From: Methylobacterium sp. Leaf118
GTDB taxonomy: Bacteria; Pseudomonadota; Alphaproteobacteria; Rhizobiales; Beijerinckiaceae
Direction: 5' to 3'
Length of the DNA: 64,000 bases
Assembly (NCBI RefSeq): GCF_920984675.1
Contig: NZ_CAKLBV010000017.1
Coordinates: forward strand, 1 to 64,000
Shown here in pieces: positions 1-64,000 of this stretch. A program made the position numbers and the translations under genes. The notes below the pieces were generated by a model. That model saw only the letters and a list, made by a program, of their open reading frames with translations, did no database searches and was not told where the DNA came from. Every line of letters begins with the position of its first letter. The first letter of the stretch is position 1.

Positions 1-1
1 G

Positions 2-238
2 GCCGCACTGCTGGCCGGGGCGCTCCATGCCGGGCGCCGCGCTTTCGCCGCCGCCGCGTCCGCGAGCGCTCCCGGCCTCGTCGCCCGCCTGACGGCGACC
101 GGCCACGCCGCCACCGCGGCGCGGCTCACGGCGTTTGTGGGCGCGCAGGGCGTGGAGCAGGGCGCGGCCTTCGCCCGCGCCGCCCTCTGGATCGCCGCCA
201 TGGCGGAGGATGCCGGACCGGTCGAGACGGCGGCTTAG
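2..238 (+). CDS. C-terminal fragment of an unrecognised alanine-rich protein
   Basis: The window opens inside an open frame that runs about 78 codons to a TAG at 236-238. The 5' end lies outside the window. The visible part is rich in Ala, Gly and Arg, with short helical-looking stretches such as GVEQGAAFARAALWIAAMAE and no recognisable motif. GC at third codon positions is high, as in neighbouring genes, which supports real coding. A GC hairpin follows at 299-315. The function cannot be assigned. Confidence 0.5.
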   Translation, partial: AALLAGALHAGRRAFAAAASASAPGLVARLTATGHAATAARLTAFVGAQGVEQGAAFARAALWIAAMAEDAGPVETAA

Positions 239-1826
<1,588 letters not shown>

Positions 1827-1834
1827 GCGCCGCC

Positions 1835-2779
1835 ATGGGCTACGACCTCTCGGGCAAGCGGGTCTTCGTCGCGGGCGCCCGCGGCATGGCGGGGGCGGCG
1901 CTGGTGCGCCGCCTCGCGCGGGAGGGCTGCGAGGTTCTCGACCATGGCCGCGAGCGGGTGGACCTGCGCGACCTCGGCTCGGTCGAAGCCTATTTCGCGG
2001 ATACGCGCCCGCAGGCGGTGTTCCACGCCGCTGGCACCGTCGGCGGCATCCTGGCCAACGACACCTATCCGGCGACCTTCCTCTACGACAACCTCGCCAT
2101 GGCGACCAACGTGATCCACGCCGCCCAGACCCGCGGCGTGGAGAAGCTTCTCTATCTCGGCTCCTCGTGCATCTACCCGAAGCACGCGGCCCAGCCGATG
2201 ACCGAGGACGCGCTGCTGACCGGCCCCCTGGAGCCGACCAACCAGTGGTACGCGGTCGCCAAGATCGCCGGGATCAAGCTATGCCAAGCCTATCGCCGGC
2301 AATACGGCAGCGACTTCGTCGCCGTGATGCCGACGAACCTCTACGGGCCGGGCGACAACTACCATCCCGAGAAGTCCCACGTGGCCGCGGCCCTGCTGCG
2401 CCGCTTCCACGAGGCCCGCGCCGCGGGGGCGCCCGCGGTGACGATCTGGGGCACGGGCAAACCCTGCCGCGAATTCCTGTTCGTCGATGACCTCGCCGAT
2501 GCCTGCGTCTTCGCGATGCAGGCCTGGTCGGGCGAGGACATCCTCAATGTCGGGACCGGCGAGGACGTGACGATCGCGGACTTCGCCCGTACCGTCGCGC
2601 GGGTCGTCGGCTACGAGGGCGACCTCGCCTTCGACACCGACAAGCCGGACGGCACCCCGCGCAAGCTCCTCGACGTGTCGCGGCTGGCCGGCCTCGGCTG
2701 GCGGGCCCGCACCGGGCTCGAAGACGGGCTGCGGCTCGCCTATGCGGACTTCCTCACCGGCGGGGGGCGCAACCGGTGA
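1835..2779 (+). CDS. fcl: GDP-L-fucose synthase (epimerase/reductase)
   Basis: Turns the Gmd product into GDP-L-fucose by 3,5-epimerisation and NADPH-dependent reduction. The 314-residue protein has the Rossmann glycine motif AGARGMAG (13-20), the active-site Cys112 in GSSCIYPK and the Tyr139/Lys143 pair (WYAVAK), as in E. coli WcaG. An in-frame GTG at 1823 that overlaps the gmd stop (GTGA) is an alternative start adding four residues. The gene sits 8 bp after gmd and overlaps the next glycosyltransferase by 4 bp, so the run is co-translated. Confidence 0.94.
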   Translation: MGYDLSGKRVFVAGARGMAGAALVRRLAREGCEVLDHGRERVDLRDLGSVEAYFADTRPQAVFHAAGTVGGILANDTYPATFLYDNLAMATNVIHAAQTRGVEKLLYLGSSCIYPKHAAQPMTEDALLTGPLEPTNQWYAVAKIAGIKLCQAYRRQYGSDFVAVMPTNLYGPGDNYHPEKSHVAAALLRRFHEARAAGAPAVTIWGTGKPCREFLFVDDLADACVFAMQAWSGEDILNVGTGEDVTIADFARTVARVVGYEGDLAFDTDKPDGTPRKLLDVSRLAGLGWRARTGLEDGLRLAYADFLTGGGRNR

Positions 2780-3978
2780 GCCGCCGCGTCCTCATCGTTC
2801 ACAACCGCTACCAGATCCGCGGCGGCGAGGATGCCGTCGTGGAGCGCGAGGCCGCGGCCCTCGCCCGGGCCGGCTGCACGGTGGAGACGCTGTTCTTCTC
2901 CAACGACGACATCCGGGGGCCGGTCGATCGCCTCCGCGTCGCGTTCGAGGCGCCGCATGCCCGGCGCGGCATCGCGCAGGTGGTCGAGGCGGTGCGCCGC
3001 TTCCGGCCCGACGTGGTCCACGCCCACAACACCTTTCCGCTGGTCTCCCCCGGCATGTTCGCGGCGGTGCGCGCCGAGGGCGTCGCCACGGTGCAGACGC
3101 TCCACAATTTCCGGCTCGCCTGCGCCGGCGCCCTGCTGATGCGCGACGGGAGCCCCTGCGAGACCTGCGTGACCGGCTCCGCCTATGCGGCGGTGCGCCA
3201 CGGCTGCTACCGCGGCTCGCGGGTCGGCACCTTCGCGGTCGCCCGAATGATCGAACGGCATCGCCGGATCGGCACCTGGACCCGCGATGTCGACGCCTTC
3301 GTGGTGCTGACTCCGTTCGCCCGGGGCCGATTCGTCGCCGCGGGCCTCCCGCCCGAGCGCATCGTGGTGAAGCCCAACGGCCTGCCCGATCCCGGCCCGC
3401 CCTCGCAGGCGCCGCGTGACGGGATTCTGTTCGCCGGGCGGCTCAGCCGCGAAAAGGGCGTCGCGACCCTGAAGGCCGCGGCCGCCCAGCTCGGCCAGGC
3501 GATCGATGTGGCGGGCGAGGGCCCGCTGGGCGAAAACCTCGAGGGGGCGCCGTACCTGCGGCTCCTCGGTACGCTGCCCGGCGCCGAGGTCCAGGCCCGG
3601 ATGGCCCGGGCCGCGGCGCTGGTCGTGCCCTCGCTCTGGTACGAGGGCCTGCCGATGGTCGTGGCCGAGGCCTTTGCCGCCGGAACGCCGGTCATCGCCT
3701 CGCGCATCGGGGCGCTGGCCGATCTGGTCGAGGACGGGGTGACGGGCCTCCTCGTGACGCCCGGCGATCCCGCCGATCTGGCGCGGGCCATGGAGCGGAT
3801 CCTCGCCGATCCGGCTGCCGCCCGCCGCATGGGGCAGGCCGCCCGGGCCGCCTACCTGCGCGACTGGACGGAGGCGGCCACCACCACCTCGCTTCTGGCG
3901 ATCTACCACCGGGCTCTCGCCGCGCGCCGGCCCGCCCCCACCCTTTCCACGTCCCCCGTCCTGGAACTCGCCCGATGA
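2776..3978 (+). CDS. GT4-family glycosyltransferase
   Basis: A 400-residue GT-B glycosyltransferase, expected to transfer a sugar from a nucleotide donor onto a growing lipid-linked glycan at the inner membrane face. The N-terminal acceptor domain begins VLIVHNRYQIRGGEDAVVE. The C-terminal donor domain shows ILFAGRLSREKGV and the E-x7-E region EGLPMVVAEAF that binds the sugar nucleotide. Translation starts at a GTG overlapping the fcl stop (GTGA). Its place after gmd-fcl makes fucosyl transfer plausible, but donor and acceptor cannot be read from sequence. Confidence 0.85.
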   Translation: MSRRVLIVHNRYQIRGGEDAVVEREAAALARAGCTVETLFFSNDDIRGPVDRLRVAFEAPHARRGIAQVVEAVRRFRPDVVHAHNTFPLVSPGMFAAVRAEGVATVQTLHNFRLACAGALLMRDGSPCETCVTGSAYAAVRHGCYRGSRVGTFAVARMIERHRRIGTWTRDVDAFVVLTPFARGRFVAAGLPPERIVVKPNGLPDPGPPSQAPRDGILFAGRLSREKGVATLKAAAAQLGQAIDVAGEGPLGENLEGAPYLRLLGTLPGAEVQARMARAAALVVPSLWYEGLPMVVAEAFAAGTPVIASRIGALADLVEDGVTGLLVTPGDPADLARAMERILADPAAARRMGQAARAAYLRDWTEAATTTSLLAIYHRALAARRPAPTLSTSPVLELAR

Positions 3979-4763
3979 GCCACGATCCCGCGGTCGCCCG
4001 GTTCCGCCTCGCCGGAACCGGCATCTCCATCGTCGACATGAAGGGCCTGATCGGTTCGATCCGGCGGCGCCTCGATTCCGGGGTGACCCGGCCGGGCACC
4101 TTCGTGGTGTTCCGCGACGCCCACGGCATCGTCCGGGCGACGGAGGACGAGCGCCTGCTCGCCGCCCACGAGGCGGCGATGCTGGTCTGCCCGGACGGGC
4201 GCCCGCTCTACTGGCTCGGCCGCCTGCGCGGCGCCCGCGGGATCGGCCAGGTGCCCGGCATCGAATCGGTCGAGGCGGTCTGCCGGGCGGGTCTCGTCCC
4301 GGGCTGGCGCCACTATTTCCTCGGGGGCGGGGAGGGCGTCGCCGGGGCGCTCGCCAAGACGATGCAGGCGCGCCTGCCGGGGCTGAACGTCGTCGGCGTC
4401 GAGACGCCGCCGTTCCGCGCCCTCGACGCCGCCGAGACCGAAGCCATGCACGCGCGGATCCGGGCGTCGGGCGCGCAGATCCTCTGGATCGGCCTCGGGA
4501 CGCCCAAGCAGGAGCTGTTCATGGCCGAGCACGCGCCGCACCTGCCCGGCACGGTGGCGATGGGGGTCGGCGCGGCCTTCGACGTGCTGACCGGCCGAGT
4601 GCCCCGCGCGCCGGTGGCGCTTCAGGTCACCGGCCTCGAATGGGCCTACCGCCTCCTGCGCGAGCCGCGGCGGCTCGCGGGCCGCTATCTCCACACGGTC
4701 CCGCGCTTCCTCGCCCTCGTCGCCGCCGAGCGCCGCCGCCGCCCCGCCGGGGCCGCCGAATAG
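3975..4763 (+). CDS. WecG/TagA/CpsF-family glycosyltransferase
   Basis: A 262-residue GT26-family enzyme; relatives transfer ManNAc, ManNAcA, glucose or glucuronic acid onto undecaprenyl-PP-linked acceptors. Seen in the sequence: the SIRRRL helix near residue 32, VVGVETPPF in the middle, and the family signature IGLGTPKQELFMAEH (about 174-188) followed by MGVGAAFDVLTGR. The ATG overlaps the previous stop (ATGA). It is the last gene of the gmd run and probably adds an early sugar of the repeat unit. The exact sugar is unknown. Confidence 0.88.
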   Translation: MSHDPAVARFRLAGTGISIVDMKGLIGSIRRRLDSGVTRPGTFVVFRDAHGIVRATEDERLLAAHEAAMLVCPDGRPLYWLGRLRGARGIGQVPGIESVEAVCRAGLVPGWRHYFLGGGEGVAGALAKTMQARLPGLNVVGVETPPFRALDAAETEAMHARIRASGAQILWIGLGTPKQELFMAEHAPHLPGTVAMGVGAAFDVLTGRVPRAPVALQVTGLEWAYRLLREPRRLAGRYLHTVPRFLALVAAERRRRPAGAAE

Positions 4764-4894
4764 GACGCGACGGACGGTCCCCCGCCGGCTCCGCCAGCGG
4801 CGGTCGAGGCGGCGGGCCGGATGTGCCGCGCTCCTTGCCGCGCCCCCGGATCGCCTCGGCGTGCCCGCCGCGGCGCGGGCGGACTTGCGCAGGC

Positions 4895-5764
4895 TCACGC
4901 GAACCGCTTCGCGCCCGCCACGCAGAGCACGACGAGGCTGGCGACCGCGATCATGGTCCAGGCGACCGGCTCGCCGAGGAGGAGGCTCGCCAGCGCCAAC
5001 CCGAAGAAGGGCTGCAGCAGCTGCAACTGCCCGACCCGCGCGATGCCGCCGAGCGCCAGCCCGCGATACCAGAACACGAAGCCCACCAGCATGCTGAACA
5101 CGGAGACGTAGGCGAGGCCCGCCCAGGCCGGCGCCCCGACGCCGCTCCACGAGGTCGGCCACGCCGCGAGGGCGAGGCCCGCCATCGCCGGCAAGGCGAG
5201 GAGCAGCGCCCAGGAGATGACCTGCCATCCGCCGAGCCGGCGCGACAGGCCGGCGCCCTCGGCATAGCCCAGGCCGCATAGCCCGATCGCCGCGACCATC
5301 AGGAGATCGCCCGTGGCCGTGCCGCCCTCGCTGCGGGCGAGCGCGAAGCCGGCCACCAGCGCGGCGCCGAGCACGGAGAACAGCCAGAAGCCCCGGCGCG
5401 GGCGCTCGCCCCCGCGCAGGACGGCGAAGAGCGCGGTCGCCAGCGGCAGCAGGCCGACGAAAACGACCGAGCGCGCGGCGGTGATGTGCTGGAGCGCCAG
5501 GGCCGTCAGCAGCGGGAAGCCGATCACCACCCCGAGGGCGACGGCGGCGAGCGATCCGAGATCCCGGGAGGCCGGCCGCTTCTGCCGGAGGGCCAGCAGC
5601 AGGGTCGCGCCGAGGAGCGCGGCGATCACCGCCCGGGCCGAGGTCAGGAACAGGGGCGTGAACCCGGCCACCGCCGCCCGCGTCGCCGGCAGCGACCCGC
5701 TGAAGATTAGGACGCCGAGGAAGCCCTGGCCCCAGCCGTCCCAGGACATGGATCTGCGCCGCAT
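4895..5764 (-). CDS. EamA/DMT-family transporter
   Basis: A 289-residue inner-membrane protein with about ten hydrophobic segments in two five-helix halves, the usual EamA (DUF6) architecture of drug/metabolite exporters such as RhaT- or YdcZ-like carriers. The second half includes SVFSMLVGFVFWYRGLALGG and ends in a helix VASLVVLCVAGAKRFA. The upstream Met at 5764 was chosen; an internal Met at 5749 (MSWDGWGQG) is also possible. It is convergent with the wecG-like gene. The substrate is unknown. Confidence 0.85.
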   Translation of the reverse strand: MRRRSMSWDGWGQGFLGVLIFSGSLPATRAAVAGFTPLFLTSARAVIAALLGATLLLALRQKRPASRDLGSLAAVALGVVIGFPLLTALALQHITAARSVVFVGLLPLATALFAVLRGGERPRRGFWLFSVLGAALVAGFALARSEGGTATGDLLMVAAIGLCGLGYAEGAGLSRRLGGWQVISWALLLALPAMAGLALAAWPTSWSGVGAPAWAGLAYVSVFSMLVGFVFWYRGLALGGIARVGQLQLLQPFFGLALASLLLGEPVAWTMIAVASLVVLCVAGAKRFA

Positions 5765-5889
5765 CGCCCGATCGCCTTGCTCCCGAGGCCCCTGCCTGCC
5801 CGTTCGGAGCCGGCGGCGACAGGCACGGCCCGTACGGTTTCGGCCGACCTGTACCGTCCGCCGGACCGGTACGGCGGGTCTGCGACGGC

Positions 5890-7686
5890 CTACAGCCGCA
5901 GCGCGCCCGCCGCGAGCGCCGCGTGCAGGTCCGGGTCGATCGGCCGATAGGCGCCATCGCGGTCGATATAGAGCGGATCGGCGATGCGGGCCGGGTCGAA
6001 CCCTTCCTCGGCCAGCACCGCCTTCTTCTGCTTGAAGGTCTCGGTGTGGCCGAGATCCTCCGTGAGCCGGAGGAACAGCGGGCGGGCATAGGCCGGCAGC
6101 CGCTCCGCGAGGTCGGCATGGAGCCGCGCCACGTCGAAGCCGAGGCCGATGGTCAGCGCGGCCATGCCGGCGCGGCCGTCCGCGCCCGGCACGGCGACGC
6201 CGTAGACGCAGGCCTCGGCAACGCCGTCCGTGCGGGAGAGCGCCTCGGCGACCTCGGTCGTGGCGACGTTCTCGCCCTTCCAGCGGAAGGTGTCGCCGAT
6301 CCGGTCGACGAAGTAGAAGTAGCCTTGCGCGTCGCGCCGCATCAGGTCGCCGGTCCGCATCCAGGCATCGCCCGGTTTCACCACGTCGCGCAGCACCTTG
6401 CGGGCGCTCTCGGCGTCGCTGGTATAGCCCTCGAACGTGTATTCGGCCTTGTCCGAGAGGCGGCCGAGCAACTCGCCCGCCTCGCCGAAGGCGGCCGGGA
6501 TGCAGCGCCCCTCGGCATCGCGCAGCGGCAATCCGGTGGCCACGTCGTGTCGCACGATCAGCGCGGGCGAGCGCCGCGCCATGAAGCTCGGCACCCGGCC
6601 GACCGCGCCGACCTTGCCCTCGACGTTGTAGAGCGAGAGCGTGCCCTCGGTGGCTGCGTAGAATTCGAGGATGCGGGGCACCGCGAAGCGCTCCTGGAAC
6701 CGCTCCCACACGTCCGGGCGCAGGCCGTTGCCGGTGCAGAGCCGCAGGCGATGCGCCCGCTCCTGCGGATCGGGGGGCGCGAGTGCGAGGTAGCGGCACA
6801 ATTCGCCGATATACTGGAACAGGGTCGCGCCGCTCTCGGTCACGTCCGACCAGAACCGGCGCGCCGAGAACTTTTCGCGGATCACCACGGAGCCGCCGCC
6901 CAAAAGCACGCTGCCCGGCGCCACCACGCCGCCGACGCTGTGGTAGAGCGGCAGGCAATCGTACATGCGGTCGTCGGGGCCGGGATCGGCCAGGCCGGCG
7001 AACCAATGGGTCCACATCATGATGCGGTGGTGACTGACCCGCGCGGCCTTCGGCAGGCCGGTGGTGCCGGAGGTGTAGATCAGGAGCGCCGGGTCGCGCA
7101 GGCTGACCGCGGGCGCCTCGCCGGGCTCCAGCGGGTCGCCCGAATGGGCGGCGGCCTGCATGGCGAGGGACTCGTCCGCCCCCTCGCCCTGCCAGACCAG
7201 CACGGGGCGCTCCGGAAGATGGGGCAGGGCGCCGTCGAGGGCCTCGGCGAGGTCAGTTCCGGCAATGACGAGGCGGGGGGCGGCCACCGCGATGCAATGG
7301 GCGAGCCCGCGTTCGCGCAGGTTCGTGTTGAGCAGCGCCACCCGCACCCCGACCCGGCTCAGCCCGAGCCAGATCGCGAGGTAGTCCGGCCGGTTGCGCA
7401 TCAGCAGCGCCACGGTGTCGCCCTTGGCGAGGCCGCGCGCGCGCGCCCAGCGGGCGTAGCGGTTGCGCCGGGCGGCGAACTCGCCGTGGCTCAGGGTCTC
7501 GTCGGTGCCGATCAGGGCCGGGGCGCCCGCCCGCTCGGCGGCGACCGCGTCGAGGACCAGCGGGAAGATGCGGCCCGGCTCCGCGTCGATCCGGGCGGTG
7601 CGCTCCAGGGCGCCGATCCAGCCGGCGGTCGCGGAGGCGCGGGGCGGCGGGGCCGGGACGGGAGTGGCGGGGGGCTGGAGCTGCAT
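5890..7686 (-). CDS. Long-chain (FadD6/FATP-like) acyl-CoA synthetase
   Basis: Activates fatty acids to acyl-CoA through an acyl-adenylate. The 598-residue ANL enzyme shows the P-loop IYTSGTTGLPKAARV, the FYAATEGT loop, the MRTGDLMRRD motif with DRIGDTFRWKGENV, and the C-terminal Lys region GHTETFKQKKAVL. The short FATP-like signatures (RWKGENVATTEV) place it with long or very long chain synthetases rather than acetyl-CoA synthetase. The Met at 7686 (MQLQPP) fits the 13-bp gap to metA; longer upstream frames run into metA. It may be co-transcribed with metA by proximity only. Confidence 0.88.
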   Translation of the reverse strand: MQLQPPATPVPAPPPRASATAGWIGALERTARIDAEPGRIFPLVLDAVAAERAGAPALIGTDETLSHGEFAARRNRYARWARARGLAKGDTVALLMRNRPDYLAIWLGLSRVGVRVALLNTNLRERGLAHCIAVAAPRLVIAGTDLAEALDGALPHLPERPVLVWQGEGADESLAMQAAAHSGDPLEPGEAPAVSLRDPALLIYTSGTTGLPKAARVSHHRIMMWTHWFAGLADPGPDDRMYDCLPLYHSVGGVVAPGSVLLGGGSVVIREKFSARRFWSDVTESGATLFQYIGELCRYLALAPPDPQERAHRLRLCTGNGLRPDVWERFQERFAVPRILEFYAATEGTLSLYNVEGKVGAVGRVPSFMARRSPALIVRHDVATGLPLRDAEGRCIPAAFGEAGELLGRLSDKAEYTFEGYTSDAESARKVLRDVVKPGDAWMRTGDLMRRDAQGYFYFVDRIGDTFRWKGENVATTEVAEALSRTDGVAEACVYGVAVPGADGRAGMAALTIGLGFDVARLHADLAERLPAYARPLFLRLTEDLGHTETFKQKKAVLAEEGFDPARIADPLYIDRDGAYRPIDPDLHAALAAGALRL

Positions 7687-7699
7687 CACGAAGGTCGCC

Positions 7700-8716
7700 T
7701 TACGCGAGGGCCGAGACCGGCGCGGCCGCCGGACGATGGGCGCGGCGAGCCGCCACCTGGGTGAGCCAGTTGCGGAACAGACGGCTTGCTCCCTCCGGCC
7801 ATTCCGCGGGGCGGGGCGGCGTCGCCTCCCGGTCGGGGAAGTCGGCATGGAGGGCGGGCGTCCGCTCGCGGAGCGCGCGCTCCGCGAAGGCCTGGAGCCG
7901 CGCCGCGGCCTCGGCGCCGTAATAATCTACAGGCAGACCCGGCAGGGTGTCGCGGCTCCCGTCGAGGAAGCGGCCCATGTCCCGGCGGTACTCGCGGGCC
8001 AGCGTGTCGGGCTCGTATTCGGGATGGCCCTGGAGGAACACCATCAGGCTACGGCCCTCCCGCACGAACAGGTCGACGCCGACCTGCTCCGAGCGGCGCA
8101 GCACCGTGTAGCCCCGGGCGGCGAGGTCGGCCTCGGGCAGGTCGTTCCAGCGCGAATGCGGCACCGGCATCACGGCCGGCATCCCGGCGAGGAGCGGGTG
8201 GACGGCGGTGGCGGCGCAGGCATAGACGCCCGAATGCTTGGCCGGCAGCGGCCGGCGCTCGATCCGGTCGAGATGCAGCACCGCAGCATGGGCCGCGAGG
8301 CAGGAGAACAGGGTCGAGACCGTGTGGGCGGCCGCCCAATCCACCACGGAGGCGAATTCCGCGTAATAGGGCTCATGGTCGAGGCGAGCGGCCTTCGGCT
8401 CGGCGCCGGTGATCACCAGGGCGTCGAGGCCGGCGGCCGCGAGCGCCGTGTGGGACGCGTAGCACCGGTCGAGATGAGCGCGGGCCAGCGGCCCCCGCGG
8501 CACCGCGTCGAGGCTGAAGAAGCGCAGCTCGGCCTCCGGGCCGATCAGCCGCCGGAACTGCCGCTCCGTCTGGACGAGGGCGGTGTCCGGCATGTTGTTG
8601 AGGAGGCCGATCCGCAGGCGGGGCGCGGGCGTGCCCGGCTGGGACCGGGGCGCCAGGATGGATTCGGAGAGGCCCGGCTCGCCGTAGGACGTGCCTGAAA
8701 CGCCGTGTTCCAGCAT
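7700..8716 (-). CDS. metA: Homoserine O-succinyl/acetyltransferase (MetA family)
   Basis: Acylates homoserine for methionine synthesis. The 338-residue protein carries the family signature LLNNMPDTALVQTERQFRRL near residue 40, the nucleophile Cys in TLFSCLAAHAAV, and the catalytic His-Glu region FLQGHPEYEPDT. In this family acyl donor specificity (succinyl or acetyl) depends on one active-site residue and is not decided here; pairing with MetY suggests an O-acyl ester used for direct sulfhydrylation. A clear GAGGAGAGAG ribosome site precedes the ATG at 8716. It lies 53 bp after metY on the same strand. Confidence 0.9.
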   Translation of the reverse strand: MLEHGVSGTSYGEPGLSESILAPRSQPGTPAPRLRIGLLNNMPDTALVQTERQFRRLIGPEAELRFFSLDAVPRGPLARAHLDRCYASHTALAAAGLDALVITGAEPKAARLDHEPYYAEFASVVDWAAAHTVSTLFSCLAAHAAVLHLDRIERRPLPAKHSGVYACAATAVHPLLAGMPAVMPVPHSRWNDLPEADLAARGYTVLRRSEQVGVDLFVREGRSLMVFLQGHPEYEPDTLAREYRRDMGRFLDGSRDTLPGLPVDYYGAEAAARLQAFAERALRERTPALHADFPDREATPPRPAEWPEGASRLFRNWLTQVAARRAHRPAAAPVSALA

Positions 8717-8769
8717 GGGACTCTCTCCTCTCGATCGGGGGCGGGGATGTTCCGGGGGCGCCCGGCGGC

Positions 8770-10062
8770 TCAGGCCGCGAGCGCCAGCGGCCGGGCGGCG
8801 GCGAGCGCCTGGTCGAGATCGGCGACGATGTCGTCGACATGCTCGATGCCGACGCTGATCCGGATGGTCTCGGGCAGCACGCCCGCGACCCGCTGCTCGT
8901 CCGGCGTCATCTGGCGGTGGGTGGTCGAGGCCGGATGGCAGGCCAGGGACTTGACGTCGCCGATGTTGACGAGCCGCTTCACCAGCTTGAGTGCGTCGTA
9001 GAAGGTCTTGCCGGCCTCGAACCCGCCCTTCACCCCGAAGGTCAGCAGCGAGGAGCCCTCGCCGCCGAGGTACTTCTTCGCCATCGCGTGGTTTGGGCTG
9101 TCGGGGAAGCCGGCGTAATTGACCCATTCGACGCCCGGATGCGCGCGCAGATACTCGGCGACCTTGCGGGCGTTGGCGACGTGGCGCTCGACACGCAGCG
9201 CCACCGTCTCGATGCCCTGGAGCAGCAGGAAGGCGGAGAGCGCCGGCAGCACCGCGCCCGTGGTGCGCTGATAGACGCTGCGGGCCCGGGCCGCGAAGGC
9301 GCTTCGGCCGAAATGCTCGGCGTAGACGAGCCCGTGATAGGACACGTCCGGCGTCGTGAACATCGGGAAGCGGTCGCCGTGGGCGGCCCAGTCGAAATTG
9401 CCCGAATCGACCACGATGCCGCCCAGCGTGGTGCCGTGGCCGCCCATGAACTTGGTCAGCGAGGCGATGACGATGTCGGCCCCGTAATCGATCGGGCGCA
9501 GCAGGATCGGGGTCGGGACGGTGTTGTCGACGACGAGGGGCACGCCGTGGGCGTGGGCGACACGGGCCAGAGCTTCGATGTCGCAAATATTGCCGGCGGG
9601 GTTGCCGATCGATTCGCAGTAGACCGCCCGGGTCTGGTCGTCGATCAACGCGGCGATGTCTTCGGGCCGGTCGCTCGCGGCGAAGCGGGTGGTGATGCCC
9701 TGGCGCGGCAGGACGTGGGCGAGCAGGGTATGGGTGGTGCCGTAGAGCTGGGGCACGCAGACGATGTTGCCGCCATGGTCGGCCAGCGTCGCGATGGCGT
9801 AATGCAGGGCCGCCTGCCCCGTGGCGACGGCGAGCGCCGCGTGGCCGCCCTCGAGATCGGCGACCCGCCGCTCCAGCACGGCCACCGTCGGGTTGGCGAT
9901 GCGGCTGTAGCGGTAGCCTTCCTCCTCCAGATTGAACAGGGCGGCCCCGTGATCGGCGCTGTCGAAGGCGTAGGCGACGCTCTGGTAGATCGGCACAGCG
10001 ACGGCATGGGTGGTCGGATCGTGCTCGAAGCCGGCGTGAACCGCGATCGTTTCGCTGCGCAT
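8770..10062 (-). CDS. metY: O-acetylhomoserine sulfhydrylase (PLP-dependent)
   Basis: Makes homocysteine from O-acylhomoserine and sulfide. The 430-residue Cys/Met-metabolism PLP enzyme starts MRSETIAVHAGF, has the substrate loop YRYSRIANPTVAVLE, the PLP-stacking region CVPQLYGTTH, the Asp-containing VVDNTVPTP and the Schiff-base Lys in IASLTKFMGGHGTTLGG. Length matches MetY (about 430) rather than shorter MetB/MetC. ATG at 10062 is chosen because it aligns with the family start; the open frame upstream has no homologous character. It forms a methionine unit with metA downstream. Confidence 0.92.
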   Translation of the reverse strand: MRSETIAVHAGFEHDPTTHAVAVPIYQSVAYAFDSADHGAALFNLEEEGYRYSRIANPTVAVLERRVADLEGGHAALAVATGQAALHYAIATLADHGGNIVCVPQLYGTTHTLLAHVLPRQGITTRFAASDRPEDIAALIDDQTRAVYCESIGNPAGNICDIEALARVAHAHGVPLVVDNTVPTPILLRPIDYGADIVIASLTKFMGGHGTTLGGIVVDSGNFDWAAHGDRFPMFTTPDVSYHGLVYAEHFGRSAFAARARSVYQRTTGAVLPALSAFLLLQGIETVALRVERHVANARKVAEYLRAHPGVEWVNYAGFPDSPNHAMAKKYLGGEGSSLLTFGVKGGFEAGKTFYDALKLVKRLVNIGDVKSLACHPASTTHRQMTPDEQRVAGVLPETIRISVGIEHVDDIVADLDQALAAARPLALAA

Positions 10063-10487
10063 TGCGTGGGTCGTCCCTGGACCGGAGGGTCGGCGGGCCT
10101 GCCGCAAGGCCGGGACCACGCCAGATCGTGCCGAAACGACACGGGATCCGCGGCGTTCGACGAGACCCGGAGCCTCGCGGCACCCGGTTGATTTTCCCGG
10201 AAGATCAGGGAGATGGGCGGCCCAGGCCGGGGCGGCGGCGCCAGTTTCGCTCCGCATGGTTGCGGAATTCTACGTAGATGCCGCGTCTCGAAAAGACCCA
10301 GCCGTATCGTTTCGGATGGATTACACTACAGCCAAGTCACGTTTCGGCCGCATTTACAATCCTCGACGCATTGTCGTTAGCCATACGTCGAACACCACCT
10401 TGCGGACGTCAGACAAGTGTGGTGGTGCTTGGCTCGGGGCGCCTCCGGAGTGGTCCTGGACGCCCGACGACCGGCAGTGAGGAAGAC
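10063..10487. other. Divergent intergenic region between metY and the cupin gene
   Basis: 425 bases with promoters expected for both flanking genes. A region of lower GC spans about 10255-10400. A bulged hairpin (CACCACCTTG 10393-10402 with CAAGTGTGGTG 10414-10424) lies nearer the cupin gene. The metY leader was read for the SAM-II riboswitch pattern (conserved GCUAAA after a pseudoknot stem), and no convincing match was seen. Confidence 0.45.
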
Positions 10488-10946
10488 GTGTCTACCACCG
10501 CGATGATTCCGTCCGTGACGACCGGTGATCTGCGGCCGGCTCCGATCGAGCCGAGCTGGGTTCACGAGGGGATGCCCGTGGCGCGCAACACCATGCTGTC
10601 GCGCAGCGACGATCGCCTGGCTTGGACCCTGGTCTGGGATTGCACCGCCGGCAAGTTCGAGTGGCACTACGATATCGACGAGACGATCCACTTTCTCGAA
10701 GGTTCGGCCACGATCAGCGACGGCATCTCGCCGGCCAAGACCTTCGTTGCGGGCGATGTGCTCTTCATTCCCCGCGGGGCGGTCTGCCACTGGCATGTCG
10801 AGAGCTACGTCCGGAAGGTGGCCTTCTGCCGCCAGACCCAGCCGAAATACCTCGCGCTGGCGCTCCGGGCCTTCGCCAAGGTGAAGAAGATGCTGCGGCG
10901 CAAGTCCTCGCCGTCAGTCGGCGGCGGTCTGCTCGAAGCGGCCTGA
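10488..10946 (+). CDS. Cupin-domain protein
   Basis: A 152-residue single-domain cupin of the Cupin_3/DUF861 type. The barrel motifs are visible as AGKFEWHYDIDETIHFLEGSA and FVAGDVLFIPRGAVCHWHV, with His/Glu ligands able to bind a metal. A GTG start at 10488 is preferred because GAGGAAGAC precedes it; ATG at 10503 is an alternative. The C-terminal tail KVKKMLRRKSS is basic. Related proteins bind small ligands or act as sugar or ureidoglycine enzymes, and the role here is unknown. Confidence 0.8.
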   Translation: MSTTAMIPSVTTGDLRPAPIEPSWVHEGMPVARNTMLSRSDDRLAWTLVWDCTAGKFEWHYDIDETIHFLEGSATISDGISPAKTFVAGDVLFIPRGAVCHWHVESYVRKVAFCRQTQPKYLALALRAFAKVKKMLRRKSSPSVGGGLLEAA

Positions 10947-10950
10947 TCCG

Positions 10951-10980
10951 CGCCTCCGAGAGCCTCTGCGCCTCCGAGAG
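10951..10980. repeat. Short direct repeat, period 18
   Basis: CGCCTCCGAGAG occurs at 10951-10962 and again at 10969-10980, immediately after the cupin stop codon and before the hairpin at 10985. Confidence 0.5.
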
Positions 10981-10984
10981 CTGT

Positions 10985-11003
10985 GGGGCCGCCCAGCGGC
11001 CCC
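10985..11003 (+). terminator. Hairpin after the cupin gene
   Basis: GGGGCCG (10985-10991), loop CCCAG, CGGCCCC (10997-11003), 39 bases after the cupin stop. No U tract follows, but position and stem strength fit a 3' end. Confidence 0.5.
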
Positions 11004-11031
11004 GCCCATTCCCTCCCTCTAGGCTCCCGCC

Positions 11032-11916
11032 ATGACGACGCCCGTGACCGACACGACGCCCGAGACCGATACCTGGACCTTCTTCGAGGGCGCGTGGCAT
11101 CCCGGGAACGTGCGGATCATGGGGCCCCGCACCCACGGTTCCTGGCTCGGCTCGACGGTGTTCGACGGAGCCCGCGCCTTCGAGGGCGTCACCCCCGACC
11201 TCGACCTGCATCTCGCCCGCGTCAACCGCTCGGCCACCGCCCTCGGTCTCGCGCCGAAGCTCTCGGTCGCGCAGTGGAGCGATCTCGTCGCCCAGGGGCT
11301 CGCCCGCTTCGCCCCCGATGCCGAACTCTACATCCGGCCGATGTACTGGGCCGAGAGCGGGTTTGCCGGCGGCGTGCGCTTCGATCCGGCCTCCACCAAC
11401 TGGTGCCTGTCGATCTACCACGCACCGATGCCGCTGCCGTCGGGCGTGCGCGCCACCCTCTCCCCCTTCCGGCGGCCCTCCAACGAGGTCGCCCCGGTCG
11501 AGGCCAAGGCGGGCTGCCTCTACCCGAACGGCGCCCGCGCGCTCACGGAGGCGCTCGGACGCGGCTTCGCCAATTGCCTGATGCTCGACGGGCTCGGCAA
11601 CGTCGCCGAATTCGCCAACGCCAACGCGTTCCTGGCCCGCGACGGCGTGGTCTATACCCCGGTCCCCAACGGCGTCTTCCTGGCCGGCATCACCCGGGCC
11701 CGGGTCATCGCGCTCCTGCGCGGCGCGGGCGTCGAAGTGGTGGAGAAGACCCTGCGCTACGACGATTTCCTCGGCGCCGACGAGGTGTTCACCGCGGGCA
11801 ACTTCGCCAAGGTGGCGCCGGTCACGGGGCTCGACGAGGTGCGGTTCGAGCCGGGGCCGATGTTCCGCCTGGCGCGCCAGCTCTACTGGGACTTCGCGCA
11901 CGGGCGGCTGGCTTAG
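11032..11916 (+). CDS. Branched-chain amino acid aminotransferase-like enzyme (fold type IV PLP)
   Basis: A 294-residue class IV aminotransferase that would exchange amino groups between branched-chain amino acids and 2-oxoglutarate, or a related substrate. The PLP Lys is in VEAKAGCLYPNGARAL, followed by the family signature ANCLMLDGLGNVAEFANANAF. The N-terminal TWTFFEGAWHPGN is typical of the short BCAT-like paralogues common in alphaproteobacteria, and a second housekeeping IlvE elsewhere is likely. The ATG at 11032 lies 28 bases after the previous hairpin. Substrate specificity is inferred only from family. Confidence 0.85.
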   Translation: MTTPVTDTTPETDTWTFFEGAWHPGNVRIMGPRTHGSWLGSTVFDGARAFEGVTPDLDLHLARVNRSATALGLAPKLSVAQWSDLVAQGLARFAPDAELYIRPMYWAESGFAGGVRFDPASTNWCLSIYHAPMPLPSGVRATLSPFRRPSNEVAPVEAKAGCLYPNGARALTEALGRGFANCLMLDGLGNVAEFANANAFLARDGVVYTPVPNGVFLAGITRARVIALLRGAGVEVVEKTLRYDDFLGADEVFTAGNFAKVAPVTGLDEVRFEPGPMFRLARQLYWDFAHGRLA

Positions 11917-11930
11917 GCCCTCCGCGTCGT

Positions 11931-11952
11931 CCTCTCCCTTCGGCGGGAGAGG
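11931..11952. repeat. REP-like stem-loop CCTCTCCC/GGGAGAGG
   Basis: CCTCTCCC (11931-11938), six-base loop, GGGAGAGG (11945-11952) just after the aminotransferase stop. A similar palindrome with more C/G occurs at 47595-47614, so this may belong to a family of intergenic REP-like elements or serve as a terminator between convergent genes. Confidence 0.45.
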
Positions 11953-12086
11953 TGTGCGCCCGAAGCGGGGCCGGAGAGGGGGAGCGACGGTGCCGGAGGC
12001 GGCGCCTGTCGCCCGCCTCTCGATGCGTTTGGGCGCCTCGCTCCGGAGATCCCGCTCCCGCCGGGAGCGTCCGGCTTGGGACGCGG

Positions 12087-12121
12087 CCCGCGGATCCCGG
12101 GGGCGCTCCGGGATCCGCGGG
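12087..12121. terminator. Strong bidirectional hairpin between convergent genes
   Basis: A perfect 14-bp inverted repeat: CCCGCGGATCCCGG (12087-12100), seven-base loop, CCGGGATCCGCGGG (12108-12121). It lies 15 bases from the 3' end of the ThDP enzyme gene and between two convergent genes, as expected for a shared 3' structure. A second small stem (CGCTCCC/GGGAGCG, 12053-12069) lies just before it. Confidence 0.6.
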
Positions 12122-12135
12122 ACCGCGGTGTCCCC

Positions 12136-13824
12136 TTACCGACCCGCCAGCGCCTTCTCGCGGATCGTGGTCAGCGTCGCGCCGGGCGTGATCGCGTCGA
12201 CGGCGATCTTCACATGGATGATCGAAGGCAGGCCCGCGGCGAGCGCCGCGTCGAGGGCGGCGGGAAAGTCCTCGGTCCGCTCCACCGTGAAGCCGGCCCC
12301 GCCGAAGGCGCGGGCGTAAGCCGCGAAGTCCGGGTTCACGAGGTCGGTGGCGCAGACCCGGCCCGGAAAGTCCCGCTCCTGATGCATCCGGATGGTGCCG
12401 TAGCTGGCATTGTCGGCGACGATGCAGACGATGTTGAGCCCGTACTGCACGGCGGTCGCGAATTCCTGGCCGTTCATCAGGAAGTCGCCGTCGCCGTTGA
12501 GCGAGATCACCGTCCGTTCCGGATGGAGACGCTTCATCGCCACCGCCGCCGGCACGCCGTAGCCCATCGAGCCGGAGGTCGGCGCCATGTGGGTGGACAG
12601 CCGCCGGAAGCGGTAGAAGCGGTGGATCCAGGCGGCGTAGTTGCCCGCGCCGTTGCACAGGATCGCGTCGGACGGCAGCGCGTCGCGCAGCTGGATCATC
12701 ACCTCGCCGAAATTCACCGTGCCGGGCTGGGGCGTCGCCGTCTCGCTCCAGGCGAGGTATTCGCCATGGGCCTCCCGCGTCCCCTCGGACCAGGGCGTGG
12801 CGGAAGGTGCAGGCAGCCGCGCCAGCGCCGCCGCCATCCGGGTCGGGGCGGCGTTGATCGCCAGATGCGGGACGTAGACGCGGCCGAGCTCCTCCGGTCC
12901 GGGATGGATGTGGACGAGCCGGGTGCGCGGCCCCGGGATGTCGAGGAGCGCGTACATCTGGCTCGCGACCTCGCCGAGGCGTCCGCCGAGCACGATCAGC
13001 AGGTCGGCGGCCTTCACCCGGGCGACGAGCTTGGCGTTGGCGGCCAAGCCCAGATCGCCCGCGTAGTTCGGGTGCAGCGGGTCGAACAGCGGCAGGCGGC
13101 GGTAGCTCGTCGCCACCGGCAGGTCGAAGGCTTCCGCGAAGGCGCGGATGTCGGCATAGGCGCGCTCGTCCCAGCGGCTGCCGCCGAGGACCAGGAACGG
13201 GGCCTGCGCCTCGGCCAGCAGCGCGCCCAGCCGCGCGAGATCCTCGGCGCCCGGGGCGGCCTCGACCGGCACGAAGGCCGGGGCGGCGGGGCCGGGCACG
13301 GGGTCCTTCAGCATGTCCTTGGGCAGCGCCATCACCACCGGGCCGGGCCGGCCGCCGCAGGCGGTGTGGAAGGCGCGGGAGACGTATTCGGGCATGCGGG
13401 CCCCGGTCTCGACCTCGGTCGCCCATTTGCAGATCGGCCCGAAGGCGGCGCGGTAATCGATCTCCTGCCACGCCTCGCGGTCGCGCAAGCCCCGCTCGAT
13501 CTGGCCGACGAACAGGATCATCGGCGTCGAGTCCTGCTGGGCGATGTGGATGCCGGCGGAGGCGTTGGTGGCGCCGGGCCCGCGGGTGACGAAGCAGATG
13601 CCCGGCCGGCCGGTGGCCTTGCCGTGGGCCTCCGCCATCATCGCGGCGCCTCCCTCCTGGCGGCAGACGGTGATCCGGATGCCGGATTCGTGCAGCGCGT
13701 CGAGCACCGGCAGGTAGCTCTCGCCCGGCACCGCGAAGACGTGCTCGACGCCGTTGGCGACGAGCTGGTCCACCAGCGCCTGCGCCGCGGTGCGGGGCTT
13801 CGGGGTCAGACTCTCCTGGGACAT
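12136..13824 (-). CDS. Thiamine-diphosphate enzyme, acetolactate-synthase-like
   Basis: A 562-residue three-domain ThDP enzyme. The N-terminal Pyr domain has the catalytic Glu in CRQEGGAAMMAEAHGK. The central Rossmann domain includes VLGGSRWDERAY. The C-terminal PP domain holds the metal/ThDP motif NGDGDFLMNGQEFATAVQYG ending in ADNASYG. It resembles IlvB paralogues annotated as acetolactate synthase catalytic subunit or benzoylformate decarboxylase-like, but no small regulatory subunit lies beside it, so a biosynthetic AHAS role is uncertain. Start at 13824 (MSQESLTPK) fits the domain start. The reaction remains unassigned. Confidence 0.8.
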   Translation of the reverse strand: MSQESLTPKPRTAAQALVDQLVANGVEHVFAVPGESYLPVLDALHESGIRITVCRQEGGAAMMAEAHGKATGRPGICFVTRGPGATNASAGIHIAQQDSTPMILFVGQIERGLRDREAWQEIDYRAAFGPICKWATEVETGARMPEYVSRAFHTACGGRPGPVVMALPKDMLKDPVPGPAAPAFVPVEAAPGAEDLARLGALLAEAQAPFLVLGGSRWDERAYADIRAFAEAFDLPVATSYRRLPLFDPLHPNYAGDLGLAANAKLVARVKAADLLIVLGGRLGEVASQMYALLDIPGPRTRLVHIHPGPEELGRVYVPHLAINAAPTRMAAALARLPAPSATPWSEGTREAHGEYLAWSETATPQPGTVNFGEVMIQLRDALPSDAILCNGAGNYAAWIHRFYRFRRLSTHMAPTSGSMGYGVPAAVAMKRLHPERTVISLNGDGDFLMNGQEFATAVQYGLNIVCIVADNASYGTIRMHQERDFPGRVCATDLVNPDFAAYARAFGGAGFTVERTEDFPAALDAALAAGLPSIIHVKIAVDAITPGATLTTIREKALAGR

Positions 13825-14142
13825 CGCGCGAACCTCGGTCTGGGCGGCGGGCGCCCGGGGATCTGTCCCGGTTCGGGACCGAAACCCCCGCCCGACCCCG
13901 GATCGTGCCGCGGACGGACAGTTTTCGGCCGCGCGCGCCGGGCCCTGCATTTGCAGCGGGAGCTGCGTGTACGGGATCGGACATAGACGCCAACCGATAA
14001 CGTCCGGTTTCGAGCCGGGCGGAGGCGGGTCGCCTCCGGACCGGACACGCACGAAGTCCCGCTCTTTCGGATGGTCGACGCCATGGTTGCGTACCGGAGT
14101 TCCTTTGCGACGCAGGTCCGGCCCGCGGCGCCCGAAGGCGCC
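13825..14142. other. Divergent region between the ThDP enzyme and flavin reductase genes
   Basis: About 318 bases. An 8-bp stem CGGAGGCG (14020-14027)/CGCCTCCG (14031-14038) with a three-base loop is the only clear structure. A possible extended N-terminus of the flavin reductase (from 14071) falls at the right end. Confidence 0.4.
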
Positions 14143-14667
14143 ATGAGCCTCGCGCCCGATGTCCCGCCCCCGCCGGTCGCCGACGGGGCCCTCCTGAAAC
14201 AGGCGATGCGCCGCCTCGTCGGCGGGGTGGTGATCGTCACCGCGGGCAGCGGCGAGGACCGCGTCGGGTTGACTGCCACCTCCGCGGTGTCCCTCTCGGT
14301 CGATCCGCCCACCATGCTGGTCTGCGTCAACCGCGCCTCGTCGAGCTGGCCGGTCATCGCCCGGCGCCAGCATTTCTGCGTCAGCATCCTCGGGGCCGGG
14401 CAGCAATCCGTGGCGGAGCGCTTCGCCGGAATCGGCGGCCTGCGCGGCCCGGCCCGCTATCTCGGCGCGGACTGGACCACCATGGCCTCCGGCGCCGCGG
14501 GCCTCACCCAGGCGCAGGCCATCATCGATTGCGACCTCGAAGAGGTCATCGAGCGGCACAGCCACGCCATCCTGCTCGGCGCCGTGCGCGAGGTGCGCCT
14601 GCACGGCGAGGCCGCCGGCGCCCTGGTCTATGGCGGCGGCGGCTTCATCGAGCTGTCGCCCCCGTGA
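14143..14667 (+). CDS. Flavin reductase (HpaC/FMN-binding split-barrel family)
   Basis: A 174-residue flavin reductase-like protein expected to supply reduced FMN or FAD from NAD(P)H. Family features: MRRLVGGVVIVTAGSGEDRVGLTATSAVSLSVDPP (read as separate blocks: flavin-binding GLTATSAVSLS and DPPTMLVCVN), then HFCVSILGAGQQ and the HAILLGAV strand. Start at ATG 14143 is chosen because GAAGG lies six bases upstream; ATG at 14071 would add 24 residues. It heads the run that contains an acyl-CoA dehydrogenase-fold protein, a pairing typical of two-component flavin monooxygenases. Confidence 0.82.
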   Translation: MSLAPDVPPPPVADGALLKQAMRRLVGGVVIVTAGSGEDRVGLTATSAVSLSVDPPTMLVCVNRASSSWPVIARRQHFCVSILGAGQQSVAERFAGIGGLRGPARYLGADWTTMASGAAGLTQAQAIIDCDLEEVIERHSHAILLGAVREVRLHGEAAGALVYGGGGFIELSPP

Positions 14668-14688
14668 CGGGCGCCGGAAGTGGTAAGA

Positions 14689-14800
14689 TTGACCGATAGT
14701 TTATGCCAATCTCTGATTAACTAACTAAATGTTTAATAAAACGAATCGGATTGATCCTGAAATCAGGAAGAGTATTTATCGGGACAATGATTGTATTAGC
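14689..14800 (+). promoter_or_regulatory. AT-rich leader and candidate promoter of the carrier-protein run
   Basis: Base composition drops sharply here against a very GC-rich background. TTGATC (14751-14756) and TATTTA (14773-14778) stand 16 bp apart and resemble -35/-10 elements; TTGACC at 14689 is another -35-like site. A dyad TCCTGA-AA-TCAGGA (14755-14768) overlaps the first candidate and could be an operator. This is pattern reading only, with no start site known. Confidence 0.4.
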
Positions 14801-14851
14801 CCAGCAGGGCGACCAGCCCGCTCAACTCAGATCGGAAAGGTACGGAAGACG

Positions 14852-15124
14852 ATGTCGGCGACGGTGATGGAGAGCGTGGCGAGCCGGACGATGGGCCTCG
14901 CCTACGAGATCGCGGGGCGGCACGCGATCAAGCCGGCCTTCGGACCCGGCGACGCCCTGGTCGATGTCGGCCTGTCGTCCCTCGACCTCGTGAACCTGAT
15001 GATCGCCGTCGAGTCGGAGTTCGACATCATGATCCCGCCCTCGGCGCTGACGCCGAAGAACTTCTACTCGATCGAGACCATCGCCCGGATGGTCGAGACC
15101 GTGTGCTCGGCCCCGTCGGCCTGA
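14852..15124 (+). CDS. Acyl/peptidyl carrier protein
   Basis: A 90-residue stand-alone carrier protein. The phosphopantetheine attachment Ser lies in VGLSSLDLVNLMIAVESEF, with the usual helix II following and the IPPSALTPKNFYSIETIARMV helix III region. The ATG at 14852 follows a GGAAGAC site; a longer frame from 14729 passes through AT-rich leader and is not protein-like. In this position it is the likely partner of the amino acid:carrier protein ligase 1.3 kb downstream, rather than of fatty acid synthase. Confidence 0.88.
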   Translation: MSATVMESVASRTMGLAYEIAGRHAIKPAFGPGDALVDVGLSSLDLVNLMIAVESEFDIMIPPSALTPKNFYSIETIARMVETVCSAPSA

Positions 15125-15182
15125 TCCCGTCCTTCGCGCAACACGGCCGGCGCGACCGGCTTCAGATCCTCGGAGCCAAGCC

Positions 15183-16382
15183 ATGACCATTCAGCCGATG
15201 TCCGTCCCGCCCGAAGCGGCCACCGCGACCGATCTCGCCGCCCGCGCGGCGGCGGTGGCGGCGGTCGCCGCCCTCCATGCCGAGGCGGTCGACCGCGACG
15301 GCCGCTTCCCGGCCGAGGCGGTCGCCGCGCTGAAGTCGCAGCGCCTGCTCGGGGCCGCGGTGCCGATCGAGCTGGGCGGGGAGGGCGCCTCGATCCGGGC
15401 GCTCGCCGACATCTGCTACGCCCTCGGCCGTGCCTGCGCCTCGACGGCGATGATCTACGCCATGCACCAGACCAAGATCGCCTGCCTGATCCGGCACGGC
15501 CGGGACGGCGCGTGGCGCGACGGCCTGATCCGCCGCATCGCCGACGAGCAGCTGCTCATGGCCTCCTCGACGACCGAGGGCCAGGGCGGTGGCAATGTCC
15601 GCGCCTCCTCCGCCGCGATCGAGGGCGATGGCGAGAGCGTGAGCCTGGAGCGGGCCGCCACCGTGATCTCCTACGGCGCCCAGGCCGACGGCGTCGTCAC
15701 CGTCGCCCGCCGCAACGCGGAGGCCGCCGCCTCCGACCAGGTGCTCTGCGTGTTCCTCAAGGAGGACTACACCCTGGAGCGCCTGAGCGGCTGGGAGACG
15801 CTCGGCATGCGCGGCACCTGCAGCAGCGGCTTCCGCCTGGTGGCGCGCGGCCGGCCCGAGCAGGTGCTCGCCACCCGCTACGGCGATGTCCACAACCAGA
15901 CCATGACCCCGGTCTCCCATATCCTGTGGTCGAGCGCCTGGGCCGGCATCGCCGCCTCGGCGGTCGATCGCGCCCAGGCCTTCACCCGCACGGCGATGCG
16001 GGGCGCGGGCGGCGTCGCCCCGCCCGGCGCGCTGCACTACGCCCGCGCCGTCTCCAGCCTGAAACAGGCCCGCGCGCTGATCGTCCAGGGGCTCGACCGG
16101 TTCGAGGCCGCGGGCGACGACGCCTCGGCGCTGGCCGCCCTCGATTTCCAGACCGCGATCACGATGCTCAAGGTCGAGGTCTCGGAACTCGCGGTCGCCG
16201 CCGTGTCGAGCGCGCTCCGGGCCAACGGGCTCGCCGGCTACCGCCAGGACGGCGATTTCAGCGTCGGCCGGGCCCTGCGCGACATCCTCTCGGCGCCGAT
16301 CATGATCCACAACGACCGCATCATGGCCAACCTCGCCACCGCCACCCTGATGTCCCCGGTCGCCGCCTCGCTGAGCGCCTGA
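15183..16382 (+). CDS. Acyl-CoA dehydrogenase-fold flavoprotein
   Basis: A 399-residue protein with the acyl-CoA dehydrogenase domains in order: N-terminal helices (VAALKSQRLLGAAVPIELGG), the middle beta domain (SSTTEGQGGGNVRASSAA, GWETLGMRGTCSSGFRL) and a C-terminal helical domain ending GLAGYRQDGDFSVGRALRDIL. The usual catalytic Glu motif (YEGT-like) near the C terminus is replaced by IMIHNDRIMANLA. That loss is typical of DszC/HsaA-type flavin monooxygenases, and a flavin reductase gene lies just upstream. A carrier-bound aminoacyl or acyl group is the probable substrate. Dehydrogenase activity is not excluded. Confidence 0.82.
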   Translation: MTIQPMSVPPEAATATDLAARAAAVAAVAALHAEAVDRDGRFPAEAVAALKSQRLLGAAVPIELGGEGASIRALADICYALGRACASTAMIYAMHQTKIACLIRHGRDGAWRDGLIRRIADEQLLMASSTTEGQGGGNVRASSAAIEGDGESVSLERAATVISYGAQADGVVTVARRNAEAAASDQVLCVFLKEDYTLERLSGWETLGMRGTCSSGFRLVARGRPEQVLATRYGDVHNQTMTPVSHILWSSAWAGIAASAVDRAQAFTRTAMRGAGGVAPPGALHYARAVSSLKQARALIVQGLDRFEAAGDDASALAALDFQTAITMLKVEVSELAVAAVSSALRANGLAGYRQDGDFSVGRALRDILSAPIMIHNDRIMANLATATLMSPVAASLSA

Positions 16383-16436
16383 CGCCGGCCCCGCCTCCCC
16401 GATCCTTCGCCCGCCCTCGCCTGAGAGACTGCCCCC

Positions 16437-17369
16437 ATGAACATGCCCGTCAAGAACGTGCCGGCCGCCCCCCCCGCGACCGATCCCCTCGACTCCCTGT
16501 TCGACGCGATGTTCAAGCCCATGAACGCGCAGGGCGTCTACGCCCGCACCGGCGCCTACGAGTCGGTGGTCGAGGCGCTGGCCGCCTTCATCTCGTCGCG
16601 CCGCGACGAGGGCACGGAGGTGTTCCGCTTCCCGCCGGTGATGAGCCGCGCCCATCTCGAGCGCCACGGCTACCTCAAGAGTTTTCCGAATCTCCTGGGC
16701 TGCGTCTCCTGCCTCGAAGGCTCGGAGACTGACATCCGCGCCTACGCCGACCGGCATCTTTCCGGCGGCGACTGGACCGAAGGCCTCGAGACCGCCGACC
16801 TCGTGCTGACGCCGGCCGCCTGCTACCCGGTCTACCCGATCGCCGCCGCCCGCGGCGCCGTGCCGGAGGCCGGCTACCGCTTCGACGTCGCCTGCGACTG
16901 CTTCCGCCGCGAGCCCTCGCGCCATCTCGACCGGCTGCAATCCTTCCGGATGCGCGAATACGTCCGCATCGGCACGCCCGAGCAGATCGTCGCCTTCCGC
17001 GAGGCCTGGATCGAGACCGCCACCGCCATGGCCGACGAACTCGGCCTGACCTACACGGTCGAGACCGCGAGCGACCCGTTCTTCGGCCGGCTCGGCCAGA
17101 TCATGGCCTTCAGCCAGCTGGAGCAGGCGTTGAAGTTCGAGCTACTGATCCCCCTGCGCGGGGCGGCGGCCGGCACCGCCTGCATGAGCTTCAACTATCA
17201 CCGCGAGCATTTCGGCACGACCTGGGGCCTCAACCTCGCCGACGGCGAGCCGGCCCATACGGGCTGCGTCGCCTTCGGCATGGACCGTCTGGCGGTGGCG
17301 ATGTTCGCGACCCACGGCGAGTCCATCGCGGATTGGCCGGCCGCCATCCGCGCCACGCTGAAGCTCTGA
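16437..17369 (+). CDS. Amino acid:[carrier protein] ligase (class II aaRS-like)
   Basis: A 310-residue homologue of the catalytic core of atypical seryl-tRNA synthetase without a tRNA-binding arm. Known relatives in Bradyrhizobium and Agrobacterium activate glycine or alanine and load it on a carrier protein. Seen here: motif 2 CFRREPSRHLDRLQSFRMRE (155-174), motif 3 FGMDRLAVAMF (280-290), and Cys129, Glu174 and Cys277, which fit the Zn-binding triad of the family. The carrier gene two genes upstream supports the role. The amino acid selected cannot be read from sequence. Confidence 0.88.
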   Translation: MNMPVKNVPAAPPATDPLDSLFDAMFKPMNAQGVYARTGAYESVVEALAAFISSRRDEGTEVFRFPPVMSRAHLERHGYLKSFPNLLGCVSCLEGSETDIRAYADRHLSGGDWTEGLETADLVLTPAACYPVYPIAAARGAVPEAGYRFDVACDCFRREPSRHLDRLQSFRMREYVRIGTPEQIVAFREAWIETATAMADELGLTYTVETASDPFFGRLGQIMAFSQLEQALKFELLIPLRGAAAGTACMSFNYHREHFGTTWGLNLADGEPAHTGCVAFGMDRLAVAMFATHGESIADWPAAIRATLKL

Positions 17370-17404
17370 TCCCAAGGTGTAATCCCACGACCGGAGCCGC
17401 CGCG

Positions 17405-18340
17405 ATGGCCCTCGACCCGCATGTCAGCCGCTTCCTCGACATGATGGCGCTCGGGGCCTCGGGCGGCATCGATCTCGCCGCCCGTCGCGCGGGCCTGCGC
17501 GGGCTCGCCCGCCTGGCCGCCGCCGGCGCCCCGGCGGGAGGGATCTCGGTCCGCGATCTCACCATGCCGGGCCCCGGCGGCGCCCTCGCGCTTCGCCTTT
17601 ACGCGCCGGAGGGCGCGGCCCCCGGTCCCGGTCTCGTCTTCCTGCACGGCGGCGGCCTCGTCACCGGCGATCTCGACACCCACGATGCGATGTGCCGGAC
17701 CCTGGCCGAGTCCGGCGCGATGCGCGTGGTCGCGGTCGCCTACCGACTCGCTCCCGAGCATCCCTTCCCGGCCCCCCTCGACGACGCCCTCGCGGCGACA
17801 CGCTGGGTGGCCGCGCAGGCGGACGATCTCGGCATCGATCCGGTCCGCCTCGCCGTCGGCGGGGAATCGGCCGGGGCGGGGCTCGCCGCCCGGGTCTGCC
17901 AGGAGATGCGGGAGGCCGGCCGGACCCTGGCCGCGCAGCTCCTGATCTGCCCGGTTCTCGATGTCCACGGTGCCGGCGCCTCGCGCCGGGATTTCGCCCG
18001 GGGCTACTTCCTCGACGAGGCGACGATCCAGACCGACCTCGCCGCCTGCGGTCCCGAAGCGCGGCCGGAGCCCCGGTTCTGCCCGCTGCGGGAGACGGAT
18101 CTGGCCGGGCTCCCGCCGGCCCGCATCCATACCGCCGAGTACGACCCGGTGCGCGACGACGGCGAGACCTATGCGGCGCGCCTCGCGCAGGCCGGCGTGC
18201 CGGTCGTCCAGGCCCGCCATGCCGGCATGATCCACTTCTTTTACGGTCTCGGGCGCCTCGTTCCCCGCGCCCGGCCGATCCTCTCGGAGATCGCCCGCGA
18301 CTTCTCGGAGTTGCTGCGCGCCCCCGCCCCGACCGCCTGA
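17405..18340 (+). CDS. Alpha/beta hydrolase, hormone-sensitive lipase family
   Basis: A 311-residue esterase-like hydrolase. The oxyanion-hole motif FLHGGGLVTGD, the nucleophile elbow GGESAGAG, an Asp in TAEYDPVRDDG and a His in HAGMIHFFYG complete the HSL-type triad. No signal peptide is seen, so it acts in the cytoplasm. The start at 17405 begins the family N-terminus MALDPHVSRFLDMM, which is common in such hydrolases. Inside the carrier-protein run it may release product from a carrier thioester or act as an editing hydrolase; this is inference from position. Confidence 0.85.
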   Translation: MALDPHVSRFLDMMALGASGGIDLAARRAGLRGLARLAAAGAPAGGISVRDLTMPGPGGALALRLYAPEGAAPGPGLVFLHGGGLVTGDLDTHDAMCRTLAESGAMRVVAVAYRLAPEHPFPAPLDDALAATRWVAAQADDLGIDPVRLAVGGESAGAGLAARVCQEMREAGRTLAAQLLICPVLDVHGAGASRRDFARGYFLDEATIQTDLAACGPEARPEPRFCPLRETDLAGLPPARIHTAEYDPVRDDGETYAARLAQAGVPVVQARHAGMIHFFYGLGRLVPRARPILSEIARDFSELLRAPAPTA

Positions 18341-18368
18341 TCCGCCCTCTCGTTCCCCGGAGTCTCCC

Positions 18369-18626
18369 ATGTCCCTGCGTTCCACCGTCCACGCCGAGAT
18401 CGCCGCCATCGCCGCCGAGCAGGAGAAGCGGATGCCGCCGATCACCGACGATCTCGTGATGCTCGACACCGAGTTCGACTCGCTCTGCTTCGCCCTCCTG
18501 GTCGCCCGGATGGAGGACCTGACCGGGGCCGACCCGTTCTCCGAGATGGAGGCCGAGGACCTGCCCGTGACGGTCGGCGACCTCGTCGCCCTCTACGACC
18601 GCGCCGCGGCCAAGCAGGCGGCCTGA
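18369..18626 (+). CDS. Second small carrier-protein-like gene
   Basis: An 85-residue helical protein. TEFDSLCFALLVARMEDLTG matches the carrier-protein pattern in which Ser after Asp (DSL) carries phosphopantetheine, followed by helix II. The C-terminal DLPVTVGDLVALYDRAA resembles helix IV. It differs strongly from the carrier at 14852, so it probably serves a different enzyme, most simply the ANL ligase that begins 5 bp after its stop codon. Attachment of phosphopantetheine is inferred. Confidence 0.75.
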   Translation: MSLRSTVHAEIAAIAAEQEKRMPPITDDLVMLDTEFDSLCFALLVARMEDLTGADPFSEMEAEDLPVTVGDLVALYDRAAAKQAA

Positions 18627-18631
18627 CCGTC

Positions 18632-19996
18632 ATGATCCTGCGCGAGAGACTTCTGGCGGCGGGCGGGCTCGACGGCCTGTTCCTGTCCGACCACCGCGAG
18701 CGAAGAGACCTCGCGGGGATCGTCCACGGCCCGCGCGACGCCGCGGCGAGCGAGAGGCTCTCCGGCAAGCGCGTGCTGCTCGCGGTCGGCGGGCAGATGG
18801 CGGCGGCCCGGGCCATGCTGGCCCTCGACGGTCTCATCTCGCGGCTCGCCCTGGTGCCCCCCGGCCTCGCCCCGGAGCACATCGCGCGGATCGCCGCCGA
18901 TTCCGAGGCCGAGATCGTCGTGTTCGATGCCGAGGGGTTGCCCGACGACGCCCTGCCGGGCCTGCCCCGTATCGACGCCGAGGCCGCCAGCGCGGCCGGG
19001 GCGGAGACCGGGCGGGAGACCGAATGGGCGCTCGCCACCTCGGGCACCACCGGCGCCCCGAAGCTCGTCGCCCACACCCTCGAAGGCTTGGCCGGCGGCA
19101 TCAACACGGCCGCCGCGCCGGAGCCCGGCACGGTCTGGTCGACCTTCTACGACATTCGCCGCTACGGCGGCCTTCAGGTCTTCCTGCGGGCGATGCTGGC
19201 CCCGACCTCGCTGGTGCTCTCCGACAGGCACGAGCCGGTGCGCGACTATCTCGTCCGGGCCGGCGGCGCGGGCGTCACCCACATCCTCGGCACGCCCTCG
19301 CACTGGCGCCTCGCCCTGATGAGCGCGGCGCTCGACCGGCTCTCGCCCCGCTACGTGCGGCTGTCCGGCGAGATCGCCGACCAGACCGTGCTCGACCTCC
19401 TGCGGGCGGCCTTCCCGCAGGCCCGCATGGCCCATGCCTACGCCTCGACCGAGGGCGGCGTCGGCTTCACCGTCGAGGACGGGCGCGAGGGCTTCCCGGC
19501 CGCGCTGATCGGCACCCGCGCCGGGATCGAGATCGCGGTCCGCGACGACGCCCTCTACGTGCGCTCGCGGCGGACCGGACGGCGCTATCTCGGGGGGACG
19601 ACGGAGCCTCTGATGGCCGAGGACGGGTTCGTCGATACCGGCGACCTCGTCGAGCGGCGGGGCGAGCGCTACCACTTCCTCGGCCGACGCAGCGGCGTCA
19701 TCAATGTCGGCGGCGCCAAGGTGCAGCCCGAAGAGGTCGAGGCCGTCGTCAACCTGCATCCGGGCGTGTCGATGTCCCGGGTGCGGGCCCGGCCGAACCC
19801 CATCCTCGGCGCCGTCGTCGAGGCCGAGGTGGTGCTGCGGGCCGGCACCGACGCCGCCGACCCGGCCGCGCTGAAGAAGGCGATCATCGCCCATTGCCGC
19901 CCGCGTCTCAGCCAGCACAAGGTGCCGGCGAGCGTGCGCTTCGTCGACAACCTGCCGCTCACCTCGGGCGGCAAGCTGGTGCGGAGGGTGCCGTGA
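18632..19996 (+). CDS. ANL-superfamily adenylating ligase
   Basis: A 454-residue AMP-forming ligase, shorter than typical acyl-CoA synthetases (about 500-550) because the N-terminal subdomain is reduced. The P-loop ALATSGTTGAPKLVAHT, YASTEGGVGF, the DTGDLVERRGERYHFLGR motif and the hinge/C-domain NVGGAKVQPEEVE are present, with the catalytic Lys in LTSGGKLVRR at the C terminus. It directly follows a carrier protein gene (5 bp) and overlaps the SDR gene, so acyl loading onto that carrier is likely. The acid is unknown. Confidence 0.85.
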   Translation: MILRERLLAAGGLDGLFLSDHRERRDLAGIVHGPRDAAASERLSGKRVLLAVGGQMAAARAMLALDGLISRLALVPPGLAPEHIARIAADSEAEIVVFDAEGLPDDALPGLPRIDAEAASAAGAETGRETEWALATSGTTGAPKLVAHTLEGLAGGINTAAAPEPGTVWSTFYDIRRYGGLQVFLRAMLAPTSLVLSDRHEPVRDYLVRAGGAGVTHILGTPSHWRLALMSAALDRLSPRYVRLSGEIADQTVLDLLRAAFPQARMAHAYASTEGGVGFTVEDGREGFPAALIGTRAGIEIAVRDDALYVRSRRTGRRYLGGTTEPLMAEDGFVDTGDLVERRGERYHFLGRRSGVINVGGAKVQPEEVEAVVNLHPGVSMSRVRARPNPILGAVVEAEVVLRAGTDAADPAALKKAIIAHCRPRLSQHKVPASVRFVDNLPLTSGGKLVRRVP

Positions 19997-20736
19997 CCGA
20001 TCTCAGGGAAGGCCGTCTCGTCGTCGTGACGGGCGCGAGCCGGGGCCTCGGCCTCGCCATGGCCTCGACGCTCGCCGCAGAAGGGTTTCGCGTGGTCGCC
20101 CTGGCGCGGCGCCCGAGCGAGGCGCTGGAGGCGGCCTGCGAGACCGCCCCGTTCGGCGCGATCCAGTTCCTGGCCGCCGATCTCGGGCAGCTCGAGGCGC
20201 TCCAGCCCCTCGTCCAGCGGATCAAGGCGGAGCACGGGCCGATCTACGGCCTCGTCAACAACGCCGCGCTCGGCACGCCGGGTCTGCTCGCCACCATGTC
20301 GGCGGCCAAGATCGGCGAACTCGTCCACCTCAACACCATCGCCCCGATGGTGCTGACCAAGTACGTGGCCCGCGGCATGATGACGGCGGGCGCCGGGCGC
20401 ATCGTCAATGTCAGCTCGATCATCGCCTTCACGGGCTATAACGCGCTGTCGGTCTATGCCGCTACCAAGGCCTCGATGATCGGCTTCACCCGCTCCTTCG
20501 CCCGCGAGGTCGGACGCCTCGGGGTGACGGTGAACGCCGTGGCCCCGGGCTTCATCGAGACGGCCCTCACGGAAGGGATGGACGAGGCCGAGCGGAGCCG
20601 CGTCGCCAACCGCAGTGCGCTCAAGCGCCTGGCCGAACCGCAGGACGTGGCGGACGCCGTCGCCTACCTGATGTCCGACAAGGCCCGCAACATCACCGGC
20701 ACGGTCCTGACGATCGACGCCGGCAGCACGGCCTGA
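19993..20736 (+). CDS. Short-chain dehydrogenase/reductase (FabG-like)
   Basis: A 247-residue classical SDR. The NAD(P)-binding TGASRGLGLAM, the NNAALG motif, the active-site Ser in IVNVSSIIAF, and YAATKAS with catalytic Tyr/Lys are all present, as is the C-terminal NITGTVLTIDAGSTA. The GTG start at 19993 overlaps the ANL ligase stop (GTGA), so the two are translationally coupled. FabG-like relatives reduce 3-ketoacyl-carrier thioesters, which fits a pathway built on carrier proteins. The substrate is not known. Confidence 0.88.
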   Translation: MTDLREGRLVVVTGASRGLGLAMASTLAAEGFRVVALARRPSEALEAACETAPFGAIQFLAADLGQLEALQPLVQRIKAEHGPIYGLVNNAALGTPGLLATMSAAKIGELVHLNTIAPMVLTKYVARGMMTAGAGRIVNVSSIIAFTGYNALSVYAATKASMIGFTRSFAREVGRLGVTVNAVAPGFIETALTEGMDEAERSRVANRSALKRLAEPQDVADAVAYLMSDKARNITGTVLTIDAGSTA

Positions 20737-20929
20737 CTCTGTTCCGACCCGCCGTCTCCCCCCGCGCGGCGCATCGCAGGATGCGTCTCGGGGCGGGATG
20801 ACCGGGAATGGCCCGGCCTGCCTTCACCGAACCCTCATCCTTCCCGACCAACCTGACTCCCGATCCGAACGGATGCGGTTGCGCCTCCGCCCCGGGCCCC
20901 AGTCCAGCGAGGCTCCGAGAGTGTCGCCG

Positions 20930-21898
20930 ATGTACGCCCTGCACGATGCCGCCGAAGCGCCGGCGGCGATGCCCGCGGCCCCCAACCCCGCCGTCCCCAA
21001 CCCCGCCGCCCCCAAGCCCGAGCGCGCGAAGGTTCGCTGCCGCACCATCGAGGAGCACGACCTCGATGCCGTGATCGGCCTGCTGCGGACCGGGTTCTCG
21101 GACCGCTCGGAGGCCTATTGGCGCACGGGTTTCGCCCGCCACCGGGCGCAAAGCCTGCCGGATGGCGTGCCGCGCTACGGCTACCTGCTCGAGCGGGACG
21201 GCGAGGCGGTGGGCGTGCTGCTGGCCCTCTACCGGGCCGTCGAGGCGGAAGGCGGCACCCATTGGCGCTGCAATCTGTCGAGCTGGTACGTGAAGCCGGA
21301 ATTCCGCTCCCTCGGCACGCTGCTCGACGGCTTCGCCATGCGCGACAAGGCGGTGACCTACGTCAACGTCTCGCCCGCGCCCCAGACCTGGGCGATGCAC
21401 AAGGCGCGCGGCTTCAAATCGATCTGCGCCGGCCAGATGCTGTCCCTGCCCCTGCTCGGGCGCCACCGCGGCCGGGTCCGGGCCGCCTCGCCCGAGACCC
21501 TGGAGCTCCTTCCCGAGGCGGAGGCCCGCCTCGTCGCCGACCACGTCTCCTATGGTTGCCTCGGCCTCGTCTGGTCGGACGGGGCGGAGGCCGGGGCGCT
21601 GCTGTTCCAGCGCCGCGCCCTCAAGCTTCTGCCGGGGCGTCTCGCCCGGCTGCGCCTGCCGGGCCTCCAGCTTGTCTACCGCTCGCCGACTCTCGACCTG
21701 ACCGCCTGCCTCGGGGCGGTCGGCCGTTATCTCCTCCTGCGCCACGCCATGCCGTGGTTCGTCCTCGACGCCCTCGCCCGCCCGCCCGGAATCGCCGGCC
21801 GCTACTTCCCGGGCCGCGCCCCGAAATTCGCCCGCGGCCCCAACCCGCCCGCGGCGGGCGATCTGGCCTATACCGAGATCGTCCTGTTCGGGGCCTGA
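20930..21898 (+). CDS. GNAT-like acyltransferase domain protein
   Basis: A 322-residue protein whose N-terminal part looks like a GNAT N-acyltransferase: VRCRTIEEHDLDAVIGLLRT (beta1/alpha1), YGYLLERDGEAVGVLLALYR, SSWYVKPEFRSLGTLLDGFA and WAMHKARGFKSICAGQM. The C-terminal third has a hydrophobic stretch and no known motif. GTG at 20921 or ATG at 20798 are alternative starts; a Pro/Ala-rich segment of NPAVPN repeats lies near the N terminus. It is 193 bp after the SDR on the same strand and could transfer a carrier-bound acyl or aminoacyl group to a sugar, which is a guess from context. Confidence 0.65.
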   Translation: MYALHDAAEAPAAMPAAPNPAVPNPAAPKPERAKVRCRTIEEHDLDAVIGLLRTGFSDRSEAYWRTGFARHRAQSLPDGVPRYGYLLERDGEAVGVLLALYRAVEAEGGTHWRCNLSSWYVKPEFRSLGTLLDGFAMRDKAVTYVNVSPAPQTWAMHKARGFKSICAGQMLSLPLLGRHRGRVRAASPETLELLPEAEARLVADHVSYGCLGLVWSDGAEAGALLFQRRALKLLPGRLARLRLPGLQLVYRSPTLDLTACLGAVGRYLLLRHAMPWFVLDALARPPGIAGRYFPGRAPKFARGPNPPAAGDLAYTEIVLFGA

Positions 21899-21926
21899 TC
21901 CCCAGCGCCGGCCGGAGGCCCTGCCC

Positions 21927-22604
21927 ATGCCGCCGACCGATCGCCGCCGCTTCGGCCTCGTCCTCCTGGCGGCGGGCCTCGCCGGACGGGCTCGGGCGGA
22001 GGCTCCCCGTCCGATCGTCGCCTGGGGCGACAGCCTGACCTTCGGCACCGGCGCGCGCACGGAGGCCGGGCGCTATCCCGCCGCCCTCGGCCGGGCCTTC
22101 GCCCCGCCCCGGCCGGTCCGCAATGCCGGCGTGGGCGGCGAGTCGAGCACGCAGATCGCGGCGCGGATGCTCGCCGACGCCGCGTCCCGCGACGCGGTCG
22201 CCGTGATCTGGGCCGGACGCAACAATTACGACGATGCCGCGCGGGTCCAGGCGGATATCCGGGCCATGGTGGCCTCTTTGCGCAGCGGATGCGCCCTCGT
22301 CCTGTCGATCCTCAACGCCGACGTGCCGGAGGAATACCGGGGCGCGCCCGGCCACCGGGCGATCCTGGCACTCAACGCGGCCTTGCTGGCCGAGCATGGC
22401 AGGCGCTTCCTCGACATCCGCGGCCATCTCGTGGCCCGGGGCCTCGCGGCGGCCGGGCTCACGCCCTCACTGCTCGACCGGGCCGACATCGCCCGCGACG
22501 TGCCGCCCCGCGCCCTGCGGGCGGACCACATCCATCTCAACCAGGCGGGCCAGGCCGCCGTCGCCGCGGCGGTGCACGGAGCGCTCCTCGCCCGCTCCTG
22601 GTGA
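21927..22604 (+). CDS. Tat-exported SGNH/GDSL hydrolase
   Basis: A 225-residue SGNH-family esterase. Block I is AWGDSLTFGTGARTEAGRYP with the nucleophile Ser in GDS, the block II Gly is in NAGVGGESSTQIAARM, block III is WAGRNNYDD, and the block V Asp/His is DHIHLNQAG. The N-terminal TDRRRFGLVLLAAGLAGRARA looks like a twin-arginine signal, so it would work in the periplasm, perhaps removing acyl groups from polysaccharide. It follows the GNAT-like gene by 28 bp and converges on the acyltransferase genes of the polysaccharide locus. Confidence 0.85.
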   Translation: MPPTDRRRFGLVLLAAGLAGRARAEAPRPIVAWGDSLTFGTGARTEAGRYPAALGRAFAPPRPVRNAGVGGESSTQIAARMLADAASRDAVAVIWAGRNNYDDAARVQADIRAMVASLRSGCALVLSILNADVPEEYRGAPGHRAILALNAALLAEHGRRFLDIRGHLVARGLAAAGLTPSLLDRADIARDVPPRALRADHIHLNQAGQAAVAAAVHGALLARSW

Positions 22605-22650
22605 CGGCCCGCGCCGTCCGCCCGCGCGACGGAGCGGGCGATCGCGGGGC

Positions 22651-23787
22651 TCACTCCGCCGGGGCCTGGACGGCCATCGGTCGCCCGGCGGCATGGCCCG
22701 CCGGCGCGTCGGCGCCCGGCGCGTCGAGCCGGCGCCGCATCCGCCCGAACGGGCGTTCGACGAAGCGGTGCATCAGCGCGGCGTAGGCGAGGGTCAGAGC
22801 GAGGCCGAGCCCCCCTTGAACGAGGTGGGAGGCGGTGAAGCCGGCCACGACCTCGATCATCGCCGCGTGGACGAGGTAGATCGTGTAGGAATAAAGGCCG
22901 ATCCGGGTCAGCGGCGGCGTCGAGAGCAGGCGGGCCGCCCACCCGACGGGTCCCTCCGCCGGAGGCTGGAGCAGCGCGGCGAACAGCACGAACAGGGCGC
23001 CGCCCTGGACGGTGTAGCGCAGGGTCTGCCGGAAGGTCTCGTCGCGGATCAGCACCGTGGCCGCCAGCACCGCGAGGGCCGCCGCCGCCTGGCCCGAGCC
23101 GGGGCGGTAGGCGGCCGTCCCGTCGAGCAGCGGGTTGCGCCACAGGGCGAGGCCGCATCCGAACAGGATCGAATCGGCGCGGGTATGGGTCCAGATGTAG
23201 ATGTCGGAGGCATCCGGCAGGGTCATCACCGCGGCGACCCGGAACGCCAGCACGGCGAGGCAGGCCGCGAGGCAGAGCGCGGCCAGCCGGGCCGCCGTGA
23301 CGCGGCCGAGGGCGAACAGGAAGGCGAGGGGGAAGAGCAGATAGAAATGCTCCTCCACGGCGAGCGACCAGAGCGGCAGGGGCAGGCCGAGGGTGATGTC
23401 GCCGCCGAGGACGCCGACATAATTCGCCGCGAAGGCGGCCTGCATCAGCACCACGGCGGCATCGTAGGGCCCCTTGAGGAGGCCCAGTGCATAGAGCAGC
23501 CCGGCAAACAGAAGGGTCAGGTAGAGCGGCGGGAAGATGCGGAAGACGCGCCGCAGGTAGAAGTGCCGGAGGCTGATGCCGCCGGTGTTGAGCGCCTCGA
23601 CCCGCAGCAGCGTGGTGATGAGGTAGCCGCTCAGGAAGAAGAAGATCGTGACGCCGAGCCCGCCCGGCACGACGTGGCCGAGGCCCGCATGGGACAGGAA
23701 CACGAGGCCGACCGCCAGCGCCCGGAGGCCGTCGAGCTGCGGCAGGTGCGGCATGGCCGCCTTGGGGGGAAGGGAGGCGGGGCTCAT
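22651..23787 (-). CDS. Acyltransferase 3 (OafA/YrhL family)
   Basis: A 378-residue multi-spanning membrane acyltransferase that would O-acylate (often acetylate) a surface polysaccharide. Family marks: HLPQLDGLRALAVGLVFLSH at the N terminus, GVTIFFFLSGYLITTLL, LRRVFRIFPPLYL and WSLAVEEHFYLLFPL. About ten membrane helices. The ATG overlaps the upstream acyltransferase stop (ATGA), so both are translated together. The last gene of the minus-strand polysaccharide run. Confidence 0.9.
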   Translation of the reverse strand: MSPASLPPKAAMPHLPQLDGLRALAVGLVFLSHAGLGHVVPGGLGVTIFFFLSGYLITTLLRVEALNTGGISLRHFYLRRVFRIFPPLYLTLLFAGLLYALGLLKGPYDAAVVLMQAAFAANYVGVLGGDITLGLPLPLWSLAVEEHFYLLFPLAFLFALGRVTAARLAALCLAACLAVLAFRVAAVMTLPDASDIYIWTHTRADSILFGCGLALWRNPLLDGTAAYRPGSGQAAAALAVLAATVLIRDETFRQTLRYTVQGGALFVLFAALLQPPAEGPVGWAARLLSTPPLTRIGLYSYTIYLVHAAMIEVVAGFTASHLVQGGLGLALTLAYAALMHRFVERPFGRMRRRLDAPGADAPAGHAAGRPMAVQAPAE

Positions 23788-25004
23788 GCCGGCGTCCTGC
23801 TGGTCGAGGGGGCCGCCGCGGGTCCGAGGAGGCCGAGGCGGGGCCGGAGATGGCGGTCGATCCGGCGGCGCAGCGCCGCGCGCAAGCCCGGCTCGATCCA
23901 GCCCGAGACCGCGAGCGCCGCCGCCACCGAGGCTGCGATGCCCAAAGTGAGGCCCATGGCGGGATCGGTGCCGAGGGCCAGGGCCGCCCGCATGGCCAGG
24001 ACGCCGACGAAGGTGTGGAGCAGGTAGAGCGGGTAGGTCGACAGGCCGAGCGCGCGCAGCGCCGGGGCGCCCCGGCCGAGCCCGCGCAGCAGCGCCGCGT
24101 TGAAGCGCACCGAGAGCAGGAACAGGCCGAGGAAGCCGAGATAGATCGCCACCGGCACGAGGAGCGGGGTCAGGGCGGTCGGATCGAGGCCCAGGCTGTT
24201 CCGGGTGAAGCGCGCGTCGTAGCCGATCTGGCACAGGGAGCCGGCGAGGCACAGGCCGGCCACGAGAAGGCGACGGCCGGTCCAGCCGCCGCCGGCCGCG
24301 GCCCAGAACACGACCCCGAGGGCGAATTCGCAGCCATGGGTGACGAGGAGGAGCTTGGCGATCCGGGTGCTGATCAGCACGTCGAGGCCGGGCAGGAGCG
24401 GGCTCGCGGCGAGGCACCAGGCGAGCGCGCTGGCGAGGCCGAGGGCGGCCACCGCGGGCTCGAGCCGGTCGGCCCGGCCGATCGCCAGCAGGGCGAAGAC
24501 GAAGGCGTAGAAGCTGATCTCGATCCCGAGCGTCCAGTACACGCCGTCGATCCAGCGGGGCGCCGGGAACAGCACCAGGGTGCGCAGGTAGCGCCCGAGC
24601 AGCTCGGTGGCGCCCTCCGGAGCGAAGCCGAGGGCCAGGACGAAGGACAGGCTCGCGCAGAACCACGCGCAGGGCATCAGGCGCAGGAACCGATTCTCCA
24701 GGAACCGGCCCGGGGCGGCGCTCGCCGCCGTGTAGGCGATGACGAATCCCGAGATGACGAAGAAGATCGGCACGCCGATCCAGCCCGCGGCGCTGAGGGG
24801 CAGGAGGCCCGGATAGGCGACCGGCGTGGCCAGCAGCGCCGCCGCCTCGCTCGAGGGCACCAGCCAGGAGGTGCAGGCGAGATGGTAGAGCATCACGAGG
24901 CCGGCGGCCGCGAAGCGCAGGGCGTCGAGCCCGGCGACTTGACCAAGACCTTGACCAAGGCTCTGTCCGGCGCCGTGTCCGCCGGCCTGGGGGGGAGACT
25001 TCAC
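23784..25004 (-). CDS. Acyltransferase 3 family protein (second copy)
   Basis: A 406-residue membrane acyltransferase related to the next gene but divergent. It carries VAGLDALRFAAAGLVMLYHL, GVPIFFVISGFVIAYTA, NRFLRLMPCAWF and GVYWTLGIEISFYAFVF, the typical family blocks. A short N-terminal GQSLGQGLGQ stretch precedes the first helix. A GTG start at 25004 overlapping the ligase stop (GTGA) is preferred; an ATG further upstream (25085) would lie inside the ligase gene. Two acyltransferases suggest two different substitutions on the glycan. Confidence 0.87.
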   Translation of the reverse strand: MKSPPQAGGHGAGQSLGQGLGQVAGLDALRFAAAGLVMLYHLACTSWLVPSSEAAALLATPVAYPGLLPLSAAGWIGVPIFFVISGFVIAYTAASAAPGRFLENRFLRLMPCAWFCASLSFVLALGFAPEGATELLGRYLRTLVLFPAPRWIDGVYWTLGIEISFYAFVFALLAIGRADRLEPAVAALGLASALAWCLAASPLLPGLDVLISTRIAKLLLVTHGCEFALGVVFWAAAGGGWTGRRLLVAGLCLAGSLCQIGYDARFTRNSLGLDPTALTPLLVPVAIYLGFLGLFLLSVRFNAALLRGLGRGAPALRALGLSTYPLYLLHTFVGVLAMRAALALGTDPAMGLTLGIAASVAAALAVSGWIEPGLRAALRRRIDRHLRPRLGLLGPAAAPSTSRTPA

Positions 25005-26362
25005 CGGACGACTCCGCGGGGCTGGGGGACGCGCCCCGTCCAGGCCGCCGTGGCGAGCGGGTCGGCGACCCGGTAGCTGCGGCACAGCACGAACAGGCAG
25101 TAGAACTGGAAGATCGCCGACATCCGGTTATGCGCCAGGAAGAGGAAGCCGGTGGCGCTGTTCAAGATGAACACGAGCAGGATCGCCGAGAGCAGGTAGG
25201 CGCAGCGGCGCTCCAGGCTCGGATGGGCGAAGATGCCCGCCGAGACGAACAGCAGGATGAGGTAGAAGACACCGCCGACGATCCCGAGCCCGACCAGGAT
25301 GTCGAGGAAGGAATTGTGGAAATCGGGCGTGAAGAAGTACAGTTCGCGCTCCCACACCGTCCAGGCCATGGAGAACGGGTCGGTGTTGAAGAAGCTGAGA
25401 TAGCCGTAGCCGAACAGCGGCCGCTCCTTGATGGCGTCCATGGCATAGGGCCAGAAGGTGCTCCGCCCGGTGAAGTCGGCGCTGCGTCCGAGCGCCGTGG
25501 CGATCTCGCCGACGCCGATGAAGGGCAGGCTGAGCGCCACCAGGATCGACAGGACGCTGGCCGTGCCGAAGATGACGAGGCCGAGACGCGGCATCAGGCG
25601 CGCCGCCGTCAGCGCCAGGGCGGCCACCAGCGTGCCGCTCACCGAGGCCATGGAGTTGGCCAGGATCAGGCCGAGCGTCAGGATGCCCAGCGCCGGCCAG
25701 CGCAGGATGCGGGGGCTGTTGCCGGGCAGGAACAGCAGGACCAGGATGGCGATGGAGGCCGACATGCCGTGGACGGTCTTGTTGGCGTAGGCGCCGAACA
25801 GCTCTCCGGTCATCAGCAGGCCCGGCCGGTTGATGTCGGTGCGCACGGTGTCGGGTGTGACGACGACCAGCGCCAGCGAGATCCCCACCAGCACCACGTT
25901 GGTCCAGGCGAAGATGCGCAGGAACCGCGCCGGGTGGACGATCGAGGCCAGGGCCGCGGCGATCACGATGTTCAGGACGAGCATGCCCGCCGGCACCAGC
26001 GAGGCCCAGGGATTGGCCGACCACGCCGCGGACAGCAGGATGTAGCCGGCCAGCGGCGTCACCCCGAGCAGGCACAGATCGAGCCCGTTGCGCAGGAAGT
26101 CGCGCAAAACCACCCATCCGGACACGGCATAGAGCAGCAGCCAGAGTCCGACATAGAGGACGTTGCCCCGGTTCGACGGGACATGGGACTTGGCGTTGCC
26201 CAACTCGTCGCTGCCGCCCGCGAAGGTCGCGTAGAAGGCGTTCACGCACATCAGCACGGCGAAGACGACGAACAGCACCCGCCACGGGATACGGCCCGTG
26301 GGCGCGCCCACGGTCGATGCGGCCGGCACGCTGGCGGGGAGTGGGAAGGTCGCCTCGCTCAT
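25001..26362 (-). CDS. O-antigen ligase/polymerase family protein (Wzy/WaaL-like)
   Basis: A 453-residue inner-membrane protein with about eleven helices and the Wzy_C signature: the large periplasmic loop with FNTDPFSMAWTVWERELYFF and HNSFLDILVGLGIVGGVFYL. Such proteins polymerise repeat units or ligate glycan to lipid; with a Wzz-type and a flippase gene nearby a polymerase role is likely. The start at 26362 (MSEATFPLP) is chosen over 26434 because it directly precedes the first helix. Overlaps the downstream acyltransferase by four bases. Confidence 0.85.
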   Translation of the reverse strand: MSEATFPLPASVPAASTVGAPTGRIPWRVLFVVFAVLMCVNAFYATFAGGSDELGNAKSHVPSNRGNVLYVGLWLLLYAVSGWVVLRDFLRNGLDLCLLGVTPLAGYILLSAAWSANPWASLVPAGMLVLNIVIAAALASIVHPARFLRIFAWTNVVLVGISLALVVVTPDTVRTDINRPGLLMTGELFGAYANKTVHGMSASIAILVLLFLPGNSPRILRWPALGILTLGLILANSMASVSGTLVAALALTAARLMPRLGLVIFGTASVLSILVALSLPFIGVGEIATALGRSADFTGRSTFWPYAMDAIKERPLFGYGYLSFFNTDPFSMAWTVWERELYFFTPDFHNSFLDILVGLGIVGGVFYLILLFVSAGIFAHPSLERRCAYLLSAILLVFILNSATGFLFLAHNRMSAIFQFYCLFVLCRSYRVADPLATAAWTGRVPQPRGVVR

Positions 26363-26470
26363 GGCGGAACGCTCGGCAGCAAGCTCGGGACGGGATGTTC
26401 GGATCGGTCGTGTCGAGAGCCGTGCCCCCATCACGCTGAGACGGGAGCGCGGCTCTCGGTCGTTGCTTGA

Positions 26471-26518
26471 GAGCGCTCTCCTGGGCCGAACCGACGTCCG
26501 GTTCGGCGGAGAGCGCTC
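26471..26518. terminator. Long two-part hairpin between wzz-like and ligase genes
   Basis: Outer arms GAGCGCTCTCC (26471-26481) and GGAGAGCGCTC (26508-26518) enclose inner arms GCCGAACC (26485-26492) and GGTTCGGC (26500-26507), giving 19 bp of pairing with a seven-base loop. It lies 98 bases after the wzz-like stop and 109 bases before the ligase start on the minus strand. It may end or attenuate transcription. Confidence 0.6.
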
Positions 26519-26615
26519 GTAAGCCTGTCACGAAATCCCTGCCGCCCCGTCGCCGCCCCGGTGGGGACGAGGGGCGGCCGCGCGCTTTCGCGCGGCATCG
26601 TGAATCGGACTTGTC

Positions 26616-28157
26616 TCAGCGGAAGTCCCGCACGGACCCGGCCCAGGCGGCGGCCTTCGGCGCCTGCGGCTCGGCCGGGCCCGGGCGGGCGGCGGGCGCT
26701 TCGCCCTCGGCCGGCCGGTCGGTGTCCGCGGAGGCCTCGCCGCGCAGCACGCCGAGGAAGATCGCCAGGACGAGGCCGAGGAGCAACCCGATCAGGCTGC
26801 CGATGGCCAGGATCACGACCTTGCTCAGGTTGGTCGGCCGATCGGGCGGGATCGCCGCGCTGATCGCCCGGATGTTGTTGAGGTCCACCTGGGTCTGCTC
26901 GGTGAGCTCCCGGGAGCGGACGAGATATTGCGAGAACAGCGTCCGACGCGCCTCCGCCTCCCGCTCCAGCTCGCGCAGCTCGGTGAGCGCCCGGCTGTCG
27001 ACGAAGGAGGCGCGCGACATCGATTCCACGGTCTTGCGCAGCTCTTCCTCGGTCTGCTTCGCGCGGCGGTAATCGTTGCGGGCCGACTCGGCGATCCGGC
27101 GCAGCTCCTGGTCGAGCTGCTCCTGAAGCACCTCGATCTCCCGGCTCGCCGAGGCGAGCTCCGGATGGCGGGGACCCAGGACATTGGCGAGGTTGGCCCG
27201 GCGGCGGCGGACCTCGGCGATCTGGCCGCGCAGCTGCACGACGGCCTGGGACTGCACCGACTCGGTCATCCCGTCGAGCTTGCCGCTGAGGGCGCCGGCC
27301 TGCTCCATGCGGGCCTGGGCCTCGGTGGTGCGGGCCCGGGCGGTCACGAGCCGGGCGTTGATGTCGCGCAGGCGCAGGTCGCGGGTCAGGCTGCCGTCGG
27401 CGCTGACGAGATCGTGCTCGTTCTTGAAGGTCTCGACGCGGTCCTCCGCCGCGCGCACGGCGGCGCGCAGCTCGGCGAGGCGGTTGTCGAGGGAGACGCC
27501 CGAGCGCCGGGCGAGATCCGCCCGGGTCTTGCCGGCCTGCTCGGTGTAGATCGTCACGAGGTCGTTGGCGATGCGGGCCGACTTGTCGGCGTCCCGGCTC
27601 GCGACGGTCACCTCAATCACGAAGCTCCGCTCCGCCCGGCGCACGGCGACCTTGCGCTCCAGGCTCTGGAGGGCGCTCCGGCGCGGGTCGGGCTCGCGAG
27701 GGGGCGACTGCCCGAGAAGCTCTGCGAGGCCGCTGCGCAGCCGGCGCATCAGTCCGGGCGGGTCGCCGATGAATTCGGGATCCCGGTCGAGCCCCTCGCG
27801 CGCCACCACGGCCTCGAGCACGCTGCTGGAGCGCAGAACCCGCATCTCGTTCTCGACCGTCGCGACCTGGGCGTCGGCGTTGTCGACGTTGGGCGTCACC
27901 TCCCGCTCGACCACGCGCAGGCCGCGGGGATCGATGATGACCTGGGCGGTGGCCATGTAGCGCGGCTCCATCGTGGCGACGAAGAAGCCGCCGCCGAGGG
28001 TGCCGAGGATCAGAGCGAGGAGGATGAGCCAGCGCCGCCGGCCGATCATGGCGACAACCTGGGCCGGCGAGACCGAACGCGACTGCCCGGCGCCGCCGAG
28101 GCGCCAGTCGAGGGAGGAAATCGGCACGCTTCCGCGCATGGTGACGTGGCTTGTCAT
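26616..28157 (-). CDS. Wzz-type polysaccharide chain-length/co-polymerase protein
   Basis: A 513-residue polysaccharide co-polymerase of the Wzz/GumC type, setting chain length with Wzy at the inner membrane. A first helix (WLILLALILGTLGGGFFVAT) is followed by a long periplasmic coiled-coil region (about residues 150-420) rich in Arg, Glu and Ala, including LGPRHPELASASREIEVLQ, then a second helix (VVILAIGSLIGLLLGLVLAIFLG). There is no C-terminal tyrosine kinase domain; the tail is short and Pro/Ala-rich. Start at 28157 (MTSHVT) or 28139 (MRGSV). Confidence 0.87.
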   Translation of the reverse strand: MTSHVTMRGSVPISSLDWRLGGAGQSRSVSPAQVVAMIGRRRWLILLALILGTLGGGFFVATMEPRYMATAQVIIDPRGLRVVEREVTPNVDNADAQVATVENEMRVLRSSSVLEAVVAREGLDRDPEFIGDPPGLMRRLRSGLAELLGQSPPREPDPRRSALQSLERKVAVRRAERSFVIEVTVASRDADKSARIANDLVTIYTEQAGKTRADLARRSGVSLDNRLAELRAAVRAAEDRVETFKNEHDLVSADGSLTRDLRLRDINARLVTARARTTEAQARMEQAGALSGKLDGMTESVQSQAVVQLRGQIAEVRRRRANLANVLGPRHPELASASREIEVLQEQLDQELRRIAESARNDYRRAKQTEEELRKTVESMSRASFVDSRALTELRELEREAEARRTLFSQYLVRSRELTEQTQVDLNNIRAISAAIPPDRPTNLSKVVILAIGSLIGLLLGLVLAIFLGVLRGEASADTDRPAEGEAPAARPGPAEPQAPKAAAWAGSVRDFR

Positions 28158-28389
28158 TCCACAGACCGGCCCGGGGCCGGCTCCTCTCGGTTCGGTGCTC
28201 TCGCGACCACCCTGCCGTCCATCCAAGACATGCCCGGACGGTCTCACCATCCTGCAAGGACGCTGCCGCCCCCGCCGTCCCGTTCGGGGACATCTCGCCG
28301 GCCCCGGCCCCGCGCATCCGGTCGGCGAGAGGGCGGGCGCCGGCCCGGATCGGACACCTGTGCCGATCCGGAGCGCCCAAGCCTTCGCG

Positions 28390-30435
28390 CTAACCGCCCC
28401 GGGCCGGCACCGGCGCGAGTGGCAGGGTCGAGCGGCGCATCCGCTCGACCGCGAGGCGGAAGGAGCCGGCTCCGACGGGGGGCGCGGCGAAATCGGCCGG
28501 GATGATGCCGGGCCCGGGCGCCGGCGCCGATGCGGCCTCGCGATTGCTCAGGATCGACTGGTCGCTGGCCCGGGCGGGCGCCTCGTAGCGGAAGGGCTCG
28601 CTCGCCCAGAAGATGTTTCCGGCAATCCGGTTGTCCCGCGACCGCCCCGGCTCGTTGGTGAGGATCCCGGCCAGAGACGGGTAGCGCCGCCGCCACAGCG
28701 CGGACCCGACCGGCATCGCGGCGAGCGCGGCGCGGATCTCGGAGGCCGGATCGGCGACGGACGGCGCGGCCCAGGTCAGCCCGCGCGCATCGATATGGAC
28801 CGCCGGGCTCGACTGCACGAAGACGTTGCCGGACACGATGTTGTCGCGCCCGCCGCCGATGAAGACCGGCTGATCGACCCGGACGAACAGGTTGCCCTCG
28901 ACGGTCAGCCCGCTCGCCATGTCGTCGAGATAGACGCCCTTGACCTCGCGGCCCGGCCGGGTCCGGATGTCGTGCAGGAAGTTGCCGCGGATCGTCGATC
29001 CCCGCGCGGTCCAGTCCCGCCCTGCATAGATCGCGCCGTTGTCGGTGGCTCCGTCGAGCAGGCGGGTGATCTCGTTGTCGGCGACCAGATGGTCGTTGCC
29101 GCGCAGGTAGACCGCGTAATCGATCGCGTCGTGCACGTAGTTGCCGATGACCCGGGCGCCGACCCCGTCGAGCTCCACCGCGGGGCTCTGAGTGTGCGAG
29201 AGCCGGGCGTGCCGTGTGATCCGGCTGTCGCGCAGGAACAAGCCGCCCGGCGTCAGGGTCGCCCGGTCCCCGGAGACGAGGCGCACGGCCCCGAAGCCGG
29301 TATCGGCGATGGCACAGCGTTCCAACCCGCCGCCCTGGACGTTCTCGAACACCGCCGCGCGCAGACCCGCCCAGGCAAGCGCGCTGTTGCGCACGATCAC
29401 GTCGCCGCCGCCCGTGGCCGCCAGCAGATCGCCGCGGGTCCGTTCGAGCCGCAGGGTCTCGATGCGCAGGTGAGAGACGCGGTCGAGGACCAGGAGGGTG
29501 TTGGTGATCGAGACCTCGATGGCGCCCGCCCCGTCGCGGGGCCAGACCAGCAGGAGGTTGCGCGCCCCGTCCCGCCACCACTCGCCCGGCGCGTCGAGCT
29601 CCGCGAGGGCGTGGACGATGCGGGCCCGGGCGATCCCGCGCAGGCCGTCATAGGGTTGGGCGGCGAGCCGCGGAAGCGCGGGCCCCGTCGCAGGGACGTT
29701 GGCCGAGATCGTCTCGAACAGCCAGCCCCAGCTCCAGTAGCCCTCGGCCCAGAGATCCGGCTCCCCGCGCCACGCGTCCGGCTGCGACCCCTCGATCCGG
29801 ATGGTCGGCCCGGCCCCGCCGAGGGCGGTGACGGCCGGGCCCGGTGCCACGGGGGCGAGGCCGTCGTTCGGCCAGCGGGCGGGGACGAGGGCGCCCCGGT
29901 CGTCGAACACCTCGAAGGTGAGCGGCAGCGGCGGCGGACCGAGCCGGCGCGGCGGACGGATCCGCGGGCGCGCGGCGAGACTCGCCGGAAGCCGGAAGGC
30001 CCGGACCTTGGCCCGGGCGGCGGCGGGAAGCCTCGCCGCGAGGTCCGGCGGCAGGCCGACGCGCTCGAGCGGCACGCTGCCGACCACCCGGCTCGTGCCG
30101 TCGGGGCTTCCGCGTAGCACCAGGGGGGCGGAGGGCGTGCCGCCATGTTCGGCGCCGATCCGGACCTCGGCCCCGACCCGGTGCAGGCCCGGCGCCAGTT
30201 CGATCGCCACCGGGCGGTCCGGATTCCGGGCGCGCAGGGCGGCGGCCGCGTCGACCGCCTGCTGCAGGGTCATCGGCGGGCGTACATGAATCACCTGTTC
30301 CGCGGCGGCCGCGGCCTCGCCCGCCAGCAGGTTCGCCGCCCCGAGACACAGGAGCGCCCCGAGGCCCGCGGCCCGCGGCCGCGCGGCGCGGCGGGGCCGG
30401 TTCGGGGCGTCCGGTGTCGAACGGGGCGTTGGCAT
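28390..30435 (-). CDS. Exported right-handed beta-helix protein
   Basis: A 681-residue secreted protein. A signal peptide (LGALLCLGAANLLAGEAAAA) is followed by VIHVRPPMTLQQAVDAAAALRARNPDRP in shorter blocks, a fold start usual in pectate-lyase-like helices, then a WPRDG/VSITNTLLVLDRVSHLRI region and repeats of the form NY(V)HD, DNEITRLL, GNFLHDI, GNLFVRVD, SGNVFVQSS (roughly 400-590), the PbH1 pattern. Relatives include alginate epimerases and polysaccharide lyases. No catalytic residues were assigned. The context suggests it modifies or degrades the polysaccharide made here. Confidence 0.82.
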   Translation of the reverse strand: MPTPRSTPDAPNRPRRAARPRAAGLGALLCLGAANLLAGEAAAAAEQVIHVRPPMTLQQAVDAAAALRARNPDRPVAIELAPGLHRVGAEVRIGAEHGGTPSAPLVLRGSPDGTSRVVGSVPLERVGLPPDLAARLPAAARAKVRAFRLPASLAARPRIRPPRRLGPPPLPLTFEVFDDRGALVPARWPNDGLAPVAPGPAVTALGGAGPTIRIEGSQPDAWRGEPDLWAEGYWSWGWLFETISANVPATGPALPRLAAQPYDGLRGIARARIVHALAELDAPGEWWRDGARNLLLVWPRDGAGAIEVSITNTLLVLDRVSHLRIETLRLERTRGDLLAATGGGDVIVRNSALAWAGLRAAVFENVQGGGLERCAIADTGFGAVRLVSGDRATLTPGGLFLRDSRITRHARLSHTQSPAVELDGVGARVIGNYVHDAIDYAVYLRGNDHLVADNEITRLLDGATDNGAIYAGRDWTARGSTIRGNFLHDIRTRPGREVKGVYLDDMASGLTVEGNLFVRVDQPVFIGGGRDNIVSGNVFVQSSPAVHIDARGLTWAAPSVADPASEIRAALAAMPVGSALWRRRYPSLAGILTNEPGRSRDNRIAGNIFWASEPFRYEAPARASDQSILSNREAASAPAPGPGIIPADFAAPPVGAGSFRLAVERMRRSTLPLAPVPARGG

Positions 30436-30440
30436 CGGCG

Positions 30441-31595
30441 TCAGGCCCGGACTCCCGACAGGAGCGGATGCAGGCCGTCGAGATAGCCCTGCACCGCCAC
30501 CTCGGGGGTGAAGTGGGGCAGGGCCCGGGCGGCGGCCGCGCGCAGGGCGGTGCGGCGCGGCGCGTCGTCGAGGAGCGCGAGCGCCGTCTCCGTCCAGATC
30601 TCGGGCACGAGTTCGTGAACCGCGCCGCTTCCATGGGCGGCCAGCAGGTCGCGGGCGATGCCCGAATGGGGCGAGGCCAGAACCGGCGTCCCGCTCTGGA
30701 GTGCCTCGTGCACCACGATGCCCCAGACGTCGCCCCGGCTCGGGAACAGGAACAGCCGGGCGGAGGCGTAGACCGCCGGCAGCGCGTCCTGGCCGAGATA
30801 GCCGTCGAACTGCGCGTCGATCCCCGCGCTGGCGAAACGGGCCGTCATCTCGGCCCGCAGGGGGCCGTCGCCCGCGACCCGCACCCGCAGGCGCCGGCCG
30901 CGGGCCAGAGCGCCGAGCACGACATCGGTGAAGAAGCGGGCGCCCTTCACCTCCTCGTTGAGGATGCCGCAGAACAGGAGATCGTAGGGGCGGGCGTCGT
31001 CCGGCGGCGGGGGGGCGGCCGGCGTCCAGGCCGGGAAGAGGGGGCTCGCCGAGAACCGCTCCGGCGGCAGGCCGTAGAGGGCGAGGAGCCGGGCGCTGCC
31101 CGGGCTCGGCCCGATCCCGCCGCGGGCGCCCGCGACGATGGCCCGCCGCAGCCAGCGGTGGGGCGCGGAGCGCTGGCCCGGATCGGTCTCCGGGACGCCG
31201 TCGGTGCGGATCAGATAGGGGATGCGCCGCATCCGCGCGACGGCGGAGGCCATCAGCATCGTCGGCGAGAAATCGTTGAGCACGAGCGCGGCGGGATCCA
31301 GCGCGGCGAGCCGCGTCACCACCGCGGGATTGACGTAGAGGTTGCGCACCGCGTCCCGGTGCCAGCGCAGGCCCGGCAGCACCTCGTGCCGGAACAGGCG
31401 CGGGGCGTCGACCACCCATTGCCGCGCGGCTTCCCGCGGCGTGCAGGACAGGACGTGCAGCGGCCGCTCGAGGCGTTCGGCCAGCCGCTCGTAGAGCCGA
31501 TGGGTGTAGGGCGCGAGCGCCCCCGTCACGACGACGACGGGCCGCCGCGCGCGCGCCTGCGCGGCCACCGGCACGGGTTCAGGCCGTCCCATCAA
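30441..31595 (-). CDS. GT4-family glycosyltransferase
   Basis: A 384-residue GT-B enzyme. The N-terminal VVVVTGALAPYTHRLYERLAERL and the donor-domain marks LLFCGILNEEVKGARF, VRVAGDGPLRAEM and FPSRGDVWGIVVHEALQSGTPV (the E-x7-E equivalent) place it in GT4. The start overlaps the upstream deacetylase gene by 17 bp, and the gene ends 5 bp before the beta-helix gene, so the three form one transcription unit. Two adjacent Met codons (31595, 31592) are possible starts. Sugar specificity unknown. Confidence 0.86.
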   Translation of the reverse strand: MMGRPEPVPVAAQARARRPVVVVTGALAPYTHRLYERLAERLERPLHVLSCTPREAARQWVVDAPRLFRHEVLPGLRWHRDAVRNLYVNPAVVTRLAALDPAALVLNDFSPTMLMASAVARMRRIPYLIRTDGVPETDPGQRSAPHRWLRRAIVAGARGGIGPSPGSARLLALYGLPPERFSASPLFPAWTPAAPPPPDDARPYDLLFCGILNEEVKGARFFTDVVLGALARGRRLRVRVAGDGPLRAEMTARFASAGIDAQFDGYLGQDALPAVYASARLFLFPSRGDVWGIVVHEALQSGTPVLASPHSGIARDLLAAHGSGAVHELVPEIWTETALALLDDAPRRTALRAAAARALPHFTPEVAVQGYLDGLHPLLSGVRA

Positions 31596-32376
31596 TCCGC
31601 CTCCTCAATCGGCCGCGGCCCATGAGGGCCTCCAGTTCGAACAGCGACCAGTGCGGCTCGACCACGTGGCGCGGCATCAGCAGGAGGTCCCCCGCGCTCC
31701 GGGTATGGCCGCGCCGCGTTGTGAAGAAGGTCCGGTAGCCGGCCTCCCGCGCCAGGCCGGTGTCGCGCGCGACGTCGAAATCGTGCCCGGCGACGCCCCA
31801 CGGACAGGCGAAATGGTCGATCGGCCGGCCCGCCAGCGCGGACAATGCCTGACGCGAGCGGGTCATCTCGGCGGCGACCGTCTCGCCCGGGATCGTGCTC
31901 AGCCGGACGTGCCGGGCCCCGTGCGAGCCGATCTGGAGACCCGCCGCCAGCCAGGAGGCGACGTCGGCGCGGGTCATGTAGAGGCGCTCGCCCTCCGCCT
32001 GGGGCGGCGCGTCGAGCCAGTCGCTGACGAGGAAGACGATCCCCGGGATGCCGAGCGCCCGCAGTACCGGCATCGCCACGTCGTGGGTGTCGGCGTAGCC
32101 GTCGTCGAAGGTGACGAGGAAGGCCCGGTCGCGGGGCGGCCAGCCCGAGGCCAGTCGCGCGCAGGCGGTGTCGGCGTCGAGGAAGTCACCGAAGCGCCCG
32201 AAATGGCGCAGCTGGTCGGCGAAGCGCTCCTGCAGGGCGGGCGGCACCTGATGGTAGCAGAGGGTATAGAGGCCCGGCTCCGCATGGGCGATCGAGCGCA
32301 GCAGCGCGCCGCCCCGAAGGGCCAGGGCACGCAGTGCCGGCGTGTCGCGCAAGGTGCTTTTGACCCAGTGATACAT
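31579..32376 (-). CDS. Polysaccharide deacetylase (NodB-homology) family protein
   Basis: A 265-residue carbohydrate esterase 4-type protein. NodB motif 1 is TFDDGYADTHD with the metal-binding and catalytic Asp pair, motif 2 is IGSHGARHVRLS with the metal-binding His residues, and CPWGVAGHDF marks the motif 3 region. No clear signal peptide, though a hydrophobic N-terminal stretch exists. It would remove N- or O-acetyl groups from a glycan or lipid-linked intermediate. First gene of the minus-strand polysaccharide run. Confidence 0.87.
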   Translation of the reverse strand: MYHWVKSTLRDTPALRALALRGGALLRSIAHAEPGLYTLCYHQVPPALQERFADQLRHFGRFGDFLDADTACARLASGWPPRDRAFLVTFDDGYADTHDVAMPVLRALGIPGIVFLVSDWLDAPPQAEGERLYMTRADVASWLAAGLQIGSHGARHVRLSTIPGETVAAEMTRSRQALSALAGRPIDHFACPWGVAGHDFDVARDTGLAREAGYRTFFTTRRGHTRSAGDLLLMPRHVVEPHWSLFELEALMGRGRLRRRIDGTA

Positions 32377-32770
32377 GCCTGCCTCGCCGCCCTATCCTTT
32401 TATAGTTTGTCTTAAGCGCTCGATGTACCCCTCTGAGAGCCCCGGCTGTTATATTGGTTAATCAGAGGGTTAGATTTTTAGGATTGGCTGTCGGCCGCGC
32501 CGCTATGATGCCCGGCCTGTACTTTGCAGAAGGCTTCACGAAGTCATGGTTTTGTCCCCTGTCGGGACAGGCAGCGGGATGCGGTGCTCATGGTGGGTCA
32601 TCGGACGAGCGCGGCGGCCGGAGACGATCCCGGATGGGACAGGCCCGCCCGGCATCGGTGCGGTGTCTGAGCCGGATTGACGGCGGTCGCGCTGCCGCGG
32701 CCGCCCGGACGAACGACTTGCCTGGCCGCTTCCCGGCTCCTTGGACCCCGTTTCCATCAGAAAGCTTTCG
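32377..32770. promoter_or_regulatory. Divergent polysaccharide promoter region with inverted repeat
   Basis: 394 bases between the divergent deacetylase and flippase genes. About 32390-32480 is AT-rich and probably holds promoters for both sides. An 8-bp inverted repeat CCCTCTGA (32429-32436)/TCAGAGGG (32462-32469) with a 25-base spacer sits in it and could be a regulator site. No ORF in the stretch looks real. Confidence 0.45.
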
Positions 32771-34114
32771 ATGCAGGACCTCGTGCACGACGCCCCGCCC
32801 GATACCGGGCAAGACGCCGCCCCGCTCGCCGGACGCCTGCGCCAGCGCGCCGCCCGATTCCTGAGGCGCCCACCGACCGCGCTGGTCTCCCTGGCGGACC
32901 AGGGGATCGTCAGCGGGTTCGGCTTCCTCAGCGGCATCGCCGCCGCCCGCCTGCTCGGCATCGTCGAGTTCGGCCATTTCGCGCTGATCCTGATCGTGAT
33001 CTCGTTCGCGCAGGGGCTGCACAACGCGCTGATCACCGCCCCGATGATGACGCTGGCCGGCTCCCGGGGCGCCCTCTCGCGGCTCTACGGGGCCAACATC
33101 CTGGTCGCCGCCCTCCTGCTCTCGGCCCCGGGGGCGGCCTTCGTGGTGTTCGCCCTCACGGTCAGCGGTCAGCTGACGGTCGGGGCCCTGTTCTCGGCCT
33201 GCGCGCTGATGCTGTCGCAGAACCTTCAATTCACCCTGCGCCGGCTCCTGTTCGCCCGGGGCCGGGGGATGCGGGCGCTCGGCATGGATCTCGTGCGGGC
33301 GGTGAGCTTCCCCCTCGCGGCGGGCCTCGTCTGGCTGGAACACGGCACCGTGGGCGTCAACGGCTACGTCTGGATGCTGGCGATCACCTCGCTCCTCACC
33401 AGCCTGCCCTTCGCCCTGGCGGTGGGCCGCCCGCTCCTGCGCGGCACCGGGATGGTGCATCTCGGCGCGATGAGCCGGCGCCACGCCCCCATCGCCCGCT
33501 GGCTGCTGCCGATCGTGTTCGTCACCTTCGCCCAGGAACAGCTCGTGTGGATGGTCGCCGGCTCCTGGCTCGGCCTCGACGCCCTCGGCGGTCTGCGGGC
33601 GGCGCAGTACCTCGTCGGCACCGTCGCGCTCCTGCTCAGCGCCACCGAGAACGTGCTGCCGGTCCGGGCGGCCCGGGCCCATTCCGAGGGCGGCGAGGAC
33701 GCCCTGCGGCGCTACCTGCTCCAGGCCGGCATCCGGCTCGGGGCGCCGATCATGACGATCCTCGTGGTTTTGGCTGGGCCGGCCGAGCTATGGTTGACCC
33801 TGATCTTCGGGCCGGACTACGCGGCCTATGCGGCCTGCCTGCGCATCCTCGCGGTCGGCGTCGGGGTGATCCTGGTGCGGGATCTGGCGGCGCATTACTT
33901 CCGGGCCAAGCAGAACACCCGGGTGATCTTCGAATCCCTCGGCGTCAGCATGGTCGTCTCGCTGGCCGTGGTGGTGCCGCTGATGCACCATGGCGGGGTC
34001 GCGGGGGCGGCGGCCGCGGTCACCGCGGGCCATGCCGCGTCGCTGATCTATCTTCTGGTGGCGATGCGCCTGCAATCCCGCCCGATGCCGACCCCGCTCG
34101 CCCGGGCGCGCTGA
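32771..34114 (+). CDS. Oligosaccharide flippase (Wzx/MOP family)
   Basis: A 447-residue membrane protein with about twelve helices, of the polysaccharide biosynthesis/MATE-like superfamily that flips undecaprenyl-PP-linked repeat units. The N terminus has QGIVSGFGFLSGIAAARLLG, and the pattern of helices continues to MVVSLAVVVPLMHHGG near the end. ATG at 32771 is preferred; a TTG at 32741 would add ten residues. Divergent from the minus-strand polysaccharide genes. Wzx + Wzy-like + Wzz-like points to the Wzy-dependent route. Confidence 0.87.
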   Translation: MQDLVHDAPPDTGQDAAPLAGRLRQRAARFLRRPPTALVSLADQGIVSGFGFLSGIAAARLLGIVEFGHFALILIVISFAQGLHNALITAPMMTLAGSRGALSRLYGANILVAALLLSAPGAAFVVFALTVSGQLTVGALFSACALMLSQNLQFTLRRLLFARGRGMRALGMDLVRAVSFPLAAGLVWLEHGTVGVNGYVWMLAITSLLTSLPFALAVGRPLLRGTGMVHLGAMSRRHAPIARWLLPIVFVTFAQEQLVWMVAGSWLGLDALGGLRAAQYLVGTVALLLSATENVLPVRAARAHSEGGEDALRRYLLQAGIRLGAPIMTILVVLAGPAELWLTLIFGPDYAAYAACLRILAVGVGVILVRDLAAHYFRAKQNTRVIFESLGVSMVVSLAVVVPLMHHGGVAGAAAAVTAGHAASLIYLLVAMRLQSRPMPTPLARAR

Positions 34115-34134
34115 CGCGATCCACGGCCGGGAGT

Positions 34135-34152
34135 CGTCCCCGGCCGGGGACG
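34135..34152. repeat. Perfect 18-bp palindrome after the flippase gene
   Basis: CGTCCCCGG/CCGGGGACG at 34135-34152, 20 bases past the flippase stop and 75 bases before moaB. It could fold as a short 3' hairpin or be a protein site. Confidence 0.45.
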
Positions 34153-34227
34153 GGCCCATATCGGGGGCGCGCCGGACGACGTCCGACCTGGCGCGCCGCG
34201 ACCCCGACCCGAGCCAGCGAGCCCCCC

Positions 34228-34782
34228 ATGCCCGATTCCTCCGAGCGCGCCTTCATCCCCCTCTCGATCGCCGTGCTGACGGTGTCCGACACCCGGGTTC
34301 TCGCCGACGACCGCTCCGGCGACGTGCTGGCCGGGCGGGTGACCGAGGCCGGGCACCGGCTCGTTGAGCGGGACATCGTGCCGGACGAGGTCGGCGCCAT
34401 TCGGGAGAAGGTGGAGGGCTGGATCGCCGATCCGGGCGTCGACGTGGTCATCACCACCGGCGGCACCGGCTTCACCGGGCGCGACGTGACGCCGGAGGCC
34501 CTGGAGCCGCTGTTCGAGAAGCGGATGGACGGCTTCTCCGCGGTGTTCCACCGGATCAGCTACGACAAGATCGGCACCTCGACCCTGCAATCGCGGGCGA
34601 CGGCGGGCGTGGCCGGCGCGACCTACGTCTTCGTGCTTCCGGGCTCCCCCGGGGCCTGCAAGGACGCCTGGGACGGGATCCTCGTCAGCCAGCTCGATTA
34701 TCGGCACCGGCCCTGCAACTTCGTCGAGATCATGCCGCGCCTCGACGAGCACCTGCGCCGGGGCGCCCCGGCCAAGCCTTGA
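34228..34782 (+). CDS. moaB: Molybdenum cofactor biosynthesis protein B
   Basis: A 184-residue MoaB/MogA-fold protein that binds molybdopterin in molybdenum cofactor synthesis. Family features: SIAVLTVSDTRVLADDRSGD, VITTGGTGFTGRDVTPEAL and LPGSPGACKDAWDGI, ending HRPCNFVEIMPRL. In bacteria that also have MogA, MoaB may act in adenylation of the pterin or be partly redundant. No other moa gene is adjacent. Cofactor-dependent enzymes such as formate dehydrogenases are common in methylotrophs. Confidence 0.92.
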   Translation: MPDSSERAFIPLSIAVLTVSDTRVLADDRSGDVLAGRVTEAGHRLVERDIVPDEVGAIREKVEGWIADPGVDVVITTGGTGFTGRDVTPEALEPLFEKRMDGFSAVFHRISYDKIGTSTLQSRATAGVAGATYVFVLPGSPGACKDAWDGILVSQLDYRHRPCNFVEIMPRLDEHLRRGAPAKP

Positions 34783-34928
34783 AAGTTGCCCGGCCTGGGG
34801 GCTTTGCGGGAAAATTCCTGTTGCGGCGCAACGACAAAGGGCCGTCGGCGAGGCGGAACCCCGGCCACAGCCGCCGGTTGGTGCTCCAGTCGCGTTTGAT
34901 AGAACGACACCTTACCGGGAGACGCCCC

Positions 34929-35141
34929 ATGAAATGTTCGATCGGCCTTGCGGCCGCGCTCCTTGTCGGCGCTGCGGCCATGGCCACGCCCGCTCTGGCG
35001 CAGCAGGGCGCCAATACCACGCAGATGACCGGCTCCAACGCCACCGGAGTCCAGCCCGAGGGCAGCATGTCCGGCAGCAAGATGTCCGGCAGCGGCGCGA
35101 TGAAGTCCAAGAAGATGAAATCGAAGAAGAACCGCATGTAG
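34929..35141 (+). CDS. Small exported protein with Lys-rich tail
   Basis: A 70-residue protein. A signal peptide (SIGLAAALLVGAAAMATPALA) is followed by a short Ser/Gly/Met/Asn stretch with SGSKMSGSGAMKS and a basic tail KSKKMKSKKNRM. A CGGGAG ribosome site precedes the ATG and a strong intrinsic terminator follows at 35164, so it looks like a genuine monocistronic gene. No family recognised; low complexity after the signal limits inference. Confidence 0.7.
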   Translation: MKCSIGLAAALLVGAAAMATPALAQQGANTTQMTGSNATGVQPEGSMSGSKMSGSGAMKSKKMKSKKNRM

Positions 35142-35163
35142 CGGTCGGCACGCTTCGTGTCGG

Positions 35164-35186
35164 GGGCGCCGTAAGGCGCCCTTTTT
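35164..35186 (+). terminator. Intrinsic terminator after the small exported protein
   Basis: GGGCGCC (35164-35170), loop GTAA, GGCGCCC (35175-35181), then TTTTT (35182-35186). Classic hairpin plus U tract, 22 bases past the stop codon. Confidence 0.88.
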
Positions 35187-35227
35187 CGTGTTTGGCCGGC
35201 AGGCCCGGCCTTTTGGCGTATCGTGCG

Positions 35228-35632
35228 ATGTCTTTGCGGAGTGTCTTGCGCGTGGCGTCCCGTTTCCCTCGTCAGATCGCCCGGGTGCTGCTGGCCCTCC
35301 TCGCCCTGGTCTGGTCCGGAGGCGCAGAGGTCGCCGCGGCCTCCGGGATCGACGCCCGGGCGCGGGCCTGGGTCGCCGAGGTGGTGAGCCGCATCGGCAC
35401 GGCCGATCGGGCGGCCCGGGCCGCGGCCGGCCGAGGCGGGCGGGTGACGATCCGGGTTCGGATCGGGGCCGACGGGCGCCTCGACGACCTCGCGGTGGAG
35501 GAGGGGCCCGCGGCCCTCGGCGAACGCGCCCGCCGGGCGGCCCAGGCCGCCGGGCCGTTCGCGCCGCCTCCGCCCGGGCTTCTCACGCTGGAGGGATACA
35601 CCGAGCTGAGTTTCCCGTTGACCCTGCGATAG
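35228..35632 (+). CDS. Small TonB-C-terminal-like exported protein
   Basis: A 134-residue protein with a hydrophobic N-terminal segment (FPRQIARVLLALLALVWSGG) and a C-terminal region (VTIRVRIGADGRLDDLAV, then PFAPPPPGL and YTELSFPLTLR) that has the pattern of a TonB C-terminal domain. It lacks the proline-rich spacer of full TonB and has no ExbB/ExbD neighbour. ATG at 35228 is selected because it gives the membrane segment near the start. Probably periplasmic or membrane-anchored; function unknown. Confidence 0.62.
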   Translation: MSLRSVLRVASRFPRQIARVLLALLALVWSGGAEVAAASGIDARARAWVAEVVSRIGTADRAARAAAGRGGRVTIRVRIGADGRLDDLAVEEGPAALGERARRAAQAAGPFAPPPPGLLTLEGYTELSFPLTLR

Positions 35633-35750
35633 AGCACCGACCCGAGAGGGGGCGGACGGCGCTCGGGACACGCCGATGCGTCCGGAAGACCCGCGCATCG
35701 GCAAGGGACAGAGCCGGCCTCCGGAGCACCCGGGGCCGCGCGGGAGGACG

Positions 35751-36029
35751 ATGATGACGGACATCCCCGAGGCCGAACGCGCCGCGCGCGCCCTCGCCGA
35801 GCGGGTCTACGCGGCCTACGCCCAGCGGACGCGCGGGCCGACCCCTCCGCAACTGGAGCAGTTCCTCCTGACCCGCCTCGTGGCAGCGATCCGCCCGACG
35901 ATGGGATCGGGCGAGGTGACGGGCGCCGTCAATCGCGCCCTCGAATCTTGGGAGCAGAGCCAGGGACAGGGCGGCGGACCGCGTTTCGCCCAGGTCGGCG
36001 AGGCCGAGGAGGCGCTGCGCCTCGCCTGA
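35751..36029 (+). CDS. Hypothetical small helical protein
   Basis: A 92-residue acidic, helical protein starting MMTDIPEAERAARALAERVY, with LEQFLLTRLVAAIRPTMG and a Gln/Gly-rich C terminus. GGGAGGACG lies directly before the two ATG codons at 35751, favouring this start over 35676. No signal peptide, no membrane segment and no recognised family. It ends 4 bp before a convergent gene. Confidence 0.6.
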   Translation: MMTDIPEAERAARALAERVYAAYAQRTRGPTPPQLEQFLLTRLVAAIRPTMGSGEVTGAVNRALESWEQSQGQGGGPRFAQVGEAEEALRLA

Positions 36030-36033
36030 TCGG

Positions 36034-36555
36034 TCAGCCGCGGTCGAGCCGCGCCGACAGGACCCGCACCGTCAGGCGCGGCGAGAACGGCAGGCCGGAC
36101 AGGACCGCTGCCCGGCGCACCACGTCGCCGGCTCGCGGCTGGGCCGCTCCCAGCACCCGCTCGCTCCGGGCGGCGAGCCGGGTCGGCAGGCGGGCATGGG
36201 GCCGGCGCATCCGGCCGAGTCCGACATCCGGCCGGGCGGTGCCGACGAAGCGGTCGAGGCTGCGGATCCAGCCCTCCGAGGGAATGTCGCCGGGCTCCAG
36301 GCAGAGCAGCCAGTCGCGCCGCGCGGCCCGGGCCCCCGCGCTCCACGGATTCGTGCCGGCCTGCCGCAGCACGAGGCGCGCCCCGCTGCCTTCGGCGATC
36401 GTCTCCAGGGCCTCGCTCGCCGCCCCCGCCACGATCACGGCATCGCCCATGAGCCCCGCCGCCACGCCTGCGACGAGCGCACTCAGCGTGTCGGCGAGGC
36501 CCTCGACCATCGCCGGATCGGCGGGCCGGGCCACGTGGATCAGGCCGGAAATCAT
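36034..36555 (-). CDS. Small glycosyltransferase-like protein
   Basis: A 173-residue protein with the look of a reduced GT-A (GT2-like) fold: a beta-strand start MISGLIHVARPAD, AVIVAGAASEALETIA, then ARRDWLLCLEPGDIPSEGWI, where EPGD resembles a DxD-position loop. C-terminal half is Arg-rich (RMRRPHARLPTRLAARSERVLG). A longer frame to 36663 exists but the Met at 36555 fits the fold start. Divergent from the radical SAM gene. Catalytic activity uncertain. Confidence 0.5.
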   Translation of the reverse strand: MISGLIHVARPADPAMVEGLADTLSALVAGVAAGLMGDAVIVAGAASEALETIAEGSGARLVLRQAGTNPWSAGARAARRDWLLCLEPGDIPSEGWIRSLDRFVGTARPDVGLGRMRRPHARLPTRLAARSERVLGAAQPRAGDVVRRAAVLSGLPFSPRLTVRVLSARLDRG

Positions 36556-36720
36556 GATCGGGGGTCGGTCCTGCTCACGCACAAAGGGTTTTGCGGGGTC
36601 TAGGCCATGTCGCGCCGGCAGGCGACGGGCTTGAAAACCCGAGGCTGCGCGAATCTTGGGCATGTACGAAGTTTTTGTTCATGATATGTTCCTTTCGCAG
36701 CAAGGCGAGGGGCCGTCTGG

Positions 36721-37836
36721 ATGAGGGGCATGCCGGGAACGACCGGACCGGGGGCGGGACTCGCCGGAAGCGGCGTCGCCGCAGACAGGCGGCGTGGGCG
36801 CGGCGCGACGGCCAACCCGGACGGGCGCTTCGAGGCCACCCGCCGCGAGGCCTTCGACGACGGCTGGACACCGGACGCCCCGGCGCCCCTGCGCAACCAG
36901 GTGTCCCTCGAGCGCGCCCGCACCATCATCACCCGCAACGCCTCGCCCGACATCTCCTTCGACCGCTCGATCAATCCCTATCGCGGCTGCGAGCACGGCT
37001 GCATCTACTGCTTCGCGCGGCCCAATCACGCCTATGCCGGCCTCTCGCCGGGGCTCGATTTCGAGACGAAGCTGTTCGCCAAGCCCGACGCGGCCGCGCT
37101 GCTCGAGCACGAACTGGCGGCGCCCGGCTACCGGCCGCGCACCATCGCGCTCGGCACCGCGACCGATCCCTACCAGCCGATCGAGCGGGAGCACCGGATC
37201 ACCCGGGCGGTGCTGGCGGTGCTCGCCCGCCTCCGCCATCCGGTCGGCATCGTCACGAAATCGAACCTGATCCTGCGCGACCGCGACCTCCTGGGCGAGA
37301 TGGCCACGCACGACCTCGTCAAGGTGGCGATCTCGGTCACCACCCTCGATCCGGTCCTCGCCCGCCGGATGGAGCCGCGCGCCCCCCACCCGGCCAAGCG
37401 CCTGGAGGCGATCCGTACCCTGAGCGCAGCGGGCGTGCCGGTCATGGCGATCGTGGCGCCGATCATCCCCTCTCTCAACGACCACGAGATCGAGGCGATC
37501 CTCGAGGCGGTGCGGGCGGCCGGCGCCCGGGAGGCCAGCTACGTGCTGCTGCGCCTGCCGCACGAACTCGACGATCTCGTCGGCGACTGGCTGTCGGAGC
37601 ATTATCCCGGGCGGCGGGCGCACATCTTCTCGCTGCTGAGCGGGGCCCGCGGCGGCAAGGCCTATGATTCCGCCTTCGGCACCCGCATGATCGGCCGCGG
37701 CCCCTATGCCGACCTGATCCGAAGCCGCTTCGCGCTCGCCAAGCGGCGGCTCGGTTTCCCGGAGGAGCCGCTGCGCCAGAGGACGGACCTGTTCCGTCCG
37801 CCGCCCCGGGCCGGGGAGCAATTGGCTTTGTTTTGA
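36721..37836 (+). CDS. PA0069/SPL-like radical SAM protein
   Basis: A 371-residue radical SAM enzyme of the PA0069 family, related to spore photoproduct lyase. The [4Fe-4S] motif CxxxCxxC is seen in YRGCEHGCIYCFARPNH. SAM-binding strands include TIALGTATDPYQPIE and VGIVTKSNLILRD. A Gly/Arg-rich N terminus (about 1-40) precedes DISFDRSINPYRG. Family members are widespread in proteobacteria with no proven reaction; a DNA or nucleotide repair role is only inferred from similarity to SplB. Confidence 0.88.
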   Translation: MRGMPGTTGPGAGLAGSGVAADRRRGRGATANPDGRFEATRREAFDDGWTPDAPAPLRNQVSLERARTIITRNASPDISFDRSINPYRGCEHGCIYCFARPNHAYAGLSPGLDFETKLFAKPDAAALLEHELAAPGYRPRTIALGTATDPYQPIEREHRITRAVLAVLARLRHPVGIVTKSNLILRDRDLLGEMATHDLVKVAISVTTLDPVLARRMEPRAPHPAKRLEAIRTLSAAGVPVMAIVAPIIPSLNDHEIEAILEAVRAAGAREASYVLLRLPHELDDLVGDWLSEHYPGRRAHIFSLLSGARGGKAYDSAFGTRMIGRGPYADLIRSRFALAKRRLGFPEEPLRQRTDLFRPPPRAGEQLALF

Positions 37837-37849
37837 GCGGGACTGCCGC

Positions 37850-38449
37850 TCACCCGGGAAACCGCCCCGTAAAACTCACCCGATGGTGTGGGCTGCGCCC
37901 CTGGGCCGAGAGACCGGCGAGGTGCGCCGCGGTGCCGTAGCCGGCGTTGCGCTCCCAGGCATAGGCCGGGTGGCGGATCGCCAGCCGCCGCATCAGGTCG
38001 TCGCGAAAAGTCTTGGCGACGATCGAGGCGGCGGCGATCTGTGGCACGAGCCGGTCGCCGCCGATCACCGGGCGGCAGGGCTGGGCGAGCCCGGGGATCG
38101 CGTCGCGCCCATCCACCAGCACCGGTCCGGGAAGGCCCAGGCGCAGCACCGCCCGGCGCATGGCGTCGAGGGTGGCGGCGCGCACGTTGACCCGGTCGAC
38201 GAGCGCCCGGGAGCCCGCCGCCAGGGCGACCCGGGCATGGGTCCGGATCTGCGGGGTCAGCGCCGCGCGGGCGGCGCGGTCGAGCCGCTTGCTGTCGTCG
38301 AGGCGGGCGAGGAGTTCGGCCGGGAAGGCGAGGGGGTCGAACCACACGGCGGCGACCATCACCGGCCCGCACAGGGCGCCGCGCCCCACCTCGTCGCAGC
38401 CGATCACGGCCGGGTAGGTCGCAGCGAGCGCGGGATCGAACGGACGCAT
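37850..38449 (-). CDS. rnhB: Ribonuclease HII
   Basis: A 199-residue RNase HII that cuts RNA in RNA-DNA hybrids and single ribonucleotides in DNA. The catalytic acidic motif is GCDEVGRGALCGPV near residue 17, with LDDSKRL, VDGRDAIPGL (third Asp) and the IVAKTFRDDLMRRLA helix. The start at 38449 (MRPFDPA) gives a normal length; 38491 would add 14 residues. Lies 13 bp from the convergent radical SAM gene. Confidence 0.9.
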   Translation of the reverse strand: MRPFDPALAATYPAVIGCDEVGRGALCGPVMVAAVWFDPLAFPAELLARLDDSKRLDRAARAALTPQIRTHARVALAAGSRALVDRVNVRAATLDAMRRAVLRLGLPGPVLVDGRDAIPGLAQPCRPVIGGDRLVPQIAAASIVAKTFRDDLMRRLAIRHPAYAWERNAGYGTAAHLAGLSAQGRSPHHRVSFTGRFPG

Positions 38450-38532
38450 CGGGATCGGGCCGGACTGGGAGTCGGGGGCGGACCCTCGCATCCCGGCCGC
38501 CCGCGGTCATCCCAGGGGCGGTGAAAAAGCGC

Positions 38533-39597
38533 TCAGCCCGGCCCGGCGAGGGCCGCCGCGTCGAGGTCGTCCGGCGCCCGCGTGAGCGGGCCGACGGCAT
38601 GCGCCAGCGCGATGTTCTCGTAGAACTGGCGCGCGCTCTCCGCCCAGGTGTAGCGCAGGGCCTCCGCCCGGCAGCGCGCCCGCGGCACGGCGAGCGCGGC
38701 CAGCGCCGCCGCGCGCAGGTCCGGATCGAGGGCGCCCGCGCCGGTGCCGCCGATCACGTCGAGGGGGCCGGTGACCGGGTAGGCCGCCACCGGCAGGCCC
38801 GAGGCGAGCGCCTCGAGGAGCACGATGCCGAAGGTGTCGGTCAGGCTGGGGAACACGAAGGCGTCGGCGCTGGCATAGACCTGGGCCAGCGCCTCGCCGG
38901 TGAGGGCGCCGAGGAAATGCGCGTCCGGCGCCAGGGCCTGGAGGCGGGCGCGGTCCGGCCCGTCGCCGACGACGACCTTCGAGCCCGGCAGGTCGAGGCC
39001 GAGGAAGGCCGAGAGGTTCTTCTCCACGGCGAGCCGCCCGACCGAGAGGAAGATCGGCCGGGGCAGGCCCGGCAGCGCGTCCCCGTCGCGGGGGCGGAAC
39101 AGCGCGGTGTCGACCCCGCGGGTCCAGCGCATCAGCCCGGTGAAGCCCCGCCCGGCCAGCTCGCGCTCGAGGGAGGGCGTGCTGACCATGGTGCCGCTGC
39201 CCGCCGCGTGGAAGCGGCGCAGCCACGCGTAGCTCCAGGCCTGCGGCACGGGCGCCCGGGCAGCGAGGTACTCGGGGAAGCGGGTGTGGTAGCTCGTGGT
39301 GAAGGCCTGCCCCCGCCGCAGGCAGGCGGCGCGCACCGCGTGGCCGATCGGGCCCTCGGTGGCGATGTGGACATGGCTGGGGGCGAGCCGGTCCCAGCGG
39401 GCCAGCACGCCCCGCCGGGTCACGAGGGAGAGCCGGATCTCGGGATAGCCCGGCATCGGCAGGGCCGGGAAATCGGCGGGCGTGAGCAGCACCGGCCTGA
39501 TTCCGAGCCGTGTCCCGGCCTCGGCCATGCGCTCGATCGAGCGGACGACGCCGTTGACCTGGGGGTGCCACGCGTCGGTGGCGATGAGCAGCCTCAC
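38533..39597 (-). CDS. GT4-family glycosyltransferase (glycolipid mannosyl/glucosyl type)
   Basis: A 354-residue GT-B enzyme resembling the PimB/SqdX/MgtA group, which glycosylate lipids. Seen: LLIATDAWHPQVNGVVRSIE, HIATEGPIGHAVRAAC, TTSYHTRFPEYLAAR, WTRGVDTALFRPR, LSVGRLAVEKNLSAFL and FPSLTDTFGIVLLEALASGLPV. A GTG start at 39597 is used. It follows the LpxH-like phosphoesterase by 20 bp, a pairing common in related alphaproteobacteria, so the two probably act in one envelope glycolipid pathway. Donor and acceptor unknown. Confidence 0.85.
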   Translation of the reverse strand: MRLLIATDAWHPQVNGVVRSIERMAEAGTRLGIRPVLLTPADFPALPMPGYPEIRLSLVTRRGVLARWDRLAPSHVHIATEGPIGHAVRAACLRRGQAFTTSYHTRFPEYLAARAPVPQAWSYAWLRRFHAAGSGTMVSTPSLERELAGRGFTGLMRWTRGVDTALFRPRDGDALPGLPRPIFLSVGRLAVEKNLSAFLGLDLPGSKVVVGDGPDRARLQALAPDAHFLGALTGEALAQVYASADAFVFPSLTDTFGIVLLEALASGLPVAAYPVTGPLDVIGGTGAGALDPDLRAAALAALAVPRARCRAEALRYTWAESARQFYENIALAHAVGPLTRAPDDLDAAALAGPG

Positions 39598-39617
39598 GGG
39601 ATGGCCTTCGGCACGGG

Positions 39618-40433
39618 TCAGGCGACGGCGCGCGAGATGTCGGCGGGCTCGAAGGCCTCCGCCGCCCGGCGCTCCCGCAGCAGGGTCGGATAGTGCAGGA
39701 CCTCCATCCGGCCGTCGTAATGCTCGACGATGCCGGTGCAGGATTCCACCCAGTCGCCGGTGTTGAGGTAGGTCAGGCCGTCGATCTGGCGGTTCGCGGC
39801 ATGGTGGATGTGGCCGCAGATCACCCCGTCCGCCCCCTGGCGCTTCGCTTCCGCGGCGAGGAAGGTCTCGAACTGCCCGATGAAGTTGACCGCGTTCTTC
39901 ACCTTCAGCTTGGCCCAGGCCGAGAGCGACCAGTAGGGCATCCCGAGGCGGCGGCGCACCCGGTTGACGACGGTGTTGACGGAGAGCGCCGCGGTGTAGG
40001 CCCCGTCGCCCAGATGCGCGAGCCATTTCGAGTGGCGCACCACCATGTCGAACTGGTCGCCGTGGATGACGAGGTAGCGCCGGCCGTCCGCCGCCTCGTG
40101 GATCCGGCTCTCGGCGATCTCGACGCCGCCGAAGGTCATGCCGTTATAGTCGCGCAGGAACTCGTCGTGGTTGCCCGGCACGTAGACGACGTGGGCGCCT
40201 TTGCGCACCTTGCGCAGCATCTTCTGCACCACGTCGTTGTGAGCCTGCGGCCAGTACCAGCCGGACCGCAACTGCCAGCCATCGACGATGTCGCCGACGA
40301 GGTAGATCGTGTCGGCATCGACCTCGCGCAGGAAGTCGAGCAGCAGCGCCGCTTGGCTGCCCCTGGTGCCGAGATGCAGGTCGGACAAGAACAGCGTCCG
40401 CACACGGATGGTCGATTCCGGATCCTGGGACAC
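39618..40433 (-). CDS. UDP-2,3-diacylglucosamine diphosphatase-like metallophosphoesterase
   Basis: A 271-residue calcineurin-fold phosphoesterase. Metal-binding motifs in order: FLSDLHLGTRGSQ (D-x-H), YLVGDIVDGWQL (GD), YVPGNHDEFLRD (GNHD), VIHGDQFDM (GD/H) and VICGHIHHA (GHxH). The arrangement is that of LpxH/LpxH-like enzymes, which release lipid X in lipid A synthesis. Length is near the family norm. A separate essential LpxI or LpxH elsewhere is possible; here the link with a glycosyltransferase suggests a glycolipid role. Confidence 0.83.
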   Translation of the reverse strand: MSQDPESTIRVRTLFLSDLHLGTRGSQAALLLDFLREVDADTIYLVGDIVDGWQLRSGWYWPQAHNDVVQKMLRKVRKGAHVVYVPGNHDEFLRDYNGMTFGGVEIAESRIHEAADGRRYLVIHGDQFDMVVRHSKWLAHLGDGAYTAALSVNTVVNRVRRRLGMPYWSLSAWAKLKVKNAVNFIGQFETFLAAEAKRQGADGVICGHIHHAANRQIDGLTYLNTGDWVESCTGIVEHYDGRMEVLHYPTLLRERRAAEAFEPADISRAVA

Positions 40434-41102
40434 TTTGCGCCTCCGGTCCTCGCAACGGGCCGAGCCAAACCGGATTCCGATCTCAGTTTGATGACGGGCC
40501 CGGGCTCGTGTCCGGCGCGAGCGGGATTTGCGAAGACGAGAGACCGAGAGGTCCCTCCCGCGCGTGAACAGCCTCCCGCGCGTGAACAGAACGGGCCCTG
40601 CGGCGAGCCGGCTCGTCGCGCACGCCTTGCCTGCGGGGCGCGCATACGAAAATCTTTTTGTTTTTCAGTTCAGTTTTTTCGGTTTTGCATCCAGCGCCGG
40701 GGAGCGCATAACGGCCGCCAAGGTCATCTGCCGCGCGTGGCCCTCGGGGCTTGCGCGGAGCGTCCGCAGAGACGCAGGATGGACGGAACGGGATGGGGAC
40801 GCCGACGACAATCAGCGGGAGCGCGCTTGAATGCGCTGCGAGGCTGACGCATCGAGGGCTCGGTTCATTGGAGGCGACCGGCGTGACTGCACGCGCCGCG
40901 ACGCGGGCGGCCTGACAGCCGCTTCGCCGCTCCGGACCGATCGACGATCCGACATCGCAGGGGGCACGGCCCCGGCCGGCGGACGCTTCGCGCGCCGGCC
41001 GACATGACGACGTTTCGCGGCGGGCGCTTGCCCGTCTTTGACAGAACAGGCGGGCGCGCGGCCGAAGGCCGGCCCCGCACCATGTGAGCGGAGGAGACAT
41101 TC
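40434..41102. promoter_or_regulatory. Divergent control region upstream of sgaA
   Basis: 669 bases without a gene, upstream of the serine-cycle run. It holds a perfect 18-bp tandem repeat (40554-40589) and an AT-rich island (about 40643-40690) full of T runs. In Methylobacterium the serine-cycle genes are controlled by the LysR-type regulator QscR, which binds upstream of sga; no QscR gene is in this window and the exact site cannot be assigned by eye. A GAGCGGAGGAGACATTC ribosome site precedes sgaA. Confidence 0.55.
40554..40589. repeat. Perfect 18-bp tandem direct repeat
   Basis: CCTCCCGCGCGTGAACAG at 40554-40571 is repeated exactly at 40572-40589. It lies 120 bases from the LpxH-like start and about 510 bases from sgaA, in the divergent control region. 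Confidence 0.9.
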
Positions 41103-42311
41103 ATGGCGGCAACGAGACGTCCGGGACGCAACCACCTGTTCGTTCCCGGCCCGACCAACATCCCGGACCGGGTTCAGCGGGCGATGGTCGTGCCGTCCGA
41201 GGATCACCGCTCGGTCGACTTCCCGAAGCTGACGAAGCCGCTGTTCGAGGACACCAAGAAGGTGTTCGGCTCGACCGACGGCACCATCATCCTGTTCCCG
41301 GCTTCCGGCACCGGTATCTGGGAATCGGCGCTGACGAATACGCTGGCGCGCACCAACAAGGTGCTGACCTCGCGCTTCGGCCAGTTCAGCCATCTCTGGA
41401 TCGACATGGCCCAGCGCATCGGCCTCGACGTCATCGTCCAGGAAGAGGAGTGGGGCACCGGCGCCGATCCGGACAAGATCGAGCAGGCCCTGCGCGAGGA
41501 CAAGAATCACGAGATCAAGGCCGTGATGGTGGTCCATAACGAGACCGCCACGGGCGTCACCTCCAACATCGGCGCGGTGCGCAAGGCGATCGACGCCGCC
41601 GGTCACCCGGCCCTGCTGTTCGTCGACGGCGTCTCCTCGATCGCCTCGCTGCCGTTCAAGATGGACGAGTGGAAGGTCGACTGCGCCATCGCCGGTTCCC
41701 AGAAGGGCCTGATGCTGCCCGCCGGTCTCGGCGTGATCTGCATCAGCCCGAAGGCGCTCAAGGCCTCCGAGGCCCTGCGCGGCAACAACGACCGTCTCGC
41801 CCATGTCTACTTCGACTGGCAAGACATGCTGAAGCAGAACCCGGCCGGCTACTTCCCCTACACCCCGTCGGTCCCGCTGCTCTACGGCCTGCGCGAGGCC
41901 CTGGCCTGCCTGTTCGAGGAAGGGCTGGAGAACGTCTATCACCGCCACCACGTGCTCGGCGAGGCGACCCGCCAGGCCGTCGCGGCCTGGGGTCTCAAGA
42001 CCTGCGCCAAGGACCCGAAGTGGAACTCGGACACCGTCACCGCCATCCTGGTGCCGGAGGGCGTCGACGGCGCCAAGATCATCAAGCACGCCTATGAGCG
42101 CTACAACCTCGCCCTCGGCGCCGGCCTCTCGCAGGTCGCCGGCAAGGTGTTCCGCATCGGCCATGTCGGCGATCTCAACGAGCTGTCCCTGCTCGGCGCG
42201 ATCGCGGGCGCGGAGATGTCGCTCCTCGACAACGGCGTGACGGTGACCCCGGGCTCCGGCGTGGCCGCAGCCTCCAGCTACCTGCGCGAGAACCCGCTCG
42301 CCAAGGCCTGA
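41103..42311 (+). CDS. sgaA: Serine-glyoxylate aminotransferase
   Basis: Converts serine and glyoxylate to hydroxypyruvate and glycine, a committed step of the serine cycle, in the cytoplasm. The 402-residue fold type I PLP enzyme has the family start RNHLFVPGPTNIPDRVQ, FPASGTGIWESALTNT, the Asp in LLFVDGVSSI and the Schiff-base Lys201 in AIAGSQKGLMLPAG. Length matches the Methylobacterium enzyme. First gene of the serine-cycle run; two stem-loops separate it from hprA. Confidence 0.97.
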   Translation: MAATRRPGRNHLFVPGPTNIPDRVQRAMVVPSEDHRSVDFPKLTKPLFEDTKKVFGSTDGTIILFPASGTGIWESALTNTLARTNKVLTSRFGQFSHLWIDMAQRIGLDVIVQEEEWGTGADPDKIEQALREDKNHEIKAVMVVHNETATGVTSNIGAVRKAIDAAGHPALLFVDGVSSIASLPFKMDEWKVDCAIAGSQKGLMLPAGLGVICISPKALKASEALRGNNDRLAHVYFDWQDMLKQNPAGYFPYTPSVPLLYGLREALACLFEEGLENVYHRHHVLGEATRQAVAAWGLKTCAKDPKWNSDTVTAILVPEGVDGAKIIKHAYERYNLALGAGLSQVAGKVFRIGHVGDLNELSLLGAIAGAEMSLLDNGVTVTPGSGVAAASSYLRENPLAKA

Positions 42312-42347
42312 ACGCAAGGCCTAAGCGTCGAAGCGTGAATAATCGAG

Positions 42348-42372
42348 GCGGCGCCGGTTCCAACGGCGCCGC
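42348..42372 (+). terminator. Stem-loop after sgaA
   Basis: GCGGCGCCG (42348-42356), seven-base loop, CGGCGCCGC (42364-42372), 36 bases after the sgaA stop. No long U tract; it may trim or stabilise the sgaA message within the run. Confidence 0.55.
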
Positions 42373-42479
42373 TTCGCCTAAGTAAGAGGGCCTCGCACGA
42401 CGCCCGACGGTGCCCACAGGGCGACACCGGCGGAGTGCGGGAGACAGAACAGGCCTGGGTTGAGGAAACCGCGGGTGTC

Positions 42480-42539
42480 CCTCACGAAACGCCCGCGCCG
42501 CCGGCGCGGGAACGGGCCGCGACCGGGCGTTTCGTGAGG
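42480..42539. promoter_or_regulatory. 16-bp inverted repeat in the hprA leader
   Basis: CCTCACGAAACGCCCG (42480-42495) and its exact complement CGGGCGTTTCGTGAGG (42524-42539) are separated by 28 bases. The repeat ends 51 bases before the hprA start. Such a perfect pair can form a stable leader hairpin or a double operator. Its regulator, if any, is unknown. Confidence 0.7.
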
Positions 42540-42590
42540 CACTCTCAGAGCCGGCGGACGCCGACGCCGGATGACCGGAAGGGGTCCAGA

Positions 42591-43535
42591 ATGACGAAAA
42601 AAGTCGTGTTCCTTGACCGCGAGTCGCTCGATGCGAAGGTTCGCGCGTTCAACTTCCCGCACGAATACAAGGAATACGACTCGACCTGGACGCCCGAGGA
42701 GGTCGTCGAGCGGCTCCAGGGCGCCGAGATCGCCGTCATCAACAAGGTGCCGATGCGCGCCGACACGCTCAAGCAGCTTCCGGATCTGAAGCTGATCGCG
42801 GTCGCCGCCACCGGAACGGACGTGGTCGACAAGGCCGCCGCCAAGGCGCAGGGCATCACGACCGTGAACATCCGCGGCTATGCCTTCAACACCGTGCCCG
42901 AGCACGTGATCGGCCTGATGTTCGCGCTGCGCCGCGCCATCGTTCCCTATGCCAATTCGGTGCGGCGGGGCGATTGGAACAAGTCGACCCAGTTCTGCTA
43001 CTTCGATTATCCGATCTACGACATCGCCGGCTCGACGCTGGGCATCATCGGTTACGGCGCCCTCGGCAAGTCGATCGGCAAGCGCGCCGAGGCGCTCGGC
43101 ATGAAGGTGCTGGCCTATGACGTGTTCCCGCAGGACGGGCTCGTCGATCTCGAGACGATCCTGACCCAGTCGGACGTCATCACGCTGCACGTGCCGCTCA
43201 CCCCCGACACCAAGAACATGATCGGGGCCGAGCAGCTGAAGACGATGAAGAACTCGGCGATCCTCATCAACACGGCCCGGGGCGGGCTCGTGGACGAGGC
43301 GGCGCTCCTCCAGGCCCTGAAGGACGGCACCATCGGCGGCGCCGGCTTCGACGTGGTGGCCCAGGAGCCCCCGAAGGACGGCAACATCCTCTGCGAGGCC
43401 GACCTGCCGAACCTGATCGTGACCCCGCACGTGGCCTGGGCCAGCAAGGAGGCGATGCAGATCCTCGCCGACCAGCTCGTCGACAACATCGAGGCCTACG
43501 TCGCGGGCAAGCCGCAGAACGTCGTCGAGGCGTGA
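42591..43535 (+). CDS. hprA: NAD(P)H-dependent hydroxypyruvate reductase
   Basis: Reduces hydroxypyruvate to D-glycerate in the serine cycle. The 314-residue 2-hydroxyacid dehydrogenase has the Rossmann motif LGIIGYGALGKSIGKRAEAL, the catalytic Arg in NTARGGLVDE, Glu in VVAQEPPKDGN and the His of TPHVAWASKE. Length equals the known Methylobacterium enzyme. The ATG follows GGAAGGGGTCCAGA. It lies between sgaA and mtdA in the conserved order. Confidence 0.97.
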   Translation: MTKKVVFLDRESLDAKVRAFNFPHEYKEYDSTWTPEEVVERLQGAEIAVINKVPMRADTLKQLPDLKLIAVAATGTDVVDKAAAKAQGITTVNIRGYAFNTVPEHVIGLMFALRRAIVPYANSVRRGDWNKSTQFCYFDYPIYDIAGSTLGIIGYGALGKSIGKRAEALGMKVLAYDVFPQDGLVDLETILTQSDVITLHVPLTPDTKNMIGAEQLKTMKNSAILINTARGGLVDEAALLQALKDGTIGGAGFDVVAQEPPKDGNILCEADLPNLIVTPHVAWASKEAMQILADQLVDNIEAYVAGKPQNVVEA

Positions 43536-43541
43536 TCCCGT

Positions 43542-43562
43542 GCGGCCCGGGTCACGGGCCGC
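43542..43562 (+). terminator. Hairpin between hprA and mtdA
   Basis: GCGGCCCG (43542-43549), loop GGTCA, CGGGCCGC (43555-43562), only six bases after the hprA stop. A partial terminator or mRNA 3' stabiliser. Confidence 0.5.
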
Positions 43563-43676
43563 CGCACCAAAGAGACCCAGGGGCGAGGACGGGCGGCGCC
43601 GGACGGGCGTCGGACGATCCTCCATGGAAACGCGCCGCGTGATGCCCGCGCGGCCCTTCAACCGGCCAGAGGAATC

Positions 43677-44543
43677 ATGTCCAAGAAGCTGCTCTTCCAG
43701 TTCGACACCGACCCCACGCCGAGCGTGTTCGACGTCGTCGTCGGCTATGACGGCGGTGCCGACCACATCACCGGCTACGGCAACGTCACGCCCGAGAACG
43801 TCGGCGCCTACGTCGACGGCACGATCTACACCCGCGGCGGCAAGGAGAAGCAGTCGACGGCGATCTTCGTCGGCGGCGGCGACATGGCGGCCGGCGAGCG
43901 CGTGTTCCAGGCGGTGAAGAAGCGCTTCTTCGGCCCGTTCCGCGTCTCCTGCATGCTGGATTCGAACGGCTCCAACACCACCGCCGCGGCCGGCGTGGCG
44001 CTCGTCGTCAAGGCGGCGGGCGGCTCGGTGAAGGGCAAGAAGGCCGTGGTGCTCGCGGGCACCGGCCCGGTCGGAATGCGCTCCGCGGCGTTGCTCGCCG
44101 GCGAAGGCGCCGAGGTCGTGCTGTGCGGGCGCAAGCTCGACAAGGCGCAGGCCGCGGCCGACTCGGTGAACAAGCGCTTCAAGGTGAACGTCACCGCCGC
44201 CGAGACCCCCGACGACGCCTCGCGCATCGCGGTCGTGAAGGGCGCCCATCTGGTCTTCACCGCCGGTGCGATCGGCCTCGAATTGCTGCCGCAGGCCGCG
44301 TGGCAGAACGAGGCCTCGATCGAGATCGTGGCCGATTACAACGCCCAGCCGCCGCTCGGCATCGGCGGAATCGAGGCGACCGACAAGGGCAAGGAATACG
44401 GCGGCAAGCGGGCTTTCGGCGCGCTCGGCATCGGCGGCCTGAAGCTCAAGCTGCACCGCGCCTGCATCGCCAAGCTGTTCGAGTCGAGCGAAGGCGTGTT
44501 CGACGCCGAGGAGATCTACAAGCTGGCCAAGGAGATGGCGTGA
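43677..44543 (+). CDS. mtdA: NADP-dependent methylene-H4F/methylene-H4MPT dehydrogenase
   Basis: Interconverts methylene- and methenyl-tetrahydrofolate with NADP(H), linking formate assimilation to the serine cycle; the enzyme also accepts the methanopterin form. The 288-residue protein starts MSKKLLFQFDTDPTPSVFD as in Methylobacterium MtdA, with DGGADHITGYGNV and the nucleotide-binding AVVLAGTGPVGMRSAALLAG. An AGAGGAATC ribosome site lies before the ATG. Its stop overlaps the fchA start by one base. Confidence 0.97.
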   Translation: MSKKLLFQFDTDPTPSVFDVVVGYDGGADHITGYGNVTPENVGAYVDGTIYTRGGKEKQSTAIFVGGGDMAAGERVFQAVKKRFFGPFRVSCMLDSNGSNTTAAAGVALVVKAAGGSVKGKKAVVLAGTGPVGMRSAALLAGEGAEVVLCGRKLDKAQAAADSVNKRFKVNVTAAETPDDASRIAVVKGAHLVFTAGAIGLELLPQAAWQNEASIEIVADYNAQPPLGIGGIEATDKGKEYGGKRAFGALGIGGLKLKLHRACIAKLFESSEGVFDAEEIYKLAKEMA

Positions 44544-45169
44544 TGGCCGAGAACGAGACCATCGCGAAGTTCCTCGACGGGCTGGCGAGTTCGGCCCCGA
44601 CCCCCGGCGGTGGCGGGGCTGCCGCCATCTCCGGCGCCATGGGCGCGGCCCTCGTATCGATGGTGTGCAACCTCACCATCGGCAAGAAGAAATATTTCGA
44701 AGTTGAGGCCGAGCTGAAACAGGTTTTGGAGAAATCCGAAGCGCTGCGAAAGACGCTCACCGGCATGATCGCCGACGACGTCGAAGCCTTCGATGCGGTG
44801 ATGGGCGCCTACGGGTTGCCCAAGAACACCGACGAGGAGAAGGCGGCGCGGGCGGAAAAGATCCAGGAGGCCCTGAAGGTCGCGACCGACGTGCCGTTGG
44901 CCTGCTGCCGCACCTGCCGCGAGGTCATCGACCTCGCCGAGATCGTCGCCGACAAGGGCAATCTCAACGTCATCTCGGATGCGGGCGTGGCGGTGCTCTC
45001 CGCCTTCGCCGGCCTGCGCTCGGCGGCGCTCAACGTCTACGTCAACGCCAAGGGCCTGGACGACCGCGCCTTCGCCGAGGAGCGGCTCAAGGCGCTGGAG
45101 GCGATCCTCGGGGAGGCCGCCGCGATCAACGAGCGGGTCTACGAGGTCGTCAGGGCCAAGGTGAACTGA
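44543..45169 (+). CDS. fchA: Methenyltetrahydrofolate cyclohydrolase
   Basis: Hydrolyses methenyl-H4F to 10-formyl-H4F (reversible), acting between MtdA and formate-H4F ligase. The 208-residue protein belongs to the FTCD cyclodeaminase family and has TPGGGGAAAISGAMGAALVSMV near residue 20, VADKGNLNVISDAGVAVLSA and helical content throughout. The one-base stop/start overlap with mtdA (TGATG) indicates coupled translation. Confidence 0.96.
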   Translation: MAENETIAKFLDGLASSAPTPGGGGAAAISGAMGAALVSMVCNLTIGKKKYFEVEAELKQVLEKSEALRKTLTGMIADDVEAFDAVMGAYGLPKNTDEEKAARAEKIQEALKVATDVPLACCRTCREVIDLAEIVADKGNLNVISDAGVAVLSAFAGLRSAALNVYVNAKGLDDRAFAEERLKALEAILGEAAAINERVYEVVRAKVN

Positions 45170-45499
45170 GCCGACCGGCCCCTCTTCCGCATGGGGAGGG
45201 GCCGCAAGCGGCAGGGGGCGCCGCCCCCTCCGCCTCCAACCTGGCCCCCGCCCGCGACCCGTTCCCGCTGGGGATGGGCGGCCGGCGCCGCCGCAGAAGC
45301 GGCGCATTGCCGGACAGGGACGCGTCGGGGGCTGGCGTTGCCGCCGCCCTGGTCGACCATCGACCTGAAAAACCGACTAAGTCACTGTCGGATAAGCAAA
45401 CTGAAATTCAATAAAAGAAAAAATTGAGACCTAGACCACTTCACGAAAACAAAATTTTCCGCGAAGGTCGGTCTTGAGGAAACGCCAAGGAGGACTCGG
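45170..45499. promoter_or_regulatory. fchA-mtkA intergenic region: hairpins then AT-rich promoter
   Basis: 330 bases. The first part holds GC palindromes that may end the fchA message (45177-45203 and AGGGGGCG/CGCCCCCT near 45213-45229). From about 45361 to 45470 the sequence becomes AT-rich with many A runs, unlike its surroundings, and probably carries a separate promoter for mtkAB-ppc-mclA. An AAGGAGGA ribosome site lies just before mtkA. Confidence 0.55.
45177..45203 (+). terminator. Hairpin after fchA
   Basis: GGCCCCTC (45177-45184) pairs with GAGGGGCC (45196-45203) across an 11-base loop, eight bases past the fchA stop. Confidence 0.5.
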
Positions 45500-46672
45500 A
45501 TGGACGTTCACGAGTACCAAGCCAAGGAGCTGCTCGCGAGCTTCGGGGTCGCCGTCCCGAAGGGCGCCGTGGCCTTCAGCCCCGATCAGGCGGTCTATGC
45601 CGCGACCGAACTCGGCGGCTCGTTCTGGGCGGTGAAGGCCCAGATCCATGCCGGTGCCCGCGGCAAGGCGGGCGGAATCAAGCTCTGCCGCACCTACAAC
45701 GAGGTTCGCGACGCCGCCCGCGAACTCCTCGGCAAGCGTCTCGTCACGCTCCAGACCGGCCCCGACGGCAAGCCCGTCCAGCGGGTCTACATCGAGACCG
45801 CCGACCCGTTCGAGCGCGAACTCTATCTCGGCTACGTGCTGGACCGGAAGGCCGAGCGCGTCCGCGTCATCGCCTCCCAGCGCGGCGGCATGGACATCGA
45901 GGAGATCGCCGCCAAGGAGCCCGAGGCCCTGATCCAGGTCGTGGTGGAGCCGGCGGTGGGCCTGCAGCAGTTCCAGGCCCGCGAGATCGCCTTCCAGCTC
46001 GGCCTCAACATCAAGCAGGTCTCGGCCGCGGTGAAGACCATCATGAACGCCTACCGGGCGTTCCGCGACTGCGACGGCACCATGCTGGAGATCAACCCGC
46101 TCGTCGTCACCAAGGACGACCGGGTGCTGGCGCTCGACGCCAAGATGTCCTTCGACGACAACGCCCTGTTCCGCCGCCGCAACATCGCGGACATGCACGA
46201 TCCGTCCCAGGGGGACCCGCGCGAGGCCCAGGCCGCCGAGCACAACCTCAGCTATATCGGCCTCGACGGCGAGATCGGCTGCATCGTCAACGGCGCGGGC
46301 CTCGCCATGGCGACCATGGACATGATCAAGCACGCGGGCGGTGAGCCGGCGAACTTTCTGGATGTCGGCGGCGGCGCCTCGCCGGACCGGGTCGCCACGG
46401 CCTTCCGCCTCGTCCTCTCGGACCGCAACGTGAAGGCGATCCTCGTCAACATCTTCGCCGGCATCAACCGCTGCGACTGGGTCGCGGAGGGTGTGGTGAA
46501 GGCGGCGCGCGAGGTGAAGATCGACGTGCCCCTGGTGGTGCGGCTCGCCGGCACGAATGTCGAGGAGGGCCAGAAGATCCTCGCCGCGAGCGGGCTCGAC
46601 CTCATCACCGCCGACACCCTCACGGAAGCCGCGCGCAAGGCCGTCGAAGCCTGCCACGGCGCCAAGCACTGA
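45500..46672 (+). CDS. mtkA: Malate-CoA ligase (malate thiokinase) beta subunit
   Basis: With MtkB makes malyl-CoA from malate, CoA and ATP for the serine cycle. The 390-residue ATP-grasp subunit is related to succinyl-CoA synthetase beta: [63 protein letters not shown] and the C-terminal [17 protein letters not shown] and [13 protein letters not shown]. The serine-cycle context distinguishes it from sucC. mtkB follows after 22 bp. Confidence 0.96.
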
Positions 46673-46694
46673 CGAAGGAGGGAGGAATCACGCC

Positions 46695-47585
46695 ATGAGC
46701 ATTCTCATCGACGAGAAGACCCCGATCATCGTCCAGGGCATCACGGGCGACAAGGGCACCTTCCACGCCAAGGAAATGATCGCCTACGGCTCCAACGTGG
46801 TCGGCGGCGTCACCCCGGGCAAGGGCGGCAAGACCCATTGCGGCGTGCCGGTGTTCAACACCGTCAAGGACGCGGTCGCCGCCACCGGCGCCACCACCTC
46901 GATCACCTTCGTGGCGCCCCCCTTCGCGGCCGACGCCATCATGGAGGCGGCCGATGCGGGCCTGAAGCTCGTCTGCTCCATCACCGACGGCATCCCGGCC
47001 CAGGACATGATGCGGGTGAAGCGCTACCTGCGCCGCTACCCCAAGGAGAAGCGCACCATGGTGGTGGGCCCGAACTGCGCGGGCATCATCTCCCCCGGCA
47101 AGTCGATGCTCGGCATCATGCCCGGCCACATCTACCTGCCGGGCAAGGTCGGCGTGATCTCGCGCTCGGGGACGCTGGGCTACGAGGCGGCCGCGCAGAT
47201 GAAGGAGCTCGGCATCGGCATCTCGACCTCCGTCGGCATCGGCGGCGACCCGATCAACGGCTCGTCCTTCCTCGACCACCTCGCCCTGTTCGAGGAGGAC
47301 CCGGAGACGGAGGCCGTGCTGATGATCGGCGAGATCGGCGGTCCGCAGGAGGCCGAAGCCTCGGCCTGGATCAAGGAGAACTTCTCCAAGCCGGTGATCG
47401 GTTTCGTGGCCGGCCTCACCGCCCCGAAGGGCCGCCGTATGGGTCATGCCGGTGCCATCATCTCGGCGACCGGCGACAGCGCCGCGGAGAAGGCCGAGAT
47501 CATGAGGTCCTACGGTCTCACCGTAGCGCCCGATCCGGGCTCCTTCGGCAGCACCGTCGCCGACGTGCTCGCCCGCGCGGCCTGA
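46695..47585 (+). CDS. mtkB: Malate-CoA ligase alpha subunit
   Basis: The 296-residue partner of MtkA, related to succinyl-CoA synthetase alpha. CoA-binding region PIIVQGITGDKGTFHAKEM, VVGPNCAGIISPGK, and the phospho-His site GRRMGHAGAIIS are present, with GEIGGPQEAEASAWI near the middle. A GGAGGAATCACGCC ribosome site precedes the ATG. A strong palindrome follows the stop and may separate it from ppc. Confidence 0.96.
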   Translation: MSILIDEKTPIIVQGITGDKGTFHAKEMIAYGSNVVGGVTPGKGGKTHCGVPVFNTVKDAVAATGATTSITFVAPPFAADAIMEAADAGLKLVCSITDGIPAQDMMRVKRYLRRYPKEKRTMVVGPNCAGIISPGKSMLGIMPGHIYLPGKVGVISRSGTLGYEAAAQMKELGIGISTSVGIGGDPINGSSFLDHLALFEEDPETEAVLMIGEIGGPQEAEASAWIKENFSKPVIGFVAGLTAPKGRRMGHAGAIISATGDSAAEKAEIMRSYGLTVAPDPGSFGSTVADVLARAA

Positions 47586-47594
47586 TCCGCGCCG

Positions 47595-47614
47595 CCTCCC
47601 CCGCGCGGGGGAGG
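47595..47614. terminator. REP-like palindrome after mtkB
   Basis: CCTCCCCC (47595-47602), GCGC, GGGGGAGG (47607-47614), nine bases past mtkB. A second palindrome CCCCTCGCGAGGGG lies at 47670-47683. These may reduce read-through into ppc or protect the mtk message; the first resembles the element at 11931-11952. Confidence 0.5.
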
Positions 47615-47757
47615 ACGCAGCGGGCGGTGCGGACGCCGCCGCTCCGCCCCGGCCACCCACCGCCGGCGACCCCTCGCGAGGGGGACGCGCCTTCGCCCTC
47701 GCCCTTCCGCGGGTCGCCGCCCGCGGGACTCCGAACACCCTCGCCAGGGAGGATGTC

Positions 47758-50523
47758 ATGCCCAAAACGCTGCACGCCCGGCCGTCAGCCGTCGATTCGA
47801 CCTTCGCGCCGCCGGTCATCACCGGCACGGCGACCGAGGACGCCCTCGACATCCTGTTCCACGCGCTGCTCGACGTGGCGCGCCGCCACGAGCCCGAGCT
47901 GGAAGCCGTGCTGCACGGGCAGGCGGACATCTCCACCTTCACGCCGGACATGCTCGCCCGCGCGCTCCAGGTGCAGGGCATCTGGTTCCAGCTCGTCTCG
48001 ATCGCCGAGCAGAACGCCGCCATGCGCCGCCGCCGCCATGTCGAGCGCGATCAGGGCCGGGCGGCCCTGAACGGGTCCTTCGCCAAGGTGCTGGCCGAAG
48101 CCTCCGCCCGCGGCATCGGCCCCGACCAGATCCACGCGCTGCTGAAGGACCTGCGCATCCGCCCGACGATCACGGCGCATCCCACCGAGGGCAAGCGCGT
48201 CACGGTCCTCGAGAAGCTGCGCCGCATCTACCTCGTCCTGCGCGAGCTGGAACTGCCGCGCTGGACCGAGCGCGAGCGCAACGGCCTGATGAGCGAGCTG
48301 CGCGACCAGATCGAGCTGATCTGGATGACCGGCGAGCTGCATCTGGAGAAGGCGACCGTCGAGCGCGAGGTCGCCTGGGGGCTGCACTTCTTCGACGAGA
48401 CCCTGTTCGAGATGCTGCCCGAGGTGATGGTCTCCCTCGAAGAGAGCCTCGCGCAGTACTACCCGGACGAAGACTTCGAGGTGCCGCCCTTCTTCCAGTT
48501 CGGCAGCTGGATCGGCGGTGACCGCGACGGCAACCCCTACGTCACCGCCAGCGTCACCCGCGAGACCCTGCAGCGCAACGCGCTGGCGTCCCTGCGCCGC
48601 TACCGCGACGGCATCACCCATCTCGGCCGCGTGCTCTCGATCACCGAGCGGTCGCTGCCGGTGCCCGAGACCTTCCGTGGCGAACTCGCCCACATGCTGG
48701 CCGAATCCGGCGATGGGCGGGCGATCGCCAACCGCAATCCCGGCGAGGCCTACCGTCAGTATCTCTCCTGCGTCCTGCGCAAGCTCGAGGCGACGATTGC
48801 CCGCAACAAGGGCGCCCGCTCGGTCGGGCCCGACTATCCGAGCGCGGACGGACTGATCAACGATCTGCGCACGCTGGAGAAGGGGCTGGCCGACGCCAAG
48901 TGCGGTTCGCTCGGCACCGACATCGTGCGGCCGGTTCGGCGCATGGTGGAGATCTTCCGCTTCTCGACCGTGCGGCTGGACCTGCGCGAGAACTCCACCC
49001 GCACCACGAAGACGCTCCACGCCCTGTGGAAGCTCCGCAACGGCGAACGCGAGCCGCCGGAGCTGGATGCGCCCGCCTGGAAGGACTGGCTGCTCTCCGA
49101 ACTCGCCCGGCCGCGCAATCCGGAAACCGCCTTCGAGAATTACGCCGACCGGCTGCCGGACGAGGCGCGGGAGACGCTCGCGACCTTCGCGCTGGTGGGC
49201 GAGATGCGCGATACCCTCGACCGCGAGGCGTTCGGCGCCTTCATCCTCTCGATGACGCGCTCCACCGTCGACGTGCTCGGCGCCTACCTGTTGGCCAAGG
49301 AGGCCGGCCTCTTCCTCGACGCCACGGGCACCGAGATCTGCCCGCTGCCGATCGTGCCGCTGTTCGAGACGATCGACGACCTGCGCGCCGCCCCCGCCAT
49401 CATGAAGGAACTGCTCGGCATTCCCGTGGTGCGCCGTTCCACCCGCTGGCAGGGCGGAGTGCAGGAGGTGATGATCGGCTATTCCGATTCCAACAAGGAC
49501 GGCGGCTTCATCGCCTCCAACTGGGAGCTCTACAAGGCGCAGGTCCGGCTCACGGTGCTCGGCAAGCATGTCGGCGTGCCGATCGCCTTCTTCCACGGCC
49601 GCGGCGGCTCGGTCAGCCGTGGCGGCGTGCCGACCCATCGGGGCATCGCGGCCCAGCCGCCGGGCTCGATCAACGGGCGCTTCCGCATCACGGAGCAGGG
49701 CGAGGTCGTCTCGTTCAAATATGCCAACCGCGGCACCGCGGCCTACCAGATGGAGCTGCTCGCGGCCTCGGTCTTCGAGCACGCGCTGCTCTCCGAGGGC
49801 AACGGCAACGGCTCGCGCGCCGAACTCGACGACGCCCTGGAGGCGCTGTCGGGCGCCTCGCGGGCGGCCTACGTCAACCTGCTTCAGGCCGACGGCCTCG
49901 TCGATTACTTCCAGGCGGCGAGCCCGCTCGACGAGATCGCGCTCCTCAACATCGGTTCTCGGCCCGCGCGCCGCTTCGGCGCCAAGTCCCTCTCGGACCT
50001 GCGGGCGATCCCCTGGGTGTTCGCGTGGTCGCAGAACCGCCACGTCATCACCGGCTGGTACGGCGTCGGTTCGGGGCTGAAGAGCTTCATCGACGTGCGC
50101 GGCGAGCAGGGCGAAGCCCTGTTGAAGCGGCTCTTCGCCCATTCGCGGGTGTTCCGCCTCGTCCTCGACGAGGTCGAGAAGACGCTGCTGATGGTCGATC
50201 TGGAGATCGCCCGGGACTATGCCGGCCTTGTCAAGGACGAGAGCGTCCGCACCCGCATCTTCCGCATGATCGAGCAGGAATACGCGCTGACGCGGGAGAT
50301 GGTGCTGCGCATCAGCGGCGACCGCGAGCTGGCCCAGCGCTTCCCGCAATTCCGCGAGCGCCTGCACGGGCGCCTGCCGACCATCAACCAAGTCAGCCGC
50401 GAGCAGGTCGAGCTGCTGCGTCGCTTCCGCAGCGAGACGGACGAGGATGCCCGCGAGGCGGTGAAATCCGCGCTGCTCCTGTCGATCAACTGCATCGCCG
50501 TCGGCTTCGGTGCCACGGGCTGA
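47758..50523 (+). CDS. ppc: Phosphoenolpyruvate carboxylase
   Basis: Carboxylates PEP to oxaloacetate, the CO2-fixing step of the serine cycle. The 921-residue protein has the catalytic His in TITAHPTEGKRVT, GGDRDGNPYVTASV, the MIGYSDSNKDGGFIASNW segment, the mobile loop FFHGRGGSVSRGG and the C-terminal INCIAVGFGATG ending close to the usual NTG. Length is typical of bacterial Ppc. Its place between mtkB and mclA matches other Methylobacterium. Confidence 0.97.
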   Translation: MPKTLHARPSAVDSTFAPPVITGTATEDALDILFHALLDVARRHEPELEAVLHGQADISTFTPDMLARALQVQGIWFQLVSIAEQNAAMRRRRHVERDQGRAALNGSFAKVLAEASARGIGPDQIHALLKDLRIRPTITAHPTEGKRVTVLEKLRRIYLVLRELELPRWTERERNGLMSELRDQIELIWMTGELHLEKATVEREVAWGLHFFDETLFEMLPEVMVSLEESLAQYYPDEDFEVPPFFQFGSWIGGDRDGNPYVTASVTRETLQRNALASLRRYRDGITHLGRVLSITERSLPVPETFRGELAHMLAESGDGRAIANRNPGEAYRQYLSCVLRKLEATIARNKGARSVGPDYPSADGLINDLRTLEKGLADAKCGSLGTDIVRPVRRMVEIFRFSTVRLDLRENSTRTTKTLHALWKLRNGEREPPELDAPAWKDWLLSELARPRNPETAFENYADRLPDEARETLATFALVGEMRDTLDREAFGAFILSMTRSTVDVLGAYLLAKEAGLFLDATGTEICPLPIVPLFETIDDLRAAPAIMKELLGIPVVRRSTRWQGGVQEVMIGYSDSNKDGGFIASNWELYKAQVRLTVLGKHVGVPIAFFHGRGGSVSRGGVPTHRGIAAQPPGSINGRFRITEQGEVVSFKYANRGTAAYQMELLAASVFEHALLSEGNGNGSRAELDDALEALSGASRAAYVNLLQADGLVDYFQAASPLDEIALLNIGSRPARRFGAKSLSDLRAIPWVFAWSQNRHVITGWYGVGSGLKSFIDVRGEQGEALLKRLFAHSRVFRLVLDEVEKTLLMVDLEIARDYAGLVKDESVRTRIFRMIEQEYALTREMVLRISGDRELAQRFPQFRERLHGRLPTINQVSREQVELLRRFRSETDEDAREAVKSALLLSINCIAVGFGATG

Positions 50524-50611
50524 GCGAACGGGCTGAGCGAAGCGGTCAGACTGTCCGTGTCACCGGTCTCGGCTGGACGGCTGGGCGCGGCGCACGAGAT
50601 AGAGCATCGTC

Positions 50612-50636
50612 CCGAAAGCCCGTTTCCCGCTTTCGG
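50612..50636. promoter_or_regulatory. Inverted repeat between ppc and mclA
   Basis: CCGAAAGC (50612-50619) and GCTTTCGG (50629-50636) form an 8-bp stem with a nine-base loop in the 241-base gap between ppc and mclA. Could be a processing hairpin or operator. Confidence 0.4.
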
Positions 50637-50764
50637 CCAACCGACGATGCGCCACAGGAACCTGGCGATCCGTCCCGGATGCGAATTCCGGGGCGGGCCG
50701 CCAGTCGGCGCAACCCGCGCAAGGCGGGCGCCGAGATAACGGTCTCAAGAACGGAGGAACCACG

Positions 50765-51736
50765 ATGAGCTTCACCTTGATCCAGCAGGCGACCCCCCGC
50801 CTGCACCGCTCGGAACTCGCGGTTCCCGGCTCGAACCCGACCTTCATGGAAAAGTCGGCCTCGTCGGCCGCCGACGTGATCTTTCTCGATCTTGAGGACG
50901 CGGTCGCGCCCGATGACAAGGAGCAGGCTCGCAAGAACATCATCCAGGCCCTGAACGAGATCGATTGGGGCCACAAGACCATGATGATCCGCATCAACGG
51001 TCTCGACACCCACTACATGTACCGCGACGTCGTCGACATCGTCGAAGCCTGTCCGCGCCTGGACATGATCCTGATCCCCAAGGTCGGCGTGCCCCAGGAC
51101 GTCTATGCCATCGACGTGCTCGTCACCCAGATCGAGCAGGCCAAGAAGCGCGAGAAGAAGCTCGGTTTCGAGGTGCTGATCGAGACCGCGCTCGGCATGG
51201 CCAATGTCGAGGCGATCGCGACCTCCTCCAAGCGCCTCGAGGCGATGTCGTTCGGCGTGGCCGATTACGCCGCGTCCTGCCGCACCCGCTCCACCGTGAT
51301 CGGCGGCGTCAACGAGGACTACTCGGTGCTCACCGACAAGGACGAGGCCGGCAACCGCCAGACCCATTGGCAGGACCCGTGGCTGTTCGCCCAGCAGCGC
51401 ATGCTGGTCGCCTGCCGCGCCTACGGCCTGCGCCCGGTCGACGGTCCGTTCGGCGACTTCTCGGACAAGGACGGCTACCTCTCCGCCGCCCGCCGCTGCG
51501 CCGCCGCTGGCTACGAGGGCAAGTGGGCGATTCACCCCTCGCAGATCGAACTCGCCAACGAGGTCTTCACGCCCTCCGAGAAGGAGGTCGAGAAGGCCCG
51601 CCGCATCCTCGAAGCCATGGAAGAGGCCGCCAAGGCCGGCCGCGGCGCCGTGGCCCTCGACGGCCGCCTCATCGACATCGCCTCGATCCGCATGGCCGAA
51701 GCGCTGATCCAGAAGGCCGACGCGATGAAGAAGTAA
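50765..51736 (+). CDS. mclA: L-malyl-CoA/beta-methylmalyl-CoA lyase
   Basis: Cleaves malyl-CoA to acetyl-CoA and glyoxylate, closing the serine cycle; the enzyme also serves the ethylmalonyl-CoA pathway. The 323-residue CitE-like TIM-barrel protein has RLHRSELAVPGSNPTFMEK, DVIFLDLEDAVAPDDKEQAR with the Mg-binding acids, VLIETALGMANVEAIA and the SFGVADYAASCRTR region. A AACGGAGGAACC ribosome site precedes the ATG. A strong terminator 125 bases on marks the end of the run. Confidence 0.97.
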   Translation: MSFTLIQQATPRLHRSELAVPGSNPTFMEKSASSAADVIFLDLEDAVAPDDKEQARKNIIQALNEIDWGHKTMMIRINGLDTHYMYRDVVDIVEACPRLDMILIPKVGVPQDVYAIDVLVTQIEQAKKREKKLGFEVLIETALGMANVEAIATSSKRLEAMSFGVADYAASCRTRSTVIGGVNEDYSVLTDKDEAGNRQTHWQDPWLFAQQRMLVACRAYGLRPVDGPFGDFSDKDGYLSAARRCAAAGYEGKWAIHPSQIELANEVFTPSEKEVEKARRILEAMEEAAKAGRGAVALDGRLIDIASIRMAEALIQKADAMKK

Positions 51737-52036
51737 GGGGCGGCCTTGCGGGGAGCGTCGTCCCGACAGGGGACGCCGTCTCTCGGACAATGCCGATCCC
51801 GCACGAGGGCCCAGAGCGACCTCCCGGACATCCGCGCCGGGGCGACGCGCGCGAGGTGAGGATGGCCGGGTTCGCCCGGCCATTTTCTTTGGCGACGACC
51901 CCGAGTGGTCCGGCGGGAGGGGGGCGGCGCGGGATCGCAAGGCGCCGTCATGCCCCGTCGCCATTTTGCGAAGGGCCGCTACCTTTCCCCTCGGACGCCG
52001 GCCCCCTCGACGTGCTCACGATCCCGAGAGACGCGC
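51737..52036. other. Intergenic region after mclA
   Basis: 300 bases. Besides the terminator at 51862-51890 nothing clear is visible; the last ~140 bases should contain the promoter of the dienelactone hydrolase gene. Confidence 0.45.
51862..51890 (+). terminator. Intrinsic terminator of the serine-cycle run
   Basis: ATGGCCGGG (51862-51870), tetraloop TTCG, CCCGGCCAT (51875-51883), then TTTCTTT. Nine perfect pairs with a stable loop and a U-rich tail. Confidence 0.85.
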
Positions 52037-52912
52037 ATGACCGCTTTTGATGCCGACCTGCGAAGCCTCGCGGCTCAGACCATCCTCTCGCGGCGTAGGA
52101 TGGTCGCCACGAGCCTCGCCACCGGCTTCGCGCTCGCGGTGCAGCCCGTCGCCGCCCAGACCACGCTCACGACGGACACGAACGGGCTGACCGCCGGCGA
52201 AGTCATGATCCCGACGCAGGACGGCGCGATTCCGGCCTATCGGGCCATGCCGGCCGAGGGCGGGCCCTGTCCGACGATCTTGGTCGTGCAGGAAATCTTC
52301 GGCGTCCACGAGCACATCAAGGACGTGTGCCGACGGTTGGCCAAGCTCGGCTACTTCGCCCTCGCCCCGGAACTCTATGCCCGGCAAGGCGACGTCTCGA
52401 AGCTGACGAACATCCAGCAGATCGTGAGCGAGGTCGTCGCCAAGGTCCCCGACGCGCAGGTCATGAGCGATCTCGACGCGGCGGTCGCCTTCGCCAAGGG
52501 GACGGGCAAGGCCGACACGGCCCGGCTCGGCATCACCGGCTTCTGCTGGGGCGGGCGCGTCACCTGGCTCTACGCCGCCCACAATCCAGGGGTGAAGGCG
52601 GGCGTCGCCTGGTACGGACGGCTCGTCGGCGACAGCTCAGCCCTGACGCCCAAACATCCAGTCGATGCCGCCGCCGATCTCAAGGCGCCGGTGCTCGGCC
52701 TCTATGGCGGAGCCGATCAGGGCATCCCCGTCGCCACGATCGACCGGATGAAGGAGGCCTGCCGGACGGCGGGCAAGACCTGCACGTTCGTGGTCTTTCC
52801 CGACGCGCCGCACGCGTTCCATGCCGATTACCGCCCGAGCTACCGGGCCGAGCCCGCTCAGGACGGCTGGAAGCGGCTGCAGGCCTGGTTCAAGGAGCAC
52901 GGCGTGGCCTGA
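52037..52912 (+). CDS. Dienelactone hydrolase family protein, probably exported
   Basis: A 291-residue alpha/beta hydrolase. The nucleophile Cys is in [12 protein letters not shown], with Asp in [11 protein letters not shown] and His in [14 protein letters not shown], the dienelactone hydrolase triad. The N-terminal [24 protein letters not shown] looks like a twin-arginine-type signal, so it may be periplasmic, unusual for classical ClcD enzymes but common in this subfamily. The physiological substrate is unknown. Stands alone between the serine cycle and the pterin dehydratase. Confidence 0.87.
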
Positions 52913-52962
52913 GCGAGCCCGGACGCTCGGCGACCGGGCCCGAGGCCACCCCAGAGCCTGCC

Positions 52963-53352
52963 TCAGCCCTGCGCCGACTTCTCGTACTTGATGTAGGCGA
53001 AGCGCGGATCGCTCGGCGTCCCCTCCAGGGCGCCGCCCTCGGCGCCGGGCTGCCAGGCCACCACCTCCTCGATCTTCTTCGCGAGGGCGAAATCCTTCTC
53101 GGTGATACCCTTGGCGGCGTGGTTCATCAGCCGCACCTCGACCCAGGCATAGGAGGCGGTCAGGTCCGGGTGGTGCCACGCGGCTTCCGCCAGATGGCCG
53201 ACGGTGTTGATGACCATGAGCGTGCTCTTCCACGAGGCGGTCTTGTAGGTCCGGCGGATCCAGCCGTCCTCGAGCCGCCACTGGGGCAATTCCTCCGTCA
53301 GCCGCCGCTCGACCGTCGCCTCGTCGAGCACCTGCTCGCGCGCTTGTGACAT
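52963..53352 (-). CDS. phhB: Pterin-4a-carbinolamine dehydratase
   Basis: A 129-residue PCD/DcoH protein that dehydrates 4a-hydroxytetrahydropterin. The family motif is clear: EAAWHHPDLTASYAWVEVRL followed by WH-type residues and ITEKDFALAKKIEEVV. The C-terminal tail (GAEGGALEGTPSDPRFAYIK) is longer than in the minimal family. No phenylalanine hydroxylase gene is near; in a region rich in folate genes it could serve pterin recycling. Convergent with the hydrolase and divergent from the ABC importer. Confidence 0.88.
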   Translation of the reverse strand: MSQAREQVLDEATVERRLTEELPQWRLEDGWIRRTYKTASWKSTLMVINTVGHLAEAAWHHPDLTASYAWVEVRLMNHAAKGITEKDFALAKKIEEVVAWQPGAEGGALEGTPSDPRFAYIKYEKSAQG

Positions 53353-53557
53353 CTCCGCCCTCCTGTCGTGAAGGCCCGAAGGGTGCGCCGGGAGCGCCGA
53401 CCGCGCAAGCGGGCGGTCGGTCGCGTCACGCCTGCGTGTCGCATGGGAAAGGCCAGGCCGGCGGTGGACGGCGCGGGGGGCAGCCCTTATGAGATTCTTC
53501 AAGAGACATCGCGGCTTCCGCAGGGCGGCGGATGGTCCGGAACGGGAGGTGACGCCC

Positions 53558-54541
53558 ATGTTGTCACGGCGCGGATTGCTCGCGGCCGGGGCGTTGACGC
53601 TGGCCGGTTGGGGGACCGCCCGCGCCGCTGGCGACGCGTTCCGCCTCGGGGTGCTGCCCTTCGGCACCGCCGCCTGGGAGGCCGCCGTGATCAAGGAACG
53701 CGGCCTCGACGCCGCAAACGGCTTCACCCTCGAGACCGTCAAACTCGCCGGCAACGATGCCGCCCGCATCGCCTTCCTCGGCGATCAGGTCGATGCCATC
53801 GTCGGCGATCTGCTCTGGGCGGCCCGTCTCGGCAACGAGGGAAGGGGGGTGCGCTTCTCCCCCTATTCCACGACCGAGGGCGCCCTGATGGTGCCGGCGG
53901 GCAGCCCGATCACCGACTTGAAGGGGCTGGCCGGCAAGCGTCTCGGGATTGCCGGCGGGGCGCTCGACAAGAACTGGATCCTCCTGAAGGCCCAGGCCCG
54001 CGAGGCTGCCGGGCTCGATCTCGAATCCTCCGCCCAGCTCGCCTACGGCGCGGCCCCCCTCCTGGCGCAGAAGCTCGAGACCGGCGAGCTCGATGCGGCC
54101 CTGCTCTACTGGCAATACTGCGCCCGCCTCCAGCCCAAGGGCTTCAAGCGCCTGATCTCCGCCGACGACATGATGCGGGCCTTCGGCGCGCAGGGGCCGG
54201 TCGCGCTGATCGGCTACCTGTTCGAGGGCCGCACCGTCAGCGACCGCCCGAACGTGGTCCGGGGCTTCGCCCGTGCCTCGACCGCCGCCAAGGAGGCGCT
54301 GGCGACCGATCCGTCCGCCTGGGCGATCGTGCGTCCGCTGATGGCGGCCGACGACGAGGCCACCTTCGAGGCGCTGAAGCGCGAATTCCTCTCCGGCATT
54401 CCGCGCCGTCCGGTGAGCGTGGAACGGGCCGATGGCGAGCGCATCTACGCCGCGCTCGCGCGCCTGGCGGGGACGCAACTGCTCGGCTCCGGCAAGGGCC
54501 TGCCGCCGAACCTCTACCTCGATGCCGCCGGCAACGGTTGA
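53558..54541 (+). CDS. ABC importer substrate-binding protein (NitT/TauT-like)
   Basis: A 327-residue periplasmic binding protein. Tat-like signal LSRRGLLAAGALTLAGWGTARA, then FRLGVLPFGTAAWEAAVIKE, KLAGNDAARIAFLGDQVDAIVGD and KGLAGKRLGIAGGALDKNW, the layout of the SsuA/TauA/ThiY-like group. GGGAGGTGACGCCC lies before ATG 53558, favouring it over 53489. First gene of an importer (permease and ATPase follow) directly upstream of xoxF. The ligand is unknown; sulfonates, nitrate or pyrimidines are usual in this group. Confidence 0.85.
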   Translation: MLSRRGLLAAGALTLAGWGTARAAGDAFRLGVLPFGTAAWEAAVIKERGLDAANGFTLETVKLAGNDAARIAFLGDQVDAIVGDLLWAARLGNEGRGVRFSPYSTTEGALMVPAGSPITDLKGLAGKRLGIAGGALDKNWILLKAQAREAAGLDLESSAQLAYGAAPLLAQKLETGELDAALLYWQYCARLQPKGFKRLISADDMMRAFGAQGPVALIGYLFEGRTVSDRPNVVRGFARASTAAKEALATDPSAWAIVRPLMAADDEATFEALKREFLSGIPRRPVSVERADGERIYAALARLAGTQLLGSGKGLPPNLYLDAAGNG

Positions 54542-54644
54542 GGAGGGCGCCATGACCCGCCCGGAGCCGCGGCCCGGTCGGGGCGCCATGCCCGTCGCCG
54601 AGCGACGGCGCGGCCGCGGCGTGTCGGCCGCCTGATCCGATCGC

Positions 54645-55379
54645 ATGGCCCTTCTCGCCCGCCTGGTCTCGCTCGTCGTTCTGCTCGCCCTCTGGCAGGG
54701 CGTGTCGGCCTACGCCGACATGCGCACCCTGCCGCCACCGAGCGCGGTGCTGGCCTTCATCCTGCGCGAGGCGGAGAGTGGCCCTCTCCTCTTCAACGTC
54801 GGCGTCACCCTGGCGCGGGTCGCGGTCTCCTTCGTCATCGCCATGAGCCTCGGCGTGCTGCTCGGGATCGCGCTCGGGCGCTCGCGCCTCGCCGACCGCC
54901 TGCTCGACACCCCCCTTCTCGTGGTGCTGAACACGCCGGCCCTCGTCGTCACCGTCCTGGCCTATGTCTGGCTCGGGCTCACCGAGACCGCGGCCATCGT
55001 CGCGGTGGCGCTGAACAAGCTGCCCAACGTCGCCGTCATCATGCGGGAGGGTGCCCGCGGGCTCGATCCGGGTCTGGAGGAGATGGCCCGGACCTACCGC
55101 TTCGACCGGCGCACCTGGATCGCCCATGTGCTGATGCCGCAGCTCCAGCCCTTCATGGTGGCGGCGGCGCGCTCCGGGATCTCGCTCGCCTGGAAGATCG
55201 TGCTGGTGGTCGAGTTGCTCGGCCGGCCCAACGGTGTGGGGTTTGCCATCAACTATTACTTCACCCTGTTCGATGTCACCGCCGTGATCGGCTACAGCGT
55301 CGTCTTCATGAGCGTGATGCTCGCCCTCGACGCCTTCGTCCTCCAGCCCCTCGACGCCCATGTCCGCCGCTGGCGCTGA
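54645..55379 (+). CDS. ABC importer permease
   Basis: A 244-residue membrane permease of the binding-protein-dependent type with about six helices. The cytoplasmic coupling loop (EAA-like) is LEEMARTYRFDRRTWIAHVLMP, followed by QPFMVAAARSGISLAWKIVLV. No strong Shine-Dalgarno precedes ATG 54645. A short Arg-rich frame (54552-54635) lies in the 103-bp gap and is probably not a gene. The stop overlaps the ATPase start by 20 bases. Confidence 0.88.
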   Translation: MALLARLVSLVVLLALWQGVSAYADMRTLPPPSAVLAFILREAESGPLLFNVGVTLARVAVSFVIAMSLGVLLGIALGRSRLADRLLDTPLLVVLNTPALVVTVLAYVWLGLTETAAIVAVALNKLPNVAVIMREGARGLDPGLEEMARTYRFDRRTWIAHVLMPQLQPFMVAAARSGISLAWKIVLVVELLGRPNGVGFAINYYFTLFDVTAVIGYSVVFMSVMLALDAFVLQPLDAHVRRWR

Positions 55380-56112
55380 GCGCGAGGGCGCGCTGCTCGA
55401 CCTGCGGATCGACCGCAAGGTCTACCGGCGCGCGCGCACGGAGCCGGTCGAGGCGGTCAGTGGCCTCGCCTTCTCCCTGCAGCCCGCCGAGATCACCTGC
55501 CTGATCGGGCCGTCCGGAGCGGGCAAGACCACGACCCTGCGCATCCTGCTCGGGCTCGACCGGGATTTCGAGGGCGCGGTGACGCCGAGCCCGGAGCAGG
55601 TCGGCGTCGCCATGGTGTTCCAGGACCCGCGGCTGCTGCCGTGGCGGACCATCGAGCAGAACGTGCGGCTCGGCCTGCCCCGCGAGCGGCGGGCGCGCGA
55701 CCTCGACGGCCTGTTCGAGTCCCTCGGGCTGACCCCCTGGCGGTCGCGCTATCCGGGCGCGCTCTCGCTCGGCATGCAGCGGCGGGTCTCGCTGGCCCGG
55801 GCCCTCGCCCTCGAGCCGCGCCTCCTCGTGCTCGACGAACCCTTCGTCTCCCTCGATGACGCCGCCGCGGCCGGTTTGCGCGGCCTCGTGGTCGGCACGG
55901 TGGCGCAGGCGGGGACCGGCATTCTCATGGTCACCCACAATGTCGGCGAAGCGATCGAGATCGCCGACCGCCTGCTCCTGGTCTCGGCCCGGCCGGCCCG
56001 CCTCCTCGCCGAGATCCCCTTCGACCGGCCGCGGGACGGGCGCGACCGCGCCTGGATCGAGTCGACCCGCGCTGGCCTCGCGGACCGATTCCCCGCGATC
56101 ATCGCGCGATAA
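55360..56112 (+). CDS. ABC importer ATPase
   Basis: A 250-residue ATPase that energises the importer. Walker A GPSGAGKTTTLR, Q-loop MVFQDPRLLPWRT, Walker B LLVLDEPFVSLDD and the H-loop His in MVTHNVGEA are intact. The signature motif reads LSLGMQRR in place of LSGGQ, a known variation in the SsuB/TauB-like group. It overlaps the permease gene by 20 bp, giving one SBP-permease-ATPase operon. Confidence 0.9.
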   Translation: MSAAGAEREGALLDLRIDRKVYRRARTEPVEAVSGLAFSLQPAEITCLIGPSGAGKTTTLRILLGLDRDFEGAVTPSPEQVGVAMVFQDPRLLPWRTIEQNVRLGLPRERRARDLDGLFESLGLTPWRSRYPGALSLGMQRRVSLARALALEPRLLVLDEPFVSLDDAAAAGLRGLVVGTVAQAGTGILMVTHNVGEAIEIADRLLLVSARPARLLAEIPFDRPRDGRDRAWIESTRAGLADRFPAIIAR

Positions 56113-56127
56113 CGGTCGGTCTCCGGC

Positions 56128-56162
56128 GGGGGACGGGGCAGGGGGACGGGGCAGGGGGACGG
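56128..56162. repeat. Tandem 13-bp repeat after the ABC operon
   Basis: GGGGGACGGGGCA at 56128-56140 and 56141-56153, then a partial third copy (56154-56162), beginning 15 bases past the ATPase stop. Confidence 0.8.
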
Positions 56163-56400
56163 CGACAGCGGGATTTTCCGCCGGTCCACCGCCAATTTTT
56201 TCAAATCCTCGCGCCCTCGTGATCGATGTCCGGCGGCCGTCCGAGACCGGTCGGAATCGGCTGCGTCGTCGGAGGCGCGGCGCCGATCGGTCGACCTACG
56301 GCGGCAGGTGCATGAATTGCCGAATGATCCCGGGAAACTATGCCTCGCGCGCATGCGGGAGGCGGCCCGGCAGGTTCTTTTACCAGGTTGAGCGTCGCTT

Positions 56401-56481
56401 TTGCGGTGCGATCTTATTATTGCGATGCAACAAGCGCGTTGCGGCAAGCAAATTTCCTGGAAATTGCGACCTCACCTGCGA
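56401..56481. promoter_or_regulatory. Array of TTGCG(A/G) motifs upstream of xoxF
   Basis: TTGCGG at 56401, TTGCGA at 56420, TTGCGG at 56439, TTGCGA at 56464 and CTGCGA at 56476. The first three are spaced exactly 19 bp apart. Such spacing (about two helical turns) suits cooperative binding by a response regulator on one DNA face. Confidence 0.5.
56451..56465. promoter_or_regulatory. 15-bp dyad operator candidate upstream of xoxF
   Basis: AATTTCC-T-GGAAATT, a perfect dyad about 270 bases before the xoxF start, between the third and fourth TTGCG motifs. Confidence 0.5.
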
Positions 56482-56733
56482 CATTCGACGCGCGAAACCG
56501 AGTTGACGCCGCCCGAAATTTTCTTAGAGTTCGTTCAAGCTTCGGGACGAGGCGCCGTAAGGGGATGCGGCGCCGGCCGCGCAAGCCATTGATGAGACGG
56601 GGTAATCCCGGATCGTCGGGGCGATGCTGCGAGCTGCTGAAGCGTTAACGATCCCTGTCGCAAACAGCAGATCAATGGTCGTCGGAACAGCGCCTGTGCT
56701 GTGCCGAGGCGATAAGGTCTGTCGGAGGAATCC

Positions 56734-58539
56734 ATGAGAGCGGTACACCTTCTCGCCCTCGGCGCGGGTCTCGCAGCTGCGGGTCCGGCCCTGGCCAACG
56801 AAAGCGTCATGAAGTCCATCGCCAACCCGGCGGAGCAGGCTCTTCAGACGGTCGACTACGCCAACACCCGCTATTCCAAGCTCGACCAGATCAACGCCAG
56901 CAACGTCAAGAATCTCCAGGTCGCCTGGACGTTCTCGACCGGCGTGCTGCGCGGCCACGAGGGCTCCCCGCTCGTCGTCGGCAACATGATGTACGTCCAC
57001 ACGCCCTTCCCGAACATCGTCTACGCCCTCGACCTCGATCAGGGCGCCAAGATCGTGTGGAAGTACGAGCCCAAGCAGGACCCGTCCGTCATCCCGGTGA
57101 TGTGCTGCGATACCGTCAACCGCGGTCTCGCCTATGCCGACGGCACCATCCTGCTGCACCAGGCCGACACCACCCTCGTGTCGCTCGACGCCAAGTCCGG
57201 CAAGGTCAACTGGTCGGTCAAGAACGGCGACCCGTCGAAGGGCGAGACCAACACCGCCACCGTGCTCCCGGTGAAGGACAAGGTCATCGTCGGCATCTCC
57301 GGCGGCGAGTTCGGCGTGAACTGCCACGTCACCGCCTACAACCTCAAGGACGGCAAGAAGGTTTGGCGCGGCCACTCGCAGGGCCCCGACGCCGACATGA
57401 TCATGGACCCCGAGAAGACCACGCATCTCGGCAAGCCGGTCGGCAAGGATTCTTCGCTGAAGACCTGGGAAGGCGATCAGTGGAAGACCGGCGGCGGCTG
57501 CACCTGGGGCTGGTTCTCCTACGATCCCAAGCTCGACCTGTTCTACTACGGCTCGGGCAACCCCTCGACCTGGAACCCCAAGCAGCGTCCGGGCGACAAC
57601 AAGTGGTCGATGACGGTGTGGGCCCGTAACCCCGACACCGGCGCGGCCAAGTGGGTCTACCAGATGACCCCCCATGACGAGTGGGACTACGACGGCATCA
57701 ACGAGATGATCCTCACCGACCAGAAGGTCGATGGTAAGGACCGTCCGCTGCTGACCCACTTCGACCGGAACGGCTTCGGCTACACCCTCGATCGCGCCAC
57801 CGGCGAACTCCTCGTCGCCGAGAAGTACGATCCGGTCGTGAACTGGGCCACCAAGGTCGACATGGACAAGGGTTCCAAGACCTACGGCCGTCCGCTGGTC
57901 GTGTCGAAGTACTCGACCGAGCAGAATGGCGAGGACGTGAACTCGAAGGGCATCTGCCCGGCGGCTCTCGGTTCGAAGGATCAGCAGCCGGCGGCCTTCT
58001 CGCCCAAGACCAACCTGTTCTACGTGCCCACCAACCACGTCTGCATGGACTACGAGCCGTTCCGGGTGACCTACACCCCGGGCCAGCCCTATGTCGGTGC
58101 GACCCTGTCGATGTACCCGGCCCCGAACTCGCATGGCGGCATGGGCAACTTCATCGCTTGGGACGGCGTGCAGGGTAAGATCAAGTGGTCGAACCCCGAG
58201 CAGTTCTCGGCCTGGGGCGGCGCCTTGGCGACCGCGGGCGACGTAGTGTTCTACGGCACGCTCGAGGGTTACCTGAAGGCGGTCGACTCGAAGACGGGTA
58301 AGGAACTCTACAAGTTCAAGACCCCGTCGGGCATCATCGGCAACGTGATGACCTACGAGCACAAGGGCAAGCAGTATGTCGGCGTCCTGTCGGGCGTCGG
58401 CGGCTGGGCCGGCATCGGCCTCGCGGCCGGCCTGACCGACCCGAACGCCGGTCTCGGCGCGGTGGGTGGCTATGCGGCCCTGTCGAGCTACACCAATCTC
58501 GGTGGTCAGCTGACCGTGTTCGCCCTGCCGAACAACTAA
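56734..58539 (+). CDS. xoxF: Lanthanide-dependent PQQ methanol dehydrogenase
   Basis: Periplasmic oxidation of methanol to formaldehyde (or formate) with PQQ and a light rare-earth ion. The 601-residue quinoprotein has a signal peptide ([16 protein letters not shown]), an eight-bladed propeller with tryptophan-docking motifs, the adjacent-Cys pair Cys124-Cys125 in [21 protein letters not shown] and the catalytic Asp318 with Asp320 in [11 protein letters not shown]. Asp320 is the extra acid that marks lanthanide XoxF and is absent in calcium MxaF. A perfect GGAGGA ribosome site precedes the ATG. Confidence 0.98.
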
Positions 58540-58564
58540 GTCGCACAGAAACTCTGAGCGAAAG

Positions 58565-58596
58565 GATGCCGGCGCGGTTCCCGCGCCGGCATCTTT
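58565..58596 (+). terminator. Strong hairpin between xoxF and xoxG
   Basis: GATGCCGGCGCGG (58565-58577), loop TTC, CCGCGCCGGCATC (58581-58593), then TTTATG. Thirteen perfect pairs 26 bases after the xoxF stop. It likely terminates most xoxF transcripts or protects their 3' end, with partial read-through into xoxG-xoxJ. Confidence 0.85.
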
Positions 58597-58682
58597 ATGA
58601 TTTTATGATAAGGCTGTAAGCCGCCACGGCAGCCGCACAGACTATGTTGCGGTGCAGCATTTTGGTCTCGGGAGAAACGTCG

Positions 58683-59282
58683 TTGACAACAAAAAATACG
58701 ATCGCTGTGCTTGGTCTCATCGGTGCCGGCTTCCTCGGTGCGCTCTCGACCGCCACCTTCGTTGCCGCCCAGGACGCGAAGCCTGAGCTTGCGAACAAGC
58801 TCGATCCGAACGCGAAGGAACTCGACGAGCCGGTCCTCAAGGCCGCCACCGCGGCCAAGGAAGAGGACGGGAAGTATACCGACAAGGACGGTCACCCGAC
58901 CTTCCGCATCACCAACGACGGCAAGAAGGTCGATTGGTACACCTATTCCGGGTATCGCCGTTATCACGCCGAGTGCCACGTCTGCCACGGCCCGGACGGC
59001 ATGGGCTCGACCTACGCCCCGGCCCTCAAGGATTCGCTGAAGCGTCTCTCCTATGAGGAGTTCTACGGCATCCTCGCGGGCGGCCGTCAGAACCACACGG
59101 CGGGCAACGAGAGCGTCATGCCGGCGTTCGGCGACAACAAGAACGTCATGTGCTACGCCAACGACCTTTACGTGTACCTGCGCGCCCGCGCCTCCGGTGC
59201 CTGGGGCCGCGCCCGTCCCGGCGAGAAGGAAGACAAGCCGGAGACCGTGAAGAAAGAAGAGAAGGAGTGCCTGGGCGGCTGA
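58683..59282 (+). CDS. xoxG: Cytochrome c electron acceptor of XoxF
   Basis: A 199-residue periplasmic c-type cytochrome that takes electrons from XoxF. A signal peptide (AVLGLIGAGFLGALSTATF) is followed by an acidic linker, the haem motif Cys98-x-x-Cys101-His102 (ECHVCHGPDG) and a Met146 axial candidate in SVMPAFGDN. A TTG start at 58683 is chosen because GGGAGAAA lies six bases upstream; ATG at 58644 would fall before that site. The stop overlaps xoxJ by one base. Confidence 0.94.
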   Translation: MTTKNTIAVLGLIGAGFLGALSTATFVAAQDAKPELANKLDPNAKELDEPVLKAATAAKEEDGKYTDKDGHPTFRITNDGKKVDWYTYSGYRRYHAECHVCHGPDGMGSTYAPALKDSLKRLSYEEFYGILAGGRQNHTAGNESVMPAFGDNKNVMCYANDLYVYLRARASGAWGRARPGEKEDKPETVKKEEKECLGG

Positions 59283-60151
59283 TGCCCCGGGCCCGTCTCA
59301 CCACTCCCGCGACCGCTGTCGCCGCGCTCCTGCTGTTACCGGCAGGGGCGCGCGACGCGTGGGCGCAGCATCTGCCCGATCTCGTCACGACCGATGTCCT
59401 GCGCGTTTGCTCGGATCCGGCCAACATGCCGTTCTCGCAGCGCAAGGGCGACGGGTTCGAGAACAAGATCGCCGCCATCGTGGCCGATGAGCTGAAGGTC
59501 AAGCTGCGCTATTACTGGCTGACCCAGGGGCCGGGCTTCGTCCGCAACACCCTCGGCACCGGACTGTGCGACCTGATCATCGGCACCTCGGGTGGTGATG
59601 TGGTTCAGCCGACCAACCCCTATTACCGCTCGGCCTACGCGCTCGTCATGCGCAAGGGCGAGATGGACGGGCTGAAGGGTCTCGACGACCCCCGGTTGAA
59701 GGACAAGCGCATCGGGATCGTCGCCGGGACGCCCCCCGTCGCCCGCCTGACCGAACTCGGCCTCGTCGGCGAGCGCACGACCCCCTACGCGCCCTACGCC
59801 TTCAGTCCGGACCGCAAGCACCAGACCATCGCCGCCGAAATCATCGCCGATCTCGCCGAGAAGAAGATCGACGTGGCGGTGCTGTGGGGGCCGGCGGCGG
59901 GCTGGCTCGCCCGGCAGAGCGGCGTGCCGATGGAGGTCGCCCCGCTGATCCATGAGCCCGGACGCCCGGCGCTGACCTTCCGGGTCTCGATGGGCGTTCG
60001 TCAGAACGAGAACGACTGGAAGCGTTCGATCAACACCGTCCTGCGCAAACGCCGGGCCGATATCGAGCGGGTTCTGCGGGACTACGACGTCCCGCTCCTG
60101 GCCGAGGAGGAGAACAAGCTCCTCGAGCCCTCCGAACCGTCGGAACCGTGA
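59282..60151 (+). CDS. xoxJ: XoxJ, periplasmic binding protein-like MDH accessory
   Basis: A 289-residue periplasmic protein of the quinoprotein dehydrogenase-associated solute-binding family, thought to help XoxF maturation. Signal peptide (VAALLLLPAGARDAWA), then VLRVCSDPANMPFSQRKGDGFENKIA, LGTGLCDLIIGTSGG and VAVLWGPAAGWLARQSG. A one-base overlap with xoxG (TGATG) indicates coupled translation. Ends at the convergent terminator shared with folK. Confidence 0.94.
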   Translation: MPRARLTTPATAVAALLLLPAGARDAWAQHLPDLVTTDVLRVCSDPANMPFSQRKGDGFENKIAAIVADELKVKLRYYWLTQGPGFVRNTLGTGLCDLIIGTSGGDVVQPTNPYYRSAYALVMRKGEMDGLKGLDDPRLKDKRIGIVAGTPPVARLTELGLVGERTTPYAPYAFSPDRKHQTIAAEIIADLAEKKIDVAVLWGPAAGWLARQSGVPMEVAPLIHEPGRPALTFRVSMGVRQNENDWKRSINTVLRKRRADIERVLRDYDVPLLAEEENKLLEPSEPSEP

Positions 60152-60155
60152 CGAC

Positions 60156-60182
60156 AGGCCCGGACCCGACCGGTCCGGGCCT
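60156..60182. terminator. Bidirectional terminator between xoxJ and folK
   Basis: AGGCCCGGACC (60156-60166), loop CGACC, GGTCCGGGCCT (60172-60182). Eleven perfect pairs between convergent stop codons. Confidence 0.8.
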
Positions 60183-60659
60183 TCACGTCACCGGCTCGAT
60201 GCCGTTCGCGTCGAGTTGGGCCAGAGCCTCCGTCACGCTCTCGCCGCCGATCACGAGATCCGGGGCGATCTCGGCCAGCGGCACCAGCACGAAGGCGCGC
60301 TCGCGGACATAGCGATGCGGCAGAACAAGGCGTTCGTCGGACACCTCCGCGCCCGCGTAGGACAGTACATCGATATCGATCACCCGCGGTCCCCAGCGGC
60401 GTTCGCGCACCCGGCCGAGCGCCGCCTCGATCGACAGACAGGCCTCCAGCAGGCCGTGCGGCGTCAGATCCGTCTCGACCGCGACCGCGGCGTTGAGGAA
60501 CCAGTCCTGATCGGTGTCGCCCCAGGGAGGCGTGCGGTAATCGGCCGAGCGGGCGCAGAGCCGGATGCCCGGCCAGGCGGCGAGCCGCTCCACCGCCGCG
60601 GCCAGCATCGCCGCCTTGTCGCCGACATTGCTGCCGAGCCCGAGATAGGCGCGGGTCAT
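60183..60659 (-). CDS. folK: 2-amino-4-hydroxy-6-hydroxymethyldihydropteridine pyrophosphokinase
   Basis: Phosphorylates 6-hydroxymethyl-dihydropterin with ATP in folate synthesis. The 158-residue protein has the HPPK marks AYLGLGSNVGDKAAML, YRTPPWGDTDQDWFLNAAVAVE, RERRWGPRVIDIDVLSY with the Mg-binding Asp pair, and LVLPHRYVRERAFVLVPL. The ATG overlaps the folB stop by four bases. Last gene of a folP-folB-folK operon on the minus strand. Confidence 0.96.
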   Translation of the reverse strand: MTRAYLGLGSNVGDKAAMLAAAVERLAAWPGIRLCARSADYRTPPWGDTDQDWFLNAAVAVETDLTPHGLLEACLSIEAALGRVRERRWGPRVIDIDVLSYAGAEVSDERLVLPHRYVRERAFVLVPLAEIAPDLVIGGESVTEALAQLDANGIEPVT

Positions 60660-61024
60660 GCGCCGCGCTCCCGCTCGATCTCGATCGCGGCGTAGTCCAG
60701 CACCACCGGGATCGGCGCGCTCGGCTTGTCGATTCGCACGCCGATCCGCGCGATGCGGGGGAACTGCGCCAGGCAGGCCGCGGCGATCGCCTCGGCCAGG
60801 GCCTCGATCAGGGCGAAACGCCGGTTCGTCGCGATCTCGACGGCGATGGCGGCGAGGTCCGCATAGCTCACGGTCGCGGTCACATCGTCGCGGCGCCCGG
60901 CCTCGGAGAGGTCCAGCCGGCAATCGAGGGAGATGTAGAAGCGCTGCCCGAGGCGTTCCTCCTCCGGCAGCACGCCATGGCGGGCGAAGACCGCGATGCG
61001 GTGCACGAGGATGCGGTCAGCCAC
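60656..61024 (-). CDS. folB: Dihydroneopterin aldolase
   Basis: Makes 6-hydroxymethyl-dihydropterin from dihydroneopterin. The 122-residue protein shows ILVHRIAVFARHGVLPEEERLGQRF, VSYADLAAIAVEIATNRRFALIEALAEAIA (read as two blocks) and the C-terminal VRIDKPSAPIP. A GTG start at 61024, overlapping the folP 3' end by eight bases, gives the family N-terminus; no ATG is suitably placed. The overlap with folK shows a coupled operon. Confidence 0.93.
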   Translation of the reverse strand: MADRILVHRIAVFARHGVLPEEERLGQRFYISLDCRLDLSEAGRRDDVTATVSYADLAAIAVEIATNRRFALIEALAEAIAAACLAQFPRIARIGVRIDKPSAPIPVVLDYAAIEIERERGA

Positions 61025-62000
61025 GCGGCGCGCCCTGACCGGCCGGATGGCCCCGATCGGCCTCTCTCGGTCGTGGCGCCGACCCGCCTTCTTTGGCGGG
61101 ACCGGTCCCGGCACCGTCGGGCAGCGCCCGGAGCGCGGGGCGCATCACCGCGTCGAGCACGCGCAGGGCCTCGACATGCTGGGCCACATCGTGGACCCGC
61201 ACGATGTCCGCGCCGAGGCTCCCGGCCAGCACATGGGCGGCGACCGAGCCGACCAGGCGATCCCGCGGTGCGGTCTCGCGGTCGTGCAGCCGCCCGAGCA
61301 GGCTCTTGCGCGAGACGCCGACGAGGAGGGGAAAGCCGAGAGCCCGCAATTCGGGCAGCCGGCGCAGAGCCTCGAGATGCTGATCCCAACTCTTGCCGAA
61401 GCCGATTCCCGGATCGAGCACGATGTCGCCCTCCGGAATCCCGGCCTTGCGGGCGATCGCCAGCGAGCGCTCGAAGAAGCGCGTCATCTCGGCGAGGATG
61501 TCGAGGCTGTCGTCGATCGTCTCGCGGTTATGCATGACGATGACGGGCGCGCCGTGATCGGCCGCGACCCGGGCGATGTCCGGCTCGCGCTGCAGGCCCC
61601 AGACATCGTTGACGATCGTCGCGCCGGCCTTCAGGGCCGCTGCGGCGGTCGAGGCCTTGTAGGTGTCAATGGAGATCGGCACGGACAGGCCGGGAGCGAG
61701 GGCCCGGATGACCGGCAGGACGCGGGCCTGCTCCGCCTCGGCCGAGACCGGGACGTGGCCCGGCCGGGTCGATTCGCCCCCGATATCGAGGAGGTCGGCC
61801 CCCTCGGCGATCAGCGCGGCGGCCTGGGCCTGCGCCGCCTCGACGCCCTCGAACCGGCCGCCATCGGAGAACGAATCCGGCGTGACGTTGAGAATGCCCA
61901 TCACCAGCGTGCGCCGGCCGAGATCGGGCAGGAGGCCGTGCAGGCGGCTTTCCGGAAGGGGGGAAGCGGGAGGAGGCATCGGTTCGGGTTCGGAACTCAT
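61017..62000 (-). CDS. folP: Dihydropteroate synthase
   Basis: Joins hydroxymethyl-dihydropterin-PP with p-aminobenzoate. The 327-residue TIM barrel carries GILNVTPDSFSDGG, LLDIGGESTRPGHVPVS, IDTYKASTA, IVNDVWGLQRE, VIVMHNRE, DPGIGFGKSWDQHLEALRR and VGVSRKSLLG. A C-terminal Gly/Ala/Pro/Arg extension of about 35 residues (GTGPAKEGGSAPRPREADRG) exceeds the usual length of about 280-290. Start at 62000 fits the family. Confidence 0.95.
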   Translation of the reverse strand: MSSEPEPMPPPASPLPESRLHGLLPDLGRRTLVMGILNVTPDSFSDGGRFEGVEAAQAQAAALIAEGADLLDIGGESTRPGHVPVSAEAEQARVLPVIRALAPGLSVPISIDTYKASTAAAALKAGATIVNDVWGLQREPDIARVAADHGAPVIVMHNRETIDDSLDILAEMTRFFERSLAIARKAGIPEGDIVLDPGIGFGKSWDQHLEALRRLPELRALGFPLLVGVSRKSLLGRLHDRETAPRDRLVGSVAAHVLAGSLGADIVRVHDVAQHVEALRVLDAVMRPALRALPDGAGTGPAKEGGSAPRPREADRGHPAGQGAPRG

Positions 62001-62124
62001 CGGGGCCGATCCCGCGGGCCTGGCGCGTCGGCCCGAGAGGGGACACCGGCTCTCGGAAAACGCCGATGCTCTAGACCCTCGGACATCGCGAGGCCAGCGC
62101 TTTCACGCCGGCCTCGGACCTCGC

Positions 62125-62490
62125 TCAGGTTGCGCCGCGGTAGCAGCGGATCTCGGCCTCCGCCTGGGCGCGGCGGAGATCCGCCACCCGGTCGTCGAAC
62201 ATCTTGGTCGACTTGAAGGCCGTGGTGCGCTGGCCGATGCCCTGGCGCATCGACAGGATGGTCGAGGCCTGGACGTATTTGTCGTAGGGCAGGATGGCGG
62301 CCATCGCGTCGAGGGAGCAGGAGCATTTCTCCAGCGCCTCGCGGGTCTGTCCGTTGGCCGCCATGCAGCCGAACACGTAATCGGCGCGCGCGTCGGTCGG
62401 GTAGTCGTTCTCCTCGGCCCGGGCCGGGGCGGCCCAGACGGCGGCCGTCAGAATGGCGGCGAGGGCCGCCTCAGGAATTCTTCTGGTCAT
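62125..62490 (-). CDS. Unknown small exported protein with conserved-looking Cys residues
   Basis: A 121-residue exported protein. Signal peptide (AALAAILTAAVWAAPARA), then YVFGCMAANGQTREALEKCSCSLDAMAAILPYDKYVQ with Cys residues in a CxN...CSC arrangement, and a final Cys in EIRCYRGAT. The mature part is helical. The start overlaps the upstream gene by 20 bases, so it is translated with it and with pqqE. No family recognised; disulfide bonds in the periplasm are likely. Confidence 0.78.
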   Translation of the reverse strand: MTRRIPEAALAAILTAAVWAAPARAEENDYPTDARADYVFGCMAANGQTREALEKCSCSLDAMAAILPYDKYVQASTILSMRQGIGQRTTAFKSTKMFDDRVADLRRAQAEAEIRCYRGAT

Positions 62491-63187
62491 AGTCGAGCCT
62501 CTCTTCGAGGAGTTCGCCGCCGTCGGGCCGCTCGGCGCGGGCGTGGATCGAAACGATCTCGCCCGGCACCTCCGGTGAGGTGACGAAGGTGTAGGTGAGC
62601 CGCTCGAAGCCGCGCATCCGCTCGGTCTGCTCGTCGCCGAGGAAGGGCTGCATCTCGATGCGCCAGCCATCGACCTTGCGGCCCTTGTACTCGACCTGGG
62701 TCGCCGTCACCGTCGCCTTCTCGCGCAGACCTTTCCGGATCGCGTTCTTGATGTAGCGCGGGTTGGCCTCCAGGAGGGAGGCCAGGCCCTTGAGATGGTT
62801 CTCGAGGAACAGGCTCAGCACCGGGTTGCCCGGCATGTCGAGGAACGGGCCGGCGGGGATGCGATTGCCGCCGGAGAACATCTGCACGCGGATGTCGCGG
62901 TTCTCGGCGGTCTTGCCGGGCTCGACCGTCAGCTTGATCGCGTCGCTGAGCGGCGGGCCGTAGGGGCCCTTGGTGATGCCGCTGCGGCGCAGATAGTCGT
63001 AGGTCAGCGTGCTGCCCGGCGCCGCGTTCTTCATTTGCGGCTGCTCGAACAGCAGGTCGCCCGCGCTCGGCGTGGCGGTGCCGGTCGTCGCCGGGGCGGG
63101 ATTGGGCGTGGGATCGGGGGTCGCCTGCGCGCTCGCGACGATCAGGGAGGTCGCGGCGACGGCGGCCAGCAGGAGGGTTCGGCTCAA
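62471..63187 (-). CDS. Unknown exported protein downstream of pqqE
   Basis: A 238-residue exported protein. The signal peptide ([18 protein letters not shown]) is followed by a Pro/Thr linker ([10 protein letters not shown]) and a globular region with [64 protein letters not shown] and [24 protein letters not shown] start at 63187 overlapping the pqqE stop (TTGA) is used because no ATG or GTG lies nearby and GAGAAGG precedes it. No known domain recognised; linked by overlap to pqqE. Confidence 0.8.
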
Positions 63188-64000
63188 AGCGGGGCCTTCT
63201 CGGTCAAAGGACTTTGCACATTCGTCCCGATGCTGCGGTATATATAGTCCGGCGGGTTCTCCGCAGCCTCTTCCTTGGCAAGATCGCGCATTTTCGCGTG
63301 GAGCGGCGAGAGCGAGCAGGCCGGATCGGTGTTGGCGGCGTCTCCCGTCAGGGCCAGCGCCTGGCAGCGGCAGCCGCCCCAATCCTTCTCGCGCCGGTCG
63401 CAGGCGCGGCACGGCTCCTTCATCCAGGAGGTGCCGCGATAGGCCGCGAAGGCCGGCGAGCGCGTCCAGATGTCACTGAGCGAATGATCGTTGACGTACC
63501 AGAATTCGAGGCCCGGAATGGTCTCGGCGGCGTGGCAGGGCAGCACCTTGCCCTGCGGGGTCACGTTCATGAGCTTGCGGCCCCAGCCGCCCGCGCAGGC
63601 CTTGGGGTACTTGGCGTAGTAGTCCGGCACCACGAGATCGATGACGAGCACGCCCTTGAGGCGCTCGCGGGCGGCCTCGACGATGCGGATCGACTCGTCC
63701 ACCTGCCGCTTGTCCGGCATCAGCGAGGCGCGGTTCACGTAGGCCCAGCCGTAATACTGAGTATGGGCGACTTCGAGCCGCTTGGCGCCGAGCTTGACCG
63801 CGAGGTCGATGAAGCCCGGCACCTCGTGGATGTTGCCGCGGTGGATCACCGAGTTCAGCGTCAGCGGCAGGCCCAGTTCGATGACGCGGGCCGCGAACTG
63901 CATCTTCTGCGGCTGCGCGTTCTTCAGGCCGCCGATCTTCTCGGCATTCGCCGCATCGACGCCCTGGACCGAGAGCTGCACGTGGTCGAGCCCGGCATCG
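63184..64000 (-). CDS. pqqE: PQQ biosynthesis radical SAM enzyme PqqE, 3' part
   Basis: PqqE joins the Glu and Tyr side chains of the PqqA peptide in PQQ synthesis. The last 271 residues are present; the 5' end with the SAM-cluster CxxxCxxC lies outside the window. Seen: [64 protein letters not shown] and the SPASM-region cysteines in [19 protein letters not shown] and [10 protein letters not shown]. Located close to xoxFGJ, whose enzyme needs PQQ. Confidence 0.95.

Follow-up and report, generated by a model that had tools for sequence, protein, structure and literature searches.

Here we show that the type II amino acid:[carrier protein] ligase gene of the window (the whole 64,000-nucleotide stretch of Methylobacterium sp. 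Leaf118 DNA analysed here) belongs to a set of recognisable gene families arranged in recurring blocks, in which the ligase, a tandem GNAT, the adenylating ligase ANL, the homoserine O-succinyltransferase HTS and the sulfhydrylase OAHS are inherited together. The eight same-strand genes of the preliminary description are all present on the + strand, in the families described, but they are not the whole pathway as had been thought; the co-inherited set also takes in a ninth gene, which codes for the GNAT, and a block further upstream. The unity of this set is well supported; its chemistry and its product we infer. We give an even chance to the reading that these eight genes form part of a co-inherited pathway of about 14 genes, which would make a small amide-type product on two free-standing carriers without a nonribosomal peptide synthetase (NRPS). 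No Pfam match to a condensation domain, as in an NRPS assembly line, was obtained in the protein sets of 9 and 7 that were searched. The genes are as follows.

5890..7686, - strand: ANL2, long-chain acyl-CoA synthetase family (PRK08279 752 bits, over cut-off)
7700..8716, - strand: HTS, homoserine O-succinyltransferase, MetA family (NF003776 436 bits)
8770..10062, - strand: OAHS, PLP O-acylhomoserine sulfhydrylase family, pathway-specific paralog (TIGR01326 594 bits)
10572..10946, + strand: EutQ-like cupin (Cupin_3, 64.5 bits; near 16/80 ligase loci)
11032..11916, + strand: AT4, class IV aminotransferase (PRK13356 459 bits, over cut-off; near 19/80 loci)
12136..13824, - strand: TPP enzyme, acetolactate-synthase-like (PRK08199 872 bits)
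14143..14667, + strand: flavin reductase, optional member (Flavin_Reduct 115.8 bits; in 8/80 loci)
14852..15124, + strand: CP1, carrier protein presumably loaded by the ligase (PP-binding 28.7 bits; Ser43 invariant; 80/80 loci)
15183..16382, + strand: ACAD-fold flavoprotein (Pfam Acyl-CoA_dh_N/_1 over cut-off; 80/80 loci)
16437..17369, + strand: type II amino acid:[carrier protein] ligase (NF005479 468 bits, cut-off 357; 3mey 461 bits)
17405..18340, + strand: HSL-family alpha/beta hydrolase, possible release enzyme (Abhydrolase_3 214 bits; 23/80 loci)
18369..18626, + strand: CP2, second carrier protein (DSL motif in aligned relatives; with ANL and SDR in 20/80 loci)
18632..19996, + strand: ANL, adenylating ligase, presumed CP2 loader (AMP-binding 61, AMP-binding_C 51 bits)
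19993..20736, + strand: SDR, FabG-like reductase (PF13561 174 bits, over cut-off; with ANL in 20/80 loci)
20930..21898, + strand: tandem GNAT-fold transferase (Pfam GNAT matches below cut-off; 66/80 loci)

From CP1 to SDR, the intergenic gaps in the window are 58, 54, 35, 28, 5 and -4 bases. The flavin reductase reading frame is open from 14071, and the start called in one relative is the residue matching 14143.

The case for unity comes from co-inheritance. With profile classes placed at bit or identity gaps that were set after the output was seen, the type II ligase occurs in 24 of 111 congeneric genomes (454-473 bits), separate from type I at 492-523 bits; G093 and G010, with fragments or distant matches of 98-132 bits, were left without a type. 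The same 24 genomes carry the GNAT at 270 bits or more, together with G037 and G084 (weaker matches of 109-146 bits in G004, G011, G018, G031, G052, G092 and G109 being uncounted). They also carry ANL, which marks the CP2-ANL-SDR block, with G084 in addition; HTS at 300 bits or more, with G037 (88-96 bits in G006, G041, G068, G091 and G096 uncounted); and OAHS at 82% identity or more, again with G037, the paralogs listed being at 45-49%. Fisher p values for co-occurrence with the type II ligase range from 1.9e-23 to 2.4e-22 (n=111). When genomes were permuted within bins of PEPC identity, 20,000 draws gave at most 19 shared genomes against the 24 observed for each of the four partners; these bins reflect how far a genome is from the window and do not represent clades, which leaves shared ancestry controlled only in part. 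The trait is patchy, as the ligase is found in 11 of the 18 genomes of the bin at 93% PEPC identity or more, and G030, G032 and G051 hold the blocks though these lie far apart or on different contigs. As an internal control, only one of 48 genomes with the type I ligase alone has the GNAT (G084). In a class-wide sample of 385 genomes, the GNAT is present in all four that have a ligase of at least 62% identity, matches of 45-57 bits (G143, G181, G272, G370) and a second match of 87 bits in G356 being uncounted. The idea of one pathway with two carriers, presumably loaded separately, is supported, ANL being present in 24/24 of the congeneric genomes that have a type II ligase.

Gene order had been offered as the check on this unity, and here the expectation failed: the exact eight-gene order is kept in only 7 of 80 type II ligase loci, and CP1 lies on the opposite strand in 73. 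We therefore used co-occurrence in place of order, and the single-pathway idea is rescued because the set is co-inherited despite shuffling and dispersal. Locus counts rest on tblastn, with presence in the 80 loci defined by bit thresholds, because a simple gene caller missed genes in several loci. CP1, ACAD and ligase stand together in 80/80 loci, so that their grouping is more than chance. Beside this block and CP2-ANL-SDR, HTS-OAHS-ANL2 recurs as a third unit; ANL2 falls inside the fetched flanks of 15/80 loci and adjoins HTS-OAHS in L162, L169 and L172. Compact clusters also occur, with 12 members in G250 (L173) and, as second sets in Bradyrhizobium, 11 in G501 (L186) and 10 in G496 (L180), none having an internal gap above 400 bases.

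The ligase aligns to Bll0957 (PDB 3mey) over residues 7-308 of 310 at 461 bits with the core motifs matching, and exceeds the curated cut-off of PRK07080/NF005479 (468.3 bits versus 357), without a tRNA-binding domain. The class II aaRS residues C129, E174 and C277 are in place, as the preliminary description stated, and are presumably the equivalents of the Bll0957 zinc ligands. Its Bradyrhizobium relatives show 65-68% identity, and we take its relative Bll0957 to be specific for glycine. In the first step of the pathway as we propose it, the ligase would load a small amino acid onto CP1; by analogy with Bll0957, glycine is the likeliest. Such ligases were reportedly described in 2010. A 2022 review, in the part available to us, calls their biological role unknown (PMC9437257).

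In the accessible parts of the Bll0957 literature, the acd gene bll0958 occupies the next locus tag in B. diazoefficiens, like the ACAD gene beside the window ligase, but the HTS-OAHS block, the CP2 block and the GNAT partner go unmentioned. For these ligases in general, descriptions of GNAT, CP2-block or HTS-OAHS partners were not found in the accessible literature and may exist elsewhere.

The tethered aminoacyl group would next be oxidised by the ACAD-fold flavoprotein, to an imine or on nitrogen. The serine of the carrier motifs, reported earlier, is kept in 17/17 aligned rows (11 CP1, 6 CP2). Both Pfam domains of the ACAD-fold protein exceed their cut-offs (48.1 and 24.2 bits), and its predicted structure (pLDDT 75.3) resembles both ACADs and FMN monooxygenases (Z 33.7-36.1 for the 50 chains listed); these matches do not separate the dehydrogenase class from the DszC/KijD3-like monooxygenase class. 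MCAD Glu376 is the catalytic Glu of acyl-CoA dehydrogenases; at its position no Glu is found in 21 aligned sequences, which read R-D-x6-M-I-[HN]-N-D-R-I. At the position matching Asp91 of 7p98, presumably a functional residue, Lys98 is invariant in the 21 type II sequences and variable in type I. Among the structural matches, ColB1 (7xp7) has the same fold (Z 35.1, tied with many) and, according to the accessible part of its description, dehydrogenates an assembly-line-tethered cysteine; it is an assembly-line enzyme, however, with 19% identity in the structural alignment. A literature search for ColB1-like precedents gave nothing relevant. A flavin reductase, the partner expected of a two-component flavin monooxygenase, is present in the window, but only 8/80 loci carry one, and we rejected it as an essential member of the set.

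On the second carrier, ANL would load a small acid onto CP2, and the FabG-like SDR would then reduce it. CP2 has no Pfam or NCBIfam match, so its assignment as a carrier rests on the D-S-L motif and on ACP-annotated relatives beside ANL-SDR. The C-terminal GK lysine is invariant in 14 ANL sequences, and the SDR scores 198 bits against TIGR01830, below the cut-off of 297.75. The block is often accompanied by the TPP enzyme and the tandem GNAT. Two genomes speak against a single pathway. In G084, CP2-ANL-SDR-GNAT stands alongside a type I ligase, without an HTS or OAHS ortholog; in G297 this block is found although the genome gave no ligase match and the stretch taken contained neither HTS nor OAHS. 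The block therefore either functions independently or is a remnant. It is absent from the fetched flanks of the Bradyrhizobium ligase loci, and the second set of G504 (L190) has no ANL, SDR or GNAT in the 2.9 kb after CP2.

In the homoserine arm, HTS would acylate homoserine and OAHS would put a nucleophile in place of the acyl group; the resulting gamma-substituted amino acid is perhaps modified further by AT4 and the TPP enzyme. The rhizobitoxine route offers a likeness to the window OAHS, with an OAHS-like enzyme and an OAHS-type replacement at homoserine C4; unlike the window set, to our knowledge it has no carrier proteins. A literature search for a natural-product cluster combining HTS, OAHS and carriers gave nothing relevant. 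The TPP enzyme shows at least 76% identity in the 24 type II ligase genomes and G037 and 73-75% in four others (n=111), which lack the rest of the set.

It could be argued that only CP1-ACAD-ligase is one pathway and that HTS-OAHS-AT4 is an accessory methionine route that these strains happen to have for unrelated ecological reasons. Indeed HTS, OAHS and AT4, like the TPP enzyme, belong to primary-metabolism families, and HTS-OAHS is separate from the main locus of the ligase in most Bradyrhizobium examined (a sample of 16 genomes, with no ligase-free Bradyrhizobium for comparison). We nevertheless find such a coincidence improbable in view of the 24/24 co-occurrence, which holds in patchy groups for all four partners with no more than two exceptions apiece. 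Moreover, generic OAHS copies exist besides the pathway one, and three second Bradyrhizobium clusters have their own HTS and OAHS. Primary methionine biosynthesis by a genus-wide sole copy was rejected, since the OAHS ortholog is found in 25/111 genomes, with generic paralogs elsewhere, and HTS at 300 bits or more in 25/111.

The tandem GNAT is the candidate for the joining step: it may transfer a carrier-bound group to an amine, either of the homoserine-derived unit, of the CP1 aminoacyl or of a sugar. The HSL hydrolase, where present, would then release or trim the product. The GNAT model (pLDDT 82.6) matches tandem GNATs in Foldseek (E 4e-9), and by VIA-align its best matches (Z 11-13) are tied among GlmA, NMT and Eis; a sequence search of the PDB gave no match at E up to 1. 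The 50 structural matches listed include neither FemX nor L/F-transferase, without thereby excluding them. The acetyl-CoA motif of GNATs is Q/RxxGxG/A; at the expected site in the first half we read, by eye, R-N-Y-A-P-L or R-S-L-G-T-L. The GNAT could act with an acyl-CoA.

That it would instead resemble an acyl-homoserine-lactone synthase, using SAM and a charged carrier, with MtnP and MtnA salvaging the methylthioadenosine, seems to us very improbable. In loci L060-L118, two gene clusters with 49 members each among 92 sequences do adjoin CP1, and we take them to be MtnP and MtnA, but such neighbours are limited to Bradyrhizobium-like loci. The tandem-domain fold further weakens a LuxI-like GNAT, and no autoinducer-synthase family was matched in the family or structure searches.

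The acceptor could also be a surface glycan. The GNAT would then place the oxidised aminoacyl of CP1 and the reduced acyl of CP2 on an amino sugar of an exopolysaccharide, HTS and OAHS merely supplying an unusual substituent. Exopolysaccharide genes lie on both sides of the window cluster, and a Wzc-type match is found in 12 of 19 Methylobacterium/Bosea loci (L040-L058) and adjoins the GNAT in L160 and L166, although 10 of the 12 are at just 35-40% identity. Relatives of CP2-ANL-SDR occur in Azospirillum pseI/flagellin clusters and near glycosyltransferases in two Rhodobacterales, a Tsukamurella ligase lies among glycosyltransferases, and glucosamine N-acetyltransferases are among the tied top VIA-align matches of the GNAT. 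An amide bond to a sugar of the cell surface was predicted for the Agrobacterium-type system, in the part of the source available (PMC2922099). On the other hand, a homoserine arm is superfluous for putting glycine on a sugar, and L173, L180 and L186, given their lack of larger gaps, have no room inside for a glycosyltransferase. We thus regard glycan decoration as rather unlikely. In the Azospirillum flagellin/pseudaminic acid clusters, the three families stand in the same order as in the window but with KAS III and pseI, whereas those of the window go with the GNAT, the ligase module and the homoserine arm.

A further point of comparison is the type I system, which we take to be the Atu2573 type. 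Its CP-ACAD-ligase-DUF1839-GH2 cluster has the CP, the same ACAD subfamily and the ligase in the window's order, but continues with DUF1839 and a glycosidase, both present in 5/5 proteobacterial type I plasmid loci and neither found in type II loci (0/81, window included), of which 67/81 have the GNAT. As the two types are split by this partner enzyme, we predict that DUF1839 and GNAT do the same transfer step. DUF1839 has a papain-like fold, according to the accessible part of PMC10318531.

We tentatively propose, as somewhat less probable than a shared amide-forming pathway, an undescribed class of free-standing two-carrier amide synthesis, in which the aaRS-derived ligase and ANL would charge separate carriers, one with an amino acid and the other with an acid, each would be redox-tailored on its carrier, and the GNAT would join them, or link one of them to a dedicated amino acid derived from homoserine. 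The products would be a family of small metabolites, made in Methylobacterium, Bosea, Rhodopseudomonas, Bradyrhizobium and their relatives. With a concrete gene set, one can now ask what the attachment of amino acids to carrier proteins is for in some bacteria. Co-inheritance makes it a bounded question about culturable bacteria, in which the partner genes are defined and include a candidate transferase as well as a homoserine arm. In Bradyrhizobium the parallel divergence of the two copies of the ligase and of OAHS speaks for a shared pathway; the ACAD (68-71% versus 69-70%) and GNAT copies (58% versus 55-57%), which do not show this contrast, speak against it.

The eight genes at 14143-20736 of the window encode a flavin reductase, a first carrier protein (CP1), a flavoprotein of acyl-CoA dehydrogenase fold (ACAD), an aaRS-like amino acid:[carrier protein] ligase, an HSL hydrolase, a second carrier protein (CP2), an ANL ligase and an SDR. 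They lie on contig C17 of a genome of 5.06 Mb; all eight named in the preliminary description are there, closely packed on the + strand. The ligase, present in one copy in this genome, scores 468 bits against the curated amino acid--[acyl-carrier-protein] ligase family (cut-off 357) and 461 bits against Bll0957, with long motif stretches almost letter for letter identical; its closest named relatives among the matches listed are those of M. rhodinum, M. suomiense and M. salsuginis (95-96%).

The eight genes had been proposed to form a single pathway, with conserved order as the check. Among the best 80 of at least 559 ligase relatives, the exact order was found in just seven loci (L040-L046). 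CP1, ACAD and ligase are present in 80/80, with CP1 on the opposite strand in 73. CP2, ANL and SDR occur as a block, in either orientation, in 20 loci, the HSL gene in 23 and the flavin reductase in 8; contig ends lie near the ligase in several of the 80, and absences at such loci are uninformative.

The neighbourhood holds more genes than were first noticed. Upstream are a second adenylating ligase (ANL2), a homoserine O-succinyltransferase (HTS, MetA), an O-acylhomoserine sulfhydrylase (OAHS), a cupin, a class IV aminotransferase and a TPP enzyme, found within the fetched flanks of 15, 18, 22, 16, 19 and 16 of the 80 loci, respectively, in shuffled order. Their hosts are Methylobacterium, Rhodopseudomonas, part of Bradyrhizobium, Bosea and a betaproteobacterial MAG, some groups being without some members. 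Clustering of neighbouring ORFs revealed a further overlooked gene at 20930-21898, found within the fetched flanks of 66/80 loci. Pfam gives only sub-threshold GNAT matches for its protein, and the predicted structure is a tandem GNAT (pLDDT 82.6, pTM 0.74, 28 sequences), with a best Foldseek E-value of 4e-9 and VIA-align Z scores of 11-13 tied between glucosamine N-acetyltransferases, N-myristoyltransferases and Eis. The modelled fold suggests a transferase and says nothing on substrates.

Co-inheritance is a stronger test than order, and it upholds the single-pathway idea for a pathway larger than the eight genes and without a conserved order. The ligase family occurs in 72 of 111 congeneric genomes, with scores in two groups: 24 genomes carry the window's kind (type II, 454-473 bits) and 48 only the Atu2573-type kind (type I, 492-523 bits), G031, with both, being counted among the 24. 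All 24 type II genomes have GNAT (at least 270 bits; otherwise only G037 and G084), ANL (E<=1e-60; otherwise only G084), HTS (at least 300 bits), OAHS (at least 82%) and TPP (at least 76%), the last three being found otherwise only in G037, an assembly 90% complete in about 730 contigs. TPP versions of 73-75% occur in G012, G100, G102 and G108. Fisher p values for the ligase range from 1.9e-23 to 2.4e-22 with GNAT, ANL, HTS and OAHS; the value with TPP is 8.8e-20. Permutation of these first four partners (20,000 draws each) in bins of PEPC identity to the window, a mere proxy for the species tree, gave at most 19 shared genomes; the ligase occurs in 11/18, 1/22, 6/27, 0/24, 4/4 and 2/16 genomes per bin, presence and absence being mixed in four of the six. 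Of a 385-genome class sample, four have a ligase at 62% identity or above, and each of these also has GNAT; two further genomes have GNAT (at least 170 bits) without such a ligase (p 1.7e-8). The chemistry of the pathway is putative and unproved.

Within the genus, types I and II are nearly mutually exclusive (48 vs 24 genomes, overlapping in G031). Two stretches, L164 (G084) and L177 (G297), carry CP2-ANL-SDR-GNAT without a type II ligase, either as a relic or in independent use.

The set can also be dispersed. On one contig of G030, HTS/OAHS lie at 3.44 Mb, GNAT at 4.40 Mb, the ligase at 4.47 Mb and ANL/TPP at 6.81 Mb. Each block is whole in G030, G032 and G051, namely CP1-ACAD-ligase, CP2-ANL-SDR with TPP, and HTS-OAHS-ANL2, and GNAT joins the second of these in G032 and G051. 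Two of the four class-sample genomes with both ligase and GNAT show many members: twelve lie within about 13 kb in G250 (L173), and ten on two contigs in G180, where the stretch taken gave no CP1 match. HTS was found in 24/24 genomes chosen from ligase-bearing loci, a set with no ligase-free Bradyrhizobium as control. OAHS adjoins HTS in 19/19 stretches (16 Bradyrhizobium genomes), three of which are second clusters (G496, G501 and G504), each with its own ligase, ACAD, CP1, CP2 and ANL2. ANL, SDR and GNAT accompany those of G496 and G501; none of the three was detected in that of G504 (L190), though the sequence runs on beyond CP2. Compared with Rhodopseudomonas, main-set copies have 83-85% (ligase) and 88-90% (OAHS) identity and second-set copies 75-77% and 74-75%, so that the Bradyrhizobium ligase and OAHS copies diverge in parallel. 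This contrast is absent between the ACAD and GNAT copies of the two sets.

Two genes adjoin CP1 in most Bradyrhizobium-like loci (L060-L118), which we take to encode methylthioadenosine phosphorylase and methylthioribose-1-phosphate isomerase. Electron-transfer genes, presumably fixABCX-like, lie near the cluster in Rhodopseudomonas loci L103 (2664-6296) and L087; they might serve flavoprotein reoxidation or be chance neighbours.

Type I systems differ in their partners. The order CP-ACAD-ligase-DUF1839-GH2 is found on plasmids of Azospirillum, Rhizobium, Mycetohabitans and Caballeronia (L124-L128) and in two Methylobacterium stretches (L158, L159). Counting the window, there are 81 type II loci: DUF1839 and GH2 are absent from all of them and present in 5/5 type I plasmid loci, whereas GNAT is present in 67 of the 81 and has no match in the seven plasmid ligase loci used for comparison. 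For type I, a note in proof to the study of Iyer and colleagues (PMC2922099) predicts that the amino acid is linked to a cell-surface sugar through an amide made by the uncharacterised neighbour, Atu2574, and that the redox enzyme modifies the aminoacyl group. We infer that Atu2574 is the DUF1839 protein, a family described in PMC10318531 as papain-like in fold and guessed to work on glycans. By analogy, amide formation in type II would fall to GNAT as the counterpart of this type I neighbour. A Priestia plasmid (L130) carries AcpS-CP-ACAD-ligase, then a transporter, an ATP-grasp protein, a hydrolase, an alanine permease and an alanine racemase; this may be a Bacillota variant of alanine type.

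A single ACAD subfamily is common to type I, type II and the Bacillota example. Both A-M-H and an S-x-x-x-M-I-x-N-D-R ending are found in 8/8 sequences compared; the classical acyl-CoA dehydrogenase Glu is absent from the ACAD-fold proteins compared. Among the structural neighbours of the flavoprotein (Z 33.7-36.1) are true ACADs, ColB1 and the FMN monooxygenases DszC/TdsC, none clearly best. Glycine has no beta carbon, so classical alpha,beta-desaturation would be impossible if glycine is, as we infer, the substrate; imine formation or N-oxidation of the glycyl group would remain as options.

What is the product? We favour a soluble amide with a homoserine-derived part, because the compact clusters hold amino-acid enzymes and have no internal room for a glycosyltransferase. 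That the cluster acts on a glycan is nevertheless a serious alternative, since CP2-block relatives are found in or near glycan clusters and exopolysaccharide genes adjoin the cluster on both sides:

Exopolysaccharide genes adjoining the cluster
783-4763, one side: GDP-mannose dehydratase, epimerase-family sugar enzyme, WecG-type transferase
21927-34114, other side: SGNH hydrolase, two Acyl_transf_3, Wzy_C, Wzz/GNVR, glycosyltransferase

For a B. diazoefficiens phaR mutant, a table of PMC10888616 shows bll0957, bll0958 and metZ as raised, a weak hint of joint regulation, because that table includes other genes too.

On contigs C5, C55 and C75 of the window's genome are three more OAHS-family genes (47-49% identity), one with a stop codon inside its matched frame. 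In Azospirillum (L122, L123), CP-ANL-SDR blocks with a hydrolase and KAS III are placed between pseI and flagellin genes, and in L122 a second phosphopantetheine-binding protein is annotated beside the block.
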